Source: an uncultured Cyclobacteriaceae bacterium (GTDB taxonomy: Bacteria; Bacteroidota; Bacteroidia; Cytophagales; Cyclobacteriaceae). From it: a stretch of DNA of 64,000 nt. Where the stretch lies: NCBI GenBank assembly GCA_947492745.1, contig CANLOE010000003.1, positions 1 through 64,000 on the forward strand, read 5' to 3'. The translations under genes were made by a program, and so were the position numbers. Below, one piece after another: positions 1 through 64,000 of the stretch. Each line of letters opens with the position of its first letter. Within the stretch, counting starts at the first letter, position 1. The notes below the pieces were generated by a model. That model did not search any database and was not told the DNA's origin. It was given only the letters and a program-made list of their open reading frames with translations.

Positions 1-683
1 CTATGCCGAACGAATCCAAATGGCCGGTATTTTGCTGTTTATACGCTCATCACGATTTCTATCGATCAATTTGGGTTTAAAGGGGTTTTCCGTTGTCTTT
101 CCCTACTGTGTTAGGGTCTCTTTGAGGGACTGTTTTAAACTGTATATTTTTTATTTTTATAGACTTATTAAGCATTAAGGATATTTTGAACCTAAGCCAT
201 CATGGTCTTTAAGGTACTGTAAGCAACCAAAGGTTTTGTGTTTGCCCATACGCACGGGACATGCCGTACGGCCTCTCGCGAATCTGCGATTTAGTTCACC
301 GGTTTGTTTATTTTCAGTTAAGTTCATGAACCTTTTACCTGAGCATCGCGAGTTTAAAATTTCCTGCCTCCTTTTTTGGCAATGAAAAAAAGAGGAACCC
401 GGCCGGCCTTTAGATTTACTTCATATAACTATTCTTGAGGCGAAAGCAAATTTCTGGGCAATCAAATAACATCTTGGCCGCTTATCTAAACCATGAAATG
501 CATAATATCTGCTATAAGTTCAATAAGCGGGACATCTGTTGATAAGCTATTGAAATCAATGACATAAGTAAGTATTTTTGTGTGTATATAATTGATTTTC
601 AGATATCGAAGTGATTTGGGCTTTTTTTCTTCGAAAGGTATGACTACGGGCGCCTGTGTGGCCAAACATAAACTCCATAGTCC
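1..683. other. Gene-free region with an IS-end-like motif
   Basis: I see no supportable gene here. At 117-144 there is a motif of the form GAGGGACTGTTTTAAACTGT that recurs four more times in the first 11.6 kb of the window (6290-6313, 10752-10779, 11376-11402 and 11582-11603) and looks like the end of an IS5-type element. A 17-base string ATCGATCAATTTGGGTT near 61-77 recurs near 3862-3878. The stretch is probably decayed mobile-element and intergenic DNA. Confidence 0.5.
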
Positions 684-1000
684 ATGTACAAAGTACTTGA
701 CAAAGATATCATAGAAATGGAAATAGTTCCAAATATCCCTGTGCCCATAGGATAGGTCTATGCGAGGTTGTCAGTGCCTTTTACCGATGCCGTACTGTAA
801 TACTTGAAAAATACCGTGACAGGCTCGACCTGTCCAGTGTCGATTTTGACGGCAGTCATACTCCCGCAATCAAGGATCGGAGGGGAAGTGGAGTGCCAAG
901 GTCGAAAGCGTAGGAAGACCACGAATGCTCTTTACATGACCGACGAGATCGTGTCGGAGTCCGTAGCGGGCAGTCATAACGCTTGAGAATGTTCAACTAA
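684..1000 (+). pseudogene. Degraded IS5-family transposase relic
   Basis: Translating all three forward frames gives consecutive pieces that look like one decayed IS5-type transposase. From the ATG at 684 the N-terminal piece begins MYKVLDKDIIEMEIVP, then hits a stop. A second piece in another frame reads LEKYRDRLDLSSVDFDGSH, which carries the DGSHT/P motif around the first catalytic Asp of this family. After a further shift comes GRKRRKTTNALYMTD, the following conserved block, and SVAGSHN close to the family's AGNHHDL. Much of the region between the N-terminal piece and LEKYRDR is missing, and in-frame stops and shifts interrupt the rest. It is therefore non-functional. The family call comes from recalled motifs, not a search. 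Confidence 0.65.
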
Positions 1001-1118
1001 CTGTCATTCAAGGTTTTTGCATTAAAAAGTTTGAAACAAAAAAGTCTAAATGAGTTCATTATGTAGAATTCGCAGGAGAAAGGCATACATCTCGAACTTT
1101 TGCTTCTACATCCTACTT

Positions 1119-1282
1119 ATACAAACTTAGCTTTCAAATATCGCATATCTTCCTGTTCACTTTGCTTCACTCTGCGTTGACCATCCTCGGGATAGCGCTG
1201 CTATCCCTGCGGTTCTCGCCTTGATTGAAACAAAATGACCAGCGGAATCTTATACGACATTTAAAACCTAAATTTGTATTAT
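1119..1282 (+). repeat. Dispersed repeat A, copy 1 (inverted partner at 10832-10996)
   Basis: About 160 bases here match the reverse complement of 10832-10996 at high identity by eye, including the run GGTTCTCGCCTTGATTGAAA. At the centre is a perfect hairpin, GATAGC-GCT-GCTATC (1191-1205), which is conserved in the other copy. Neither copy contains a reading frame, so this looks like a non-coding repeat or a decayed mobile-element end. Confidence 0.75.
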
Positions 1283-1695
1283 TACGGTAGGAAATCTTTT
1301 GGCGCAGGATTTCGTTGATATTTCCGCAGATAACACGAATACCTTTTTCTGGGAGTAGATTGGTTTATTTTTATTTTTTAAAAATCACTATTTGAGATAT
1401 AATATTTGGTTTTTATTCATTTTACCTTTTATTAATTCGCTTCGTCGATCAAAAGTTGAAAAACTTTAATTATTAAAGGTTATTTGTCTTCAATTAATTT
1501 TTTAATTCTAACCATCAGACCTCAGCAGTATTTTCTTCTCTTAAAGTAGCATAGAATAATCCAGTGCCATTCTGGAGTGATTTTCATCAGTAATACAAGA
1601 TACATTACTGTACATAGTATGGCATAAAAACCATTTGTGTTTACAATAGATTTAAATAACCTAATGCGCTGAGGTTTAATCTAAACCTTAACAAA
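1283..1695. other. AT-rich intergenic region upstream of the protease
   Basis: No gene is visible. Near 1300-1335 the string GATTTCGTTGATATTTCCGC has a near copy at about 11437-11456, inside the small MITE-like element, supporting a shared mobile-element origin. The last 250 bases are strongly AT-rich and presumably hold the protease promoter, but I cannot place it. Confidence 0.4.
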
Positions 1696-3536
1696 ATGAA
1701 AAAAATAGTATTCACTTATTGCTTGCTTTTTTACGCTAGCCTATTAATCGCCTACGGACAGGCTCCCATAAAGATTGGTAAGGAAGAAAAGGTAGGCATT
1801 ACTACAGCTCACCCCTATAGCACTGCTGCCCCTGGCGTTGTTTTCGAAAAAGAGTTTTATTCAGAGGGCTCGGGTTATGTTAAAATACATTTTGAGGATT
1901 TTGACCTTGCCCTAGGTGATTTCTTGCAAATATCCAGTCCGAATACGAAAAAGTTTGTCAACTATGTTGGTCAGGGACATAGAGCTTTCGATACTGAAAA
2001 ATCGGCCCGTAGCTCGTTCTGGTCGCAGTCCATTTTTGATGAGCACGTTGTTGTCCGTCTTTATAGCACCGGTCCCTCCAAGAACTATGGGTTTTCTATT
2101 GACAAGGTAGCCTATGGTTTCAGTAATCGTGACATCGGCCTTACACAATTCTCTATCTGTGGAGTGGACGATAAAGAACAGATTGCCTGTTATGAAGGAA
2201 CGGAGATGTATAACAAGCAAAGGCCGTATGCCGTTTGATCATAGGTGGTACTGGTTTGTGTACGGGCTGGTTGATTGGAGATGAGGGGCACCTGATGACG
2301 AATAACCATTGTATCGGTAATGCAAGTGATGCTGCTAGTGTTGAGTTTCAGTTCAACTACGAATTTGAGGACTGTAACGGAAGTATCACTAGCCGGACTG
2401 ATGTAGTGGCAACCACTTCTACACTAGTGAAGACCAATAGCCTACTGGATTATACTTTGGTCAAACTGCCCGTCAACCCCACCTCCGAATATGGCTTTTT
2501 AAGCTTTCGTTCCGACATCCCAAAAGTAGGTGAGCGTATCTATATCCCCCAGCACCCTGGTGGAAGAAGAAAGGAGATATCCGTAAAGGATGACCGGTCG
2601 AGAAGTGGTTTTGCTGCTATAGTGAGAAATGGAGATAGGATTACTTACCAATCGGATACTGAAAGAGGCAGCTCAGGTTCACCGGTGCTTTCTTTTGACG
2701 ATAACTTGGTCGTAGCACTTCATAATACAGGAGGTTGTGCCTCTGGTAACGGAGGTAACAGAAACGACAATATCATCGCCGACATCGGTAGCCTGATGCC
2801 CAGTGGAGGAGTAGATAATGGTGGTAGTGGAGGGGGTAACCCCTGTGGTGATTGTATTGATTTCGACGATTATACCCTTGATTCTTACAGTAATGGCGAT
2901 AACGGTCAAGCCACTATATCTGATGGTGGATCCACACTTACTATAGCCAATAATGGTTGGAAGTCCATTGATCTAGGATATACCGTGACCCGAAATACAA
3001 TCATTGAATTTGACTTCAGTAGTTCCTCACAAGGAGAGATTCACGGTATTGGCTTTGATACCGATGCGGGTGCCAGTGCCGATCGTATTTTCAAAGTACA
3101 CGGTACGCAAGACTGGGGGATCACCGATTTCGATAACTATAGCGGTGGAACCAAATCCTATCGGATAGAGGTAGGTGATTTTTATACCGGAACCTTTGAC
3201 CGACTGTTTTTTGCCTGTGATGATGATGCCAACGGTGGAGGGGTCTCCGTGTTCAGCAATGTGAAGGTCTATGAGAGTGGAGCCAAGGCGAGCAGGGCAC
3301 TTGATGCCAAAGAAGCGATAGAAGCCACCTCTGATTTGGGAGTTTACCCTAATCCTGTAAAGGATATACTCTACCTGAGAGGTCTGGATGCCGATATATT
3401 CTATCAGGTACTCAATAGTGTCGGGGAATCGGTGATGTCCGGAACGGGAGATCGTTTGGATGCCAAGGTATTAAAACCGGGAATCTATATCATCAGAACT
3501 CAGGACGATCGCAACATCAGGTTCATCAAAGACTGA
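1696..3536 (+). pseudogene. Secreted trypsin-like serine protease with T9SS tail, split by a frameshift
   Basis: Two overlapping frames, 1696-2238 and 2235-3536, together encode one extracellular serine protease. The first begins with a signal peptide (MKKIVFTYCLLFYASLLIAYGQ) and a pro-region. The second carries the catalytic core: His in TNNHC (2307-2309), Asp in LLDYTLVKL (2448-2450) and Ser in RGSSGSPVL (2673-2675). A glycine-rich linker, a beta-rich domain and a C-terminal sorting domain follow, starting LGVYPNPVKD and ending IRFIKD, typical of type IX secretion in Bacteroidota. The second frame has no start of its own except a TTG, and the peptide becomes contiguous (NK-AKAVCRLIIGGTG) if one base is restored near 2217. 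This is a single-base loss, either real inactivation or a sequencing error. A terminator follows at 3615. Confidence 0.8.
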
Positions 3537-3614
3537 CTACTGTGATGTTAAGACGGCCCCTGTTCGGTCTTACTGGCTATGGGCGTTATATAAGTAAATA
3601 AATATAATTGATAG

Positions 3615-3646
3615 GCCCTGTACGATACCTCGTGCAGGGCTTTTCC
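3615..3646 (+). terminator. Intrinsic terminator after the protease
   Basis: GCCCTGTACGA (3615-3625) pairs with TCGTGCAGGGC (3630-3640) around a 4-base loop, with one G-T wobble, and is followed by TTTTCC. It lies 79 bases after the protease stop codon on the same strand. Confidence 0.8.
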
Positions 3647-4307
3647 GTATTTTTGGAAAAATCATTGTAGGCAAGTCTTTGATGGATATTGTTCAAATTT
3701 AGGATGGAACCCCCAGATGATCAATAGCCTTCCTGTTCCGAACATAAATTGCTTCAAAATCAGCGGCTTTGCACTACATAGGTTTTACATCTTAGTGATA
3801 AAAGGCCTCCTCTCCTAAACCATTGATTTTATTGTACCTTATGTCCTCATAACGAAATCCCATCGATCAATTTGGGTTGAAATCCAATAAATTTTGGGTT
3901 TTATCGAATTCAGCGTAAAACTACTGCGGCCGTTCCTGAAAAAAAGCATGAAATTAGCTGATTTTCAGAAAGAAGTTTCGTCAACATTACTGGGATAAAA
4001 CCAAGTAGTGAACTGAATGTATACTTCGGGTTCGGGTCTACAGAAAAAAAGTAGTGATAGAAAATGGAAATATAAAAACCAGCCCTTTGTATTTTGAGTT
4101 AAGGGCCGGTTTTCGTTAAGTTTTACTTTGTTCTATTCCTTGGTCTCAGGAGAGGAACTAAGTGTAGGTATAGTATTAATGGGCATTACAAATTGAAAAA
4201 TATCGGCCATTATCCCACGGCTCTACCATTTCACAGTCCCACTATTCCACCGTCTATTACGGTTGCTCATTTAGCAGGTCTCCAAGCGATACTTTCCCGA
4301 AGACAGA
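3647..4307. other. Intergenic region with a dispersed repeat
   Basis: No gene is visible. Positions 3722-3796 match the reverse complement of about 10986-11062, at roughly 80 percent by eye and including CATAAATTGCTTCAA. A bidirectional terminator-like hairpin lies at 4077-4111. Confidence 0.5.
4073..4115 (-). terminator. Bidirectional terminator-like hairpin downstream of the NarK gene
   Basis: ACCAGCCCTT (about 4078-4087) pairs with AAGGGCCGGT (about 4101-4110) with one mismatch. Poly-T follows on both strands (TTTTC on plus; TTTTTATATTT on minus). It lies about 200 bases beyond the end of the minus-strand transporter gene, so it may end that transcript. Confidence 0.6.
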
Positions 4308-5675
4308 TTAGGCCACCTGCATTTTGGAATCGTTCTTAAGCTCTATGGCCATGGCCTCTAGTTTCTCTTGTTCTTCGACTGCGGCCTGCTCATCGGCTTC
4401 TGAAAATTTGATACCCAAGCCCAGTAGACCGATAGCCGATACGATTATGCCAAAGTACAGAAAGCAATCCTGTAATGGAGCTCCGCTTCTCAATAGGAAC
4501 TGGGCGTAGCATACCGCCCCTACATTACCACCTGCACCCACGATACCCGATACGGCACCCAGTGATTTTTTATTGATAAAAGGGACAACGGAGAAGGTGG
4601 CTCCCTCGGCCATCTGTACAAACAGAGAAAACAATATCATGGTAGCCACCGCTATTCCCAATACGTTCATCTGGGAGAACAGTATTAGTGCAGCACCTTC
4701 GATAACCATCACAATGACCAGCCATTTGACACGGCCCTGTAGTCCTCCTGTTTGGGAAAATCGGTCACCCAACCAGCCACCGGTAGACCGAGCGAAGAGA
4801 TTCATCAGGCCGAACAGGGAAGCGATGATGCCCGCCGTTGTTTCGTCCAACTGAAATTTGGTCTGATAGTAAGTCGCCGCTCTACCGTTCACGAAAAGCT
4901 CCATACCGAAGCAGCCCGCATATATAGCGAATAGTATCCATACACGTTTATCCTTGACGGCGGTGAGAAATAGACCCGATTCCCCTTTTTTTGCCTGAGG
5001 CCTTTCTTCTGGCATATCTTCATAATTTCCTTTGGGGTTGTCGGTTGTATGTCTCCAGTAGAGATAAGCCACGAAGAGCATGATCACGGCGGGTATGAAC
5101 ATGGCAGGTCGCCACTTGGAGAGTTCCGACTCTGCTAGACCAAAAGCCAGCATCGCTGAGGCCAGTAAGGGCATTATTGCTTGGGTAACACCTCCACCCA
5201 GATTACCCCAACCCGCTGTTGTAGCATTGGCGATACCGACCACATTGGGCGCGAACATGACCGAGGTATGGTACTGTGTGATAACAAAGGATGCCCCGAT
5301 GACACCGATGGCCATCCGCGAGATCAGATAGGTCTCCCAGTTATGGGCAAAGGAAGACGCTGATACGGCTACAGCTCCAAAAATCAATAGATAGATATAG
5401 CTTTTCCTAGGACCGATTTTGTCACAAAGATTTCCTATCAACAATCGGGCAAATATGGTTACACCTACCGATGCGATGAATGCCGTGATTTTCTGCGCTT
5501 TTGACAGGTCCAGATCCGGACCAATGGTCGAGTTCATTAATGGTGCGTGGGAAAACCAACCAAAAAAACAAAGAAAGAAGGCCAGCCAGCTCAGATGAAA
5601 GGTCTTCATCTGTACCGAACTGAAATCCAGAAGGTTGATTTTCGTGGCCTTTTGTAAGTTTGTTACAGTACTCAT
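4308..5675 (-). CDS. narK: NarK-type nitrate/nitrite transporter (MFS)
   Basis: This 455-residue integral membrane protein of the major facilitator superfamily should move nitrate and/or nitrite across the inner membrane. The sequence shows alternating hydrophobic segments consistent with 12 helices. Both nitrate-signature motifs of the NarK/NrtP branch are present: one with G-W-G-N-L-G-G-G in the first half and one with G-A-G-G-N-V-G-A in the second half. The ATG at 5675-5673 starts in MSTVTNLQKATKINLLDFSS, a typical cytoplasmic N-terminus with no signal peptide. The gene stands alone on the minus strand; no nitrate or nitrite reductase gene is adjacent in this window. Repeated AAGTAA/TTACTT half-sites lie just upstream (5710-5721, 5832-5845). 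The direction of transport (uptake, exchange or nitrite export) cannot be told from sequence. Confidence 0.9.
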   Translation of the reverse strand: MSTVTNLQKATKINLLDFSSVQMKTFHLSWLAFFLCFFGWFSHAPLMNSTIGPDLDLSKAQKITAFIASVGVTIFARLLIGNLCDKIGPRKSYIYLLIFGAVAVSASSFAHNWETYLISRMAIGVIGASFVITQYHTSVMFAPNVVGIANATTAGWGNLGGGVTQAIMPLLASAMLAFGLAESELSKWRPAMFIPAVIMLFVAYLYWRHTTDNPKGNYEDMPEERPQAKKGESGLFLTAVKDKRVWILFAIYAGCFGMELFVNGRAATYYQTKFQLDETTAGIIASLFGLMNLFARSTGGWLGDRFSQTGGLQGRVKWLVIVMVIEGAALILFSQMNVLGIAVATMILFSLFVQMAEGATFSVVPFINKKSLGAVSGIVGAGGNVGAVCYAQFLLRSGAPLQDCFLYFGIIVSAIGLLGLGIKFSEADEQAAVEEQEKLEAMAIELKNDSKMQVA

Positions 5676-5701
5676 GATTATGCGCTTTATGATTTTTGAT
5701 T

Positions 5702-5845
5702 TACGTATCTTACTTAAGTAAATCTACGTATTTTTTATTGATTATTACTTTAATATACTGCATTTTATGGTAAAAAATTCTGCTATTAAGTCAGTAGACT
5801 CTATGTAAATAATAAGCTAGTGTACTTTCGTAAGTAATATTACTT
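5702..5845. promoter_or_regulatory. Palindromic operator-like sites upstream of narK
   Basis: A perfect 12-base palindrome TTACTTAAGTAA (5710-5721) is flanked symmetrically by two TACGTA boxes (5702-5707 and 5725-5730). A second perfect palindrome, AAGTAATATTACTT (5832-5845), uses the same half-site in the opposite arrangement, and a lone TTACTT lies at 5745-5750. Position and symmetry suggest binding of a dimeric regulator in front of the transporter. The regulator is not identified. Confidence 0.5.
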
Positions 5846-6736
5846 TGTTTTTATGGATAAACTTGTTACTGGTAGGTTTTTGAACTACTATTTTTTTTAT
5901 GTGGCCGATAGTAAGGCGGGCCACTTATTGTGTGACAGAAAAACAAGTCTAATACACACCTCGGTAATGGAGCGGGGATGATGACTGAGGTAAATCATGA
6001 GGATACATATTATGTGTCCCTGTAGAAGAGCGGTTTGTTATTGATTAGGACTATGTCTGATGCTCAAGTGGATTTCTCAGCGACCCATGCATTGGCACCA
6101 TACTGTTGCATATCTAGCTTTGCCCATCTCGCTATAGAATAGCTATAAACGGTTCCTTGTATATAATCTCTGTGGCGGATGGGGCGTATTGTTTTATTTC
6201 GTCGTATTTTTTTGCAAAAGTATCTGTAGTGCTATGGTCATTACAGACTGATTTTTTTTGTAAAAAGGCTTCGGTTTGTTATCATAAAAGATACAGTTCA
6301 AAATAGTCTCTAAGTGGAATCCATTAACCGTCTGAATTTGGCCAAAAACTATCTAGGTGGAGTAGTAAGGTTTGGAGCAGAAGAGCACCTAACGTATAGA
6401 ATAAAGAATTATTTTAGGTAAACCTTTTGATAAGGGTATACGAGAAAGAAATGATGAAGCTGACCAGAGGTCGTACAATTTATTTTTCTAGGGATATACT
6501 TGATTTCTCATTCGTATTTTGAATAATATTGGAATTTGTTCTTATTTTTTCGGGATACTACTTATTTGATAATCAAAGTGCAGGTGTTACATTTTCAATG
6601 TATTTATTGTTTTTTTTAATATTGTTCAATGAAATTGTATTTTTTTTCGATTTTTTTTGAAAAACCTAGGTGTACATTTTTTGATGAAAAAAAATTGCAC
6701 TGAAATAATATTTTTAAACAACCTTAAATAATTATC
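5846..6736. other. Gene-free AT-rich region
   Basis: No convincing gene. A 42-codon open frame starts at 5853 but resembles nothing I know. At 6290-6313 there is an inverted copy of the IS-end-like motif. The final 250 bases before 6737 are extremely AT-rich with long T tracts, consistent with the promoter region of the metalloprotease gene. Confidence 0.4.
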
Positions 6737-7522
6737 ATGAAAAAGAATGTAGTATTAGTAGCCTTGGCCTCATTGTCCATGTTGTACTCCTGTCAACAAT
6801 TAGAGGAAGAGGAAAAAATTTCCCCCAATGTAATATCGGAAGAACACCACATCTGTACGGAGATGCCGATACTGAGCGAATCGGGTAAGCCGGAAATAAG
6901 CACGGAAGGAACCTCGGACGGACGCGTGCAGTGGAGACCGGGTCAGACTATCCGCATTAAGTTTTTGAATGGGGACAGCTTCGTACAGGGCAAAGTGAAA
7001 AAGTATGCAAAAGCATGGTTGGATTATGCTAATCTGAAATTCGAATTCGTGTCCGCTAGGGCCGATGCTGACATCAAGATTACTTTTGATGAAGGTAGCT
7101 CTTGGTCCCTATTGGGTCGGAATAGTCGGTTTATTCCTCAGGACCAACCTAGTATGAACTTTGGCTGGTTCAACAGAAGAACCTCGGATAAGGAATTCAG
7201 TAGGACTGCCATACACGAGTTTGGACATGCATTAGGTTTGATACATGAGCATCAGAGTCCTGTGGCTGATATTCCTTGGGATAAGCCAGAAGTGTATGCT
7301 TATTATAACGGTGCACCTAATTTTTGGACGAAGAAACAGGTTGAGTTTAATTTATTCGAAAAATACGCCAAGAATCAGTCCAATTACTCACAGTACGACC
7401 CCAAGTCCATTATGCATTACTCTGTACCTTCTAGGTTTACGACTACTGATTTCAGTGTTGGTTTAAATACCGTACTATCTGAGGTAGACAAGGCTTTTAT
7501 CAGTGCGATTTACCCTTTTTAA
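6737..7522 (+). CDS. Astacin-like (M12A) zinc metalloprotease, lipoprotein
   Basis: This 261-residue secreted protease has the extended zinc-binding motif HEFGHALGLIHEHQSP (HExxHxxGxxHE) and the Met-turn SIMHYS further on, the two hallmarks of astacins within the metzincins. The N-terminus MKKNVVLVALASLSMLYSC is a lipoprotein signal peptide with the modified Cys at about residue 20, so the mature enzyme is probably anchored to a membrane or exposed at the cell surface. A short spacer of about 50 residues precedes the catalytic domain; there is no long pro-region or C-terminal module. It would cleave proteins or peptides, with unknown substrate. It stands alone, with about 1 kb of gene-free DNA on either side. 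Confidence 0.85.
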   Translation: MKKNVVLVALASLSMLYSCQQLEEEEKISPNVISEEHHICTEMPILSESGKPEISTEGTSDGRVQWRPGQTIRIKFLNGDSFVQGKVKKYAKAWLDYANLKFEFVSARADADIKITFDEGSSWSLLGRNSRFIPQDQPSMNFGWFNRRTSDKEFSRTAIHEFGHALGLIHEHQSPVADIPWDKPEVYAYYNGAPNFWTKKQVEFNLFEKYAKNQSNYSQYDPKSIMHYSVPSRFTTTDFSVGLNTVLSEVDKAFISAIYPF

Positions 7523-8697
7523 GGGTAGTATACTGCTAAAAGACAATTGTTGTCCTGCAAGATTTAAGAGACAGTCCTTCTGTACAGTACTTGAAAACTT
7601 CGGCGCCGAATCTTTGTGTTTTCGATTTTTATTGCGATAAGTGTCCGAAACAAAATAGTATGCTGTCCGCAAGTGATAGCATAAGGTAAAAATCTAATTG
7701 AACGTGATACCGCTCTGTCCGAAACATGAGTATTGAAAAAAATCCCATACCATGTATTGGGTCGAGGCGCTGTCCATAGTAAGTCCGCGATGGAGCGCTA
7801 TGCTCGAGGTTATGGTCTGATGGGTAGTCTTTTCTTTGTCCGTACCTCGATCGTGCATAAAAAATCACTAAAGTATACCTCCTGACCGAGTGTAATTTGA
7901 GTCCATGGTATTTTTCAGGAAAGCCTCCTCAGCTTGAATTTATGTAGTAGTTTGCCATTGTTTCTATTTTAAAGGTTTCGCGAATACGCTGTATATGGAG
8001 CTTCATTGTGCGGTCTTAAAATACAATCGATCAGTGGGTTTTCTTGGATTCAGACGTTACGATTAATCCCGGATCATGCGTTGGAACTTCGCAACGAGGG
8101 TTTACATATCCATGAATCAGGGAGTTTTATTGGATTTGGTATAGCACCGCTATGATGAATTCAAAAAACGTAGTGCAACGACCGGTTTGCAGCTATTTAG
8201 ATCCGCAGTAGGTTTTCCAATGCATGATTCGGGTTAATTCGAAAAACATGTTCATTTCACAGATTTTGAGCTTTTAAAGTTGCGCCAAAAGGGGCAAACC
8301 GTAGGTTTCCGATACTTTGTATGGTTTTTTGTGGAATCGGTGAACTCACGTTTGATGACACTTTGTTTGTCCTCCGAAGGAGTCATCGAGCTACCGTTAT
8401 ATGAATACCAATAGAAATCAATAACATTTGATTCAAACGCATGATTCGGCTTAAAATCAATCCGGAACACCACCGAGCTATAAAGGTCATTGTATCAGTA
8501 ATGTACCTTTGGCCAGTTTTCTTCTTTATTTTTTCCAAGTAGGATAGTTGTGGATTTATATGATTGTAAATCAATTTTTTAATCCGTTTGAGTCCCCATT
8601 TTTATCAGGTGTATACTGCATCTAGGGACAATTTCCAGCAAAAATATGCACTTACTTTCAATAAAAATTTTGCAGATAGACTTATGTATAATATATT
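7523..8697. other. Gene-free region with dispersed repeats
   Basis: Several short antisense frames exist but none resembles a protein family. Two related repeat units occur at about 8024-8068 and 8123-8169, homologous to the reverse complement of 14266-14327. Related strings CATGATTCGG appear near 8223 and 8442. The region looks like decayed mobile DNA. Confidence 0.4.
8123..8169 (+). repeat. Dispersed hairpin repeat B
   Basis: The unit contains the hairpin ATAGC-ACC-GCTAT (8141-8153) flanked by TTGGATTT and AATTCAAAA. The same flanks surround GTAGC-ACC-GCTAC on the minus strand at 14284-14296, where the outer stem base pair has changed on both sides. A version lacking the hairpin lies at 8024-8068. 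Confidence 0.6.
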
Positions 8698-8717
8698 CGT
8701 ACGAAAACAATCGTACG
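8698..8717. promoter_or_regulatory. Perfect inverted repeat just before the BlaI-type start
   Basis: CGTACGA-AAACAA-TCGTACG is a perfect 7+6+7 inverted repeat that ends 5 bases before the ATG at 8723. BlaI/MecI repressors bind dyad operators at their own promoters, so this is a good candidate autoregulatory operator, although its bases differ from the classical TACA/TGTA core. Confidence 0.55.
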
Positions 8718-8722
8718 TTACT

Positions 8723-9106
8723 ATGGCAACAGCATTCAAACCAACGGATAGCGAACTTCAAGTATTGAAGATTCTATGGGAAAATGGCCCGTGTACAGTC
8801 AGAACTGTAAATGACCTGGTCAATGAAAACAAGAAAACGACCTACACCACTACCTTGAAGACTATGCAGATAATGACGGGCAAAGGTATGTTGGAAAGAA
8901 ACGAAGAGGGCAGGAGCCATATCTATATCCCTAAGGTGAAAGAGAAGGAAACCCAAAACTACTTTTTGGATAAGCTCCTGAACAATGTATTCAATGGTTC
9001 TGCGACCAATTTGATACTTCAGGCCTTAGGTAATCATAAGGCTTCGAAGGATGAGCTGGATGAAATCAAAAAACGTATCAACGAAATGGAAGGAGGCAAA
9101 CAATGA
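8723..9106 (+). CDS. BlaI/MecI/CopY-family transcriptional repressor
   Basis: A 127-residue winged-helix repressor. The N-terminal part (PTDSELQVLKILWENGPCTVRTVND) matches the opening helix-turn-helix of the BlaI/MecI family, followed by TTYTTTLKTMQIMTGKGMLER (recognition helix and wing) and a C-terminal dimerisation helix. I chose the ATG at 8723 because it gives the usual family start; an in-frame ATG at 8588 would add 45 residues of atypical sequence that overlap the operator. The stop overlaps the next gene by 4 bases (ATGA), so the two are translationally coupled. In known systems the partner peptidase inactivates the repressor on sensing a signal such as a beta-lactam; the signal here is unknown and no beta-lactamase gene is nearby. 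Confidence 0.9.
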   Translation: MATAFKPTDSELQVLKILWENGPCTVRTVNDLVNENKKTTYTTTLKTMQIMTGKGMLERNEEGRSHIYIPKVKEKETQNYFLDKLLNNVFNGSATNLILQALGNHKASKDELDEIKKRINEMEGGKQ

Positions 9107-10695
9107 GATTTATCGAAAACATACTTGGCCCTGATTTCATACAGGCCACAGGCTGGGCACTGTTGAGTTCTCTATGGTATAGCGGTATCATCGCTCTGAT
9201 ATTGGTGGTTTATATCCTTTTAAAGCCCAAAGGTGATGCGAGAGTCCGCTATTTGGTGTTTCTTTCTTCCATGATGCTCGTATTTGTGTTGACCGGTTTC
9301 ACTTTTTATACGACCCATTTTGAGTATGGAGCTGAGTTCGAAACAATGATACCGCATAGCGTAGAACAATCTCTAGTACCGAGAGGTGCTACTGAAGTCT
9401 CTTCGGAGGATAAAATGAGTATTTTCAATACCATGAGCTACTTTGATCGACATTTGCCCTTATTTGTCGTTTTCTGGCTTTTGGGCGTGACGATGCTGAT
9501 CATTCGTTTCCTTGCCGGCATAGCGTATATACAACGGCTAAAAAAATACAAAGTCCAGACCGTGTCGGCAGATTGGGAATTGAGGTTGGAAGCGATGAAA
9601 GAGCGACTGGGTTTGAGTAAGTCAGTGCGATTGTCAGCATCTTCTTTTGTCAAAACCCCTATTACGGTCGGTCATTTGAAACCCCTTATCCTATTACCAC
9701 TGGGTATTTTCACGGGAATGCCCACGGAGCAGTTAGAAGCTATTCTGGCTCATGAACTGGCACATATCCATCGTCGGGACTACCTTTTCAATATGATACA
9801 GAACATGCTGGATATCCTGTTCTTTTTCAACCCTATGATGTATTGGATGTCCGCAATGGTAAGGAAGGAAAGGGAAAATTGCTGTGATGACATGGCTGTA
9901 GGCCTATTGGGGGATAACCTGTCCTTTGCCAAGGCGCTGGTTTCCGTGCAGGAGTTAAAGGTCAGTCCGGCCAAGGGCTATGCATTGGCATTTGGAGCGA
10001 AGAAAAAACATCTTTTGAACCGAGTGTCCCGTTTGTTGAACGATTCGGTCAAAGTGGACCAATCTTCGGAAAAACTCTCCGCAGCTTGTGTATTGATAGT
10101 CGTAGGGGCTTTGACCCTGAGTGTCAACTCTCAGGCAAACGTGAAAAAAAACCATACCCTATCCACTGATACCGATCGGTTGGAGGTATTGGATACCACT
10201 ATTGTAAATAGTCAAGACATGCAGAATAGAACAATGATACAGACCAAATATCAAGGAAAAAAGGTAAAACTGGAAAAACAAAATGGCCAATTGGAAGCAC
10301 TCTATATAGATGGCAGACAGATTGAAAAGAAGAATTTTTCCGATCATGAAGCTCTCGTCAGGGCCGTTGAGGAAAAATCCAAAAACGAAGAGGTGCCTGC
10401 ACCTCCTGCCCCTTTGGACTATGATGACTTGGACGACGATGAGGTTCAGGGAATACCGGCTCCTTCATCCCCGAAAAAATTTGAAGACAAAGGAGTCGGG
10501 CGTATCCTTGAGGAATTGCTGAGAAACGGTATCATCAAAGAAGGGGATGCTGTCAAAATCGAACTATCGGCGACCTCTTTCAAAGTCAATGGTACAGAAC
10601 AAGCCACTTCCATAGCAGGTAAGTACAGAAAAATCTATGAAGAAGAACAAGGTGAAAAACTGACGGGAAATGCAATGGTCACTTATCGCTATTAG
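9103..10695 (+). CDS. BlaR1-like M56 membrane metallopeptidase
   Basis: This 530-residue protein has several N-terminal transmembrane segments (first near residues 15-40) and a cytoplasmic gluzincin-type peptidase motif HELAHIHRRD at about residues 217-226 (zinc ligands His217 and His221), with a downstream ENCCDD segment typical of M56 peptidases. A further membrane segment lies near residues 325-345, followed by a hydrophilic C-terminal part containing an acidic, proline-rich stretch (APPAPLDYDDLDDDE). It lacks the penicillin-binding sensor domain of classical BlaR1, so the stimulus is probably different. It is coupled to the upstream repressor by a 4-base overlap and should cleave or otherwise relieve it. 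Confidence 0.88.
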   Translation: MRFIENILGPDFIQATGWALLSSLWYSGIIALILVVYILLKPKGDARVRYLVFLSSMMLVFVLTGFTFYTTHFEYGAEFETMIPHSVEQSLVPRGATEVSSEDKMSIFNTMSYFDRHLPLFVVFWLLGVTMLIIRFLAGIAYIQRLKKYKVQTVSADWELRLEAMKERLGLSKSVRLSASSFVKTPITVGHLKPLILLPLGIFTGMPTEQLEAILAHELAHIHRRDYLFNMIQNMLDILFFFNPMMYWMSAMVRKERENCCDDMAVGLLGDNLSFAKALVSVQELKVSPAKGYALAFGAKKKHLLNRVSRLLNDSVKVDQSSEKLSAACVLIVVGALTLSVNSQANVKKNHTLSTDTDRLEVLDTTIVNSQDMQNRTMIQTKYQGKKVKLEKQNGQLEALYIDGRQIEKKNFSDHEALVRAVEEKSKNEEVPAPPAPLDYDDLDDDEVQGIPAPSSPKKFEDKGVGRILEELLRNGIIKEGDAVKIELSATSFKVNGTEQATSIAGKYRKIYEEEQGEKLTGNAMVTYRY

Positions 10696-10831
10696 AGCTG
10701 TTGCTATCTCAACCCAAAAATCTCATAATGGTTGATATCTTCATAAAAACATGAGATACAATTCAAAACAGTCTCCAAGACCGATGGATGGGATTTTTGG
10801 TACAGTGAAGCGAAAACCAATAAAAAATGCT

Positions 10832-10996
10832 TAATACAAATTGGGGTTTCAACTGTCGTATAAGATTCCTCGGGTCATATTGGTTTCAATCAAGGCGAGA
10901 ACCGCAGGGATAGCAGCGCTATCGCGAGGATTGTCAACGCAGAGTGAAGCTAAATGAACAAGAAGATATGCGATATTTAAAAGCTAAGTTTGTATA
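10832..10996 (-). repeat. Dispersed repeat A, copy 2
   Basis: The reverse complement of 1119-1282 at high identity by eye. The hairpin GATAGC-AGC-GCTATC (10909-10923) matches the one at 1191-1205. It abuts the other dispersed repeat, which on the minus strand precedes it. Confidence 0.75.
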
Positions 10997-11062
10997 AAAC
11001 CTGCACAGCGCAAAACCGCTGATCTTGAAGCAATTTATGCTCGTAATAGGAAGGTTATTGAT
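10986..11062 (-). repeat. Dispersed repeat C (partner at 3722-3796)
   Basis: The reverse complement shares about 80 percent identity by eye with 3722-3796, including CATAAATTGCTTCAA and ATCAGCGG. There is no open reading frame across either copy. Confidence 0.65.
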
Positions 11063-11375
11063 TATTTTGAGTCATATAGTCAAGGATATGTCGCGAGTAA
11101 AAAAAACAAAATTAGGGTGAAACAAGCTGATTTTGCAGCCGAAAGAAAAGGTCGAAATCACTTCATTATGAGAACTCTATCTCTAAGGATTGCAGAATCC
11201 AAGCCTACGCTGACTTATATTGGAAAGTCTTGAGTTATAATCTTCCGGTTTTCCTCTTTACGGACAATATACACCATGATTTGTGAGTGTATTGAAACTA
11301 TATATAGTAAAAAAATAGCAAAAGTATTTCTTTACTATAGCTTCTTGACCGGTAGTGGCGCTAAGTTCACTCCCG

Positions 11376-11607
11376 TTCTTAAAGACTGTTTTAAACTGTA
11401 TCTTTTTCTTTCTTATGTACTTCTTTTGGTGCCTGATTTCGTTGAAATTTCCGCTAGCTAGCGCGACAGGCTATCTTTGTCAATGGCTCACGCGGCAGAC
11501 CGGCCCCTTCACAGATAATGCTCTCGGGGCATTTTCGAACGCTCGGTCCTATCCAAAATAAGTGATCATAAATTCTAAAATAATTTCAAAACAGCCTCTT
11601 AGAAGAA
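11376..11607. mobile_element. Candidate MITE with imperfect terminal inverted repeats
   Basis: The left end TTCTTAAAGACTGTTTTAAA (11376-11395) matches the reverse complement of the right end (about 11584-11607) with a few differences around the shared CTGTTTT core. The ends are the same motif seen at 117-144, 6290-6313 and 10752-10779. The 190 bases between have no coding potential, so this would be a non-autonomous derivative of the IS5-type family whose transposase relic lies at 684-1000. No clear target duplication was established. Confidence 0.45.
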
Positions 11608-11827
11608 TCGAATAAAAAAATCTTCTCATGATTGTGTTCATTTACATATAGTTACATAGTTGTGTATTGAATTTATTATAAATAAAATAATAAAATAAAG
11701 GCATTGTGTTTGTATTTGTCTTCCTTATCATTACCGTAATGAGGAAATAGATTTTAACTGAACTCGCCTATACAAACCTTACCACTGATCAAAAGCTTTT
11801 TCTGATAACCAATTCAAACGAACAACC

Positions 11828-14026
11828 ATGCACAAAGAATTACCATTACGCTTTATTCCATTGATTTTGATTTTTTGTTCTCTGAACAATGCAGCTTGGG
11901 CACAGGATGTTTTTGCTCCTGATTCCTTGCCGATAAATGTTCGGGCTACCCCCACGGATGTGGGAGTTACCATCGATGGTAATCTTACCGAGCCGGTTTG
12001 GCAAAAAGCAGAAACGGTTTCTGGATTTGTTCAGGTAGAGCCGAATCAGGGTGACTCAGCCACTTTTGACACTCAAGTAAAGATACTTTTCGACGATAAG
12101 TACTTATATATCGGTGCGGTATGTATGGACGAACGGGGTAAATCGGGTGTAAGGGTACCCAATTTGCAGCGAGACTTTTCATTTTCTTCCAATGATGTTT
12201 TTGGGGTCAGTATTGACCCATTTTTGGACCGAAGAAATGCCATGATATTTCAGACCAACCCCTATGGGGTGCAAAGAGATTTGTTGTCATTTGATGATAA
12301 TTTTTATGATAACGAGTGGGATGGTCTATGGAAAGTCAGAACACGGATTACGGATAAGGGCTGGGAAGTGGAGATGGCCATACCTTGGACCACGCTTCGT
12401 TATCCGAAAAAGAACCTTCAGGACTGGGGCATCAACTTTGTTCGTCAGGTAAGAAGAATCAACCAATTGTCCGCTTGGTCACCTTATCCCCGTGCTTTTA
12501 CGCCCTATAGAATGCCCTACGCCGGTAATGTCAAAGGACTGAACCCACCGCCCCCGGCCACCAATATCAGGTTTCAGCCTTACCTACTGGTATCGTCCAA
12601 TAAAAATGAAGTTGGGGATTCTACGGCATTGGATGAAGTGGAAACCAAAATCGGGGGTGAAATCAAGTGGGCATTGACACCCAGTACGGTACTGGATATG
12701 ACCTTTAATACTGATTTTGCCCAAGCAGATGTAGACAGGCAGGTCAATAACCTATCCCGGTTTTCTATATTCTTTCCCGAAAGAAGACAGTTTTTTTTGG
12801 AAAATGCCAGTGTTTTCTCATCGGGGCTGCCTGGCACAATACAGCCTTTTTTCAGTAGGAAAATCGGATTGGATGATGCCGGAAACCCTATCCCTATAGT
12901 GGCAGGAGCAAGGGTCATCAACCGGACCGCAAAGAAAGCTATTGGAGGACTGATTGTACAACAAAGAGAGAAAGAAGGTTCGCCCAAGGCTACCTTTGGG
13001 GTGGTGAGGTATTCTAAAAACATTGGCCAACAAAATAGAATCGGTGCTTTGGTGACTACCCGATTCAACGCCACGATGGATACCATAGCCTCAACCAATA
13101 ATACCGTCGGCAGTGTGGACGGCTTTTTTAGGATAAGTGACCCGCTGTCATTCAATTTCATGGCATCGGGGTCCAAGACCAATGGCAAGTCGGGAGACGG
13201 TATGAGCGCCTACATCAGTTTTGACTACAGTACCAATTGGATATATGCATTTTATGCCCAGTCCATCATTACTAAAAATTTCAATCCTGAAGTGGGGTTT
13301 GTCTATGATACCGATGTCATCAATACCAATCCCGGTTTCTACCTGAACTACAGACCAAAATGGAAACCAAAATCTATTCGTGCTTTCGAACCCGGGGTCA
13401 TTGCCAATGTTTACCATCGTTCATCGGATAAAACATTTCAGCAATCCGAAGTCTCTATTTTCCCTCTTTGGATTACTTTCCAGAACAACGCTGTTTTTGA
13501 CGTCTCCATCACACCCACAAAGCAACGACTTGATTTTCCGTTTAGACCATTGGGCCTGACAATATCCTCAGGAGAATACACCTATACCCGATACAAAGTG
13601 TCCTATAAATCAGATCAGTCCAAAAAACTGGCATTTTCTACTTCTTATACTACTGGAGGGTACTTCAACGGAGAACTGGAGCAGTTGCGGTCCTCCATTA
13701 GGGTTTCTCCCATTCCTCATATTTTTTTAAGCTGCACCTATGAGAGGAACTCCCTGATGGATGTAGGGCAAAAGAAAGAGAATAAAGTGGTACACCTGAC
13801 CAGACCACAAGTAAGGCTCGCTATCAATCCTCGCCTACAACTGATGGGGTTTTATCAAGCCAATACAGCCTCGGATGAATCCAACTGGAACGTCAGACTA
13901 TCTTGGGAGTTTCAACCATTATCATTTCTATATGTTGTTTTCAACAATAATTCTTTTGACAGAGGAGATATTAGGTACAGTGACCAGCAGGTGATAGGAA
14001 AATTGACCTATCTCAAACAATTTTGA
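11828..14026 (+). CDS. CBM9-like / DUF5916 outer-membrane protein
   Basis: A 732-residue exported protein. The N-terminus MHKELPLRFIPLILIFCSLNNAAWAQ is a signal peptide. Residues of about 35-200 form a carbohydrate-binding family 9-like domain (IDGNLTEPVWQKAE, DDKYLYIGAVCMDE, WEVEMAIPWTTL). The rest matches DUF5916 in style: a long series of alternating beta-strands with NTDFAQADVDRQVNNLSRFS and FPERRQFFLENA blocks, ending in an aromatic strand (QVIGKLTYLKQF), consistent with an outer-membrane beta-barrel. Proteins of this kind are common in Bacteroidota and often sit near peptidases or efflux genes, but the molecular role is not established. The gene is monocistronic here. Confidence 0.85.
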   Translation: MHKELPLRFIPLILIFCSLNNAAWAQDVFAPDSLPINVRATPTDVGVTIDGNLTEPVWQKAETVSGFVQVEPNQGDSATFDTQVKILFDDKYLYIGAVCMDERGKSGVRVPNLQRDFSFSSNDVFGVSIDPFLDRRNAMIFQTNPYGVQRDLLSFDDNFYDNEWDGLWKVRTRITDKGWEVEMAIPWTTLRYPKKNLQDWGINFVRQVRRINQLSAWSPYPRAFTPYRMPYAGNVKGLNPPPPATNIRFQPYLLVSSNKNEVGDSTALDEVETKIGGEIKWALTPSTVLDMTFNTDFAQADVDRQVNNLSRFSIFFPERRQFFLENASVFSSGLPGTIQPFFSRKIGLDDAGNPIPIVAGARVINRTAKKAIGGLIVQQREKEGSPKATFGVVRYSKNIGQQNRIGALVTTRFNATMDTIASTNNTVGSVDGFFRISDPLSFNFMASGSKTNGKSGDGMSAYISFDYSTNWIYAFYAQSIITKNFNPEVGFVYDTDVINTNPGFYLNYRPKWKPKSIRAFEPGVIANVYHRSSDKTFQQSEVSIFPLWITFQNNAVFDVSITPTKQRLDFPFRPLGLTISSGEYTYTRYKVSYKSDQSKKLAFSTSYTTGGYFNGELEQLRSSIRVSPIPHIFLSCTYERNSLMDVGQKKENKVVHLTRPQVRLAINPRLQLMGFYQANTASDESNWNVRLSWEFQPLSFLYVVFNNNSFDRGDIRYSDQQVIGKLTYLKQF

Positions 14027-14265
14027 CCCTCATTAAGTCCAACATGCGTATTGAGTGTATTCCATATATGATTGAAAAACAATGATATGTAGTGTCGCTT
14101 TAGGTGTAGCTACGGATAGTGAGCGGCAATATGGCTGCTCACCGAAACGGATAGACTTCTTATCCGTTGCATGTTCTTTACCAGTGGCATTATAGAGACT
14201 TAAACCCAAAATGTCCATTAGAAAATCTATTCCAGACTTAACTGGCTTCAAATCAGTAAATGAAT

Positions 14266-14327
14266 GCGTCTTTTGAATTAACCGTAGCGGTGCTACGCTG
14301 AATCCAAGAAAACGCACTGATGTATTG
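14266..14327 (-). repeat. Dispersed hairpin repeat B, inverted copy
   Basis: The reverse complement contains TTCTTGGATTCAG, the hairpin GTAGC-ACC-GCTAC and TTAATTCAAAA. It matches 8024-8068 and 8123-8169. Confidence 0.6.
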
Positions 14328-14740
14328 CCATTTAAGTCTTCATGACGAAGTTCCAACGAACATTCTGGGTTAAAGGCTATTCGTTCAGGGTAAACGGATT
14401 TCTTTTTGGAGATAAGCGTATCCTTAGCAATGCACTCTACTAAATGATATCATCCCACTATTTCTATTCGTAGACATTTGTAGTGTAGACTACAGTATTA
14501 AGATAAAACATGGGAATACTTACTTTCCATGAAATAGAGGGTTGTAGGCTCATTTAAGTTTTTCACAAAAAAATAATGAAGGTAACCTTACATAACATAC
14601 TCATCCACCCAATATATTATCTCATTCAATATGGCTACATTTTTGTCAGGAAAAATGATTTGCATTTAACTAATTGATATTTAGTGCATTAATTATAGAT
14701 TCTTGATTTTGTGCGAACGGATTTATAAATATTCGACTTA

Positions 14741-14781
14741 ATTATCAATGTCTTTTAATAGACATTGATAATATTTTTTTT
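14741..14781 (+). terminator. Perfect orphan intrinsic terminator hairpin
   Basis: ATTATCAATGTC (14741-14752) pairs perfectly with GACATTGATAAT (14761-14772) around an 8-base loop, followed by a run of eight T (14774-14781). It lies 715 bases after the previous gene and about 860 bases before the NRPS start, so it may end an unannotated small RNA or a long 3' UTR, or act in the cluster leader. Confidence 0.75.
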
Positions 14782-15637
14782 CATAAAACATGAATGCTTG
14801 TCAGCACTTACTTTCATCACAAAGTAGACTTTTGATTTTGAACTACAATCCAATACTCATGTAATGAATATTGATTTTTTTAATATTTTAATGCTAATCT
14901 TACCTTTTTCATTTTACGATGCGGAATAGTAGTCATTTATTTTGATGGTTTAAGTGAAATGACTTTCTCTTGAACGACCATTGCTATATTAGAAAAGTTA
15001 TACTTTGGGTTAGCGGGTAAAAAACTTTGTGGAAAATGTAAATACCAAGAAATGGCTATTTAAATATTGCTGTTTTTTTTATAAGTATATGTCGTTCTAA
15101 AAATAGGCTGTCTCGCTGACCTGTACCTGAAGTGATATATTCTTTTTACAATATTTTGATTCAAATATTTGAAAACAAGTTATTTGCAGATATGTGGATA
15201 TCTGCCTTGGTGCATTTCAGGAAATCCAAGAGTTCAATCTCCCAGTCATTAGTCTTTTTTTTAATAGTAAATTAATGACATTAAATTGACTTTATTGTTA
15301 CGAGTAAAATTATAAGTCAGATTCGATTTTTTTGCTTAATATACAATTTATGATAAATAAAGTTATATTTAGTGTTTATTGTATTGATTTACAGTTGATT
15401 GCACATGTGATATTTAATTTCATAAAAAAAACAAGTTACTACTGTACTATAAATACAACTATAGCACAATATTAGTATTTTATTTACGAATCAATATTTA
15501 TAAACTTGTTATCTGTTTTAAGGTACATAGAACCAATATGTACAGAACCTTCGGATAGACAATGAGTTATTGAAGTACATTTGACAGCCTTCATGGAATT
15601 CTTGTGTTTGAATAAAATATAAACTATACGCTAAAAT

Positions 15638-17593
15638 ATGTTGTATAATAAAGTGGATTTAATTTCGTTTTTAGAGGCAGCGGCAACAGGCAAAAACAAA
15701 GGAGTTACTTTTATATCGGATAGCCATACTGAGAATTTTGTATCCTATAAAGACTTATTGTATAGGGCCGGCTCAGTATGGGAAAAGCTACGTAGTAAGG
15801 GGGCCAAGGCAGGGGATGAGATGGTACTTCAGGTGAGTGACAATGAGTCTTTTGTCGTTCTTTTCTGGGCAGGATTACTGGGAAAAATGATTCCCGTTCC
15901 TCTAGCACTTGGCAATCAAGAGGACCACTTGCTCAAATTGGTGAAGGTATGGTCTACTTTGAAAAATCCTATCTATGTAACAGAGACAGCGCAGGTTCGA
16001 AAGGTAAGGGGGTATGCCGATAAAAATAGGCTGAACCGGTTCGGAGAACAAGTAAACGATAATCTGATATTGGTAGAGGAGCTACTTGCTATTGAAGAAG
16101 GCTGGGATTTTGAGCTGACCTATGAACAGGAAATGCCTTCTTCCTCAGACACTGCATATATACAATTTTCATCAGGTTCTACCGGTGACCCAAAAGGGGT
16201 GGAACTTACTCATGGCAATCTAGTTACGAACGTTATGGATATATGTTCACGTTCAGAAATCACCAAGGAAGACTCCATGCTCAGTTGGATGCCACTGACC
16301 CATGATATGGGATTGATATGCTTTCATTTATCAGGTGTTTTCAGTGGTGTGAATCAGTTCATAATGCCTACATCTCTTTTTATTCGGAGGCCAATATTAT
16401 GGATGGAAAAAGCCGCTCAGCACAAAATAAGCCTCTTATACTCGCCTAATTTCGGTCTGAAATATTTTCTTTCGGCCATAGATGGGAGAGATGCCACCGA
16501 TTGGGACCTTAGTCACCTTAGACTTATCTATAATGGGGCAGAACCTATTTCCAAAACCCTCTGCGCCCAATTTGAGGAAAAAATGCAAATCTATGGATTA
16601 AGGGAAAACGTGGTATTTCCGGGGTATGGTTTGGCTGAGGCTTCGGTAGCAGTCACTCTACCGGACCCGGGAGACCCACTTACTGAACATATTGTTAAAA
16701 GAGTAGATTTGACTATTGGCAGCTCGGTGGTCAGGGCTAAGGCTCTGGATAAGGATAGTGTATCTTTTGTGGAAGTGGGAAGACCCATCGATCATACCCA
16801 AGTCAGGATCAGCGATGACCAAAACCGAGTGATGACTGATGATACCGTAGGCCATATTCAGATAAAAGGGGAGAATGTGACGAAGGCCTATTATCAAAAT
16901 CCAAAAGCTACCGAAAAACTGTTTACCGAAGATGGCTGGCTGCGCACTGGTGACCTAGGATTTACGAGTAAAGGCAGGCTAATAGTCACTGGGCGACATA
17001 AAAATGTAATTATCATCAATGGGCAGAACTATTACCCTCAAGACATCGAACAAGTCATCCAAGACGAAGTAGGGATAGATTTGGGCAAAGTGGTGGCTAT
17101 CGGTGATAGGTCTGAGGATGCCGCTATAGAGCAGCTGATTATTCTGACCCTTTATAAGGGAATGCTGGAGAAGTTCCATTTTGTAAGAGACAGTATCAAA
17201 AGAGCAGTACTGGAAAAAATAGGCCTTACCGTAGACTTGGTCATACCGATAAGAAAAGTACCCAAAACGACCAGTGGAAAGGTACAGCACTATAAACTTC
17301 TTTCCGATTATAGAAACGGTGCATTTGATGAGGTGCTGGCCCAGTTGAGTCATCACAAAAGTGACTATCGCAGTGGCGAGACCTTGCAGGTAGTACAACA
17401 AGAGCTGAAGTCGCTCACGGCCCTAGAAGATATCGATGGAGATACAGCACTGCGGGATTTGGGCATGAACAGTTTAATGGCGATGCAGTTGATCGGTAGG
17501 TTGAATGCAGCCCTGGAAGTGAAACTCACTATTAGAGACGTATTCGAGACCCCAAGCGTGGCCTCACTTATCAAGATAATCGATGAACGGCCT
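15638..17593 (+). other. Loading unit: fatty acyl-AMP ligase and ACP
   Basis: The adenylate-forming domain has FSSGSTGDPKGVELTHGNL and the FAAL-style segment NGQNYYPQDIE instead of an amino-acid A-domain signature. It is followed by an ACP with GMNSLMAM (Ser612). FAALs activate a free fatty acid and hand it to the ACP, so the product should be N-acylated. The following C domain is expected to be a starter type. Confidence 0.9.
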
Positions 17594-20500
17594 AAAGAGA
17601 AAACCGAAACGATTCGCCCTTTGCCCTCAAAAACCTGCTATACACTTTCCCCTGCACAGCAACGCTTATGGGTAATGGACGGGATAAGTGATAGAAAAGA
17701 TGCCTACAATGTAGCGTTAGCCTATCGGATGGAAGGGATACTCGATATTCATACTTTCGAAAAAGCATTCGAACAGCTGGTCGATAAGTATGAAATACTA
17801 AGGACCATTTTTGTCATCAGTGAAGATATTCCTCATCAAAAAATCCTCTCTTCTGAGGATATTGATTTCAAGGTTTGCTTTCAGGACATTTCCAGATCAC
17901 CGGAAAAAGCGCAGAGCATCGTCAACGAATATGCTGGAAGCACTTTCGATCTGGGAAAAGGGCCCTTGTTCAGAGCCGTACTGCTTCGATTATCGGATAG
18001 AATCCATCTTTTTTCATTGACTATTCATCATATCATTACCGATGGGTACTCCATTTCTTTATTGCTGAGTGAGTTGGCTGCTTTTTATAGGCAACAGAGT
18101 ATTGCTGATAGTTCAGAACCGACACCACTCACTGTCCACTATAAAGACTGTATGGCTTGGCGGTCAGATACGCAGTCCTTGGATAAGGTTCAAGAGAGCA
18201 AAGAATATTGGCGGGAAGAACTTGGAGGTGAACTCCCCATACTGGATTTGTATGGAAAATCAAACCTTTTCCCCCATCCTACTTTCAATGGCAATCTATT
18301 GAGCTTTACCTTCTCGGAAAAAGAGACCCGTACGATAAGGGAGTTTTCAAGATACCATGGTGCCACTGATTTTATGACATTATTGGCAGCGGTGAATGCA
18401 CTGGTCTACAAATATTCGAGCCAAGAAGACGTGATTATCGGTACCGATATTGCCGGAAGGGACACAAAGGAGATGGAAAATCAGTTGGGGTACTTTCTGA
18501 AAACACTTTGTATCAGAACAAAATTCAGGTCCTCGGATAGCTTTCTTCAACTGTTGACCCATGTGAAAAACAAGGTGCTGGCAGGGTTTGAGCACCAAGA
18601 TTATTCCTATGATTCGATACTGGAGGACCTAGGATTGAAATCTACCATAAATCGATCACCACTATTCGATATCCTTGTGCTGTTTCAGAATTTCGACCAT
18701 TCGGGTTGGAAGAATAAAATGGAAAACCTGACCATAGAGGATTATAGCGTACAGCATCACGTCAGTATTGTGGATTTGCAGTTCGATTTTATTCCTAAAA
18801 AGGAGCAGTTGCAATTGGATATTCGTTATAACACGGACCGCTTTAGTGCTATGCAGATCGAAAAGCTCATCCGTCATCTCAACTATTTGATACATCAGGT
18901 CATGGGCCGACCCGAGGTACGTTTGTCGGAACTGGACATCCTACTGTCCGAGGAGCGACGACAATTGATAGCCTACTCCCGATCTAGGTCAGAGGACCAT
19001 ATCTCATTGGAACCTGTCCATGTTTCATTCGAAAAACAAGCCGCACAGACTCCTCGCCACGAAGCTATTGTATGTGGAGAAAGACGGTTCACCTATCAGC
19101 AAATCAACGAGAAAGCAAACCAAATAGCTCGGGGTATCAAAGAAAGGTCTGCTGTGAGCGTAGGAGATAGGATAGGCATAATGATGGGAAGGTCCGCTTT
19201 ATTGATCCCCACGATATTCGCTGTGCTGAAAACAGGGGCTACGTATGTGCCGATAGATCCGGACTTTCCGGAAGCAAGGGTAAATTATATCCTCCATGAT
19301 AGTAAAGTCTCCCTGTTATTGACAGATACTGCCAGTGCCGAAGGCCTCATCGAAGTGCAGCATGAGGTCATCATTGTAGATAGTGCGCTTTTCCAAAGCA
19401 GCATCGCAGAACTGTCCCCCATTGATAGCAATGAGAGAGTAGAAAACACTCACTTGGCCTATATTATCTACACCTCCGCTACTACAGGTGACCCGAAAGG
19501 TGTGATGATACCCCATAGCGCTATGAGCGACTACGTAGCTACGTTCAAGGCCTACTTTCAGATTGACGAGAAAGATGCCATTATCCAACAATCCTCCATA
19601 GCCTTCGATACATTCGTGGAAGAAGTGTTTCCTGTGCTTAGTGTGGGGGGAAAGCTGGTCATCGCCGAAGAAGGCGGTAAAAATACCGATGAGCTGCTGG
19701 AAGTAATACAAAAACATCGTGCTACTGTCCTTAGTACCACACCGCTGGTCATCAAGGAACTGAACCAACATGCCGAAAGCCTCAGCAGTCTCAGAGCGAT
19801 AATCAGCGGTGGGGATAAACTCCTGCCCAGCTACATCTCCAACTTGTGGGGAACCTGGAGACTATTTAATACTTATGGTCCTTCGGAAACCACTGTATGC
19901 GTAACCTTCAACGAGATAGAAAAACCGGAGGATGCTGAGATAATAGGGACTCCCATTGCTCATCATCAAATTTATCTCCTCGACGAAAACCACCGCCTGA
20001 AAATCGAAGGAGGCGTGGGTGAAATAGCCATTGGAGGCGCGGGCCTGGCCAGCGGTTATTTTAACAGACCGGAACTTACCGAGGAAAAATTTGTGGACGA
20101 CCCCTATCGTCCCGATGAGAAAATGTACCTCACGGGAGATTTGGGAAGGTGGACCACTGGCGGTAAAATAGAATTTTTAGGTAGAAAGGATTTTCAGGTA
20201 AAAATAGGAGGGTATAGAGTAGAGCTGGAAGAAATAGAGAAAGTACTGATGCGCCATGAGCTGATTTCCGATGTCGTCGCCATGACCACGGAATCAGGGC
20301 AGTTACATGCCTACTTGGTCAGTAGCAAATCATTGACAAAAAAGGAGTTACGGAATTATCTGAGTACTTATCTCCCTTATTACATGATACCTTCCAAGTT
20401 TGTTGGTCTAAGTGCCTTTCCACTTACCACGATGGGTAAAGTGGATAGAAAGGGCCTACTGCAAACGAAGGCAGATGATGATGAGCAACAGTATGAGGAA

Positions 20501-23500
20501 GCACCGCTCAGTGATCTGGGAGTGAAAATACTGGAATCCTGGTCAAAAGTGCTTGATATAAATGAGTTAAGGGCTGAAGATGATTTTTTTGAGTATGGTG
20601 GCAACTCTATCAAAGCGACCCAATTGATAGCTGTATTGTCCAGAGACTTGAAGGTCAAGGTATCGATAAAAGATATTTTCCTGAACCCTACCGTCAAGGA
20701 CTTGGTCAGTGCCATAGAGCTGTCCAAACAGGAAATGTACAAGGAGATTCCACAGCAACCCGAGCAGGAATTCTATGAAGTTTCCAATGCACAAAAAAGA
20801 TTATGGGTACTGAGCCATTTAGGGCATGGTACCTTGGCCTATAACGAGTATGAGTCCTATGAGCTGGAAGGTCATCTGGATATGGACAGTTTAAAGTCGG
20901 CCTTTACTGCCTTGCTCCAGCGCCACCAAGTACTAAGAACAACTTTTGTATCCGTGGATGGAGAACCTAGGCAGAAAATAAACGCGCTTTGGGAATATGG
21001 ATTCGAAATCGGGTATACCGATATTCAAAATAGTGAGCATATAGCGCAAAAATTGAGCGAACAGGTAGATACAATGCTGACCACTGCATTTGATCTAGAG
21101 AGTGGCCCCTTGTTAAAAGTAGACATCAAAAAGGTGGCTGCGAATAGCCACGTACTTTTCATTGCCTTGCATCATATCATCACTGATGATTGGTCAGGTA
21201 AAATACTGATGCAGGAGCTGCTTACCCTGTATAGCGCTGCATTGGAAAACAAACCCTCTCCTCTCGGGGAACTGCGCCTACAATACCGCGACTATGCCCT
21301 CTGGAACAATAATAGCTTATCTTCCGGGCTTTTGGAAAACGATAAGAATTACTGGTTGAACAGGCTGTCAGGAGAACTGCCTGTCCTGAATCTGCCCACA
21401 GATTACAAACGACCCCATAAAAAGCTTCATGAAGGTGCCATCAGTCACTTTCTCTTTGATAAGGAGCTCGTCAATCAGGTCAAGACCTTTAGCAAAAGTC
21501 AACAGGTCAGTACTTTCGCGACTTTACTGACAGCACTGAATGTACTTATCTATCGCTACAGTCACCAGTCAGACCTCATCATAGGTACGGCAGTAGCGGG
21601 AAGGAATCACCCTGGTTTGGATGAGCAGTTGGGTATGTATATCAATACACTGCCATTGCGCTCTAAGCTAAAAGGAGGCGAGAGCTTCAAAGGACTGCTC
21701 CAGCGGATAAAACATATGGTTTTCGAAGCTCTGGAACATCAGGATTACCCTTTCGACCTGTTGGTAGAGTCATTGGGACTACGTAGGGACCTGAGCCGTG
21801 CTCCATTGTTTGATGTTATGGTCAGTTATCAAAGCACGGAACAGAATATTGATGCCTATCAGCTGGGAAACCTGACCCTGCAACGGCGTGCAAAGAGCAA
21901 ATCGGCCAGTAAATATGACCTGACCTTTTACTTTGAGGAAAGTCCTAGGGGGATGGCCTTGAGGTTGGAATATGATTGTAGTCTATTTGCAGAGAGTACC
22001 GCTCTAAGAATGGGAGGTCATCTGATGGAAATCCTTAGGTATGCACTCAGTAACGAAGGGACAGCTATTGCCGCCATTGACTATCTACCTACTGTTGAAA
22101 AGGAACAGCTGCTGAAAACGTTTAACCCGAAGAGACAGGACTACCCAAAGGACAAAAATGTATATCACTTGTTCAAAGAGCAGGTCGAAAAATGCCCACA
22201 GGACACTTCCGTGGTATTTCGGGAAAAGGCATTTACCTATGCCGATATCGATAAGAAGGTAGATGGTTTGGCTGCTCAAATGAAGGCCGACTTTGCAGTT
22301 CTGCCTAATGATACCATAGGTATACTGCTCGGTCGTTCAGAAAAGGTTATCGTAACGATACTTGCTATCTGGAAGCTGGGGGCCAGGTATGTTCCCATAG
22401 ATCCGCAGCATCCTATAGAGCGGATGAACTATATTTTGGAGGATACCGGATTGGAATTATTGGTCACGGTCGGTAAGTACCTTCCTCTCTTGGAAAAAGT
22501 GAGTCCTTCTGTTCGGGTGATAACAACTGACTCATATTCAGAGAATACGGGTATGGAGGAACAGTCTCTAAAAGAGATGTACCCATTGAAGGACAGTGAA
22601 GGGTACATGGCCTATGTACTTTATACTTCCGGATCTACGGGTAAGCCAAAAGGGGTGGAGGTAGGTCATGTAGGATTGACCAATTTCCTGCTGAGTATGA
22701 AATCCTTTCCGGGATTTACGAAGGAAGATCGATTGATAGCCATCACTACTTATGTCTTTGACATATCCATTATGGAAATGTTCCTTCCTCTCATTTGTGG
22801 AGGACAGGTTGTCGTCGTGGCCAGTGCGGATACCACGAATACCGAAAGCTTACAGCGAATCATAGAAGAAGAACAAGTGACCATGATGCAGGCCACACCC
22901 AGTATGTGGTCATTACTGATGGAGAGCGGTTGGAAGGGAAGAAAGGACCTCAGGGTACTGACAGGTGGGGAGCGATTGAGCGATGATTTGAATGAACGCT
23001 TGTCTGAGAGGGCAAAAGAAGTATGGAATATGTACGGCCCTACCGAAACTACCGTTTGGGCCACATGCGCTGAGGTTTCTGGACTTAACCATGCGCCTAT
23101 CGGTAAGCCGATTCACAATACAGGGGCTTATGTTGTGGACACATTAGGGCAAATGGTGCCCATAGGGGTTTATGGAGAGTTGTATCTTGACGGAGATGGA
23201 CTGGCCCAAGGCTATTTGAACAAACCCGAACTCACCAAAGAGCGGTTCAAGGTATTGCCGCTCGTAGGCAAACGCTGCTATCAAACAGGAGATATTGTAC
23301 GGTGGCTTCCCGATGGTAGTTTGGAGTACCTGAGTAGGGTGGACGATCAGGTGAAAGTAAGAGGCCATAGAATAGAACCCGGAGAGATTGACAGTGTGCT
23401 CCGAGGGCATGAACAGATCAAGGAGGCTGCTACGCTGGCCATTCCCAATGAAAGGGGTGAGTACGAACTCGTATCCTATTATGTAGCGGACAAAGATGTG

Positions 23501-26500
23501 ATGTCCACGGAACTAAGAAGTTACCTATCGACGGTACTGCCCAGTTACATGGTCCCTACTCATATGGTGAACATCGATCATCACCTACCGATGACCCCAA
23601 GCGGAAAATTGGACAAAAAGGTATTGCCTTTGCCAGTGAAAAACGAGAAAAACGGAAACTCCATTACTACTCCTCAAAGCAAGACGGAATACCGACTTTG
23701 CCAAGTATGGACGACTGTCCTAGCGATAGATGAAGTGGGCACTCGGCAGAGCTTTTTTGAAGTGGGCGGACATTCGCTACGCGCCATTCGGTTGATCTCT
23801 GCCATCGAAAGGGAGTTCGGTATCAAAATAGTGTTGGAAGATGTGTTCGTCCATTCGACGATTGCCGAACAGGCAAGACTGATCGAGAATAAAGACCATC
23901 GCACCCTACAGAAAATCCCTACCTTACCTCTACAGGAACATTATGAGGTCACTCCTTCGCAAAAGCAGTTCTGGATGCTGGACCAAATGGAGGAGAAACT
24001 GGTCTATACTATGCCCGCAGTACATCGCTTGAGTGGGGATTTGGATGAAAGGGCGTTTGCCCGAGCCTTTGATATGCTCATTCAAAGGCACGAGAGTTTT
24101 AGGACTAGGTTCAGAACCATTGATGGAGAAGTCAGGCAAGTGATAGAAAATGGTAATCTCGGATTCAAAATAGAGAAAATCGACCTGAGCAAAGATAATA
24201 ATCCTAACAGGGAACTGGCCCAGAGGATAGAAGAGGAATCGAAATGTCCTTTTGACCTAATGAATGGCCCGCTGGTCCGTGCGCAGCTTATACGGATGCA
24301 TACCAGCGAATACGTTTTCTTATTTACCATGCACCACATCATAGCCGATGGCTGGTCCATAGAGATACTGATCAGGGAGGTATTGTCCCTGTACGCAGCC
24401 GATATAGATGGGCGGACGCATGCACTGCCATTACTGGAAGTCCAACATAAAGAATATGCAGCATGGTACAATCAAGTCCTCCGAGAGGAGGAGGAAGAGA
24501 ACCGTTCCTATTGGAAAGCAACGTTTGCCGATGGGGTCCCTCTACTGAATCTCCCCACCGAAAGTATACGTCCTGCCCGGAAGACCTTCTATGGTGATCA
24601 AAAGAAGTTTAGTATTGATAAAACGCTTAAGAATAGACTCAAAGAGATAGCCCAACAAAATGAAGCCAGCCTTTACATGGTATTACTGGCAACACAGGCG
24701 ATAGTTTACCATAAATATTCAGCACAAACGGATATGGTCATAGGCACCCCGATTGCCAATAGAGACCGGGCGGAATTACAGGAGCAAATCGGATATTTTA
24801 TCTGTAATGTACCCTTAAGGCTCACCTTTGATGCCACCGCACCTTTCGATGAACTGTTGAAAAGCACCAAAGAGGTCTTACTTGAGGCCGATAAGCATAA
24901 AAACTACCCACTGGAATATCTCGTAGAGGATCTACAGCTAAAGCGGGATTTCAGCAGGTCACTATTGTATGACGTAGGCTTCACCTGGCATGGAAAACGG
25001 CATGACTACTTTGATAGTCTTGATACTCAACTAACAATCGAAGCCATGGATGCGGGGTATCGTTTTGCACAAACCGATATATGGCTATTCGGTATCGAAA
25101 AGGACGAAGGCATAGATTTTGTCGTAGAGTACAGTACCGACCTGTTTGACGAAAGGTGGATTACTACATTTATAGCACACTATGAAAATCTGCTGGAAGA
25201 AATCGTCACAAAACATCAAGAACCCTTGACGGCTATCGAGTATATGCAGATTGAGGAGAGAGATATTATACTGAGCGATTTCAATGATACCCTTCAACAG
25301 AATGACTACGAGAGGACTATTGTGGAGGTATTTGAAGATCATGTCGCCGCACACCCCGAGGCTGTGGCCATTGTCTTCAAAGAGGTATCCATTACTTACA
25401 AGGAGTTGAATGAAAGGGCGAATAGGCTGGCGCATTACCTAAGACAGGAATTTGAAGTAGAGAGAAATACCCTCGTAGGAATCATGCTTCACCGCTCTGA
25501 GCAGGTGGCCGTGAGCATTCTGGCAATAGTAAAAGCGGGAGGTGCCTATGTGCCTATCGACCCTGACCTACCAAAGGAAAGAATCAACTGCATTCTGGAA
25601 GATACAGGACTCCACTCTTTACTTACGGATTCAGAAAGTATGTTCAGCCTTGAAGGGTGGAACGGTAACCTCTTTGCTCTTGATATACAGATGGACTTGA
25701 TCGACACATCAGATGTGAATCCAAAAAGAATCAATACTCCGGACGACTTGGCCTATGTGATCTACACCTCCGGGTCTACCGGCCGGCCGAAAGGAGTACT
25801 GATCGAACACCATGGCGTCATCAACCTCACCCAGTGGCAAAAGGTCAATTTCCGACTTTCGGAAGAAAGCAACATTTTCCAGAACTTCTCCTACAGCTTC
25901 GATGGTGCCGTAGGAGAAACATTTATGGCATTGCTCAATGGCGCTACCCTGTGTATGTATAGCAAAGAACTGACCGCCGAACAGCTTATTGCTTTCATCA
26001 ATCGGTATCAGGTGGACGTAGGAGTATTTGTACCCTCGATGCTCCGTCAACTGGAGCCTTCTCAAATCGAGCATATCCACAGGATGTCCATCGTATCTGT
26101 CGGTGAGGTGTGTTCACAGGACCTAGCAAAAAAGTGGTCTGCCGAGTGCCGCTTTATGAATGCCTATGGGCCTACGGAGTATACTGTTTATTCTCATCTC
26201 TATGAAATAGAACAATCTCGATACCAGGCTAAGGGTACCGTTCCCGTTGGGGAGCCGATTTTCAATACCCACAGCTATATTTTGGACAAGTTTCAAAAAC
26301 CGGTAGCCTACAACATCGAAGGAGAGATGTATTTATCCGGGCCGGGTATAGCTAGGGGCTACCTAAACAACAACGTAGCTACTTTGTCGAAATTTGTACC
26401 CAACCCATACTTCCTTTCCGATAAATATGAGCTCATCCACGATGTGCAGTTTGAAGGCAGCAAAAAAGAAATCGAAGACTTCAGGTCTTCGGGATTCCCA

Positions 26501-29500
26501 CTGGCAGTACCGGAGAAAAATCAGGAAGCCTATGAAATCAATGACATCGAAGCATTGTCGGAGAAGCTGTCCGCACTGGATGAAGACATTCGGCTATCCA
26601 CTATTGGCTATATTGAAAATCATAGGGACAATAAGGTAAAATACGATTGTTTCTGCCGCTACTTTTTTGAAGGACTTTATCATAGTTATGCCTCGGTAGG
26701 TATCAATGAAGAGGTACTCAACTATCTCTTTCCTTTTGAAGATGGCCTTAGCGGAAAAAAAGGTGTCGAACTGGGTTTTGGTAATGCCGAAATCATGAAT
26801 GTCCTCCGGTCTATGGATGCGGACATACACGGTTTGGAGCTGAGTCCCTATTCGGTACAATATGCCCGACAACAAGGGCTTTCGGTACAACATGGTGTGG
26901 TAGATGTGGAGTTTAATGCTTTCCGATCGGCATACGGTATGGAAATAGGAAGCAAGGACTTCGCCCTGTCCACACTGTTGTTGGACAGGGTAGAAAAACC
27001 ACATAATTTGATAGGCAATCTACTCGGCGTTTTAAAAGAAGGAGGGCGTTTTGCACTTCAAACACTACTTCCCGTAGTACCGATAGATGATGGCGACGTG
27101 GAAAATAAGATAGTGTACTCCCAAGAAAAGCATTGGGTATGCATGGGACAAAATGAAGCTGACGATAAGCTCAGACTGGTACAGGTACTCTACCATCTGG
27201 GTGCGAGGGATATCAGGATAGTACCTATACCTTATGTAGTAGCCAGTAGGGATGGTATCCAAGAGTATACCCTTTGGAGCTTTAGCGGTACCAAAACATT
27301 TGTTTTCGATCCGCAAATCCATTTTAGTAGAATGTACAAGACTGGAGATATGGCCAAATACCTTCCGGACGGAAATATTGACTTTATTGGTAGAAGCGAT
27401 GATCAGGTCAAACTGAGGGGTTACAGGATAGAGCTAGGGGAAATCGAAAGGACCTTGGAAAAGCATGCATCCATAGAGGAGGCTGTGGTTATGGTCAAAG
27501 CAGACAATGTCGGTGATAAAAGCCTACATGCCTACCTTACTACAGGAAGCCCTATCAGTAAAGATGAAGTAAAGGCCTATTTGAAAACGCTTTTGCCTTA
27601 TTATATGATACCCAGTACAATTGCCCTATTGGAAAGTATGCCACTCAATACCAGTGGCAAAGTCGATCGGTCGGCACTGTTGGGCTATGAGAATGACAGC
27701 TTTTCGGAGACAACATATGAAGCTCCGGAAACACCTCATGAAAAAATGGTCGCTCGCCTATGGATGGAGATACTTGATAGGGAGCGGGTCAGCAAGAACG
27801 ATAACTTTTTTGAGCTTGGAGGACATTCGCTCAAAGCAACAAGATTTATTTCCAGACTGGCACAACAGTTCGATGTAGAGGTGGAGATAGGGGCTATTTT
27901 CAAGTGTCCTACGGTACGGGAAATCGCCCGGATAATAGAAAATACGGAAAAACACCGTTTTGAATCTATCGAAATCATAAGGGAACAGTCCCATTACGAG
28001 CTATCCCACGCTCAGAAAAGAATCTGGCTCTTGTCAGAACTGGACGATACCGGCAATGCTTACAACATATGCGGTGCTCACCGCATAAAAGGTAAACTGG
28101 ACATCGATGCGCTCAGCAGATCATTCCAGTTATTGGTTTCGCGCCATGAGATACTCAGGACCAATTTTTATCTACAAGGAGACAAGCTCGTACAACAAGT
28201 AAAGGATGTCGATACTTATGTCTTTCCTATGGAACATATCGATCTATGTGGACACTCCCATCAAGAGAAGGTACTTTCTACCTATGCCGAAAAAACCATA
28301 AGAACGGTCTTCGATTTAAAATCGGACCCTCTGATGAAAGTTACTTTGCTACAGGTAGAGGTAGATAGCTTTGTGTTGTTGTTCGCTATGCACCATATTA
28401 TCTCCGATGGATGGTCTACAAAGGTACTTGTAGAGGAAGTAGTTCACGCTTACGAGACATTTAGTCAGGGCAGGGTTCCCCGCCCGAAACCATTGAAGGT
28501 AAACTATAAAGACTATGCCAACTGGCACGGAAAATTACTGAAAGGACCGGCCATGGAAAAGCATAAGGAGTTTTGGCTACAACAATTTCAGGAACAGCCT
28601 ACTCCCATTAATTTACCTTCGGACTACGGTAGACCACCATTGAAAAGCTTCAATGGCAGCAAAATGGAGTACACCATTCCCCGAGCACTGCTAGTATCAC
28701 TCAGAAAGTATGCCCGTTCCAATGATGTCAGCTCTTTCATGCTTTTGATCACGGTACTCAAACTGATGATCTACAAATATACCGATCAGAACGATATCAC
28801 ACTGGGTACCCCTGTTCTGGGTAGAGATCACATTGACTTGGAAGGACAGATAGGAGTTTACATCAATACGATCGCTTTACGTACGCGATTCGATAAAAAC
28901 ATTACCTTCCATGACTTATTGCAAGGGGTGAAAAAAACCACCGTGGAGGCCTATGACCATCAGTCCTTACCGTTTGATTACTTGGTAGAGAAACTTGACC
29001 TGAAAAGAGACCTGAGCCGGTCACCGTTATTTGACATTATTGTTTCTCATGAAAATGAGGAGTTGCATGGAGATGGATTGAACACGTTCGGTGAGGTGGA
29101 GATTTCACCTTTTCCCCTCGATGTTCATATCAGTCAATTTGACCTTTCGTTTCGGTTTATAGAAAGTACTGAGACACTGTCACTGGAGGTGGAATTCAAT
29201 ACGGATATGTTTTCCGAGCGGACCATCAGTGTCATGGTAGGAAGGTACCGACAATTACTGACCAATACACTCTCTGAGCCCAATACAAAACTTACGGACA
29301 TTGCTTGGTTGGAAACGGCAGAACAGCATCGCTTATTGCTTGAGTTCAATGCTACCGATAAGCAGTACGGTCATAGTCGAACAGTTTTGGAAATGTTTGA
29401 GGAACAGGTTGCTCAAAATCCGAAGGCAATCGCCCTGATATCGGGCAGCGAGCAAGTGACGTATGGTATGCTCGAAGATAAATCTGTGCAGATAGCCGCA

Positions 29501-32500
29501 ACGTTATATGATGCGGGTGTCAGGGAAGGGGATGTCGTGGGGGTACTGGTAGAGAAATCCATAGCATTAGTGGCAGCCCTATTTGGTCTCTTTAAGGTAA
29601 AGGCCTGTTACGTACCTATCGATACGACTTATCCGGACGATCGGATTCGCTTTATTCTATCGGATTGTAGAGCGAAGACACTTTTAGTGGATAGCGATGT
29701 GCAATCTGCCAAAAGGTATGGAGTCAATGTTATCCACATAGCCAATGCACAGACGGACAATACGTCAATCGCACTACTCGAAGAAAACTTCCTTGACAAC
29801 GATAGTCTAGCCTACATTATCTATACTTCCGGTACTACAGGTAGGCCAAAAGGGGTGGGGGTAAGCCATGCCAACCTGTCCCATTTCCTGGAGAACGTAA
29901 AAGAAAACTATGGGGCGGACCATCGATTGAAAATGCCGTTCATTGCCTCTCACGCTTTTGATATCTCTTTATTTCAATTACTTGCACCACTGACGAATGG
30001 AGGACAATCCATCATCATTGGAAAGGAAGCATTGCTGGAAATGCCCCATTTCGTGGCACTGTTGAAAAAAGCCAGCATGCTGGATACGGTACCGGCACTG
30101 TACCAAAGGATATGCGATCATATTATCGAAAATGGACTTGAGGAGGACTTTCAGGGGATAGAAAGATTATTTGTCGGCGGGGATGTCATACCGGACCATC
30201 TTTTGACAAAACTGGCTCAGACCTTTACCAATGCCGATATCGTAGTTACCTATGGACCGACCGAAGGGACAATATTCTGCACCTCTATCCAATATCCCAA
30301 ATCAAACCATGGTGAACTACGCAAGGGCAACATTTTGGGAAGACCTCTTGACAATGTAAAAGTGCATGTCCTGGACACAAATAATAAGTTGCAACCCATA
30401 GGAGTAGTCGGAGAGTTGTGTATTGCCGGGGCCGGTGTGGCTACGGGATACTTTGAACAGCCTCAACTGACCAATAGTAGTTTTATCGATAACCCTTATG
30501 GTAGTGGGAAATTATATAGAACAGGTGATTTGGCACGATGGAACAATGATGGCAAGCTCGAATTTATGGGGAGGGCAGATCATCAAGTGAAAGTAAGGGG
30601 CTATCGCATAGAACTTGGTGAGATAGAAAGGATGCTGTCCACATCGTTTTTGGTCAAAGAAACCGTAGCTACCGTATTCGAAAGCAATACCAATGAAAAA
30701 CTGATCTGCGTTTTCTTTATTGCCGAAGAACCCGTGGAAAAAGGACTGTTGCGTTCCTATTTGAGAAATAAGCTCCCAGAGTATATGATTCCTGCGGACT
30801 TTGTCCAATTGGAAGCCTTCCCACTGAACAGCAACGGAAAAATCGACAAAAAGGAACTTTTGAGTGACTATTCATTTCAGGGTGCGAGTTCAGAAACCTA
30901 CGAAGCACCAAAGGGATACCTACAGGAATCCCTCATAACTATTTGGGAGGAAGTATTGGAAATAAGCCCAATAGGAGTCAACAGTAACTTTTTCGAGCTG
31001 GGAGGTCACTCATTGAAAGCGACAAAAGTAGTTTCCAAAATACTCAAAAGTATTGGTATCGATACCAATATTACCTCACTTTTTAGGTATCCCACGGTCA
31101 AAGAACTTGCTATACAGCTCAAAAAACAAGGTGGGTTGGTCTACGAACCCATCAGTCCCATCGATCAAGCAGCGTATTATGAGGTATCTCTAGGGCAGAA
31201 ACGTTTATGGATACTTCACCAGATGGAGGGACAGAAGGCATCCTACAATATCCCTGGAGCCTATCGGATCGATAGACAGCTGGACAGTGTGGCTTTGTGT
31301 TCGGGCTTCAACAGTTTGATCGATAGGCATGAGATACTGAGAACAACATTTCTGCAAGTAGACGGGGAACTCAGGCAAAAAGTGCATGAGAAAATGGAAT
31401 TTGAGCTGGAAGGCATCGACCTAAAGGATAGCGAAAATCCGATGGAAGAGGCCTATCAATGGATGTTCAAAGAGGCTGAGGAACCATTCGACCTAGAGCA
31501 AGGACCACTATTGAGGGCGAAACTACTGGAGCTGGCCGAACAACAATATGTATTGCTCTTTACCATTCATCATATCATCTCCGATGCCTGGTCCATGAAC
31601 GTTTTGATAACAGAGGTTATGGAAGCTTACAATTGCTATCAAGAAGAAAAAACGTATTTCAAAACTCCACTGGCCATACACTATAAGGACTATGCAGCTT
31701 GGCAGCGTAAAACTATCCAGGAACCAGTGTACACAGCACATAAGGACTTCTGGGAGAAGCTATACGATAGCGATATCCCTATGTTGGACCTGCCACTCGA
31801 TAGGCAGCGCCCTTTGCTGCAAAGTTTTGCCGGCGATGCCGTGAGTATTACTCTGGAGAGGGAGCTGTCCCAGGCGATAATCTCTCTATCTACTACAGCA
31901 GAGTCAAGCCTGTTCATGTTTTTGATAGCATCGGTCAATGTGCTATTATATAAATATTCCGGACAGGGAGATATTGTAATCGGTACTCCAGTGGCGGGCA
32001 GGGAGCATCCCGATCTCGAAGAACAAATAGGTTTTTATGTAAATACCTTGCCTTTGAGAAACCAACTTTCTGCTGATGACCGATTCAGTGAGGTATTGGA
32101 GAACGTAAAATCCAATACCTTAAAAGCCTATGAACATCAATCCTATCCTTTCGATTTGCTGGTCGAGAGCCTCGACCTGCGGCGTGATCTGAGCCGATCA
32201 CCACTATTTGATGTCATGGTTGCACTGCATGCGAGCGACCATGAACTAGTGGACAATGAGTATATTAGACCATTAGAGGTCAAAAGTGTGAGCAGCAAAT
32301 TCGATATTACATTCAACTTTCACCTTACCAAAAATGGGACAATCAGATTGGAAATCACCTACAGTACGGCTTTGTTCAACAAAGATCGAATGGAACGGGC
32401 CTTGGAGCATTATCGAAACATAGCCAAGGCTGTATCGGGTGAGTTTGATGCAAAGATCAAAGATATCGATTACTTGTCCCATCAGGAGTATACCGAAATC

Positions 32501-35500
32501 ATTCAAGTGTTCAACGACTCCAGATCAGCATACCCCTATGGTCAAACGATTGTGGAGGCCTTCGAACAACAAGTGGCTCAAAGGCCCGAACAAATAGGCA
32601 TTATCTTTGGAAATCAACGGCTGACCTACAATTCTATCAATGAACGGGCCAATCAATTGGCACATCAATTGATCACAGACCAAAACGTCTGCCCACAAGA
32701 TTTTGTCGGTATAGTCATGGAGAAGTCTCCTATGCTGATCATCAGCTTGCTGGCAGTACTCAAAGCAGGAGCGGTATATGTCCCTATAGATCCATCACTT
32801 CCCGCTGAACGGATAGCTTATATACTCAAAGATACCCAGCTGAGTGTGCTACTGTATAAGGAGAATCATACAGCGGAGGGGGTACTGTCGGGCTGGAACG
32901 GTACCAAGGTAAAAGTTGTGGATAGTGTCGAAGATGCTCCGGCACGTATCAATAACCCTAAGGTGAGATCAAATGATGCCGACCCGGCCTATATCATCTA
33001 TACCTCTGGATCGACAGGACAGCCCAAAGGGGTTTTGGTTCCTCACAGAGGTGTGGTCAACCTTACAAATTGGCAGCAAAAAAACTTTACAATAGGTACT
33101 GAGAGCAGGGTATTACAGCACTTTTCCTACAGTTTTGACGGTGCCATTGGGGAAACGTTCATGGCCATGCTCAATGGGGCTACCCTGTGTATGTACTCGG
33201 AGTACTTGACACCGGAAGGTATGGTAGACTTTATCAATGAGCAACAGATATCGGTTGGGGTATTCGTTCCGTCACTGCTTCACCAGATGTCCCCTGAGGC
33301 CATAAAGCACATAGATAAGATGTCCGTAGTATCGGTAGGTGAAGTATGTCCACCGAGTCTGGCCCGAAAATGGTCGGCACAGTGTAGGTTCATGAATGCC
33401 TACGGACCCACAGAATATTCCGTCTATTCGCATTTGCACGAAGTAGATTACCAAATGCTATCGCTACAGGGCGATAGTCCTGTAGCGATAGGTAAACCTA
33501 TCTCCAATACGGACTCCTATATCTTGGACAATGATGGAAACCCCGTGAGCACTGGCGTTGAAGGAGATCTTTATCTCTCCGGTCTCGGCATGGCTGAAGG
33601 ATACCTTCACAATACCGTCGCTACATTGGAAAAGTTTCTGCCCAATCCATTCTTCCTATCCGATAAGTACGAAGACCGAGGTCGACTACAGGCCAAAGCC
33701 TGGAAGCAGCAGGTGCAGGATTTTAGAAAAAAGGCACAAAAACAGCCTCCGATAACCAATGAGGCCATTCAAGATATATCCAAACTGTATGACTTGACCC
33801 AAAACCTTGATGCTGACATAGCAGTCGGCACTAAAGCCTTCTTGGACAAACACCAAGGTAACCCTGTCAAATACGAGGGGTTCAGCAGGTACTTTTTAGA
33901 AGGCTATCACAATAGTTACGCTTCGGTGGGTATGGATGCTTCTGTGGTCAAGCAATTATTTGCATTGGATGATTTCACAGGAAAAAAAGGAGTGGAACTA
34001 GGTTTTGGCAATGCTGAAGTACTGAGTATACTCCAAGAACTGGGTGCTGAGGTAATAGGTTTCGAACTCAGTCCATTTTTCATCCAAAGAGCCAGAGATA
34101 TAGGATTGGAAGCATACTTGGCAGAAGTAGACTTGCCATTCGAAGAATTTTGTACCGCACATGACCTACTACCGGGCAGTAAGGACTTTTCTCTTTCCAC
34201 ATTGTTATTGGACAGGGTCGAATACCCTCAAAATCTAATCAAAAATCTTCTCGGGGTTCTTAAAGAAGACGGGCGGTTTGCCCTTCAGACACTGCTACCT
34301 ATTGTGCCGGAAGACGATGGAGGTGTAGAAGAGAAAATAGTCTATACCCAGAATCAAGACCGGATATGTCTTGGAAAGAATATGGAAGAAGACAAACTGA
34401 AGATGGTTCAGGTATTCTATGATCTTGGGGCAAGGGATATCGTCATCAGAAACTTCCAATTGATTGTATCCAGCCGCGACGGTATACAGGAGTATACGAT
34501 TTGGAGCTTTTCGGGTAGAAAGACCTTTGCAAAACAGGCACAGGACCACTATAGCAGGATGTACAGGACAGGAGATAGGGCCAAATACTTGCCTGATGGA
34601 AATGTTATGTTTCTTGGCCGACAGGATGACCAGATAAAACTGAGAGGATATAGGATTGAAATCGGAGAAATCGAACGGGCTTTGGAAAAATACCAAGAAG
34701 TCAACGAAGCGGTAGTACTGGTAAAAGAGGATACTTTTCGGGATAAGTCATTGGTCGCTTTTGTGGTAGGAAATGTACCAGTCGATGAAAGCGCACTGCG
34801 CGGATACCTAAGGCAAGTGCTCCCTGCTTATATGATACCCTCGACTATTGTTCAGCTAGACAGTTTCCCACTGAACAATAGTGGCAAGGTGGACAGAAAG
34901 AAGCTACCTATTCCTACCGGCCGGTCCACGGACCTAGATGCAGTGGAAACAGGGCCAATGTCAAAATTGGAGAAACAGATTGTAGGTATCTGGGAAGATA
35001 TTTTAGGGAAAAAGAACATTGGACCGAGCGATAACTTCTTTGAACTTGGGGGACACTCCCTGAAAGCTACGCGCTTAGTGACAAGATTATACAAGATATT
35101 GGGTATCCAGTTGGATTTGGTGGCCATATTCAAATTTCCTACACCAGAGCTGATGGCAACACATATCGAGTCTCAGCAACGGGACAATTACCTGCCTATA
35201 ATACCTATTGATGAAAAATCTTACTATGAAGTATCCAATGCCCAGAAACGGATGTGGTTTCTGAACCAGCTCGACCCTCTGGGCACGCAGTATAACATTT
35301 CGGGAGCTCATCACCTCTATGGAAAACTAAACGTCGAAGCTTTCCGCAAAGCGTTTGATGCCCTGTTCGTACGTCATGAGATACTCAGAAGTGTCATCGT
35401 CAATATAGAAGGCATGCCCAAACAACGGATATTGGATGTGGAAAAATCTGATTTTAAAATGGTCTATCTGGATTACCGAAACGAGGACACCAGTGCCGAG

Positions 35501-36598
35501 AAAGCGCAGGTCATTATCAGAGAGGAGTCCAATCATGTTTTTGATTTGGAAAAACCGCCATTGCTCAGAGGGATACTGGTACACGTCTCGGAGGAACATT
35601 TCATCTTTATCCTTACTCTCCATCATATTATCGCCGATGGCTGGTCCATGAAGGTACTGATAAAGGATCTGTTACAGCATTACAGCACATCCTTCGATAC
35701 TGAAGTCGAAAAAACAACTCCCTTGAAAATTCAATACAAAGATTATGTCGTCTGGTATGAGGAACTCCTACAGCAAAAGAAACTGCTTTCGCACAAGCAG
35801 TATTGGGAGTCGACGTTACAAGAACTGCCTCCACAATCTGAGTTTTATTCGGCCCTTACCGTGGGTGGCACTGAGGAAAAGGGTACTTATACACTGTCCA
35901 TACCCACTCAGGTGACCGACAACCTGAAAAAACTCAGTCTTGATTCCGGTAGCACTGTGTTCATCGTTTTACTGACAGCACTGAAAGTATTACTGTATAG
36001 GTACACGGGGGAAAATGATATCATCGTAGGTACTCCTGTATCCGGAAGGATACATCCCGATCTTGAAAACCAAATCGGGTTCTATGTGAACACACTCCCT
36101 ATACGAACCACTTTCAAAAACGATGACACCCTAAAAACGCTACTTCAGACGGTTAGGGACAGTGTGTTCAGTGCATGGAAGCATCAGGCATATCCTTATG
36201 ATGAAATCATAAGAGACCTACATCGGACGGGTCAGCTGATCGAAGGGAAACTGTTCAATGTCATGATATCTTATACCAAAGAGGACCAAAGTACAAGTGA
36301 AAATGACCTAGAGGGAATAAAAATCAAATCACAGTTCGAAGAACAGGATAAAGGTGACTTTGATTTGGATATCATGTTTATGGAACGTGCCGATGGAAGT
36401 GAGATTCTATGCTCCGTAAATTATAAAGTAGGAGTGTTCGACACAAATACCATGGTTGATTTTAAAGATCATCTTCTAAAGATAATTCATTATCAAACTC
36501 ATCAAATGGATACCGACCTCATAGATATAGAGATGGTCAGCGACCAACAGACAACTTCCGAAGGATTAAGTGAAGATGAACCATTATTTAACTTTTAA
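15638..36598 (+). CDS. Giant NRPS: FAAL-ACP, five C-A-PCP modules, terminal C (6,986 aa)
   Basis: This protein starts a lipopeptide assembly line. Domains with approximate residues: FAAL 1-575; ACP (Ser612); C (His797), A (1115-1605), PCP (Ser1657); C (His1845), A, PCP (Ser2713); C (His2899), A with inserted methyltransferase, PCP (Ser4064); C (His4252), A, PCP (Ser5125); C (His5311), A with inserted methyltransferase, PCP (Ser6474); final C (His6662). Pocket codes read against GrsA: DTESIGTVCK (Lys-like), DIMQLGMVWK (Gly-like), DGGVVVAVYK (unassigned), DIFDFGTIFK (proposed Hpg), DGGVVVAVYK. There are no epimerase or thioesterase domains. The protein ends with a full C domain and the tail DEPLFNF, so the chain must pass to an A-PCP unit on another protein (the one at 41567). 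It is the first gene of the co-directional cluster; the next gene follows after 30 bases. Confidence 0.95.
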   Translation: MLYNKVDLISFLEAAATGKNKGVTFISDSHTENFVSYKDLLYRAGSVWEKLRSKGAKAGDEMVLQVSDNESFVVLFWAGLLGKMIPVPLALGNQEDHLLKLVKVWSTLKNPIYVTETAQVRKVRGYADKNRLNRFGEQVNDNLILVEELLAIEEGWDFELTYEQEMPSSSDTAYIQFSSGSTGDPKGVELTHGNLVTNVMDICSRSEITKEDSMLSWMPLTHDMGLICFHLSGVFSGVNQFIMPTSLFIRRPILWMEKAAQHKISLLYSPNFGLKYFLSAIDGRDATDWDLSHLRLIYNGAEPISKTLCAQFEEKMQIYGLRENVVFPGYGLAEASVAVTLPDPGDPLTEHIVKRVDLTIGSSVVRAKALDKDSVSFVEVGRPIDHTQVRISDDQNRVMTDDTVGHIQIKGENVTKAYYQNPKATEKLFTEDGWLRTGDLGFTSKGRLIVTGRHKNVIIINGQNYYPQDIEQVIQDEVGIDLGKVVAIGDRSEDAAIEQLIILTLYKGMLEKFHFVRDSIKRAVLEKIGLTVDLVIPIRKVPKTTSGKVQHYKLLSDYRNGAFDEVLAQLSHHKSDYRSGETLQVVQQELKSLTALEDIDGDTALRDLGMNSLMAMQLIGRLNAALEVKLTIRDVFETPSVASLIKIIDERPKEKTETIRPLPSKTCYTLSPAQQRLWVMDGISDRKDAYNVALAYRMEGILDIHTFEKAFEQLVDKYEILRTIFVISEDIPHQKILSSEDIDFKVCFQDISRSPEKAQSIVNEYAGSTFDLGKGPLFRAVLLRLSDRIHLFSLTIHHIITDGYSISLLLSELAAFYRQQSIADSSEPTPLTVHYKDCMAWRSDTQSLDKVQESKEYWREELGGELPILDLYGKSNLFPHPTFNGNLLSFTFSEKETRTIREFSRYHGATDFMTLLAAVNALVYKYSSQEDVIIGTDIAGRDTKEMENQLGYFLKTLCIRTKFRSSDSFLQLLTHVKNKVLAGFEHQDYSYDSILEDLGLKSTINRSPLFDILVLFQNFDHSGWKNKMENLTIEDYSVQHHVSIVDLQFDFIPKKEQLQLDIRYNTDRFSAMQIEKLIRHLNYLIHQVMGRPEVRLSELDILLSEERRQLIAYSRSRSEDHISLEPVHVSFEKQAAQTPRHEAIVCGERRFTYQQINEKANQIARGIKERSAVSVGDRIGIMMGRSALLIPTIFAVLKTGATYVPIDPDFPEARVNYILHDSKVSLLLTDTASAEGLIEVQHEVIIVDSALFQSSIAELSPIDSNERVENTHLAYIIYTSATTGDPKGVMIPHSAMSDYVATFKAYFQIDEKDAIIQQSSIAFDTFVEEVFPVLSVGGKLVIAEEGGKNTDELLEVIQKHRATVLSTTPLVIKELNQHAESLSSLRAIISGGDKLLPSYISNLWGTWRLFNTYGPSETTVCVTFNEIEKPEDAEIIGTPIAHHQIYLLDENHRLKIEGGVGEIAIGGAGLASGYFNRPELTEEKFVDDPYRPDEKMYLTGDLGRWTTGGKIEFLGRKDFQVKIGGYRVELEEIEKVLMRHELISDVVAMTTESGQLHAYLVSSKSLTKKELRNYLSTYLPYYMIPSKFVGLSAFPLTTMGKVDRKGLLQTKADDDEQQYEEAPLSDLGVKILESWSKVLDINELRAEDDFFEYGGNSIKATQLIAVLSRDLKVKVSIKDIFLNPTVKDLVSAIELSKQEMYKEIPQQPEQEFYEVSNAQKRLWVLSHLGHGTLAYNEYESYELEGHLDMDSLKSAFTALLQRHQVLRTTFVSVDGEPRQKINALWEYGFEIGYTDIQNSEHIAQKLSEQVDTMLTTAFDLESGPLLKVDIKKVAANSHVLFIALHHIITDDWSGKILMQELLTLYSAALENKPSPLGELRLQYRDYALWNNNSLSSGLLENDKNYWLNRLSGELPVLNLPTDYKRPHKKLHEGAISHFLFDKELVNQVKTFSKSQQVSTFATLLTALNVLIYRYSHQSDLIIGTAVAGRNHPGLDEQLGMYINTLPLRSKLKGGESFKGLLQRIKHMVFEALEHQDYPFDLLVESLGLRRDLSRAPLFDVMVSYQSTEQNIDAYQLGNLTLQRRAKSKSASKYDLTFYFEESPRGMALRLEYDCSLFAESTALRMGGHLMEILRYALSNEGTAIAAIDYLPTVEKEQLLKTFNPKRQDYPKDKNVYHLFKEQVEKCPQDTSVVFREKAFTYADIDKKVDGLAAQMKADFAVLPNDTIGILLGRSEKVIVTILAIWKLGARYVPIDPQHPIERMNYILEDTGLELLVTVGKYLPLLEKVSPSVRVITTDSYSENTGMEEQSLKEMYPLKDSEGYMAYVLYTSGSTGKPKGVEVGHVGLTNFLLSMKSFPGFTKEDRLIAITTYVFDISIMEMFLPLICGGQVVVVASADTTNTESLQRIIEEEQVTMMQATPSMWSLLMESGWKGRKDLRVLTGGERLSDDLNERLSERAKEVWNMYGPTETTVWATCAEVSGLNHAPIGKPIHNTGAYVVDTLGQMVPIGVYGELYLDGDGLAQGYLNKPELTKERFKVLPLVGKRCYQTGDIVRWLPDGSLEYLSRVDDQVKVRGHRIEPGEIDSVLRGHEQIKEAATLAIPNERGEYELVSYYVADKDVMSTELRSYLSTVLPSYMVPTHMVNIDHHLPMTPSGKLDKKVLPLPVKNEKNGNSITTPQSKTEYRLCQVWTTVLAIDEVGTRQSFFEVGGHSLRAIRLISAIEREFGIKIVLEDVFVHSTIAEQARLIENKDHRTLQKIPTLPLQEHYEVTPSQKQFWMLDQMEEKLVYTMPAVHRLSGDLDERAFARAFDMLIQRHESFRTRFRTIDGEVRQVIENGNLGFKIEKIDLSKDNNPNRELAQRIEEESKCPFDLMNGPLVRAQLIRMHTSEYVFLFTMHHIIADGWSIEILIREVLSLYAADIDGRTHALPLLEVQHKEYAAWYNQVLREEEEENRSYWKATFADGVPLLNLPTESIRPARKTFYGDQKKFSIDKTLKNRLKEIAQQNEASLYMVLLATQAIVYHKYSAQTDMVIGTPIANRDRAELQEQIGYFICNVPLRLTFDATAPFDELLKSTKEVLLEADKHKNYPLEYLVEDLQLKRDFSRSLLYDVGFTWHGKRHDYFDSLDTQLTIEAMDAGYRFAQTDIWLFGIEKDEGIDFVVEYSTDLFDERWITTFIAHYENLLEEIVTKHQEPLTAIEYMQIEERDIILSDFNDTLQQNDYERTIVEVFEDHVAAHPEAVAIVFKEVSITYKELNERANRLAHYLRQEFEVERNTLVGIMLHRSEQVAVSILAIVKAGGAYVPIDPDLPKERINCILEDTGLHSLLTDSESMFSLEGWNGNLFALDIQMDLIDTSDVNPKRINTPDDLAYVIYTSGSTGRPKGVLIEHHGVINLTQWQKVNFRLSEESNIFQNFSYSFDGAVGETFMALLNGATLCMYSKELTAEQLIAFINRYQVDVGVFVPSMLRQLEPSQIEHIHRMSIVSVGEVCSQDLAKKWSAECRFMNAYGPTEYTVYSHLYEIEQSRYQAKGTVPVGEPIFNTHSYILDKFQKPVAYNIEGEMYLSGPGIARGYLNNNVATLSKFVPNPYFLSDKYELIHDVQFEGSKKEIEDFRSSGFPLAVPEKNQEAYEINDIEALSEKLSALDEDIRLSTIGYIENHRDNKVKYDCFCRYFFEGLYHSYASVGINEEVLNYLFPFEDGLSGKKGVELGFGNAEIMNVLRSMDADIHGLELSPYSVQYARQQGLSVQHGVVDVEFNAFRSAYGMEIGSKDFALSTLLLDRVEKPHNLIGNLLGVLKEGGRFALQTLLPVVPIDDGDVENKIVYSQEKHWVCMGQNEADDKLRLVQVLYHLGARDIRIVPIPYVVASRDGIQEYTLWSFSGTKTFVFDPQIHFSRMYKTGDMAKYLPDGNIDFIGRSDDQVKLRGYRIELGEIERTLEKHASIEEAVVMVKADNVGDKSLHAYLTTGSPISKDEVKAYLKTLLPYYMIPSTIALLESMPLNTSGKVDRSALLGYENDSFSETTYEAPETPHEKMVARLWMEILDRERVSKNDNFFELGGHSLKATRFISRLAQQFDVEVEIGAIFKCPTVREIARIIENTEKHRFESIEIIREQSHYELSHAQKRIWLLSELDDTGNAYNICGAHRIKGKLDIDALSRSFQLLVSRHEILRTNFYLQGDKLVQQVKDVDTYVFPMEHIDLCGHSHQEKVLSTYAEKTIRTVFDLKSDPLMKVTLLQVEVDSFVLLFAMHHIISDGWSTKVLVEEVVHAYETFSQGRVPRPKPLKVNYKDYANWHGKLLKGPAMEKHKEFWLQQFQEQPTPINLPSDYGRPPLKSFNGSKMEYTIPRALLVSLRKYARSNDVSSFMLLITVLKLMIYKYTDQNDITLGTPVLGRDHIDLEGQIGVYINTIALRTRFDKNITFHDLLQGVKKTTVEAYDHQSLPFDYLVEKLDLKRDLSRSPLFDIIVSHENEELHGDGLNTFGEVEISPFPLDVHISQFDLSFRFIESTETLSLEVEFNTDMFSERTISVMVGRYRQLLTNTLSEPNTKLTDIAWLETAEQHRLLLEFNATDKQYGHSRTVLEMFEEQVAQNPKAIALISGSEQVTYGMLEDKSVQIAATLYDAGVREGDVVGVLVEKSIALVAALFGLFKVKACYVPIDTTYPDDRIRFILSDCRAKTLLVDSDVQSAKRYGVNVIHIANAQTDNTSIALLEENFLDNDSLAYIIYTSGTTGRPKGVGVSHANLSHFLENVKENYGADHRLKMPFIASHAFDISLFQLLAPLTNGGQSIIIGKEALLEMPHFVALLKKASMLDTVPALYQRICDHIIENGLEEDFQGIERLFVGGDVIPDHLLTKLAQTFTNADIVVTYGPTEGTIFCTSIQYPKSNHGELRKGNILGRPLDNVKVHVLDTNNKLQPIGVVGELCIAGAGVATGYFEQPQLTNSSFIDNPYGSGKLYRTGDLARWNNDGKLEFMGRADHQVKVRGYRIELGEIERMLSTSFLVKETVATVFESNTNEKLICVFFIAEEPVEKGLLRSYLRNKLPEYMIPADFVQLEAFPLNSNGKIDKKELLSDYSFQGASSETYEAPKGYLQESLITIWEEVLEISPIGVNSNFFELGGHSLKATKVVSKILKSIGIDTNITSLFRYPTVKELAIQLKKQGGLVYEPISPIDQAAYYEVSLGQKRLWILHQMEGQKASYNIPGAYRIDRQLDSVALCSGFNSLIDRHEILRTTFLQVDGELRQKVHEKMEFELEGIDLKDSENPMEEAYQWMFKEAEEPFDLEQGPLLRAKLLELAEQQYVLLFTIHHIISDAWSMNVLITEVMEAYNCYQEEKTYFKTPLAIHYKDYAAWQRKTIQEPVYTAHKDFWEKLYDSDIPMLDLPLDRQRPLLQSFAGDAVSITLERELSQAIISLSTTAESSLFMFLIASVNVLLYKYSGQGDIVIGTPVAGREHPDLEEQIGFYVNTLPLRNQLSADDRFSEVLENVKSNTLKAYEHQSYPFDLLVESLDLRRDLSRSPLFDVMVALHASDHELVDNEYIRPLEVKSVSSKFDITFNFHLTKNGTIRLEITYSTALFNKDRMERALEHYRNIAKAVSGEFDAKIKDIDYLSHQEYTEIIQVFNDSRSAYPYGQTIVEAFEQQVAQRPEQIGIIFGNQRLTYNSINERANQLAHQLITDQNVCPQDFVGIVMEKSPMLIISLLAVLKAGAVYVPIDPSLPAERIAYILKDTQLSVLLYKENHTAEGVLSGWNGTKVKVVDSVEDAPARINNPKVRSNDADPAYIIYTSGSTGQPKGVLVPHRGVVNLTNWQQKNFTIGTESRVLQHFSYSFDGAIGETFMAMLNGATLCMYSEYLTPEGMVDFINEQQISVGVFVPSLLHQMSPEAIKHIDKMSVVSVGEVCPPSLARKWSAQCRFMNAYGPTEYSVYSHLHEVDYQMLSLQGDSPVAIGKPISNTDSYILDNDGNPVSTGVEGDLYLSGLGMAEGYLHNTVATLEKFLPNPFFLSDKYEDRGRLQAKAWKQQVQDFRKKAQKQPPITNEAIQDISKLYDLTQNLDADIAVGTKAFLDKHQGNPVKYEGFSRYFLEGYHNSYASVGMDASVVKQLFALDDFTGKKGVELGFGNAEVLSILQELGAEVIGFELSPFFIQRARDIGLEAYLAEVDLPFEEFCTAHDLLPGSKDFSLSTLLLDRVEYPQNLIKNLLGVLKEDGRFALQTLLPIVPEDDGGVEEKIVYTQNQDRICLGKNMEEDKLKMVQVFYDLGARDIVIRNFQLIVSSRDGIQEYTIWSFSGRKTFAKQAQDHYSRMYRTGDRAKYLPDGNVMFLGRQDDQIKLRGYRIEIGEIERALEKYQEVNEAVVLVKEDTFRDKSLVAFVVGNVPVDESALRGYLRQVLPAYMIPSTIVQLDSFPLNNSGKVDRKKLPIPTGRSTDLDAVETGPMSKLEKQIVGIWEDILGKKNIGPSDNFFELGGHSLKATRLVTRLYKILGIQLDLVAIFKFPTPELMATHIESQQRDNYLPIIPIDEKSYYEVSNAQKRMWFLNQLDPLGTQYNISGAHHLYGKLNVEAFRKAFDALFVRHEILRSVIVNIEGMPKQRILDVEKSDFKMVYLDYRNEDTSAEKAQVIIREESNHVFDLEKPPLLRGILVHVSEEHFIFILTLHHIIADGWSMKVLIKDLLQHYSTSFDTEVEKTTPLKIQYKDYVVWYEELLQQKKLLSHKQYWESTLQELPPQSEFYSALTVGGTEEKGTYTLSIPTQVTDNLKKLSLDSGSTVFIVLLTALKVLLYRYTGENDIIVGTPVSGRIHPDLENQIGFYVNTLPIRTTFKNDDTLKTLLQTVRDSVFSAWKHQAYPYDEIIRDLHRTGQLIEGKLFNVMISYTKEDQSTSENDLEGIKIKSQFEEQDKGDFDLDIMFMERADGSEILCSVNYKVGVFDTNTMVDFKDHLLKIIHYQTHQMDTDLIDIEMVSDQQTTSEGLSEDEPLFNF
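17630..20713 (+). other. NRPS module 1 (C-A-PCP), Lys-like code
   Basis: The C motif is HHIITDG. The A-domain pocket reads DTESIGTVCK, close to the known bacitracin Lys code DAESIGSVCK. The A3 core motif reads TSATTGDPKG, with Ala replacing the usual Gly. The PCP serine is in GGNSI (Ser1657). Confidence 0.75.
20771..23893 (+). other. NRPS module 2 (C-A-PCP), Gly-like code
   Basis: The C motif is HHIITDD (the usual Gly after Asp is Asp). The A-domain code DIMQLGMVWK resembles the Gly code DILQLGLIWK. The PCP serine is Ser2713 in GGHSL. Confidence 0.7.
23939..27949 (+). other. NRPS module 3 (C-A[MT]-PCP), unassigned code
   Basis: The C motif is HHIIADG. The A-domain code DGGVVVAVYK keeps Asp235, so an alpha-amino acid is expected, but I do not recognise the code. 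The A domain is interrupted by a methyltransferase (26417-27325). The PCP serine is Ser4064. Confidence 0.8.
26417..27325 (+). other. SAM methyltransferase inserted between A6 and A7 of module 3
   Basis: About 300 residues separate the A6 core (SGPGIARGYL, residues 3567-3576) from A7 (YKTGD, Tyr3900); in a normal A domain this distance is about 20 residues. The insert contains a class I SAM-binding glycine motif VELGFGNAE (3710-3718), an acidic post-I position in GLELSP and a motif III-like LKEGGRFAL. It should methylate the residue loaded by this module. Whether it methylates N, O or C is unknown. Confidence 0.85.
27992..31132 (+). other. NRPS module 4 (C-A-PCP), proposed Hpg
   Basis: The C motif is HHIISDG. 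The pocket code DIFDFGTIFK is shared, but for one Ile/Val change, with the A domains at 41567 and 53138. The PCP serine is Ser5125. The Hpg assignment is an inference from the code and the neighbouring Hpg-type genes. Confidence 0.6.
31175..35185 (+). other. NRPS module 5 (C-A[MT]-PCP), duplicate of module 3
   Basis: The C motif is HHIISDA (Gly replaced by Ala). The code DGGVVVAVYK is identical to that of module 3, and the A domain carries the same methyltransferase insert (33659-34552). The PCP serine is Ser6474. Modules 3 and 5 probably arose by duplication. Confidence 0.8.
33659..34552 (+). other. SAM methyltransferase inserted between A6 and A7 of module 5
   Basis: The insert lies between GMAEGYL (Tyr5989) and YRTGD (Tyr6309). 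It has the same VELGFGNAE motif (6119-6127), GFELSP and LKEDGRFAL, in the same position and nearly the same length as the insert of module 3. Confidence 0.85.
35222..36598 (+). other. Terminal C domain with FNF tail
   Basis: A complete condensation domain (HHIIADG at His6662, YEVSNAQKRMW start) ends the protein with an acidic linker and DEPLFNF. The partner A domain lies on another polypeptide. The NRPS at 47207 ends similarly with DEGEVFNF. Confidence 0.85.
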
Positions 36599-36628
36599 GA
36601 ACTTAAGCACACCAAAAAATATCATACT

Positions 36629-38716
36629 ATGATTATTTCTCAAGACTATGATGCCTATACAGCAGAAGACCATCTGACATGGTCTAAGCTAAACGACCGC
36701 CAAATGAGCCTAAACTATAAAAAAGCCTCTATTGAGTACCAGAAGGGCTTTGACATACTGTCCTTGGACTCGTCTAAGGTAATTAAGATAGAGGAGCTGA
36801 GTGACCGCCTGAAAAAGGTTTCGGGTTGGTCTTTGATTCCTGTTTCGGGACTCATCCCTACCAGAGATTTTTTCTTCATGCTGATCAATAAAAAGTATCC
36901 CATAACTGTTCCCGTACGAAAGCTGCATGAACTCGACTTTAGTGAAGACCCTGATATTTTTCATGATATCTATGGGCATATACCACTTTTGACCAATGAG
37001 CGGTTCTATCGCTTTCTGACCGAGTTCAGCATTATTGCACTAAAGTATGTGGAGAATGAAAAAGCAGTTGAATTTTTAGGACGTTTGTATTGGTTCACAT
37101 TTGAGATGGGGGTGATTTGGGAGAGTGGAGAAATGAAGCCCTATGGTGGTGCCATCATTACTTCCGATAGTGAAATAACCAACGTTAAGAACCCCGATAT
37201 TCCCAAGCATGCTTTTGACATTAGCAAGATCCTTAATACGCCCTATGATAACTATAAGTTGCAAAAAGAATATTTTGTCATTGATTCTTTTGATGATCTG
37301 TTCGATTGTCTGAAAGACCTGGAAGACTACCTTATCGCCAACTTACAACAGGCAGCTGAAGATGAAGTAGACCTAGAGCCTGCTAAACTATCGGTGAACT
37401 CCACGCTAACGAACGGCTTTAACAATGTGATTGGCTTCTTGAACGATATTCAATTCAGGTTCCCTAACAGTATTTCATTCGCAGCAGGGCAACCGGACCA
37501 GCGCTTTTTCAATATCGAAAGCCATATGGATAAATTCCATACCTATATCGACTACTTGGAGAAAAAAGACAGTCATAAGAGCCGACGGGAACTGATCGAT
37601 GGCTTGGGGCAGTATAACAAAACCAAGGGCATCATCAATGAGGTCATCGCCGAGTACCTGAAAAAAGACGAAGGTATCAAGGTCAAGCCCGAAGACATAT
37701 TGGTGACTTTGGGTGCGCAGGAAGCTTTTGCGGTAATCGTTTCTACCCTATGCAATAGAGGACAGGATGTCGTACTGTTGGAAAACCCCAGTTATATAGG
37801 TGTTAGCAGCTTTGCGAAAGTTTTTGGATACGACACCCGAGCGGTAAGTACGGACCAGAACGGCATCGACTTGGATGAATTGAAGGACAAAGTCATTTCG
37901 GTCAATCATAGTGGGGCCAATGTCAAACTGGTCTATGTGATTCCTGACTACCAGAACCCCTCCGGTTGCTGTATGCCCGTAGAAAACAGATTGAAATTGC
38001 TACAGATGGCGAACGATCATAACTTCTATATTATAGAGGATGGTGTATACAATAGTTTTACCTATGAAGAAAAGAGAAACCCAACACTAAAATCCTTGGA
38101 TAGAGGCAAACGGGTTATTTATGTTGGTTCATTTTCCAAATCATTGTTTCCCGGGATAAGAGCGGGCATCATCGCAGCGGGGCAAGAGGTGGAGTACACA
38201 CCGGGAAAAGTCAGTGCCCTGAGTGATGAGATGGCCAAGGTCAAGGCCTTGTTTTCAAACAACACCCCTTCCATAACACAGGCCATTCTTGCCGGTATAC
38301 TGATCGATCAGGATTATTCGCTGAGTAAGCTCAATCAGGAAAAATACGAAACCTATAAAATCAAAAGAGACAAAATCATTTCCGCCCTGGATACCTACGT
38401 AGGAGCCTTCAAAGACGAATGGGCAGCGGACATTATCTGGAACGAGCCCAAAGGCGGTTTTTTCCTAAAGATGACAGTACCGTTCGAGGTGACCGAAGAG
38501 GAGGTCGCTTTGTGTGCGGATAAATATGGAGTAATCTACTTCCCGATGACCTATTTCTATCTGGGTGAAGGGGGGCAGCACGAGATAAGGCTGACCTTTT
38601 CCAACCTCTCTCTGGAGCAAATAGAAATAGGAATAAGAAGTTTCGCAGAATACCTGAAGGATAAAGTATCGATCAACGATAAAAAATATGCAAACCTAAA
38701 AGCAGAAATGGTATGA
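36629..38716 (+). CDS. Fused aromatic amino acid hydroxylase and PLP aminotransferase
   Basis: A 695-residue bifunctional enzyme. Residues of about 1-245 match pterin-dependent aromatic amino acid hydroxylases: SGLIPTRDFF, the iron-ligand motif HDIYGHIPLL (His112, His117) and the third ligand Glu159 in YWFTFEMGV. Residues of about 265-690 are a fold type I aminotransferase of the 2-aminoadipate/MocR-like branch, with SFAAGQPD, the VIPDYQNPSG block and the PLP lysine Lys504 in SFSKSLFPGIRAG. The N-terminal half would convert Phe to Tyr. The C-terminal half could both deaminate Tyr and aminate 4-hydroxyphenylglyoxylate to 4-hydroxyphenylglycine, as HpgT does. The next gene overlaps by 4 bases, indicating coupled translation in the same pathway. 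I know of no characterised protein with this fusion, and no database was searched. Confidence 0.85.
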   Translation: MIISQDYDAYTAEDHLTWSKLNDRQMSLNYKKASIEYQKGFDILSLDSSKVIKIEELSDRLKKVSGWSLIPVSGLIPTRDFFFMLINKKYPITVPVRKLHELDFSEDPDIFHDIYGHIPLLTNERFYRFLTEFSIIALKYVENEKAVEFLGRLYWFTFEMGVIWESGEMKPYGGAIITSDSEITNVKNPDIPKHAFDISKILNTPYDNYKLQKEYFVIDSFDDLFDCLKDLEDYLIANLQQAAEDEVDLEPAKLSVNSTLTNGFNNVIGFLNDIQFRFPNSISFAAGQPDQRFFNIESHMDKFHTYIDYLEKKDSHKSRRELIDGLGQYNKTKGIINEVIAEYLKKDEGIKVKPEDILVTLGAQEAFAVIVSTLCNRGQDVVLLENPSYIGVSSFAKVFGYDTRAVSTDQNGIDLDELKDKVISVNHSGANVKLVYVIPDYQNPSGCCMPVENRLKLLQMANDHNFYIIEDGVYNSFTYEEKRNPTLKSLDRGKRVIYVGSFSKSLFPGIRAGIIAAGQEVEYTPGKVSALSDEMAKVKALFSNNTPSITQAILAGILIDQDYSLSKLNQEKYETYKIKRDKIISALDTYVGAFKDEWAADIIWNEPKGGFFLKMTVPFEVTEEEVALCADKYGVIYFPMTYFYLGEGGQHEIRLTFSNLSLEQIEIGIRSFAEYLKDKVSINDKKYANLKAEMV

Positions 38717-39813
38717 AGACCAACCATCATATAGATTATATAGAACTATTCGTATCCATGGCCAAACCCTTGGTATACTGGCATAGTAATGCTCTGGGCT
38801 TTGATATAATAGGCTATAAAAGTCCTGAAAATGGGACGAAAGGAGTGGTCTCTTATCTACTGGAAAAAGGAGAGATAAAACTGGTTATAACTGCGGCACT
38901 GACCTCCGCTAACTCTACGGATGCCGCCGAGGTACTTTCATTTGTCAATACCAATTCCCTGGGGATGAAAAGAGTGGTCATAGCTACTGATGATGTAAGT
39001 AGTGCCTTCGATCATGCTGTAGCAGCAGGAGGTATCCCCATTAGATTCCCCGTCACTACCGAGGATGAAAAAGGATATATAGAAGAAGCCTCCATCAGGC
39101 TCTATGACCAGAATGAAATCGTATTTTCCAATAGAGATAACTATGAGGGCATTTTCCGACCTGGTTATGAGAAGGTAGTAGAGAGTAAGGCGACGTTTGA
39201 CAACGGCTTCACCTCAGTAGACCACATCGCCAGTGAACTCAGAATAAACCAAATCGATTTTTGGACATCCTATCTGAAAGATACCTTGGGTACCCAGATG
39301 ATACAGGGTATCAGTAAGAGCGAGGACAATAAGACGGGTCTGGTGCTGAACATCAATCAATCACCGGACAAGCGTATGACCTTTGTAATGGCAGAACCCA
39401 ACAGTCATGCTCCTAACTCAAAAGTCCAGCAGAATATCGACAACTTTGGTCCTGGTATACATCATGTAGCCTTTGCCACCGATGATTTGGTAGAAACAGT
39501 AAAAAAGCTGAGAAAGAACAGTATAGACTTTGTTCAATTTCCACCTACTTACTATGACCTGCTAAGAGAAAATGAAGATCTGAAAGGTTTCGATATCGAT
39601 GAACTCGAAGAACAGGGCATCTTGATCGACAAAGAAGGTGACGGCTACCTATTGCAGAAATTCATCAAACCCTTTGGTGATAGGCCCTTCTTCTTCTACG
39701 AGCTGGTACAGCGGGTCAATGGCTACACCGGTTTCGCACTCAAGAATATCAATGTTCTTAAAAAAGCAGAAGAACGACAGATCATGAAATATAACGCCAT
39801 GGCCGAAACTTGA
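38713..39813 (+). CDS. HPPD/hydroxymandelate synthase-family dioxygenase (HmaS-like)
   Basis: A 366-residue non-heme iron dioxygenase of the 4-hydroxyphenylpyruvate dioxygenase family. The iron ligands are visible: His171 (VDHIAS), His251 (GIHHVAFAT) and Glu330 (FFYELVQR). HPPD makes homogentisate, while its relative hydroxymandelate synthase makes 4-hydroxymandelate for Hpg. In the substrate-pocket segment, HPPDs keep Pro and Asn (FPINEP); here the segment reads FVMAEP (Val225, Ala227), closer to the HmaS pattern, which also lacks both. The location between NRPS genes, coupled to an aminotransferase and followed by a 2-hydroxyacid oxidase, also favours HmaS. The protein overlaps the preceding gene by 4 bases. 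The HPPD alternative is not excluded by sequence alone. Confidence 0.75.
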   Translation: MKTNHHIDYIELFVSMAKPLVYWHSNALGFDIIGYKSPENGTKGVVSYLLEKGEIKLVITAALTSANSTDAAEVLSFVNTNSLGMKRVVIATDDVSSAFDHAVAAGGIPIRFPVTTEDEKGYIEEASIRLYDQNEIVFSNRDNYEGIFRPGYEKVVESKATFDNGFTSVDHIASELRINQIDFWTSYLKDTLGTQMIQGISKSEDNKTGLVLNINQSPDKRMTFVMAEPNSHAPNSKVQQNIDNFGPGIHHVAFATDDLVETVKKLRKNSIDFVQFPPTYYDLLRENEDLKGFDIDELEEQGILIDKEGDGYLLQKFIKPFGDRPFFFYELVQRVNGYTGFALKNINVLKKAEERQIMKYNAMAET

Positions 39814-40127
39814 TATTCGGAGCCCATGGCATTTATGGAACCCATTTTCTTGGCCTTGAAGTAATTTATAAAGTTATAAACCGCTGGTCAAATGCGCTGT
39901 ACCCGAAGATGAAGTAATGGTCCGGCATTCGATATTTGGTGGTTTTATTTTACCATGGAATGAAAATCCCAGGATGAGTACCCATGTTCGGGGCATTGTA
40001 ACAGGCTACTCCTTCCCGATTATGAGAAGCCTATTTCTTGGGAAGTGATATGATGCGCGTGGCGCTACACCAGTATCCGAAACCAAAACGTGTATTACGT
40101 ATCCTTTGTACTAAACAAAAAGAAGTG
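39814..40127. other. Intergenic gap inside the operon
   Basis: This 314-base stretch is the longest gap inside the cluster. I see no gene or clear terminator. An in-frame ATG at 40038 lies within it but gives an atypical N-terminal extension to the following oxidase. Confidence 0.5.
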
Positions 40128-41561
40128 ATGGAAATGGATTTGCGACCTACAATAACAGCGGATAATTATGGTCTTGCAAGGCAGTATATTACCGACTTTA
40201 CGACTATAGTGGGAGACCGGTATGTCATTACCGCTTCGGATGTCGATGAATGTGATGGGACAGATAGGGAAAGCATACTAGGTGATGCCGACGTACTGGT
40301 AAAACCGGGAAATACGGCGGAAGTTGCCTCCCTACTGCGCTTATGTCATCAGCACAAAATACCCTTAAGTCCAAGTTCCGGAGCAACAGGTGTGGTCAGG
40401 GGGAGTATACCTGTAGAAAATGGCTTGGTCCTCTCATTGGAAAGGCTGAATAGGATACATCAGGTAGATAGCATCAACAAATGGGTCTGGGTAGAAGCGG
40501 GTGTTATCACGGAGACACTTTTTACTACAGTGAAAAGTCATGGCCTGTACTATCCTGTCCTTCCGGGGAGTGGTGGTAGTAGTATGATAGGTGGTAATAT
40601 TGCTACTTCGGCAGGTAGTCCCAAGTCCGCAAAATATGGGACCATCAAACAGTATGTATTGAATATGGAGGTAGTATTGCCCACAGGAGAAATCATGTTT
40701 ACCGGGGCCAATGTCTATAAAAATGCCACAGGATTCAATCTCAATGAACTTTTGGTAGGTAGTGAGGGAACACTCGGTATTATTACTAAAGTACTGCTAA
40801 AGCTATTGCCCCTACCGACTCATGAGCTAACGGTATTAGCGGCTTTTGCATCGGATAAAAAGGCCTGTGAAGCCGTTACTGCGATATCGGGAACCTCTCT
40901 TGACCCAGCTTGTGTGGAACTGATTTCCGAAAATGCCATAAGGCTGACCCGACCCTTTGTATCGAAGAATGCTCCATTTATCGGTAATGAATCCGTCAAG
41001 GCACAGGTAATCATAGAATTGGATGCGCATAGCGAAGAGGTACTCTGTAGGGATCTCGAAAGGGTATACGCCACCATAAGCCCTTTCACATTTCAGGAAC
41101 CTCTGGTAGCGACCAATGTCAGGGAGAAAGAAAGGTTATGGGAGCTGAGGACCAGTATCGGAGAGGCGATGACATCCAATGGTCTGACCTATAGGGATGT
41201 GGATGCCTCTGTTCCCGTGACGCACCTTTTCCAATTTATGGTAGCGGTCAATACCATTATGGAAAAACATGCGCTGGAGGTATGCAGTTTCGGACATGCA
41301 AAGGATGGTAATCTACATACGATGCTGGTCTATAAGCAGGAGCGCAGACCTGAAGAGGTAATCGATAAAGCCCTTCAAGAAATCTATCGGTCAGCGGTTG
41401 CTTTTGGCGGTACTATTTCGGGCGAACACGGTATAGGAGAACTTCAAAAAGACTACCTGCCGCTCGCACTTTCCGAAACACAGATACGGGTCATGGAAGG
41501 CATCAAAAAAGTGTTTGACCCGAACCACATACTCAATCCCGGAAAAATCTTTAACAAATAA
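40128..41561 (+). CDS. FAD-linked 2-hydroxyacid oxidase/dehydrogenase (GlcD-like)
   Basis: A flavoprotein of the vanillyl-alcohol oxidase/GlcD (D-lactate dehydrogenase, glycolate oxidase) family. It shows the FAD-binding loop SPSSGATGVVRG, the second FAD segment GSGGSSMIGGNIATSAG, and the C-terminal metal-site signatures GHAKDGNLH and GEHGIGELQ. In this neighbourhood it should oxidise 4-hydroxymandelate to 4-hydroxyphenylglyoxylate. That step is done in actinomycete Hpg pathways by an FMN enzyme of a different fold (Hmo), so this would be a non-homologous replacement. I prefer the ATG at 40128, preceded by AAAAAGAAG, because the upstream ATG at 40038 adds 30 residues unlike the family. The stop is 5 bases before the next ATG. 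Confidence 0.85.
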   Translation: MEMDLRPTITADNYGLARQYITDFTTIVGDRYVITASDVDECDGTDRESILGDADVLVKPGNTAEVASLLRLCHQHKIPLSPSSGATGVVRGSIPVENGLVLSLERLNRIHQVDSINKWVWVEAGVITETLFTTVKSHGLYYPVLPGSGGSSMIGGNIATSAGSPKSAKYGTIKQYVLNMEVVLPTGEIMFTGANVYKNATGFNLNELLVGSEGTLGIITKVLLKLLPLPTHELTVLAAFASDKKACEAVTAISGTSLDPACVELISENAIRLTRPFVSKNAPFIGNESVKAQVIIELDAHSEEVLCRDLERVYATISPFTFQEPLVATNVREKERLWELRTSIGEAMTSNGLTYRDVDASVPVTHLFQFMVAVNTIMEKHALEVCSFGHAKDGNLHTMLVYKQERRPEEVIDKALQEIYRSAVAFGGTISGEHGIGELQKDYLPLALSETQIRVMEGIKKVFDPNHILNPGKIFNK

Positions 41562-41566
41562 CCCTT

Positions 41567-42280
41567 ATGCCGGAGGAAAATAAAATGGATGATCAGTACC
41601 TGTTGAGGCAGCCGAGCTATAAAGAGGCGGATCGATTTTGGACTATAGTGCTGGCCGAAGGTAACCATGAAGAACGTCTTGGTTTGCGCAACGTGGGCAA
41701 CATGGAGAATATAACGGTGGACTTGCCTTTGGAAACATCCAAAAAGATGTTCTCGGTATGTAAAAAGAGTGATTTTGCCCTATTTATACTATTTCAGACG
41801 ATACTGAAAATTACCTTTTCAGAGTGTTTGGGTATCGCTGATATAACCTTATACTGTCCTCCTTTTTGTGAAAAAGAGAAGACGGTACCCGGAAATGCAC
41901 TGCTCCCCTTAACAGGTAAAATGAAGTCGGGGCAAACGTTCAGGACAGTACTTGCCGCCACTCAAAAACAGACCGAAAAATGTAGGAAGTACCAAGACCA
42001 CTTATTGGAAACGGTTTATCAGTCGTTGGGTAGACAGCCTGTCCGTAATCCTGAAATTATCCTCTACTCCGAAGCGCTGCATAAGTTTGACACTGAAATC
42101 ATCGATTCCTATAGCATTTGTTGTAGCTACCATATTCACAGATCAAAGCTATCGCTACAGTTGAAGGGGAAGGGAGATAGGGATTTTCTAATGGACCTTG
42201 TTGATAATTTTAACGCTATTGCAAGGCTATGTCTGCACTGGCCTCATGTTAGAATAGAGGATATCGGTCTATACTTGTCC
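41567..42280 (+). other. N-terminal half condensation domain
   Basis: About 235 residues beginning near DRFWTIVLAEG (the FW...L start of the C-lobe) and continuing through FALFILFQTILKITFSE resemble the C-lobe of a condensation domain without the catalytic N-lobe. The same arrangement begins the NRPS at 53138. Confidence 0.75.
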
Positions 42281-44188
42281 GATATGACCAAAAAAATAAA
42301 CCTGCCCGATAGGGAATGTGGCAACCGGCATTTTCTGGAAATCATAAGTGCAACGGCAAAGGAGTCTCCATCCAAGATAGCACTGAAAACGTCGGGCAGC
42401 TCATTTACATATGATGATCTGGAAACCGTCTCCAATAAATTGGCCAATTATTTTCGAGCCGATTTGCAGCTTTTGGCAGGCGATCGGGTGATACTCTGTA
42501 TGGAAAGAACGGAACGTATGATTTTTTGCCTACTGGCTTTGATGAAAGCCAATGTGGTATACCTGCCCGTCGATATCCTTCATGCAGATTCGAGACTTCC
42601 CTTTATAGAGAAAGATGCTCGGCCCTTGTATATACTCAAGGAAGGTCATACCATTTTTCGGCCCAAGACCTCAAAATGTATCAATATCGACGAAGTCTGG
42701 AAGACCATCATCACGATGGGCAATCCAAGATTCGAATACCGTTCTATTCCGCAGAATATCGCCTATATCATCTACACCTCAGGTTCAACCGGAAAACCAA
42801 AAGGTGTCCAGGTCAGTGAGGCAAACCTCAGCTCATTTGTAGATAGTCTGCACACCGCATTTCCTTGGGTACGGACACCCATAATGCCGCTGATAGCTTC
42901 CAATGCTTTTGATATCTTTATGTTTCAGTTATTACTGCCCCTTACGACCAAGGGTACTGTCGATTTGTTTTCCAGTACCGATATCATGGATATAGGGAAC
43001 CTAGTGAACCAACTGAAACAGGTCAACATCATGGATGCTGTACCTTCACTCTACAGGCAGGTTGTCGATGAGATCATAAACCATGGCAGCGAGAAAGATT
43101 ACAAACATATACAATCACTTTTTATAGGAGGAGATACTATATCGGATAAACTACTTCGCTCTATGGCCATTGCGTTTCCTAAGGCCACTATTACGGTCAC
43201 CTACGGACCTACCGAAGCTACTGTGTTCTGTACTGCTATCACCTATCAAAGTAGGGATTTAGGGCAATGTCCGGCAAAAGGTAATATCGTCGGTCGTCCT
43301 ATGCCCAATACCTCTATTTTTATCATGGATAAAGCACTCAAACCCGTGGAAGAAGGGAGTGTAGGAGAAATCTACATTTCAGGAGGTGGTGTTAGCCAAG
43401 GCTATCTGAACCGACCGGGACTGACATCGAAACAATTCATCGATAACCCCTTATCGGAAAACGACCGATTGTACAGAACGGGAGATACCGCTAGGCTGAC
43501 CGAAAAAGGAATGCTGGAGTTTCTGGGCCGTCGAGATAGACAAGTGAAGGTCAGAGGCTACCGAATAGAACTGGGAGAAATAGAAAATACTATGCTCCTA
43601 CTTCCTGAAATCGATGAAGCAATTGCCACCTTAACAGTAAACAAGGAACAGGAAAAGGCTATAGCCGCATTTTTTGTCAGTAAGGAAACTCTGGAAACCG
43701 AGTATGTTCATAGTCACCTGATGGAGTGCCTGCCAACCTATATGATACCCGTATTTATCGAGCAGCGACAGCGAATGCCCTTAAACCAAAACGGTAAAAT
43801 AGACGAAAAAGCCTTATCCGTTCAAAAAAGACCACAAGCCAAAGGTGTGTACAAGGGTACCCCGTCCACAAAACAGATGGAACAAAGGCTGCTCAAGATT
43901 TGGCAGCAGATACTGGTTACCGAGCAAGTAGGTGTAAAAGATAGCTTTTTCAGTTCTGGGGGAAACTCTATCAGAATAGCTATCCTGATCAACCGGATAA
44001 ACGAAGAGCTGGGACTGAAACTGCCCATTCTGTCGGCATTCAAGTACTCCAATGTTTCTGCACTATCGGATTATATTCTGAAAATAACAAAGAAAAACCT
44101 TCAAGAATCAACAGGGGATATCGAGGCTTCGACGGCCCTGATGAAAAATACCATTAAACTGATCAACGAAAATAGCCATGAAAACTGA
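41567..44188 (+). CDS. NRPS: half-C, A, PCP (873 aa)
   Basis: A short elongation protein. Residues of about 1-235 resemble only the C-terminal lobe of a condensation domain; the N-lobe and the HHxxxDG motif are absent. The A domain (about 255-760) has YTSGSTGKPKG, TYGPTE, YRTGD and GYRIELGEIE, with pocket code DIFDFGTVFK (proposed Hpg). The PCP serine is Ser801 in GGNSI, where the usual FFELGG reads FFSSGG. The protein can only work if a C domain is supplied in trans, presumably the terminal C of the 6,986-residue NRPS. The start could instead be the ATG at 41585, which has GGAGG 8 bases upstream. The 3' end overlaps the PKS gene by 11 bases. Confidence 0.9.
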   Translation: MPEENKMDDQYLLRQPSYKEADRFWTIVLAEGNHEERLGLRNVGNMENITVDLPLETSKKMFSVCKKSDFALFILFQTILKITFSECLGIADITLYCPPFCEKEKTVPGNALLPLTGKMKSGQTFRTVLAATQKQTEKCRKYQDHLLETVYQSLGRQPVRNPEIILYSEALHKFDTEIIDSYSICCSYHIHRSKLSLQLKGKGDRDFLMDLVDNFNAIARLCLHWPHVRIEDIGLYLSDMTKKINLPDRECGNRHFLEIISATAKESPSKIALKTSGSSFTYDDLETVSNKLANYFRADLQLLAGDRVILCMERTERMIFCLLALMKANVVYLPVDILHADSRLPFIEKDARPLYILKEGHTIFRPKTSKCINIDEVWKTIITMGNPRFEYRSIPQNIAYIIYTSGSTGKPKGVQVSEANLSSFVDSLHTAFPWVRTPIMPLIASNAFDIFMFQLLLPLTTKGTVDLFSSTDIMDIGNLVNQLKQVNIMDAVPSLYRQVVDEIINHGSEKDYKHIQSLFIGGDTISDKLLRSMAIAFPKATITVTYGPTEATVFCTAITYQSRDLGQCPAKGNIVGRPMPNTSIFIMDKALKPVEEGSVGEIYISGGGVSQGYLNRPGLTSKQFIDNPLSENDRLYRTGDTARLTEKGMLEFLGRRDRQVKVRGYRIELGEIENTMLLLPEIDEAIATLTVNKEQEKAIAAFFVSKETLETEYVHSHLMECLPTYMIPVFIEQRQRMPLNQNGKIDEKALSVQKRPQAKGVYKGTPSTKQMEQRLLKIWQQILVTEQVGVKDSFFSSGGNSIRIAILINRINEELGLKLPILSAFKYSNVSALSDYILKITKKNLQESTGDIEASTALMKNTIKLINENSHEN

Positions 44189-47100
44189 AGCATACCCTGA
44201 CTATACCGGATTGGAAATTGCCATTGTGGGAATGGCATGCCGTTTTCCCGATGCTGCCAACTGGAGAGAATACTGGGATAACCTGATTCAAGGAAAAGAA
44301 GCCCTCCACAGGATTTCCGATGATGAACTGAAGGCACAAGGATGGGACGAAGAAAGCATAAATCGCAAAGACTTTGTCAAGGTCAGGGCCACAATGAAGG
44401 GCAAAGACACCTTCGATGCTTCTTTTTTTGGCTATGGCCAGTATGAGGCAGAAGTGTTGAACCCTATCCACCGTCAGTTCCATGAGTGTGTTTGGGAAGC
44501 ACTGGAAGATGCGGGTTACGTACCTTCGGCTGTGAATGGGAAAATCAGTTTATATGCAGGCGCAGGGGATGACTCCAACTGGAAGGCCCATGTAATGCTC
44601 GGAAATCAAAAACGGAGGCAACATGATATCGCATTGGGTTTTTTGAGCGAAAAGGACCACCTCACCACGCTGGTTTCTCATAAATTGAATTTACAAGGAC
44701 CCTCATTTTTCATAAATACAGCATGCTCCAGTGCCCTATCAGCGGTAGACCTCGCTTGTAAGGGACTACTTATGGGAGAAGCGAAAATAGCCATCGCGGG
44801 AGGCGTATCTGTCAACACCCGACAAAAAGAAGGGTACTTCTACGAAGAAGGTTCTATAAAATCATCGGATGGACACTGTCGGGCCTTTGACACGCAGGCA
44901 AGTGGTTCGGTAGGCAGCGAGGGAGTGGGCGCTGTCGTTCTGAAAAGACTCCGAGAGGCTATCGATGATGGCGATCATCTCTATGCGGTAATCAAAGGTA
45001 GCGCAACCAATAACGATGGCAATGCAAAAGTAGGCTATGCTGCCCCTTCCATGGATGGACAGGTAGCCTGCATCAAGAAAGCCCAAAATATAGCTGGGGT
45101 AAAGCCGGAAAGTATCGGTTATGTAGAAGCGCACGGTACGGGTACCCGTTTGGGAGATCCTATTGAAGTAGGAGCCTTGAACATGGCTTTTGGCAATACT
45201 ATCCATCATAGCTGTGCTATCGGCTCTGTAAAATCGAACATAGGCCATTCCGATTCGGCAGCTGGCATAGCAGGATTGATAAAAACCGCACTGTGCCTAA
45301 AGTATAGGAAAATACCCCCCAGCATAAATTATGATAGGCCCAACCCTGAGATAGACTTTGAGGCCGGCCCTTTTTATGTCAATACAGCACTGACCCACTG
45401 GGAGAGTGACGATCATGCCCCACTTCGTGCGGCGGTCAGTTCGTTTGGAGTGGGCGGGACCAATGCCCATGCTATTTTAGAAGAGGCACCGAAGCCTATG
45501 GAGAGTAGCTTGGGAAAGGAGTTTCACTTATTGACCATCTCAGCCAAATCGGAGAAATCACTGGTCGATTACAAGTGTAGATTGGCTCAGTTCATCAAAG
45601 AAGAGCATGAAGTAAACCTTGCGGATATGTGCTATACTTTACTGACAGGTCGGGAGCACTTCGAATATAGACAACATAGAGTATGTACGAACAAGGAGGA
45701 TCTCATACGTTTTCTAGAGGTCGCTAACTCAAAGGAGCAACAGAAAACACAGAGAAAGGATAAAAGGCCCGTGGTCTTCATGTTTCCAGGGCAAGGCACA
45801 CAATACCTCAATATGTCCCGAAAACTATATGGAAGCGAGTGGGTATTCCGACAAGAGATGGATGAGGGCTTTGCTACTATCGAAAAGTTCACGGGGAAGG
45901 ACTTCAAAAAAGTACTCTTCACGGAAGATGGGATTGATAATGATATCAACAGAACCTTATATACTCAACCTATCATTTTCATGATGGAATATGCCTTGGC
46001 CAAATTGATGATGTCCTATGGTATCGAGCCTGATCTTATGATCGGACATAGCCTCGGAGAGTATGTGGCAGCATGCTTGAGCGGAGTGTTCGCTTTAGAA
46101 GATGCACTGTGGCTCATGGTCAAACGGGGAGAGCTGATGGATGGCTTGGAGCGCGGTAGTATGGTCAGTGCCTCCCTAACTGAGGAAGCTGCTGCTCCAT
46201 ACCTGAACGAAGGTGTGTATCTGGCAGCAATAAACAGCCCATCACAACTTGTCTTCTCGGGAACACCGTCTGCTATTTCAGCATTGAGAGCGGCCTTGGA
46301 CGATACAGAGGTTATGCACCTGACACTAAGGTCCTCTCATGCATTCCACTCGGGCATACAAGATCCTATCAAAGAAAAGTACCATGAAACAGTAGAGAGA
46401 GTCGAACTCCATAAGCCCAATATTCCCTTTATATCCAGTGTAACAGGTGAGTTCATTCGCGATGAGGAGGCAACTTCCGTTCTGTACTGGGTCCGACAGA
46501 TGAGGGAAACGGTGCAGTTTTCTAGGAGCATAGCGACTAGCGTACAGGAGCATGAAAATGCCCTGTTTATAGAAATAGGTGCGGGCAATACACTGACCTC
46601 TCTTGCGAATGAACAAATGGCCCATTCGCAATCGCCCCTAAATCCCGTAAAAGGAAAAAGGGAGACCATCAACGATGGGGAGTTCTTTGCCAACTGTCTG
46701 GGAAATATCTGGTCCGAAGGAATAGAAGTCGATTGGAACCGCTATTATCAACAAGAAAAAAGAACTAAGGTCCCTCTACCTACCTATGCATTTGCACAGA
46801 CTCCGTATCCCGTCCAGGTCGATCCCTTCACGGATTTTGAAAAAAATGCACCGAATAAGGAGACTGAAAATAAGCGGAATACACCAGCGGACAGCACTGG
46901 CCAAGTACAGCATGATAGTGATTTTGGAAAGTACCAAGGTACCCCAACCGAGGAGACACTAAGACGTATATACCAAACCTTTTTTGGCAATGAAAATATT
47001 GGCATTGATGATGAATTCTTAGAGATAGGAGGGGACTCACTCAATGGAATGATATTGGTCAACACCATCAGAAACGATACAGAGGTCGAACTGAAACTTA

Positions 47101-47210
47101 AGGACTTTTTTGAAAAATCAACCATTCGAAAATTAGCGACCTTGGTGGACCAGATCAAGATCTCCAAGGTAAAAAAGAATCTCATCGAAAGGAAAACGGT
47201 CAAAATATGA
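44178..47210 (+). CDS. Type I PKS module: KS-AT-ACP (1,010 aa)
   Basis: One polyketide extension module inserted in the peptide line. The KS has Cys183 (NTACSSALS), His319 (VEAHGTGTRLGDP) and His357 (SNIGHSD). The AT has Ser625 in GHSLGEY and the HAFH specificity motif (721-724), which predicts malonyl-CoA. The ACP has Ser954 in GGDSL. No ketoreductase, dehydratase or methyltransferase is present, so the added two carbons should stay as a beta-keto unit. It overlaps the previous gene by 11 bases and the next by 4, so translation is coupled. Its C-terminal tail, rich in Lys, should dock with the TubC-type domain that starts the next protein. Confidence 0.93.
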   Translation: MKTEAYPDYTGLEIAIVGMACRFPDAANWREYWDNLIQGKEALHRISDDELKAQGWDEESINRKDFVKVRATMKGKDTFDASFFGYGQYEAEVLNPIHRQFHECVWEALEDAGYVPSAVNGKISLYAGAGDDSNWKAHVMLGNQKRRQHDIALGFLSEKDHLTTLVSHKLNLQGPSFFINTACSSALSAVDLACKGLLMGEAKIAIAGGVSVNTRQKEGYFYEEGSIKSSDGHCRAFDTQASGSVGSEGVGAVVLKRLREAIDDGDHLYAVIKGSATNNDGNAKVGYAAPSMDGQVACIKKAQNIAGVKPESIGYVEAHGTGTRLGDPIEVGALNMAFGNTIHHSCAIGSVKSNIGHSDSAAGIAGLIKTALCLKYRKIPPSINYDRPNPEIDFEAGPFYVNTALTHWESDDHAPLRAAVSSFGVGGTNAHAILEEAPKPMESSLGKEFHLLTISAKSEKSLVDYKCRLAQFIKEEHEVNLADMCYTLLTGREHFEYRQHRVCTNKEDLIRFLEVANSKEQQKTQRKDKRPVVFMFPGQGTQYLNMSRKLYGSEWVFRQEMDEGFATIEKFTGKDFKKVLFTEDGIDNDINRTLYTQPIIFMMEYALAKLMMSYGIEPDLMIGHSLGEYVAACLSGVFALEDALWLMVKRGELMDGLERGSMVSASLTEEAAAPYLNEGVYLAAINSPSQLVFSGTPSAISALRAALDDTEVMHLTLRSSHAFHSGIQDPIKEKYHETVERVELHKPNIPFISSVTGEFIRDEEATSVLYWVRQMRETVQFSRSIATSVQEHENALFIEIGAGNTLTSLANEQMAHSQSPLNPVKGKRETINDGEFFANCLGNIWSEGIEVDWNRYYQQEKRTKVPLPTYAFAQTPYPVQVDPFTDFEKNAPNKETENKRNTPADSTGQVQHDSDFGKYQGTPTEETLRRIYQTFFGNENIGIDDEFLEIGGDSLNGMILVNTIRNDTEVELKLKDFFEKSTIRKLATLVDQIKISKVKKNLIERKTVKI

Positions 47211-50200
47211 ATACAGAGAGCTTGATCGAACGTCTTGCCGGTAGTGATATTAACATCGCACTCTCCGGAACGGACCTAGAGGTAAATTACCCGGACAATG
47301 AAATATCGGAGATGGTTCTGGAGGAGATAGCACAGCATAAACAAGCTATTGTTAGCTATTTGCAGCAAAAGCAACATGTGGATGGTCCGTGTATACTTCC
47401 CGCACCCGTCAGTGAGTTCGGTTATCCACTATCACCATCACAGCGAAGGTCTTGGATCATAAGCCAAAGCGAAAAAAGCAGTGTGGCCTATAACATGAAC
47501 CAAGTTGCCATATTCGAAGGAAATCTGGATATCGATGCATTGATTTTTGCCTTTGAAGGGCTCATCGAGCGTCATGAGAGCTTACGTACGGTATATCGTA
47601 TGGGACAAGGTGAAGAGGTAAGACAGTTCATACTTTCCGGGAAGCAGGCAGGCTTCCGATTATCCCAAGTGGACCTTCGTTCGGAAAATAAGGAAAAAGA
47701 AGAACTGGACAGTCTGTTGCGAGAAGAGGTCGGGAAGCCCTTTGATTTGTCCACGGGGCCGGTTTTGCGCGCCTCACTCTATTGGATGACAGATCACAAA
47801 TGGGTGCTGGTCAATGTGCTCCATCACATCACTGGAGATAGCTGGTCGATGAACATTCTAAAAGATGAATTGCTACTATTTTACAAGGCAGCTACCCAAG
47901 GAAACACAAAGCCCTTGAAGCCATTGAGGATACATTACAAGGACTATACGCTATGGAAGCTTGCCCAGCTGAAAGGCAGACAGCTCAAAGAAGACGAGGC
48001 GTATTGGCTAAAGAAATTTGAGGGTGAAATACCCGTATTGGAACTGCCTACAAAGAAAAAGAGACCGGCCATAAAAACCTATAATGCAGAAGCCATACAT
48101 CGGTATATTGACAAAGAATTACTCCAGCGGTTTAAGCTTTTCTGTCGTGAGCGGGGAGGAACCCTTTTTATGGGACTTATAGCGGTGTTCAATACGGTGT
48201 TTTACCGCTATACGCAACAAGAAGATACGGTTATCGGCTTTCCTATAGCGGATAGAGATCATCCCGATCTAAAAGATCAGATAGGTTTCTATGCGGCCAC
48301 ACTGGCCTTGAGGACACGATTCGACGGATCTTTTTCTTTTACGGAACTACTGGAACTGGCGAAAAGTAGTACATTGGAGGCTTACGAACACCGACAGTAT
48401 CCTTTTGATATGCTGATAAACAAACTGAATCCTGCCCGTAACTTGGAGAGAAGTGTTTTGTTCGATGTATTCTTGATTTTGCAAAAGTCCCAAGAGACCG
48501 ATTTCGAACCGGATCTAGTGCGGGAAGCACTGGATGGATTGGAAGTACGGGGCTATGAGGGGGCGGGGGTTCCCTATTGTGCTTTTGACCTTATCATAAA
48601 CCTATCCGAAACAGCTGAAGGTCTGAAGACCGGATTGGAATACAACTGTGACATCTATGACCAAAGTACCGTTAGTAGATTCTTCGAACACCTGATCCAA
48701 ATGATGGAACAGGTACTGAAAAAACCTCATCAGCCTATCAGCTCACTGAACTTCTTGACAGAAACAGAGAAAAAGCAACTATTGGAATTCGGTGCACTGG
48801 AGCATACAAGACCTTTGTCCCCTAGAGCCAGCCATCATATACCTCCACCTAGTGGTTCAAGAGCGGCTAAAATGGACTTTAGTCTCCTGTATTTTGGAAG
48901 TGAAGGTATGGAAAGCGATGGCTATCGGTTTTTGATGGAAGGGGCAAGGTACGCTGATAGGCACGGGTATTCGGCCATATGGACCCCCGAGCGCCATTTT
49001 CACCCGTTTGGAGGCCCTTACCCTAACCCTTCGGTACTCGGTGCCGCGATAGCGGCCATTACCGAGACTATTGGTATTCGGGCAGGAAGTGTGGTCCTTC
49101 CACTGCATCACCCACTACGAGTGGCCGAAGAGTGGGCAGTGGTGGACCATTTGTCTCAGGGCAGGGTGGGTATTGCCTGTGCACCTGGATGGAATGCCAA
49201 TGATTTTGTCCTTTCTCCCGATAGCTTCGATGGGCGTCATGATATCATGTATCAAAACATCCAGTACATAGAAAAATTATGGAGAGGCGATACAGTATCC
49301 TTTAAAGATGGCAATGGAGTAATACAAGCCTGCGAGATTTTTCCAAAACCATACCGTAAAACACTGCCCATATGGATGACCATAAGTGGTAATATCGATA
49401 ATTTCAAAAAGGCAGGTCATCTGGGAATGAATATCTTAACGGGCCTATTGAACACCACACCGGAATCCTTGAGACCGAAGATAGATGCTTACCGAGAGGC
49501 ATATGCAGAGAACGGTCATCCCGTCGGAAAGGCAAAAGTGGCACTGATGATGCATACTTATCTGGGCAAAGACGAAGAGCAGGCGTATAGCGTCACCAAA
49601 GAACCCCTCATGAAGTATCTCTTACAATCACTCCAGCTTTCCGATAAGTTGGGGCAAAGTACGAATGCGGACATTTCTTTACAAGACTACAGTAAAGAAG
49701 ATCTCAGCGATATGTTGGAGCATTCCTTCGAATGGCATGTGGAAAACACCGCTTTGATAGGTACCGAGGCAACCTGTCGGCGTCAGCTGAAAGCAGCTTC
49801 TGAAATTGGAGTTGATGAGATTGCCTGTCTGACAGACTTTGGAGTGGATTATCAAGCTACTATGGACAGCTTGGAAAGATTGACGGTTTTAAAGAACAGT
49901 TTCAATACACAGGACACGCTTTCCATATCCACCACCGGTACTATTGTAAGTCTCTTTGAAGAGCAGGTAGAGAGGTATCCCTACAGGAGGGCACTCACCT
50001 TCAAGGATACTTCCCTATCCTATCAAATGCTGAACGAGCAGGCAAACCAATGTGCAGAATACCTTAAAAGAGAACTTTATGTTCAAGCAGGAGATATTGT
50101 GGCTATCCAACTGGATAGAAGTCATTGGACCGTAGTAACGATACTGGGTATTCTCAAGACGGGTGCCGCCTACCTACCTTTGGAAAACGATTGGCCACAA

Positions 50201-53050
50201 GACCGTATCGATAGGCTATTGTCCGAGAGTGGCTGCTGTTCTGTCATTGATACCAAAGCGCTGCAAAAGTTGGTGGATACGGCCTCCAAATACACTAAAG
50301 ATAACCCTGATTTGGTGAGCAGGCCTTTTGACCTTGCCTATGTCCTCTACACATCCGGTTCTACGGGCGTACCTAAAGGAGTGATGGTCGAGCATAAAAA
50401 TGTGGTGGCCTTTTTCAAAAATATGGAGAGTAATTTCCACTTACTGCCCAGTATGACCTTCGGTGCTATTACCAATTACTCTTTTGATGTCTCCGTCATG
50501 GAGCTGTTGGGTACCTTGGCCAATGGCATGCACACCTTGATAATGGATGAGGATCCACGAACCATGCTGGCGCACATCGACAAAGGCGAAATAGATGCGT
50601 TACAACTTACGCCCTCCCGATTGAGTCAACTGCTGGAGTTGAAGGATGGAGAGATAACGTGTTTGCGCCAGCTCAAAGTCTTGCTGGTAGGAGGAGAGGT
50701 GCTAAGCCCCTATCAGTATGGTCGTTTGAAAGAGTTGGGTGACACAAAGGTATTCAATGTATATGGCCCTACGGAAACGACCCTATGGAGTACGAGCTTG
50801 GATATAGGGCGAGAGGATAGCTTGTCCATTGGTAGGCCACTGAAAGGTGAGCATGTATTGATTCTGGACAAGACCGGAAACCTATGTCCCTTGAATGTAA
50901 AGGGCGAAATCTACATCGGTGGTGATGGGGTGGCAAGGGGATATCTGAACCAAGGGTCAATGTCCGAGGAGAGGTTCCTTTCTCATCCTATCTATTCTAC
51001 AGAAAAGGTATACAGGACAGGAGACATGGGACGGTGGTTGCCCAATGGTACTATTGAGTTCTTGGGTAGGCAGGATGGCCAGGTAAAGCTGAGAGGATAC
51101 CGTATCGAACTGGGCGAAATCGAACAGGTTTTACTTGAAATACCGGAAATCAGTCAAGCAGTCTGTATTAAATCAGAAAGGAATGGAGATGGTCAGCTGA
51201 TAGGTTATGTTGTCAAAATAGGAGTATTGGACAGGGCAAGGACAGAAATGTACCTAGCATCGAAATTGCCAAGGTACATGATTCCCCGAATATGGGTCGA
51301 ACTAGAGGCTATGCCTCTATTGTCCAGTGGAAAGGCCGACCGTAAAGCACTGCTCGAGCGAAGTGTACCAGTGCAGCCCCTTACGTTATTTTCAGCTCCC
51401 GGAAATCAATTGGAAGAACAGCTGTGTCCTATTTGGGAAGAACTACTCGAAGTGCGGCCAGTAGGTATTGACGATAACTTTTTTGAACTGGGAGGACACT
51501 CCTTGATAGCCACCCGCTTGGTCGGCAAAATCAAGAAACAGCTCCATTATAGCATCGAGATAAGTAGTGTCCTACAGTACCCGACCGTTGCCTCTCTTGC
51601 TGGATTTCTCCTTTCTCAACAGCAGAAGAATTACGCTCCCATTGCACCACTCGAAGAAAGAGCCTATTATGAACTCTCACCGGCCCAACGTAGAATGTGG
51701 CTTTTGTCCCAAAGAGAAGGTGGTGGTACAGACTATGCGATTTCGGGCGGCTATATTCTTAATGGATACCTAGAGGTCGGCAGTTTTATAAAAGCTTTTG
51801 ATGGTATTGTGAAAAGACATGAAATATTGAGGACCACCTTCCCAACGTTGGATGGACTGCCCGTGCAGAAAATCGATACAGCAGAAGAATGCGGTTTTGC
51901 TGTAACCTACCATGACTTTAGAGGCAAGGAAGATGCAGGCGAAGAAGTACATGCTTTGATCAAAAAAGAAGTAAATACGGACTTCGACCTTGAGAAGGGG
52001 CCTTTGTTCAGGGTATTACTAGTGCAGTTAAGAGAGGATAAATATCGATTGGCCTTATCGATGCACCATATCATATCAGATGCATGGTCTTTAAAGTTGA
52101 TTGTCAGTGAAATAGGTGATAGTTACAATGCTGATATAAAAAATGAGGAATACAGACCGGCACCATTGACTCTACAGTATAAAGAGTATGCCGAATGGCA
52201 GAATCAATGGATGAATTCTGACAAAATGGCACAGCACAAGGCTTTTTGGATGGAATACCTGAAGGCACCCAGACAATGGGTATCCCTGCCCTTCGGTTCC
52301 AAAGGGGACAATAGTACGGAAGGTGCTGATGTATTGGATTTTTCCATACCAAAGGAGCAGGCAGATCGGCTTGATAAGATCGGTTCGGAAAAAAATTCTA
52401 CAATGTTTGTCCTATTACTATCCTGTTTAAAAACCCTTGTATACCGGTATACCGGAGATACAGATATCATTATTGGTAGTCTCATATCGGGTAGAGATCA
52501 TCCGGACATCTTACATCAGATAGGATGCTATGTCAACGTATTGGCTATAAGGACATTGTTGGCCGAAGAAGATACGCTAGGGAGCCTATTGTCCAAAGTA
52601 AGGAATAATGTATACGCTGCATGGGATCATCAGGAATACCCTTTCGATGAATTGGTAAGAATATTGGGGGCAGAAAACAACCCCCATCAACGCCCTCTGT
52701 TCAATATACTGTTTTCCTACGAAAAGAATGATGGTATGGAAAATTCCCTGTCCGGGGTATCGATCAGCCCGGATATAGCCGGTAAGGTACCGAGTGATTT
52801 TGATGTGGATATCATGATATTCGAAAATCCGAGAGGCGGATTGACGGGAACCCTAACCTATCCTGTGGGAAGATTCCATCGAGCTGAAATGGTACTGTTC
52901 GTCGGACATTTTCAAAAAGTCATCTCTATGATGTCCACTGATATGAATCAAAGCCTCATCGACCTAGAACTGAGTACCGATAGGATGGACCACAAACCCG
53001 CTGTATCGGAGACCGATATGTTTGATGAAGGTGAAGTATTTAATTTTTAA
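47207..53050 (+). CDS. NRPS: TubC docking, C, luciferase-like monooxygenase, A, PCP, C (1,947 aa)
   Basis: Residues 1-58 form a TubC-type N-terminal docking domain, fitting a handover from the PKS. A C domain (His206; its motif HHITGDS is unusual) is followed by a luciferase-like FMN-dependent monooxygenase (about 556-893; DFSLLYFGSEG, WTPERHFHPFGG, APGWNANDF) of the MupA/Atu3671 kind found inside NRPS and PKS proteins. Next come an A domain with code DVMQLGVLWK (Gly-like, not certain), a PCP (Ser1432) and a terminal C domain (His1620, HHIISDA). The protein ends DEGEVFNF, like the first NRPS, and again hands its chain to a half-C-A-PCP protein, which follows after 87 bases. The monooxygenase probably hydroxylates or oxidises the bound intermediate. 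Confidence 0.92.
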   Translation: MNTESLIERLAGSDINIALSGTDLEVNYPDNEISEMVLEEIAQHKQAIVSYLQQKQHVDGPCILPAPVSEFGYPLSPSQRRSWIISQSEKSSVAYNMNQVAIFEGNLDIDALIFAFEGLIERHESLRTVYRMGQGEEVRQFILSGKQAGFRLSQVDLRSENKEKEELDSLLREEVGKPFDLSTGPVLRASLYWMTDHKWVLVNVLHHITGDSWSMNILKDELLLFYKAATQGNTKPLKPLRIHYKDYTLWKLAQLKGRQLKEDEAYWLKKFEGEIPVLELPTKKKRPAIKTYNAEAIHRYIDKELLQRFKLFCRERGGTLFMGLIAVFNTVFYRYTQQEDTVIGFPIADRDHPDLKDQIGFYAATLALRTRFDGSFSFTELLELAKSSTLEAYEHRQYPFDMLINKLNPARNLERSVLFDVFLILQKSQETDFEPDLVREALDGLEVRGYEGAGVPYCAFDLIINLSETAEGLKTGLEYNCDIYDQSTVSRFFEHLIQMMEQVLKKPHQPISSLNFLTETEKKQLLEFGALEHTRPLSPRASHHIPPPSGSRAAKMDFSLLYFGSEGMESDGYRFLMEGARYADRHGYSAIWTPERHFHPFGGPYPNPSVLGAAIAAITETIGIRAGSVVLPLHHPLRVAEEWAVVDHLSQGRVGIACAPGWNANDFVLSPDSFDGRHDIMYQNIQYIEKLWRGDTVSFKDGNGVIQACEIFPKPYRKTLPIWMTISGNIDNFKKAGHLGMNILTGLLNTTPESLRPKIDAYREAYAENGHPVGKAKVALMMHTYLGKDEEQAYSVTKEPLMKYLLQSLQLSDKLGQSTNADISLQDYSKEDLSDMLEHSFEWHVENTALIGTEATCRRQLKAASEIGVDEIACLTDFGVDYQATMDSLERLTVLKNSFNTQDTLSISTTGTIVSLFEEQVERYPYRRALTFKDTSLSYQMLNEQANQCAEYLKRELYVQAGDIVAIQLDRSHWTVVTILGILKTGAAYLPLENDWPQDRIDRLLSESGCCSVIDTKALQKLVDTASKYTKDNPDLVSRPFDLAYVLYTSGSTGVPKGVMVEHKNVVAFFKNMESNFHLLPSMTFGAITNYSFDVSVMELLGTLANGMHTLIMDEDPRTMLAHIDKGEIDALQLTPSRLSQLLELKDGEITCLRQLKVLLVGGEVLSPYQYGRLKELGDTKVFNVYGPTETTLWSTSLDIGREDSLSIGRPLKGEHVLILDKTGNLCPLNVKGEIYIGGDGVARGYLNQGSMSEERFLSHPIYSTEKVYRTGDMGRWLPNGTIEFLGRQDGQVKLRGYRIELGEIEQVLLEIPEISQAVCIKSERNGDGQLIGYVVKIGVLDRARTEMYLASKLPRYMIPRIWVELEAMPLLSSGKADRKALLERSVPVQPLTLFSAPGNQLEEQLCPIWEELLEVRPVGIDDNFFELGGHSLIATRLVGKIKKQLHYSIEISSVLQYPTVASLAGFLLSQQQKNYAPIAPLEERAYYELSPAQRRMWLLSQREGGGTDYAISGGYILNGYLEVGSFIKAFDGIVKRHEILRTTFPTLDGLPVQKIDTAEECGFAVTYHDFRGKEDAGEEVHALIKKEVNTDFDLEKGPLFRVLLVQLREDKYRLALSMHHIISDAWSLKLIVSEIGDSYNADIKNEEYRPAPLTLQYKEYAEWQNQWMNSDKMAQHKAFWMEYLKAPRQWVSLPFGSKGDNSTEGADVLDFSIPKEQADRLDKIGSEKNSTMFVLLLSCLKTLVYRYTGDTDIIIGSLISGRDHPDILHQIGCYVNVLAIRTLLAEEDTLGSLLSKVRNNVYAAWDHQEYPFDELVRILGAENNPHQRPLFNILFSYEKNDGMENSLSGVSISPDIAGKVPSDFDVDIMIFENPRGGLTGTLTYPVGRFHRAEMVLFVGHFQKVISMMSTDMNQSLIDLELSTDRMDHKPAVSETDMFDEGEVFNF
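48872..49888 (+). other. Embedded luciferase-like monooxygenase domain
   Basis: About 340 residues between the C and A domains match bacterial luciferase-type flavin monooxygenases (TIM barrel; MDFSLLYFGSEGMESDGY at the start, WTPERHFHPFGGPYPNPSV, VDHLSQGRVGIACAPGWN). It is self-contained and fused in frame. Confidence 0.85.
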
Positions 53051-53137
53051 AAGAACAATCTTTTCGACCTGCCGACCCACATTTGTTTGTGTGGATTTAA
53101 TAATCGAAGCTGGTCCAATGATTACTAATGACAGATT
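53051..53137. other. 87-base gap before the last NRPS gene
   Basis: There is a small hairpin around CCACATTTGTTTGTGTGG (about 53079-53096) without a T-run. I see no terminator, so the operon probably continues. Confidence 0.4.
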
Positions 53138-53842
53138 ATGAGTAAAAATAGTTTAGAAGAGAAGTTACTGTTGACACAAAGGGGATTTGTGGAAGGGCAT
53201 CGGTTTTGGCAAGAAGTATTAAAGGGAGCCGATTTTAATGAGCGTATTGAAATAGTGGATGTATCGGAGGCCATTACCACTCATGCCGGTATAGTGGACG
53301 TAGAGACTTCCAAAAAGGTAATGGGTCTCTGTAAGCAAAATGACCTCGCAGTATACATTTTTTTGCAAGCTACCTTCCATATACTCCTAAGTCGCTACAC
53401 AGGCGAAAGGGCACTACTGACCTATTCCCCACCTTTCCAAAGTGCCGAAGGAAGCCCTATCAACACTTTTCTTCCTTTCCGGAAGCATATGAATAGTGAA
53501 ACGACCTTTAGGGAATGGTTGATTTCCTTTCAGCAGACTTTGGTAAAGTCCAAGCGATATGGGAACTACCCATTGGATAGAGTCTATAAGGAGTTTGGAC
53601 TGGAAAAGATTCCCGAACCTACGGTGTTACTTTCCTCGGATGCGCTTCATGGTACTGTTGTAAACTCTCGTTCCGTAGCCTCCCTACAACTACACTTTAC
53701 CACTACTGAGGATAAAATCGATATCGAAGCCAAAGGCCACCTCAGGACGGGGCTGTTGCTCAAAAACCTTATCGGGCACTATGTTCATTTGATAGGTCAG
53801 TGTGTTGATAACGTTGATATAAAGTTACGGAACCTTACTCTT
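53138..53842 (+). other. N-terminal half condensation domain
   Basis: The first 235 or so residues (GHRFWQEVLKGADFNER, SKKVMGLCKQNDLAVYIFLQATFHILLSRY) resemble the C-lobe of a condensation domain; no HHxxxDG motif precedes them. The preceding protein ends with a complete C domain. Confidence 0.75.
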
Positions 53843-56800
53843 CTCAGTAAAGAAGAAAAGAAAGTGTTGCTACAAATGGGCAGAGGTAGCGTCTCTCAGC
53901 AAGGTGGAGCCAACTTTATCGACAAGATAGGAAAATACGCAGAGAACACACCTAAGGCCATAGCCCTGAAGTGTGGAGATAGAAATATCAACTACCGAGA
54001 ACTGGAAGAGACCTCGAATCAATTGGCCAACTACTACTCCAAAACCCACGGCCTCTCCAGCGGTGACAAAGTGGTACTTTGTGTCGAAAAAGACGAACGT
54101 TTGATTTTCAGCCTATTGGCCATTTTGAAACTAGGGGCCATTTACATTCCTGTCGATGTAGCACATGCCAAAGCAAGACTGCCCTTGGTCGAAGCGGATG
54201 CCGTCCCCACCATGATGATCATCGACCGGAATCAAACCTATAAACCCGGCACTACTCCATATCTTTATCAGGAGGAAGTGTGGGAGGGACTTGAGGGGCT
54301 TTCGTCTAAGTTTGAACCTACGTATTTCCCGAGGGATATAGCCTATATCCTCTATACTTCCGGCTCTACCGGAAAACCCAAAGGAGTCAAGGTGAGTTAT
54401 CGGAATCTAAATGGTTTTTTGAGTCATGTACAATCCCATTTTACATGGCATCGACCATTGATAATGCCTTTTATTGCATCCAATGCCTTTGATATCGCGA
54501 TGTTTCAAGTCTTTCTCCCTTTGGTGCAGGGAGGTACCGTAGATATATTGATGCCGGAAGTAGTATTGGATATCGCCAACTTCGTGGGCCGGATAAAAGA
54601 GGCAACGGTGGTGGATACGGTACCCGCTGTGTACCGACAAGTGGCCACTTATATCTTGGAAAACAATGCTCAAAAAGAATTTGAGCATATAGTACACCTG
54701 TTTATCGGTGGAGATAGTGTCCCCGACCGATTATTGATTATGCTATCGGATGCCTTTCCGAAAGCGAGTATATCAGTTACCTATGGACCGACCGAGGCGA
54801 CAGTGTTTTGCACTGCCATTACCTATTCCAATGATACTTTTAGCAAATCAAGTGTCAGTGGCAGTATCATCGGTCGCCCCATGCCCGGTACTGATATTTA
54901 CCTATTGGATAAAGAGAATAACTTGGTTCCAGAGGGTGTAAAGGGAGAAATCTGTATCGGTGGAAGCGGTGTCACCCTTGGTTATCACAATAGAGGAGAG
55001 CTTAGTGCCACAAAGTTTGTGGATAACCCTTTTCAAAAAGAGGATATCCTCTACAGAACAGGGGATATTGGGATGTGGGACAGCATGGGACAGGTCAGGT
55101 TTTCGGGAAGAGACGATTTTCAGGTCAAAATAAGAGGGTATAGAATAGAACTCGGTGAAATCGAGAGCCGTTTATTGGAATATACCGATTTGGAGGATGT
55201 ATGTGTGCTCGCGCATGAGGATAGTGAAGGGTCCAAGTACATTATAGCTTTCTACATCGGCGGAGAAACTGACCCTCGCGCTTTTCAGGGTACCTTAAAA
55301 CAATACCTGCCCGAGTATATGGTTCCCGCGTTTTTTGTAGCGCTAAGGGAGTGGCCATTGAACCCTAATCAGAAAATAGATAGAAAAGCATTGATGCACC
55401 TGTATGAAGAGCGTAGGGCAACAAGGCAGGAGTACAGGGAAGCATCGACCGCTATAGAAAAAAGTCTGGTTGACATATGGCAGGAAATATTGGGCCTGAA
55501 AAAGGTAGGAGTAAATGATAATTTCTTTGAGGTAGGTGGGCATTCGCTAAAAGTAGCCCAACTGGTTTCGAAAATCCATCAGGAACTGGCAATAAAACCA
55601 AGTTTGGAAGAAGTGTTCCAAAACCCTACCATTGTTGCATTGTCCAAGATCCTTGAAAACAAGACTTCTTCCCGTTATCAACCCATTGAAAGCGTGAAAA
55701 ACGATACTCTCGGGAAAGGTTTCGCCATATCGCATGCGCAAAGACGGCTTTGGATACTGGACCAATTGGAAGAAGACCAAGTAGCCTATAACATACCTTT
55801 GGCAGTTCTCTTAACGGGAGACCTGAATCGGGAAGTGCTCCGTATTGCTTTCGAAAAGAGCATCGCAAGACATGAAATACTTCGTACTACTTTCGGTAGT
55901 ATCGATGAACAGCCCGTGCAGATAGTCAAAAGCCCCGAAGACACGGACTTTGATCTGGGATATGTTGACCTTCGGGATAGCCATGTGGATAGAAACTCCC
56001 TAAAACAACTTGCCGAAAAAGAAGCAGTGCAGCCCTTTGACCTGTCTGAAGGCCCTTTGTTAAGGGTTAAACTATACCGGATAGCGGACAACGAACACCT
56101 GTTTTTGCTTACTGTACATCACATTATCGTAGATGGTTGGTCCATGCAGGTGTTGATGTCAGAGCTGTGTAACTATTACAATGCGTACCTACAAGGTCAA
56201 GACGCTGATATTCCTCCCTTAGCAATTCAATATAAGGATTATGCTGCTTGGCAGTACAATCAACTTGATGGAGCAGTCTTTACATCAAGTAAAAATTATT
56301 GGCTTGAGCAATTCTCTGGTGAGGTTCCTGTCCTGCAATTGCCGACAGACTATAAAAGGCCCATTGTCAAAACCTATAATGGAGGTAGCTTTCACAGGTC
56401 GCTCGGGAAAGGACTTTCAGAACAAGTACATGATTTTGCCAAAAGGCAAGGGTTGAGCTTGTACATGGTACTGGTAGCTGCCACTAAGGCATTGCTATAT
56501 CGGTATACAGGTCAGGATGATATTGTCATCGGTAGCCCTTCTGCAGGAAGGAATCGCAGTGATCTAGAGAATCAGATAGGCTTTTATGTCAACACACTGG
56601 CCCTGAGGACAAGGTTCTCGGGGGGTGAAGGTTTCGGGTCCCTACTGCAAAAAGTGAAGGAAAACTTAGTAAAAGCTTATGACCATCAAGACTATCCCTT
56701 TGATATGTTGGTGGACAATCTTGATTTGGAAAGGGACCTGAGCCGGTCCCCCATATTTGACATCATGGTTTCATTACAAAACCTAAATGAGGTGTCCATT

Positions 56801-59800
56801 GACGACCTGAAATTAGAAGGTCTTTCTTCTGCTATGCTGGAAGGAGATGTGAGTACCAGCATGTTCGACCTTTCCATAGATTTTACCCCCGAGGACGATG
56901 GGGAGCTATTTCTTGCCATTTCATACAATTCGGATCTTTTCGGGGGCCATAGAATGGAACGGATGTCTACTCATATAGAACATATCTTGAGAGATGCCAT
57001 TTCCAACCCTACAAAACCTTTGGACTACCTAAAGTACCTGAGCGAGGAGGAAGAATCACTTTTTCTGGAAACCTATAATAATACCTTTAAGGATTATCAA
57101 AAAGGAAAAACGATGATTACCCTTTTTGAGGAAAAAGTGGCATTTTATGGAACTGGAACAGCAGTAGTATTCGGTGAAGAGCGACTCACCTATAACCGGC
57201 TCAACGAGAGGGCCAATCGATTGGCTCACCGTCTTATAGCAGAAGGTTGTGGACCGGAAGTGCTGGTCGGAATCATGGCAGAGCGGTCCCCGGAGATGAT
57301 AGTAGCAGTGCTGGCAGTACTAAAAAGCGGTGCCGGCTACCTACCGATAGATTATACTTACCCTGCCGAGCGTATCAGATATATCATCGAGGATGCTGAT
57401 ATAAACCTGCTATTGTTCAATACAGGGAAGGAAACAATCCAAGACCTGAGCGTAGGAGGAGTGTTGGACCTGAACAATGAGGACACATACAGTAAGGACA
57501 TTTCGAATCCCCAAATCTCCCATGACGAGGATAACCTAGCCTATGTAATCTATACCTCAGGAACAACAGGTAAGCCAAAGGGAGTAATGGTCACCCATCG
57601 TTCCTTGGTCAACATAGCACAATGCTGGATAGAAGAGTATGGTCTAAGCGATAAGACCACAGTTTTACAGATGGCAAGTTTCTCATTCGATGTTTTCTGT
57701 GGGGACCTATGTAGAAGTCTACTGTCCGGTGGAAAGCTCGTACTCTGCCCCGATGAGGCTCGACTGGACCCTGCGGGACTCTTTGGTATCATGGAAAAAC
57801 ACCAAGTCAGTGTTTTAGAGGTGACACCCTCTTATGCGGTACCCTTGATGAGTTATATTTTCGATAAGGAACTGGATATATCTTGGTTGAATATGCTGAT
57901 ATTGGGCTCGGATAGCTGTCCGGTAGGGGACTTCAAGACATTACTGGCCAGGCATGGTGCGGATATACGGATAATCAACAGTTATGGTACTACCGAGACC
58001 ACTATTGACTCCTCATTTTATGAGGTATCCAGTGTCGATCAGGTAGAGGATATTCCTTATGTACCTATCGGAAAGCCGATGGCCAATACCAAGTTCTATA
58101 TATTGGACAAAAACAGGCAATTTGTTGCCGAAGGTCTGGTAGGGGAGTTGTGCATAGCAGGGACAGGCGTAGCGAGAGGTTATTTGAATAAAAAAAACCT
58201 AACTGATGAAAGGTTCGTGAAAGACCCTTTTAATGGAGGGGTGATGTACCTGACAGGAGATACCGCCAAATGGCTGCCCGATGGCCAAGTCGAATTTTTG
58301 GGCAGAAAGGACAATCAGGTAAAAATCAGAGGCTATAGAATCGAGCTGGACGAAATCGAACAGGTATTGTTGGAGAGTCCGGAAGTCAAAGAGGCAGTCG
58401 TACTGGTCCTGACAGGTAAGGACGATGTCAACGACAGGTTTATTTGTGCTTACTATACTCCTGCAAACATTTTAAGAGTAACCGTTAGTGAAGAAATCAG
58501 GCAGTTTGTTACTGAAAGAGTCCCGGAATATATGGTACCCCAGCACTTTGTGGTATTGGAAAAAATGCCGCTGACCGTCAATGGTAAGGTGGATAGAAAA
58601 TCCTTGCCCAAACCGAATGCCGTGGAGAATTCGCTCAGTTATGAACCACCTAGAAATGAAACCGAAAAACAGTTGGTGGCACTATGGGAAAAGATATTGA
58701 ATATCGAGGAAGTAGGTATTCGGCATCATTTTTTTAAGTTAGGGGGGCATTCTCTAAAAGCTATTCGGCTCATAGGAGCTATCAATAAGGCATTTCAGGT
58801 CAGCCTATCCATAAAACAGATTTTCCAGCACCCTACAATCTCCGAATTGGCAAAATGCCTACTTGCCACAATGGAAAAAGCAAGTGAAGAAAGTATTGTC
58901 ATTAAAGAAACCGAGGAAACAGAAAATTCAGTATACCCCCTATCTTCCGCGCAGCTCCGTCTTTATGCCCTATACCAACTGAATCCCAAAAGTCTGGTAT
59001 ATAATATGCCTCAAGCATTGCTCATTCGTTGTAAAGTGGACATAGACCATTTGAGGGGGATATTCGATACCTTGATTGCTAGACATGAGATATTCAGGAC
59101 TTCATTCAGGTCAGAGGGAGGGACACCCGTTCAGGTTATTTCCGATGAATGGGATTTTGAAATAGAGCATGTAGAAAGTTTCGATTGGAAGCTGAACGGG
59201 AAGGAAGTACTACAGGAGATACGTCATTTCATAAAACCATTCGATATTAGTTCAGGGCCGCTATTAAGGATAAAAATCATTGAACTGAGAGAAGTAGACC
59301 AAGAGCTATACCTAATACTTATCGATAAGCATCACATCATCATAGACGGTATATCGGAAGACCTCATCAGTTATGAATTCTCGCAGCTCTATTCCGGTTT
59401 TGAGTTACCAAAGGTTGAAACAAAATATAGGGATTATGCCCTATGGCAACAAAAACTCAATGACAGCGATACCCTGATCAGCCAGAAAAACTACTGGCTG
59501 GCACAGTTTGAAAATGATATCCCCCAACTGGAACTTCCCACAGATCATATCAGGCCGGATTCGATTACAGGTTCAGGAGACAACGTATCGATTGTATTTG
59601 ATAAATACCAATTAAGGACTTTGAAGGATTACTGCGAAGAACAAGGGGTTACCCTGTTTATGTTTATGCTGACCGCCTACTACCTGTTTTTGAGCAAATA
59701 TTCGAACCAAGAGGACATTATCATCGGTACCGTTACTTCTGGAAGACAAAACCCGGCCTTTCGCTCGGTCATTGGTATGATGGTCAACACGATTGCCCTT

Positions 59801-62800
59801 AGGGCAAGGCCCAAAGGAGATAAAATGATAAAAACGTTCTTCAACGAGGTAAAAGCTATCAGTGTAGAAGCTTTTGAAAATCAGGACTTTCAGTTTAACG
59901 ATTTGGTGGAAGCTCTCCACTTGGATACGAAAGCAAGAAGACGTCCATTGTTCGATGTGATGATTTCCTACCATAACGAAGAAGAGTCCAATGATCAATT
60001 GCAGGAAAGTCATATAGAACCGTATGAATTGGAGGGACAACAGAGTTCTAAATTTGACCTGACATTACACTGTGTCGAATATGACGACGGTATACGACTT
60101 GGACTGGAATATAGTACCGAACTGTTTTTAAAAAGTACCGCAGAAAGGATGCTCGGACACTATACATTCCTTTTAAAGGAAATCATCGGTAGTCCCGAAA
60201 GATTACTCTCGGATATAGAATTGCTCACAAAAGAAGAACGAAATCAGTGGCTCATCGATTATAACGACACAAGGGTACCCCTTCCTGATACGGACAATAT
60301 TCCGAGACTATTTGAACAACAGGTACAGAACAGTCCCCAGAGTGTGGCACTGGTCTATGATGATGTGGCATTGACCTATACCGAACTAAATGAGAAAGCC
60401 AATAGGCTGGCCCATACACTAAAGAACAAAGGGTTGGCCAAGGGTACCCCCGTCGGGCTGTTATTGGACAAATCCCAAGAACTGATCATAGGGATACTGG
60501 GTATCCTCAAAGCAGGCGGAGCTTATTTGCCGATAGATATTGACTTTCCGAGCGACCGAATAGGCTACGTTTTGTCCAATAGTAAAATGAACTTGTTATT
60601 GGTCACGTTGAACGATACCGTTTTAAAGCTCTTGGAAGAACAACAACTGGGAAGTGTCGAACTACTGATGCTCGACAGTGAAGAGGTGTATGCGGAGATA
60701 TCGGACAATCCCCCAAGTACGATTATACCTTCTGACCTAGCCTATATTGCTTACACATCCGGGACTACGGGCAAGCCCAAAGGTGTCATGGTAGAACATA
60801 GAAATGTCATTCGACTGGTGAAAAACACTAATTATGTCGAGCTGGATAGTCAGACAAAAATCTTACAGACCGGATCCATATCCTTTGATGCCACCACCTT
60901 TGAATATTGGGGAGCTTTATTGAATGGGGGCGAACTTCATATCCTACCACAGGAAGAACTACTGAAAACCGACTCACTGAAACAAAAACTGATAGAGAGC
61001 AGAATATCGACGATGTGGATGACCTCCTCTTGGTTCAATCAGGTAGTAGATCACGATATTGAAGTCTTCTCCTCTCTGTCCTGGCTATTGGTGGGAGGAG
61101 AGGCACTGTCACCCCATCACATCAACGAAGTAAGGGACAGGTTTCCGAAACTGAAATTGGTCAACGGTTATGGGCCTACGGAAAACACCACATTTTCCCT
61201 TTGTTATACTATCGATAAAAAACATGAAGTCAACATCCCTATAGGCAAACCGATAAGCAATACCACTGCCTATATTGTGGACCGGTGGGGCAATATATGC
61301 CCTACGGGAGTTTCCGGAGAATTGTATTTGGGAGGTGAGGGAGTGGCCCGCGGCTATCTGGGCGACCATCAACTGACCAAAGCAAAGTTTGTTGAAAAAC
61401 CTTTTGCCAAAGGCACTCTTTACCAAACGGGAGACAAAGCACAATGGCGCTCTGATGGCTTGATATCGTTTATGGGCAGGGTAGATGATCAGGTGAAGAT
61501 TCGAGGGTTCAGAATAGAACCCAGTGAGATTGAATGTACTCTGCTCCAGAATCCTAACCTAGAGAAAGTCAAAGTGATGGCATGGGGTAATGAGGAAAAT
61601 GAGAAGTCTTTATGTGCCTATTTTGTTAAAACAAGTGATGCCAAAGAAACGGATGCCCTGACACTGAAAAGGTCTTTGGAAAAATTACTGCCTGTCTATA
61701 TGATTCCTACGGATTATATAGAGTTGACATCCCTTCCACTTACTGTAAACGGCAAAATCGATGTAGGTAGTCTTCCAAGACCTGACAAGGCGACCATCAG
61801 GAAAACATACGAGGCTCCTGGAAATGCCGTAGAAGAAAGGCTTGTAGAAATATGGCAAGATGTACTACAGAAAGAGTGTATAGGAATCCAGGATAATTTC
61901 TTTGAAATAGGAGGACACTCACTAAAAGCCATCCGGGTAATCACGGGTATCAGTAAGGTTTTTGATGTAGAACTGACCTTTAAGCAAATATTCGAAACGC
62001 CGACCATAGCAGAGCTGGCCATTGTACTGGACAAATCCCAAAAACAAACTTTTGAGCCCATAGGTCGTGTTCCAAGCGCCGAGTATTATGATGTATCCCA
62101 CGGTCAGAAACGCTTATGGATACTACAACAACTGGAAGGTGAAGCGGCCTCGGCCTACAACATGCCGGCGGCATACCTTTTTGAAGGCCCTTTGGACATC
62201 AAAGCACTGAAGGCAAGCTTTGATCAATTGATCGAGCGTCATGAAATATTGCGCACTACGTTTACACTGGTAGAAGGTCAGGTAAAACAAATAATCCGCC
62301 CATGGAAAAATCTTGATATACCCTATACGGACCTGAGTGAAATCGAAGCATCGGAAGATAAGGCCAAGAGCATGGCCAACGAAGAGGCCAGAGTACCATT
62401 CGATTTGGAAGAAGGGCCGCTCATCAGGGCAAAACTGATTAAGTTGTCAGCACATAAATATGTATTTCTCCTTACCTTACATCACATTATTTCAGACGGG
62501 TGGTCTTTGGAAATACTTTTCAACGAAGTGGCCGATTTTTATAACGCTTATAAAAACGGGAAAAATCCTAGCCCGGCCGCACTGAGAATCCAATACAAAG
62601 ATTATGCCTTATGGCAAAAAGACCAATTTCCCGATGGGGAGATATCCGTAGCCGAAAAGTTTTGGGTGGAACAGTTTGAAGATGGTCCCCCCATACTCGA
62701 TATACCTACAGATTTTATCCGGCCCCCTGTAAAAACCTACAAAGGAGAGATGGCCGGTATCCTACTTTCCAGCGAAGTAACAGAAGCTTTGAATACGCTC

Positions 62801-64000
62801 GCACTACAGCATGAGGCCAGCTTATTTATGACGATACTGGCTACTGTAAACGCTTTTTTGTATCGCTATACGGGGCAGCAGGATATTGTATTGGGTACTC
62901 CCATTGCTGGAAGAAATCACCCCGACCTTGAAGATCAAATCGGCTTTTATATCAATACCCTAGCACTAAGAACCCAGTTCAGTGGAGAAGAGGGATTTGA
63001 TAGACTCTTGGAAAATGTCACCGAAAGAACTTTTGAAGCTTTCGAACATCAAATGTATCCGTTTGATGCTTTGATAGACTCCCTCTCCTTAGAACGTGAA
63101 ATGAGCAGGGCATCATTATTCGATGTGATGGTCATTCTGCAAAATACATCCGGAATTGTAGGGGGAAGTAAAGAAATGGAAGAATTGCACGTGAAGACCT
63201 TCAGTGCAGAAGCCACACATGCCAAATTTGATTTGACCTTTAACTTTGAAGAAGTAGAAGAAGGATTGTATTTGTGGCTCAACTATAATAGGGATATTTT
63301 CCTACATCAAACCATCGAACGTATGTTGGCCCAATATGAAACATTGGTACTTTCACTCACCCTTGATCCATCGCGGCCCCTGAGTACTTTGTCGATACTA
63401 CCGGAGAAAGAAAGACTCGTTTTGTCGGATACGTTTAATAATAGCACTACCGATACCACACTTTTCAAGGACATAACGCTACAAGATTTGTTTGAAGACC
63501 AAGTGAGTAGAACCCCGGGCCTGACCGCCCTTGTCGATGAGTTCGGTTCGATTACTTACAGGTCTTTGGATGAAAAGACAACAAAGCTAGCGAACATGTT
63601 ACGGGCAAAGGGTACAAAAGCCGGACATCCCGTGGGCATATATGTCGGTCGTTCTACAGAAATGGTCATCAGCATATTGGCCGTCTTGAAGTCAGGAGCC
63701 TATTACATCCCTATAGATCCAGAATACCCTGCATCAAGAATAACCTATATTTTGAAAGATTCCAATGTAGGACAGCTATTGACCGATCGAGATCTCCCAA
63801 AAAAAGTTCGGGAAATCATAGCGCTCAATGTGATAAGGTTTGACGATCTTGATTTTGAAAAAATGGCCTTCAGCGAACCTGATGAAGTAAAAGTAAGCTC
63901 TGACAGCTTGGCCTATGTAATCTATACCTCCGGATCAACAGGTACCCCGAAAGGAGTAATGGTCCGTCACCGCTCTGTAGTCAATTTTTCCAAATGGCTT
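53138..64000 (+). CDS. NRPS, partial: half-C-A-PCP, C-A-PCP, C-A-PCP, C-A... (at least 3,621 aa)
   Basis: The last gene of the window is open to its edge (3,621 codons seen; no stop). It starts with a half-C domain (about 1-235), then A (Tyr403 in YTSGSTG; code DIFDFGTVFK, proposed Hpg) and PCP (Ser803). Next: C (His994), A with code DVGEIGSIDK, which is the gramicidin S/tyrocidine Orn code, and PCP (Ser1872). Then C (His2065), A with code DAFWLGGTFK, nearly the Val code DAFWIGGTFK, and PCP (Ser2928). Then C (His3115) and an A domain cut after motif A3. I checked that the conserved motifs of all units lie in one frame. The ATG at 53138 gives the same type of start as the NRPS at 41567. Later modules and termination lie outside the window. 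Confidence 0.93.
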   Translation, partial: MSKNSLEEKLLLTQRGFVEGHRFWQEVLKGADFNERIEIVDVSEAITTHAGIVDVETSKKVMGLCKQNDLAVYIFLQATFHILLSRYTGERALLTYSPPFQSAEGSPINTFLPFRKHMNSETTFREWLISFQQTLVKSKRYGNYPLDRVYKEFGLEKIPEPTVLLSSDALHGTVVNSRSVASLQLHFTTTEDKIDIEAKGHLRTGLLLKNLIGHYVHLIGQCVDNVDIKLRNLTLLSKEEKKVLLQMGRGSVSQQGGANFIDKIGKYAENTPKAIALKCGDRNINYRELEETSNQLANYYSKTHGLSSGDKVVLCVEKDERLIFSLLAILKLGAIYIPVDVAHAKARLPLVEADAVPTMMIIDRNQTYKPGTTPYLYQEEVWEGLEGLSSKFEPTYFPRDIAYILYTSGSTGKPKGVKVSYRNLNGFLSHVQSHFTWHRPLIMPFIASNAFDIAMFQVFLPLVQGGTVDILMPEVVLDIANFVGRIKEATVVDTVPAVYRQVATYILENNAQKEFEHIVHLFIGGDSVPDRLLIMLSDAFPKASISVTYGPTEATVFCTAITYSNDTFSKSSVSGSIIGRPMPGTDIYLLDKENNLVPEGVKGEICIGGSGVTLGYHNRGELSATKFVDNPFQKEDILYRTGDIGMWDSMGQVRFSGRDDFQVKIRGYRIELGEIESRLLEYTDLEDVCVLAHEDSEGSKYIIAFYIGGETDPRAFQGTLKQYLPEYMVPAFFVALREWPLNPNQKIDRKALMHLYEERRATRQEYREASTAIEKSLVDIWQEILGLKKVGVNDNFFEVGGHSLKVAQLVSKIHQELAIKPSLEEVFQNPTIVALSKILENKTSSRYQPIESVKNDTLGKGFAISHAQRRLWILDQLEEDQVAYNIPLAVLLTGDLNREVLRIAFEKSIARHEILRTTFGSIDEQPVQIVKSPEDTDFDLGYVDLRDSHVDRNSLKQLAEKEAVQPFDLSEGPLLRVKLYRIADNEHLFLLTVHHIIVDGWSMQVLMSELCNYYNAYLQGQDADIPPLAIQYKDYAAWQYNQLDGAVFTSSKNYWLEQFSGEVPVLQLPTDYKRPIVKTYNGGSFHRSLGKGLSEQVHDFAKRQGLSLYMVLVAATKALLYRYTGQDDIVIGSPSAGRNRSDLENQIGFYVNTLALRTRFSGGEGFGSLLQKVKENLVKAYDHQDYPFDMLVDNLDLERDLSRSPIFDIMVSLQNLNEVSIDDLKLEGLSSAMLEGDVSTSMFDLSIDFTPEDDGELFLAISYNSDLFGGHRMERMSTHIEHILRDAISNPTKPLDYLKYLSEEEESLFLETYNNTFKDYQKGKTMITLFEEKVAFYGTGTAVVFGEERLTYNRLNERANRLAHRLIAEGCGPEVLVGIMAERSPEMIVAVLAVLKSGAGYLPIDYTYPAERIRYIIEDADINLLLFNTGKETIQDLSVGGVLDLNNEDTYSKDISNPQISHDEDNLAYVIYTSGTTGKPKGVMVTHRSLVNIAQCWIEEYGLSDKTTVLQMASFSFDVFCGDLCRSLLSGGKLVLCPDEARLDPAGLFGIMEKHQVSVLEVTPSYAVPLMSYIFDKELDISWLNMLILGSDSCPVGDFKTLLARHGADIRIINSYGTTETTIDSSFYEVSSVDQVEDIPYVPIGKPMANTKFYILDKNRQFVAEGLVGELCIAGTGVARGYLNKKNLTDERFVKDPFNGGVMYLTGDTAKWLPDGQVEFLGRKDNQVKIRGYRIELDEIEQVLLESPEVKEAVVLVLTGKDDVNDRFICAYYTPANILRVTVSEEIRQFVTERVPEYMVPQHFVVLEKMPLTVNGKVDRKSLPKPNAVENSLSYEPPRNETEKQLVALWEKILNIEEVGIRHHFFKLGGHSLKAIRLIGAINKAFQVSLSIKQIFQHPTISELAKCLLATMEKASEESIVIKETEETENSVYPLSSAQLRLYALYQLNPKSLVYNMPQALLIRCKVDIDHLRGIFDTLIARHEIFRTSFRSEGGTPVQVISDEWDFEIEHVESFDWKLNGKEVLQEIRHFIKPFDISSGPLLRIKIIELREVDQELYLILIDKHHIIIDGISEDLISYEFSQLYSGFELPKVETKYRDYALWQQKLNDSDTLISQKNYWLAQFENDIPQLELPTDHIRPDSITGSGDNVSIVFDKYQLRTLKDYCEEQGVTLFMFMLTAYYLFLSKYSNQEDIIIGTVTSGRQNPAFRSVIGMMVNTIALRARPKGDKMIKTFFNEVKAISVEAFENQDFQFNDLVEALHLDTKARRRPLFDVMISYHNEEESNDQLQESHIEPYELEGQQSSKFDLTLHCVEYDDGIRLGLEYSTELFLKSTAERMLGHYTFLLKEIIGSPERLLSDIELLTKEERNQWLIDYNDTRVPLPDTDNIPRLFEQQVQNSPQSVALVYDDVALTYTELNEKANRLAHTLKNKGLAKGTPVGLLLDKSQELIIGILGILKAGGAYLPIDIDFPSDRIGYVLSNSKMNLLLVTLNDTVLKLLEEQQLGSVELLMLDSEEVYAEISDNPPSTIIPSDLAYIAYTSGTTGKPKGVMVEHRNVIRLVKNTNYVELDSQTKILQTGSISFDATTFEYWGALLNGGELHILPQEELLKTDSLKQKLIESRISTMWMTSSWFNQVVDHDIEVFSSLSWLLVGGEALSPHHINEVRDRFPKLKLVNGYGPTENTTFSLCYTIDKKHEVNIPIGKPISNTTAYIVDRWGNICPTGVSGELYLGGEGVARGYLGDHQLTKAKFVEKPFAKGTLYQTGDKAQWRSDGLISFMGRVDDQVKIRGFRIEPSEIECTLLQNPNLEKVKVMAWGNEENEKSLCAYFVKTSDAKETDALTLKRSLEKLLPVYMIPTDYIELTSLPLTVNGKIDVGSLPRPDKATIRKTYEAPGNAVEERLVEIWQDVLQKECIGIQDNFFEIGGHSLKAIRVITGISKVFDVELTFKQIFETPTIAELAIVLDKSQKQTFEPIGRVPSAEYYDVSHGQKRLWILQQLEGEAASAYNMPAAYLFEGPLDIKALKASFDQLIERHEILRTTFTLVEGQVKQIIRPWKNLDIPYTDLSEIEASEDKAKSMANEEARVPFDLEEGPLIRAKLIKLSAHKYVFLLTLHHIISDGWSLEILFNEVADFYNAYKNGKNPSPAALRIQYKDYALWQKDQFPDGEISVAEKFWVEQFEDGPPILDIPTDFIRPPVKTYKGEMAGILLSSEVTEALNTLALQHEASLFMTILATVNAFLYRYTGQQDIVLGTPIAGRNHPDLEDQIGFYINTLALRTQFSGEEGFDRLLENVTERTFEAFEHQMYPFDALIDSLSLEREMSRASLFDVMVILQNTSGIVGGSKEMEELHVKTFSAEATHAKFDLTFNFEEVEEGLYLWLNYNRDIFLHQTIERMLAQYETLVLSLTLDPSRPLSTLSILPEKERLVLSDTFNNSTTDTTLFKDITLQDLFEDQVSRTPGLTALVDEFGSITYRSLDEKTTKLANMLRAKGTKAGHPVGIYVGRSTEMVISILAVLKSGAYYIPIDPEYPASRITYILKDSNVGQLLTDRDLPKKVREIIALNVIRFDDLDFEKMAFSEPDEVKVSSDSLAYVIYTSGSTGTPKGVMVRHRSVVNFSKWL
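55721..58858 (+). other. NRPS module (C-A-PCP), Orn code
   Basis: C motif HHIIVDG (His994). The A-domain pocket reads DVGEIGSIDK, identical to the Orn code I recall for gramicidin S/tyrocidine. The A5 motif is SYGTTE instead of YGPTE. PCP serine Ser1872 in FKLGGHSL. Confidence 0.8.
58931..62026 (+). other. NRPS module (C-A-PCP), Val code
   Basis: C motif HHIIIDG (His2065). The A-domain pocket reads DAFWLGGTFK, one residue from the classical Val code. PCP serine Ser2928. Confidence 0.75.
62084..64000 (+). other. NRPS module, truncated by the window edge (C-A)
   Basis: C motif HHIISDG (His3115). The A domain is present only to YTSGSTGTPKG (Tyr3593) and about 28 more residues, so no substrate code can be read. 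Confidence 0.85.

Follow-up and report, generated by a model that had tools for sequence, protein, structure and literature searches.

Three consecutive genes lying among NRPS genes in the window, the 64,000-nucleotide stretch of DNA analysed here, very probably form a cassette that provides the NRPS with 4-hydroxyphenylglycine (Hpg). This amino acid is a signature building block of antibiotics of the glycopeptide type, and its biosynthesis has been described in actinomycetes. Our sequence comparisons suggest that the Bacteroidota set probably makes Hpg with enzymes mostly of an origin independent from those of actinomycetes. With more modest confidence, we favor a mirror-image Hpg pathway, in which a dioxygenase forming (R)-4-hydroxymandelate is paired with a D-2-hydroxyacid FAD dehydrogenase that replaces the (S)-specific FMN oxidase. 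Such a pathway would have arisen at least twice, once in Bacteroidota from their own 4-hydroxyphenylpyruvate dioxygenase (HPPD) and once from within the HmaS of Streptomyces. Residue 230 is non-Ser in both cases; in Bacteroidota the Hpg adenylation domain would also have evolved independently, alongside a fusion of Phe hydroxylase and aminotransferase (PheH-AT). The three genes follow one another on the + strand, flanked by NRPS genes, where a sequence-only reading had placed them, and Pfam domains agree with the families it had named, namely a hydroxylase and an aminotransferase in one protein, an HmaS-like dioxygenase, and a 2-hydroxyacid oxidase:

15638-36598, + strand, fatty-acyl-AMP-ligase-like loading unit and NRPS modules, 6986 aa; methyltransferase domains interrupt two A domains
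36629-38716, + strand, PheH-AT fusion gene, 695 aa, Pfam PF00351 + PF00155
38713-39813, + strand, HmaS-like dioxygenase gene, 366 aa, Pfam Glyoxalase; proposed 4-hydroxymandelate synthase
40128-41561, + strand, GlcD/LDHD-type FAD oxidase gene, PF01565+PF02913; proposed D-(R)-4-hydroxymandelate dehydrogenase
41567-44188, + strand, NRPS protein with A and PCP domains; first ~250 aa without a Pfam match
44178-47210, + strand, PKS module KS-AT-ACP (Pfam)
47207-53050, + strand, NRPS with TubC docking domain, two C domains, luciferase-like monooxygenase, A, and PCP
53138-64000, + strand, NRPS of 6360 aa, running on to 72220 of contig C3

In the proposed cycle, the PheH domain would convert Phe to Tyr, and the AT domain would move the Tyr amino group to 4-hydroxyphenylglyoxylate, yielding Hpg and 4-hydroxyphenylpyruvate; the fusion of a Tyr-making domain to a Tyr-consuming one fits this arrangement. 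The HmaS-like enzyme would turn 4-hydroxyphenylpyruvate and O2 into 4-hydroxymandelate and CO2, and the FAD/metal enzyme would oxidize 4-hydroxymandelate to 4-hydroxyphenylglyoxylate, closing the cycle. Loading of Hpg would then fall to A domains of the DIFD/DIFH clade, three of which occur in the window cluster. What the sequences themselves show is the enzyme families, the conservation of catalytic residues, the recurrence of the set, its phylogeny, and its co-occurrence with the A-domain clade; substrates, products, and stereochemistry of the cassette enzymes we infer. The reaction types and their order, as proposed, are those of the actinomycete HmaS/Hmo/HpgT route to glycopeptide antibiotics and others, which likewise lies beside NRPS genes. 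The original suggestion of an Hpg cassette gains support at the sequence level from the HMA-synthase-type site changes, the separate HPPD, the NRPS neighbors, and a co-occurring A-domain clade whose members in the unfused cluster of genome G942 carry an Hpg-like code. Its remark that two components differ from the actinomycete route in architecture or family was right but understated, as the dioxygenase, the A domains, the oxidase family, and the Phe hydroxylase all depart. Fusion of the hydroxylase to the aminotransferase is a feature of the Bacteroidota cassette, unlike the actinomycete route, and at least one actinomycete locus (L084) has a prephenate dehydrogenase where the cassette has the Phe hydroxylase.

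A search of genomes for the three-gene set beside NRPS genes, which that reading had proposed, found the triad intact at five loci in four genomes (the window, a second contig of the same genome, Pedobacter steynii, G261, and G013), all adjoining NRPS genes. The recurrence is more than chance, given that the triad stays intact at these loci although its gene order is rearranged among them. By all-against-all BLAST of ORFs of at least 150 aa from the five stretches, which are bounded by contig ends, the triad was the only non-NRPS set common to all; other non-NRPS genes were found in at most three of five. Unfused forms lie inside NRPS clusters of two further genomes, G942 and G684. On its 11.8-kb contig, G533 has the dioxygenase and FAD oxidase only, with no aminotransferase match and no NRPS. 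The HpgT-like aminotransferase is thus adjacent at 7/8 loci (the five triads, G942, and G684), a count that leaves out G261:C68, which we rejected as an intact locus: it is a remnant whose A-domain tail is in frame with the dioxygenase, with neither a PheH-AT nor an oxidase match within 16 kb. Family matches in G060, G065, and G102 (281 to 296 bits) were rejected as cassettes for their HPPD residues and an adjacent HgmA-like gene, the HgmA-like proteins scoring above the Pfam cut-off and below that of NCBIfam; G933 (345 bits) was rejected for its HPPD residues. Scans of the order and the phylum were positive in 3/390 and 3/395 genomes, respectively, own genome included (E 1e-100; at most five candidates per genome scored), and the thresholds of the order, phylum, and family scans may overlook unfused forms, with genomes overlapping between samples. 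A contig scan found one locus, that of P. steynii; as it used only two N-terminal patterns, it is no measure of rarity.

Pfam places Biopterin_H at aa 10-231 and Aminotran_1_2 at aa 337-671 of the single fusion protein, corresponding to a phenylalanine 4-hydroxylase domain (aa ~3-235) and an HpgT-like PLP aminotransferase domain (aa ~256-680), and the gene overlaps that of the dioxygenase by 4 bases. Iron ligands His/His/Glu, aligned to C. violaceum H138/H143/E184, are kept in all five fused proteins. The PheH domain passes the Pfam cut-off and misses both of those of NCBIfam (NF008877, 241.3 against 247; TIGR01267, 210.3 against 264.75). Against HpgT-type aminotransferases from two Streptomyces loci, the window AT domain has 34-36% identity and scores 246-284 bits, compared with 73 bits for the next protein of its own genome, the two fusions excluded; identity to two Streptomyces HpgT-type proteins is 33-37% across all five fused AT domains. 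By these scores, HpgT is the nearest kin of the AT domain among the proteins compared, and the aminotransferase alone looks related (homologous) to its actinomycete counterpart.

The dioxygenase shares its fold and metal ligands with HPPD, its probable ancestor. Its AF2 model (pLDDT 85) matches 1t47 (Foldseek TMq 0.88) and 2r5v (TMq 0.82), and the ligands H171/H251/E330 are kept. However, four HPPD-conserved residues (S230, P243, N245, and F364) are altered in 8/8 Bacteroidota cassette proteins; in the window, L212, V225, A227, and I346 replace the HPPD Ser, Pro, Asn, and Phe. Position 364 (1t47 frame), the site of Sav F337 and human F364, is Ile in all eight, Ile in nine and Val in one of 10 actinomycete HmaS rows, and Phe in every HPPD aligned (two alignments of 10 each, 9 shared). 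The F337I variant of Sav HPPD also formed hydroxymandelate (PMC3739788). At positions 243 and 245 the HPPD Pro and Asn are gone, and the Bacteroidota enzymes have changed to other residues (Val; Ala or Val) than actinomycete HmaS (Thr; Ile, Leu, or Val). In the dioxygenase tree, the cassette enzymes form their own clade beside Bacteroidota HPPD and outside the HmaS clade. A joint clade with actinomycete HmaS was rejected (AU p 0.002-0.014; 0.0136, 0.0048, and 0.0020, the first test having been named after the tree was seen and the later two being repeats with changed rows). Azospirillum HPPD, a long branch, was kept in one earlier tree and left out of later ones. The dioxygenase therefore looks like a descendant of Bacteroidota HPPD whose origin is separate from that of actinomycete HmaS.

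All five triad oxidases contain FAD_binding_4 and FAD-oxidase_C (PF01565+PF02913), whereas actinomycete Hmo is FMN_dh, with PF01070 in the two scanned. An Arg, His, His, Glu, His set, as in the LDHD active site, is present in 5/5, matched by motif rather than by alignment with LDHD. Both Pfam domains and the five residues of the active site are thus common to the cassette oxidase and to LDHD, D-2-hydroxyglutarate dehydrogenase, and GlcD. The cassette oxidase differs from these in the aryl substrate proposed for it, and the window protein reaches 347 bits, below the NCBIfam GlcD cut-off of 568. By sequence, the cassette oxidase belongs to the D-2-hydroxyacid family rather than to the (S)-specific FMN one. 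Mouse LDHD is described as highly D-selective in PMC10589216, and the active PF01565/PF02913 proteins in PMC8491902 are reported as D-lactate or D-2-hydroxyglutarate dehydrogenases; by analogy with both, the cassette oxidase would act on the D-(R) enantiomer. Its ORF as listed (40038-41561, 507 aa) begins with TTG at 40038, but four relatives are 465-473 aa long and their listed starts fall around ATG 40128-40134, so the true start is probably an ATG near there. No relative of the gap between the dioxygenase and oxidase genes was found in the same genome or at other loci, and a promoter/terminator scan gave signal at chance level.

Dioxygenase residue 230 is Ser at 6/6 FMN-type loci and Leu, Ile, or Thr at 10/10 FAD-type loci, so that residue class and oxidase type agree in 16/16; this covariation comprises two independent changes, with which a sign test cannot reach significance (p 0.5). 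Residue 230 is one of three sites mutated in HmaS 3zgj, a triple mutant that reportedly inverts enantioselectivity. The other two changes, V223F and Y359A, are unmatched, with Ile and Lys in fused-type enzymes and Val and Phe in unfused-type ones. Three hpg-like loci of Streptomyces (NBC_00887, NBC_00726, S. finlayi plasmids) likewise have NRPS genes as neighbors; they encode HmaS, an aminotransferase of the HpgT type, and a GlcD-type oxidase with 34% identity to that of the window. Residue 230 is non-Ser there as well, and their HmaS falls in the actinomycete clade, unlike the Bacteroidota dioxygenase; no PheH match was found within the 25 kb searched. An Asp/Glu-racemase-family gene is annotated beside the aminotransferase in two of these three loci. 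Going by oxidase family and residue 230, the pathway probably runs through (R)-4-hydroxymandelate, the enantiomer of the (S) form used by actinomycetes. A less probable reading, but one of some weight, is that the same pathway makes the usual (S)-4-hydroxymandelate, with an FAD oxidase whose stereospecificity has shifted or become relaxed. D-2-hydroxyglutarate dehydrogenases are said to diverge in substrate scope, and the role assigned to residue 230 derives solely from the triple mutant, two of whose changes are absent here. This reading must nevertheless accommodate the 5/5 match to the active-site set of D-selective LDHD, the D-specific activities reported in PMC8491902, and the division of residue 230 between FAD-type and FMN-type loci.

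The A domains proposed to accept Hpg have the following cores in the window:

29861-30640, + strand, DIF-clade A-domain core, code DIFDFGTIF, in the 6986-aa NRPS
42812-43591, + strand, DIF-clade A-domain core, code DIFDFGTVF, in the 41567-44188 NRPS; proposed Hpg
54392-55171, + strand, DIF-clade A-domain core, code DIFDFGTVF, in the NRPS beginning at 53138

The A domain of the 47207-53050 NRPS has DVMQLGVLW, which we take to be a Gly-like code. One A-domain clade is present in all six NRPS-bearing cassette genomes. With a model built from the three family cassette genomes, matches of at least 332 bits occurred only in those 3 of 390 family genomes (best elsewhere 232; at most six candidates per genome scored). 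P. steynii, outside the model, has two A domains at 346 and 341 bits (next, 197), and the unfused-cassette genomes score 311 (G684, whose clade member and cassette are on different contigs) and 274 and 262 bits (G942). Fourteen motif-picked A domains form a single clade (support 100/99, in a tree whose bootstrap had not settled) that does not join the A domains of the glycopeptide cluster. The two G942 members read DIFHFGLIF, with His at the same position as in three HLGLLC-type domains (DIFHLGLLC) of the N. gerenzanensis glycopeptide region, and the fused-type code DIFD[FY]GT[VI]F matches DIFHLGLLC at only 4/9 positions. DIF-clade A domains look like an invention independent of the actinomycete ones.

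Other products merit consideration. Phenylglycine would result if the dioxygenase used phenylpyruvate and PheH only made Tyr as amino donor. The five fused-type enzymes have Lys and His in place of the HPPD Gln pair that contacts the phenol (PMC3739788), so substrate binding differs, and the rest of the pocket is more hydrophobic. We regard this product as improbable, since three unfused-type enzymes retain both Gln, a hydroxylase inside a pathway protein would be odd for a non-hydroxylated product, and the G942 codes share their His position with the N. gerenzanensis domains. The genes might instead yield a keto or hydroxy aryl acid that serves as something other than an amino acid monomer, such as a starter unit. 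The two-gene G533 contig speaks for this reading, but its likelihood is smaller still given the aminotransferase adjacent at 7/8 loci and an A-domain clade that tracks the cassette. Least credible of all is that the dioxygenase acts as an HPPD, with homogentisate or a pigment as the product of the three genes, although its best hits in the PDB, by sequence as well as by Foldseek, are HPPDs. The four residue changes, the separate HPPD in the window genome (C110) and in P. steynii, and the gene context led us to reject plain HPPD identity: no homogentisate gene was found among ORFs of at least 150 aa in contig positions 15.6-75.6 kb, and the HPPDs of G060, G065, G102, and G933 each adjoin an HgmA-like gene, unlike the cassette. 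NCBIfam 4HPPD (TIGR01263) likewise gives the window dioxygenase 213 bits against a cut-off of 277. We retain Hpg as the probable product.

Nocardicin-type formadicins come from a Flexibacter. If the Hpg pathway proposed here is correct, a PheH-AT fusion, an HmaS-like gene, a GlcD-type oxidase, and a DIF-clade A domain would be a genome-mining signature for peptides that contain Hpg but whose genes would be called HPPD and glycolate oxidase by family models. The pathway would further provide a natural (R)-hydroxymandelate synthase as well as an example of repeated stereochemical switching of an enzyme pair, open to purified-protein tests. Searches of the open-licence PMC literature gave nothing linking Hpg with Chitinophaga or with Pedobacter, and only a vancomycin-producer genome for Hpg, bacteroid, and nonribosomal; among the matches listed, no NRPS paper by title was seen for phenylglycine and bacteroid, and none relevant by title for R-/D-hydroxymandelate or inversion of enantioselectivity.

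The placement of the cassette in a lipopeptide line also appears sound. The first 700 aa of the 15638-36598 NRPS hold an AMP-binding domain and a carrier domain and score highest with the fatty acyl-AMP ligase subfamily (332 bits, under its 600 cut-off), which makes an acyl start likely. An ABC exporter and a CmlA-type hydroxylase come after the NRPS that begins at 53138 (contig C3).

An NRPS/PKS cluster extends from 15638 to about 75.6 kb on contig CANLOE010000003.1 (C3; 148 kb, genome size 7.1 Mb), beyond the end of the window, which is its first 64 kb. The sequence-only reading had placed three cassette genes inside this cluster, and the ORF positions and domain assignments bear this out:

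15638-36598: fatty-acyl-AMP-ligase-like loading unit and NRPS modules
36629-38716: gene 1, phenylalanine-hydroxylase (PheH) domain fused to a class I/II aminotransferase (AT) domain
38713-39813: gene 2, HPPD/HmaS-like dioxygenase
40038-41561: gene 3 (ORF; start probably near 40128), GlcD/LDHD-type FAD oxidase

Downstream of the triad lie an A-PCP protein and a KS-AT-ACP protein. Two further NRPS proteins follow, the first carrying a luciferase-like monooxygenase and the second 6360 aa long, and after them come an ABC exporter and a CmlA-type hydroxylase.

The sequences show families, residues, recurrence, phylogeny, and co-occurrence; in the following most likely route to 4-hydroxyphenylglycine (Hpg), all substrates and products are our inference. 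The PheH domain (pterin, Fe, O2) would convert Phe to Tyr, and the AT domain would convert Tyr and 4-hydroxyphenylglyoxylate to 4-hydroxyphenylpyruvate and Hpg. The dioxygenase would turn 4-hydroxyphenylpyruvate into (R)-4-hydroxymandelate, which the FAD enzyme would oxidize to 4-hydroxyphenylglyoxylate, and A domains of one clade (DIF), described below, would load the Hpg.

Judged by its residues, the cassette dioxygenase is something other than an ordinary HPPD; it retains the iron ligands. With residues numbered along the S. avermitilis HPPD chain (1t47), S230, P243, N245, F364, and F368 occur in every HPPD row of two site tables (10 rows each, nine of them in both). The 10 actinomycete HmaS rows have T243, Ile/Leu/Val245, Y368, and Ile (9) or Val (1) at 364, while the Bacteroidota enzymes (n=8) have L230, V243, I364, and Ala (5) or Val (3) at 245. 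The five from loci with the PheH-AT fusion additionally have K255, H269, and K368; His at 255 or 269 is also found in 2 of the 10 HmaS rows. Position 364 corresponds to human HPPD F364 and to F337 of the Sav enzyme studied by Gunsior and colleagues, in which F337I lost ~98% of activity and formed hydroxymandelate alongside homogentisate (PMC3739788, citing that work). A separate HPPD with HPPD residues is present on another contig of the window genome (C110), and likewise in Pedobacter steynii. An AF2 model of the dioxygenase (pLDDT 85) has the HPPD/HmaS fold (Foldseek TMq 0.88 to 1t47, 0.82 to 2r5v), which is common to both functions.

In maximum-likelihood trees, the Bacteroidota cassette dioxygenases form a single clade (100/100) that groups with Bacteroidota HPPDs adjoining HgmA-like genes; actinomycete HmaS forms another clade. 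Constraining both HmaS groups together was rejected with 20 rows (AU p 0.0136, a test chosen only after tree inspection), 23 rows (0.0048), and 28 rows (0.0020). Thus, hydroxymandelate synthesis seems, from these sequences, to have evolved twice from HPPD, with a Phe-to-Ile step in both.

The gene set recurs. A second intact triad in the window genome (contig C121) shares 52% identity in the dioxygenase, 55% in the fusion, and 39% in the oxidase, and differs in gene order and neighbors; a third is in P. steynii DSM 19110. A scan of 390 family genomes (E 1e-75) gave six with a match, three with intact triads (the window genome, G261, and G013) and three with ordinary HPPDs, bringing the total to five intact triads in four genomes. 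All-against-all BLAST of ORFs of at least 150 aa from the five stretches found each triad gene in all five and otherwise only NRPS genes common to all; an exporter occurred in three, a CmlA-type gene in two, and every remaining gene in one. Scans across the order and the phylum brought in four further, weaker relatives of the dioxygenase (G533, G684, G942, and G933). Active-site changes of the cassette kind are present in the first three; G933 has HPPD residues and was ruled out. G942 carries the aminotransferase, dioxygenase, and FAD oxidase each as its own gene within an NRPS/PKS cluster, and the 19 kb searched there gave no match to PheH; in G684, NRPS genes flank an aminotransferase and a dioxygenase on a contig of 14.7 kb. 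An HpaB-type hydroxylase lies close to a dioxygenase and FAD oxidase pair in G533 (contig C162, locus L076), where no NRPS or aminotransferase match was found; this may be a route for aryl acids via 4-hydroxymandelate. Given these unfused gene sets, the PheH fusion is probably a later addition. It is also worth recording a remnant in G261 (contig C68; locus L022, 9433-10581), where an A-domain tail is in frame with a dioxygenase keeping the fused-type active-site residues; no PheH-AT or oxidase match was found in 16 kb around it.

By motif, the first nine positions of the specificity code are DIFD[FY]GT[VI]F in six A domains: three from the window cluster, two from G013, and one from G261. A profile from these six (A7) was run over the 390 family genomes, with at most six candidates scored per genome. 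Matches of at least 332 bits were confined to the three cassette genomes, including three from outside the model (two on C50, one on G261:C18); the best elsewhere, in the remaining 387, was 232 bits, and 9 of the 390 had any match at E 1e-60. The contig pairs C50/C121 and C20/C31 are each assigned to one cluster by inference only. P. steynii, outside the model, gave two matches (346 and 341 bits; next 197). G684 gave one (311 bits; next 202) on a contig other than its cassette's, and G942 gave two (274 and 262 bits; next 207) on the cassette contig, about 14 and 8 kb away; G533 had none at E 1e-50. Fourteen A domains chosen from 55 through the motif FDIxxF[EQ] form one clade (100/99, bootstrap not settled), with codes DIFD[FY]GT[VI]F (11 domains), DIFDFGMVF (G684), and DIFHFGLIF (both from G942). 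The Nonomuraea gerenzanensis region around HmaS and vanY-N, which we take to be the cluster for A40926, a glycopeptide presumably containing three Hpg, has five A domains by motif (DAFHLGLLC, DIFHLGLLC, DALHLGLLC, DASTVAAVC, and DPYHGGTLC), and we assume that HLGLLC-type codes denote Hpg. DIFHFGLIF shares 6 of 9 positions with DIFHLGLLC, and the fused-type code shares 4 of 9 with it. The Bacteroidota clade was not joined to the N. gerenzanensis domains (AU p 0.0098), so an Hpg-like pocket would be convergent.

The aminotransferase looks, by similarity, to be the sole part shared with the actinomycete pathway. Against HpgT-type aminotransferases from two Streptomyces loci, the window AT domain shows 34-36% identity (246-284 bits; 33-37% across all five fused domains); against the unfused G942 and G684 enzymes, it shows 44-46%. 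Its closest own-genome protein besides the two fusions scored 73 bits, and the best PDB aminotransferase scored 155 bits with a different program.

The oxidases differ in family. Both actinomycete Hmo proteins scanned are of the FMN type (PF01070), whereas the FAD type (PF01565+PF02913) occurs in each of the five triads and also in G942 and G533. Canonical Hmo is described as FMN dependent and (S)-specific, leaving (R)-mandelate unchanged (PMC6677016). Mouse LDHD is described as a general D-2-hydroxyacid dehydrogenase of high D selectivity that also accepts D-phenyllactate, using Arg347, His398, His405, Glu442, and His443 (PMC10589216). By motif, all five triad oxidases retain matching residues. 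If the family rule holds, the oxidase substrate would be (R)-4-hydroxymandelate, and the dioxygenase would therefore need (R) selectivity.

A triple mutant of S. coelicolor HmaS is reported to have inverted enantioselectivity. Its PDB entry title (3zgj) lists S221M, V223F, and Y359A, S221 being position 230; at the other two sites (232 and 368), the mutant residues are absent from the Bacteroidota enzymes, which have Ile/Lys (fused) or Val/Phe (unfused). For actinomycetes, we searched 13-25 kb around the best 9 of 424 matching plasmid-collection records (H1-H9). Six loci (L019, L020, L058, L083, L084, and L085) combine an FMN oxidase with Ser230, and three have a FAD-type oxidase with Ile (NBC_00887), Ile (NBC_00726), or Thr (S. 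finlayi) at 230; none of the nine matched both types. In Bacteroidota, every locus with an oxidase (n=7) pairs the FAD type with Leu230. Residue 230 thus tracks oxidase type in 16 of 16 loci, a count leaving out G684, whose contig has no oxidase match, and 2r5v. The tree needs two oxidase-type changes, giving two independent pairs in the same direction, and a sign test with n=2 cannot reach significance. This agreement is suggestive, not conclusive, and is the most specific evidence for a mirror-image route through (R)-4-hydroxymandelate.

Among the matches listed from open-licence PMC papers, we found no description of Hpg biosynthesis in Bacteroidota, nor of a natural (R)-hydroxymandelate synthase. 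Uncharacterised NRPS clusters of P. steynii DSM 19110 are reported in a 2025 survey whose main text contains neither "Hpg" nor "phenylglycine" (PMC12181424).

Several other features were observed. In two of the FAD-oxidase Streptomyces loci, an Asp/Glu-racemase-family gene adjoins the aminotransferase (L080, 9906-10580; L082, 7645-8322), and the third (L081) has a hypothetical of equal size in its place. CmlA-type diiron beta-hydroxylase genes were assigned by PF18456 (C3, 74007-75626) and by BLAST (locus L010, 12410-13999), with a candidate named only from the look of its start (L022, 10644-12254); beta-hydroxylated residues are therefore likely. Two A domains of the 15638-36598 NRPS (near 26164 and 33400; code DGGVVVAVY) have a methyltransferase domain inserted before the Y(K/R)TGD motif, and G013 has two A domains with this code at equivalent places. 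The luciferase-like monooxygenase lies between C and A of an NRPS module (47207-53050), and a similar TubC-C-Lux-A-PCP protein adjoins the unfused G942 cassette (L078, 2867-7384). Between gene 2 and the point where gene 3 probably begins lie 314 bases (39814-40127) that have no relative elsewhere in the genome or in the loci; traces of a lost gene may remain there. Beyond the NRPS cluster, at 83-132 kb of C3, there seems to be another large PKS cluster, which includes crotonase-like genes; these names were given by eye from the starts of the sequences.
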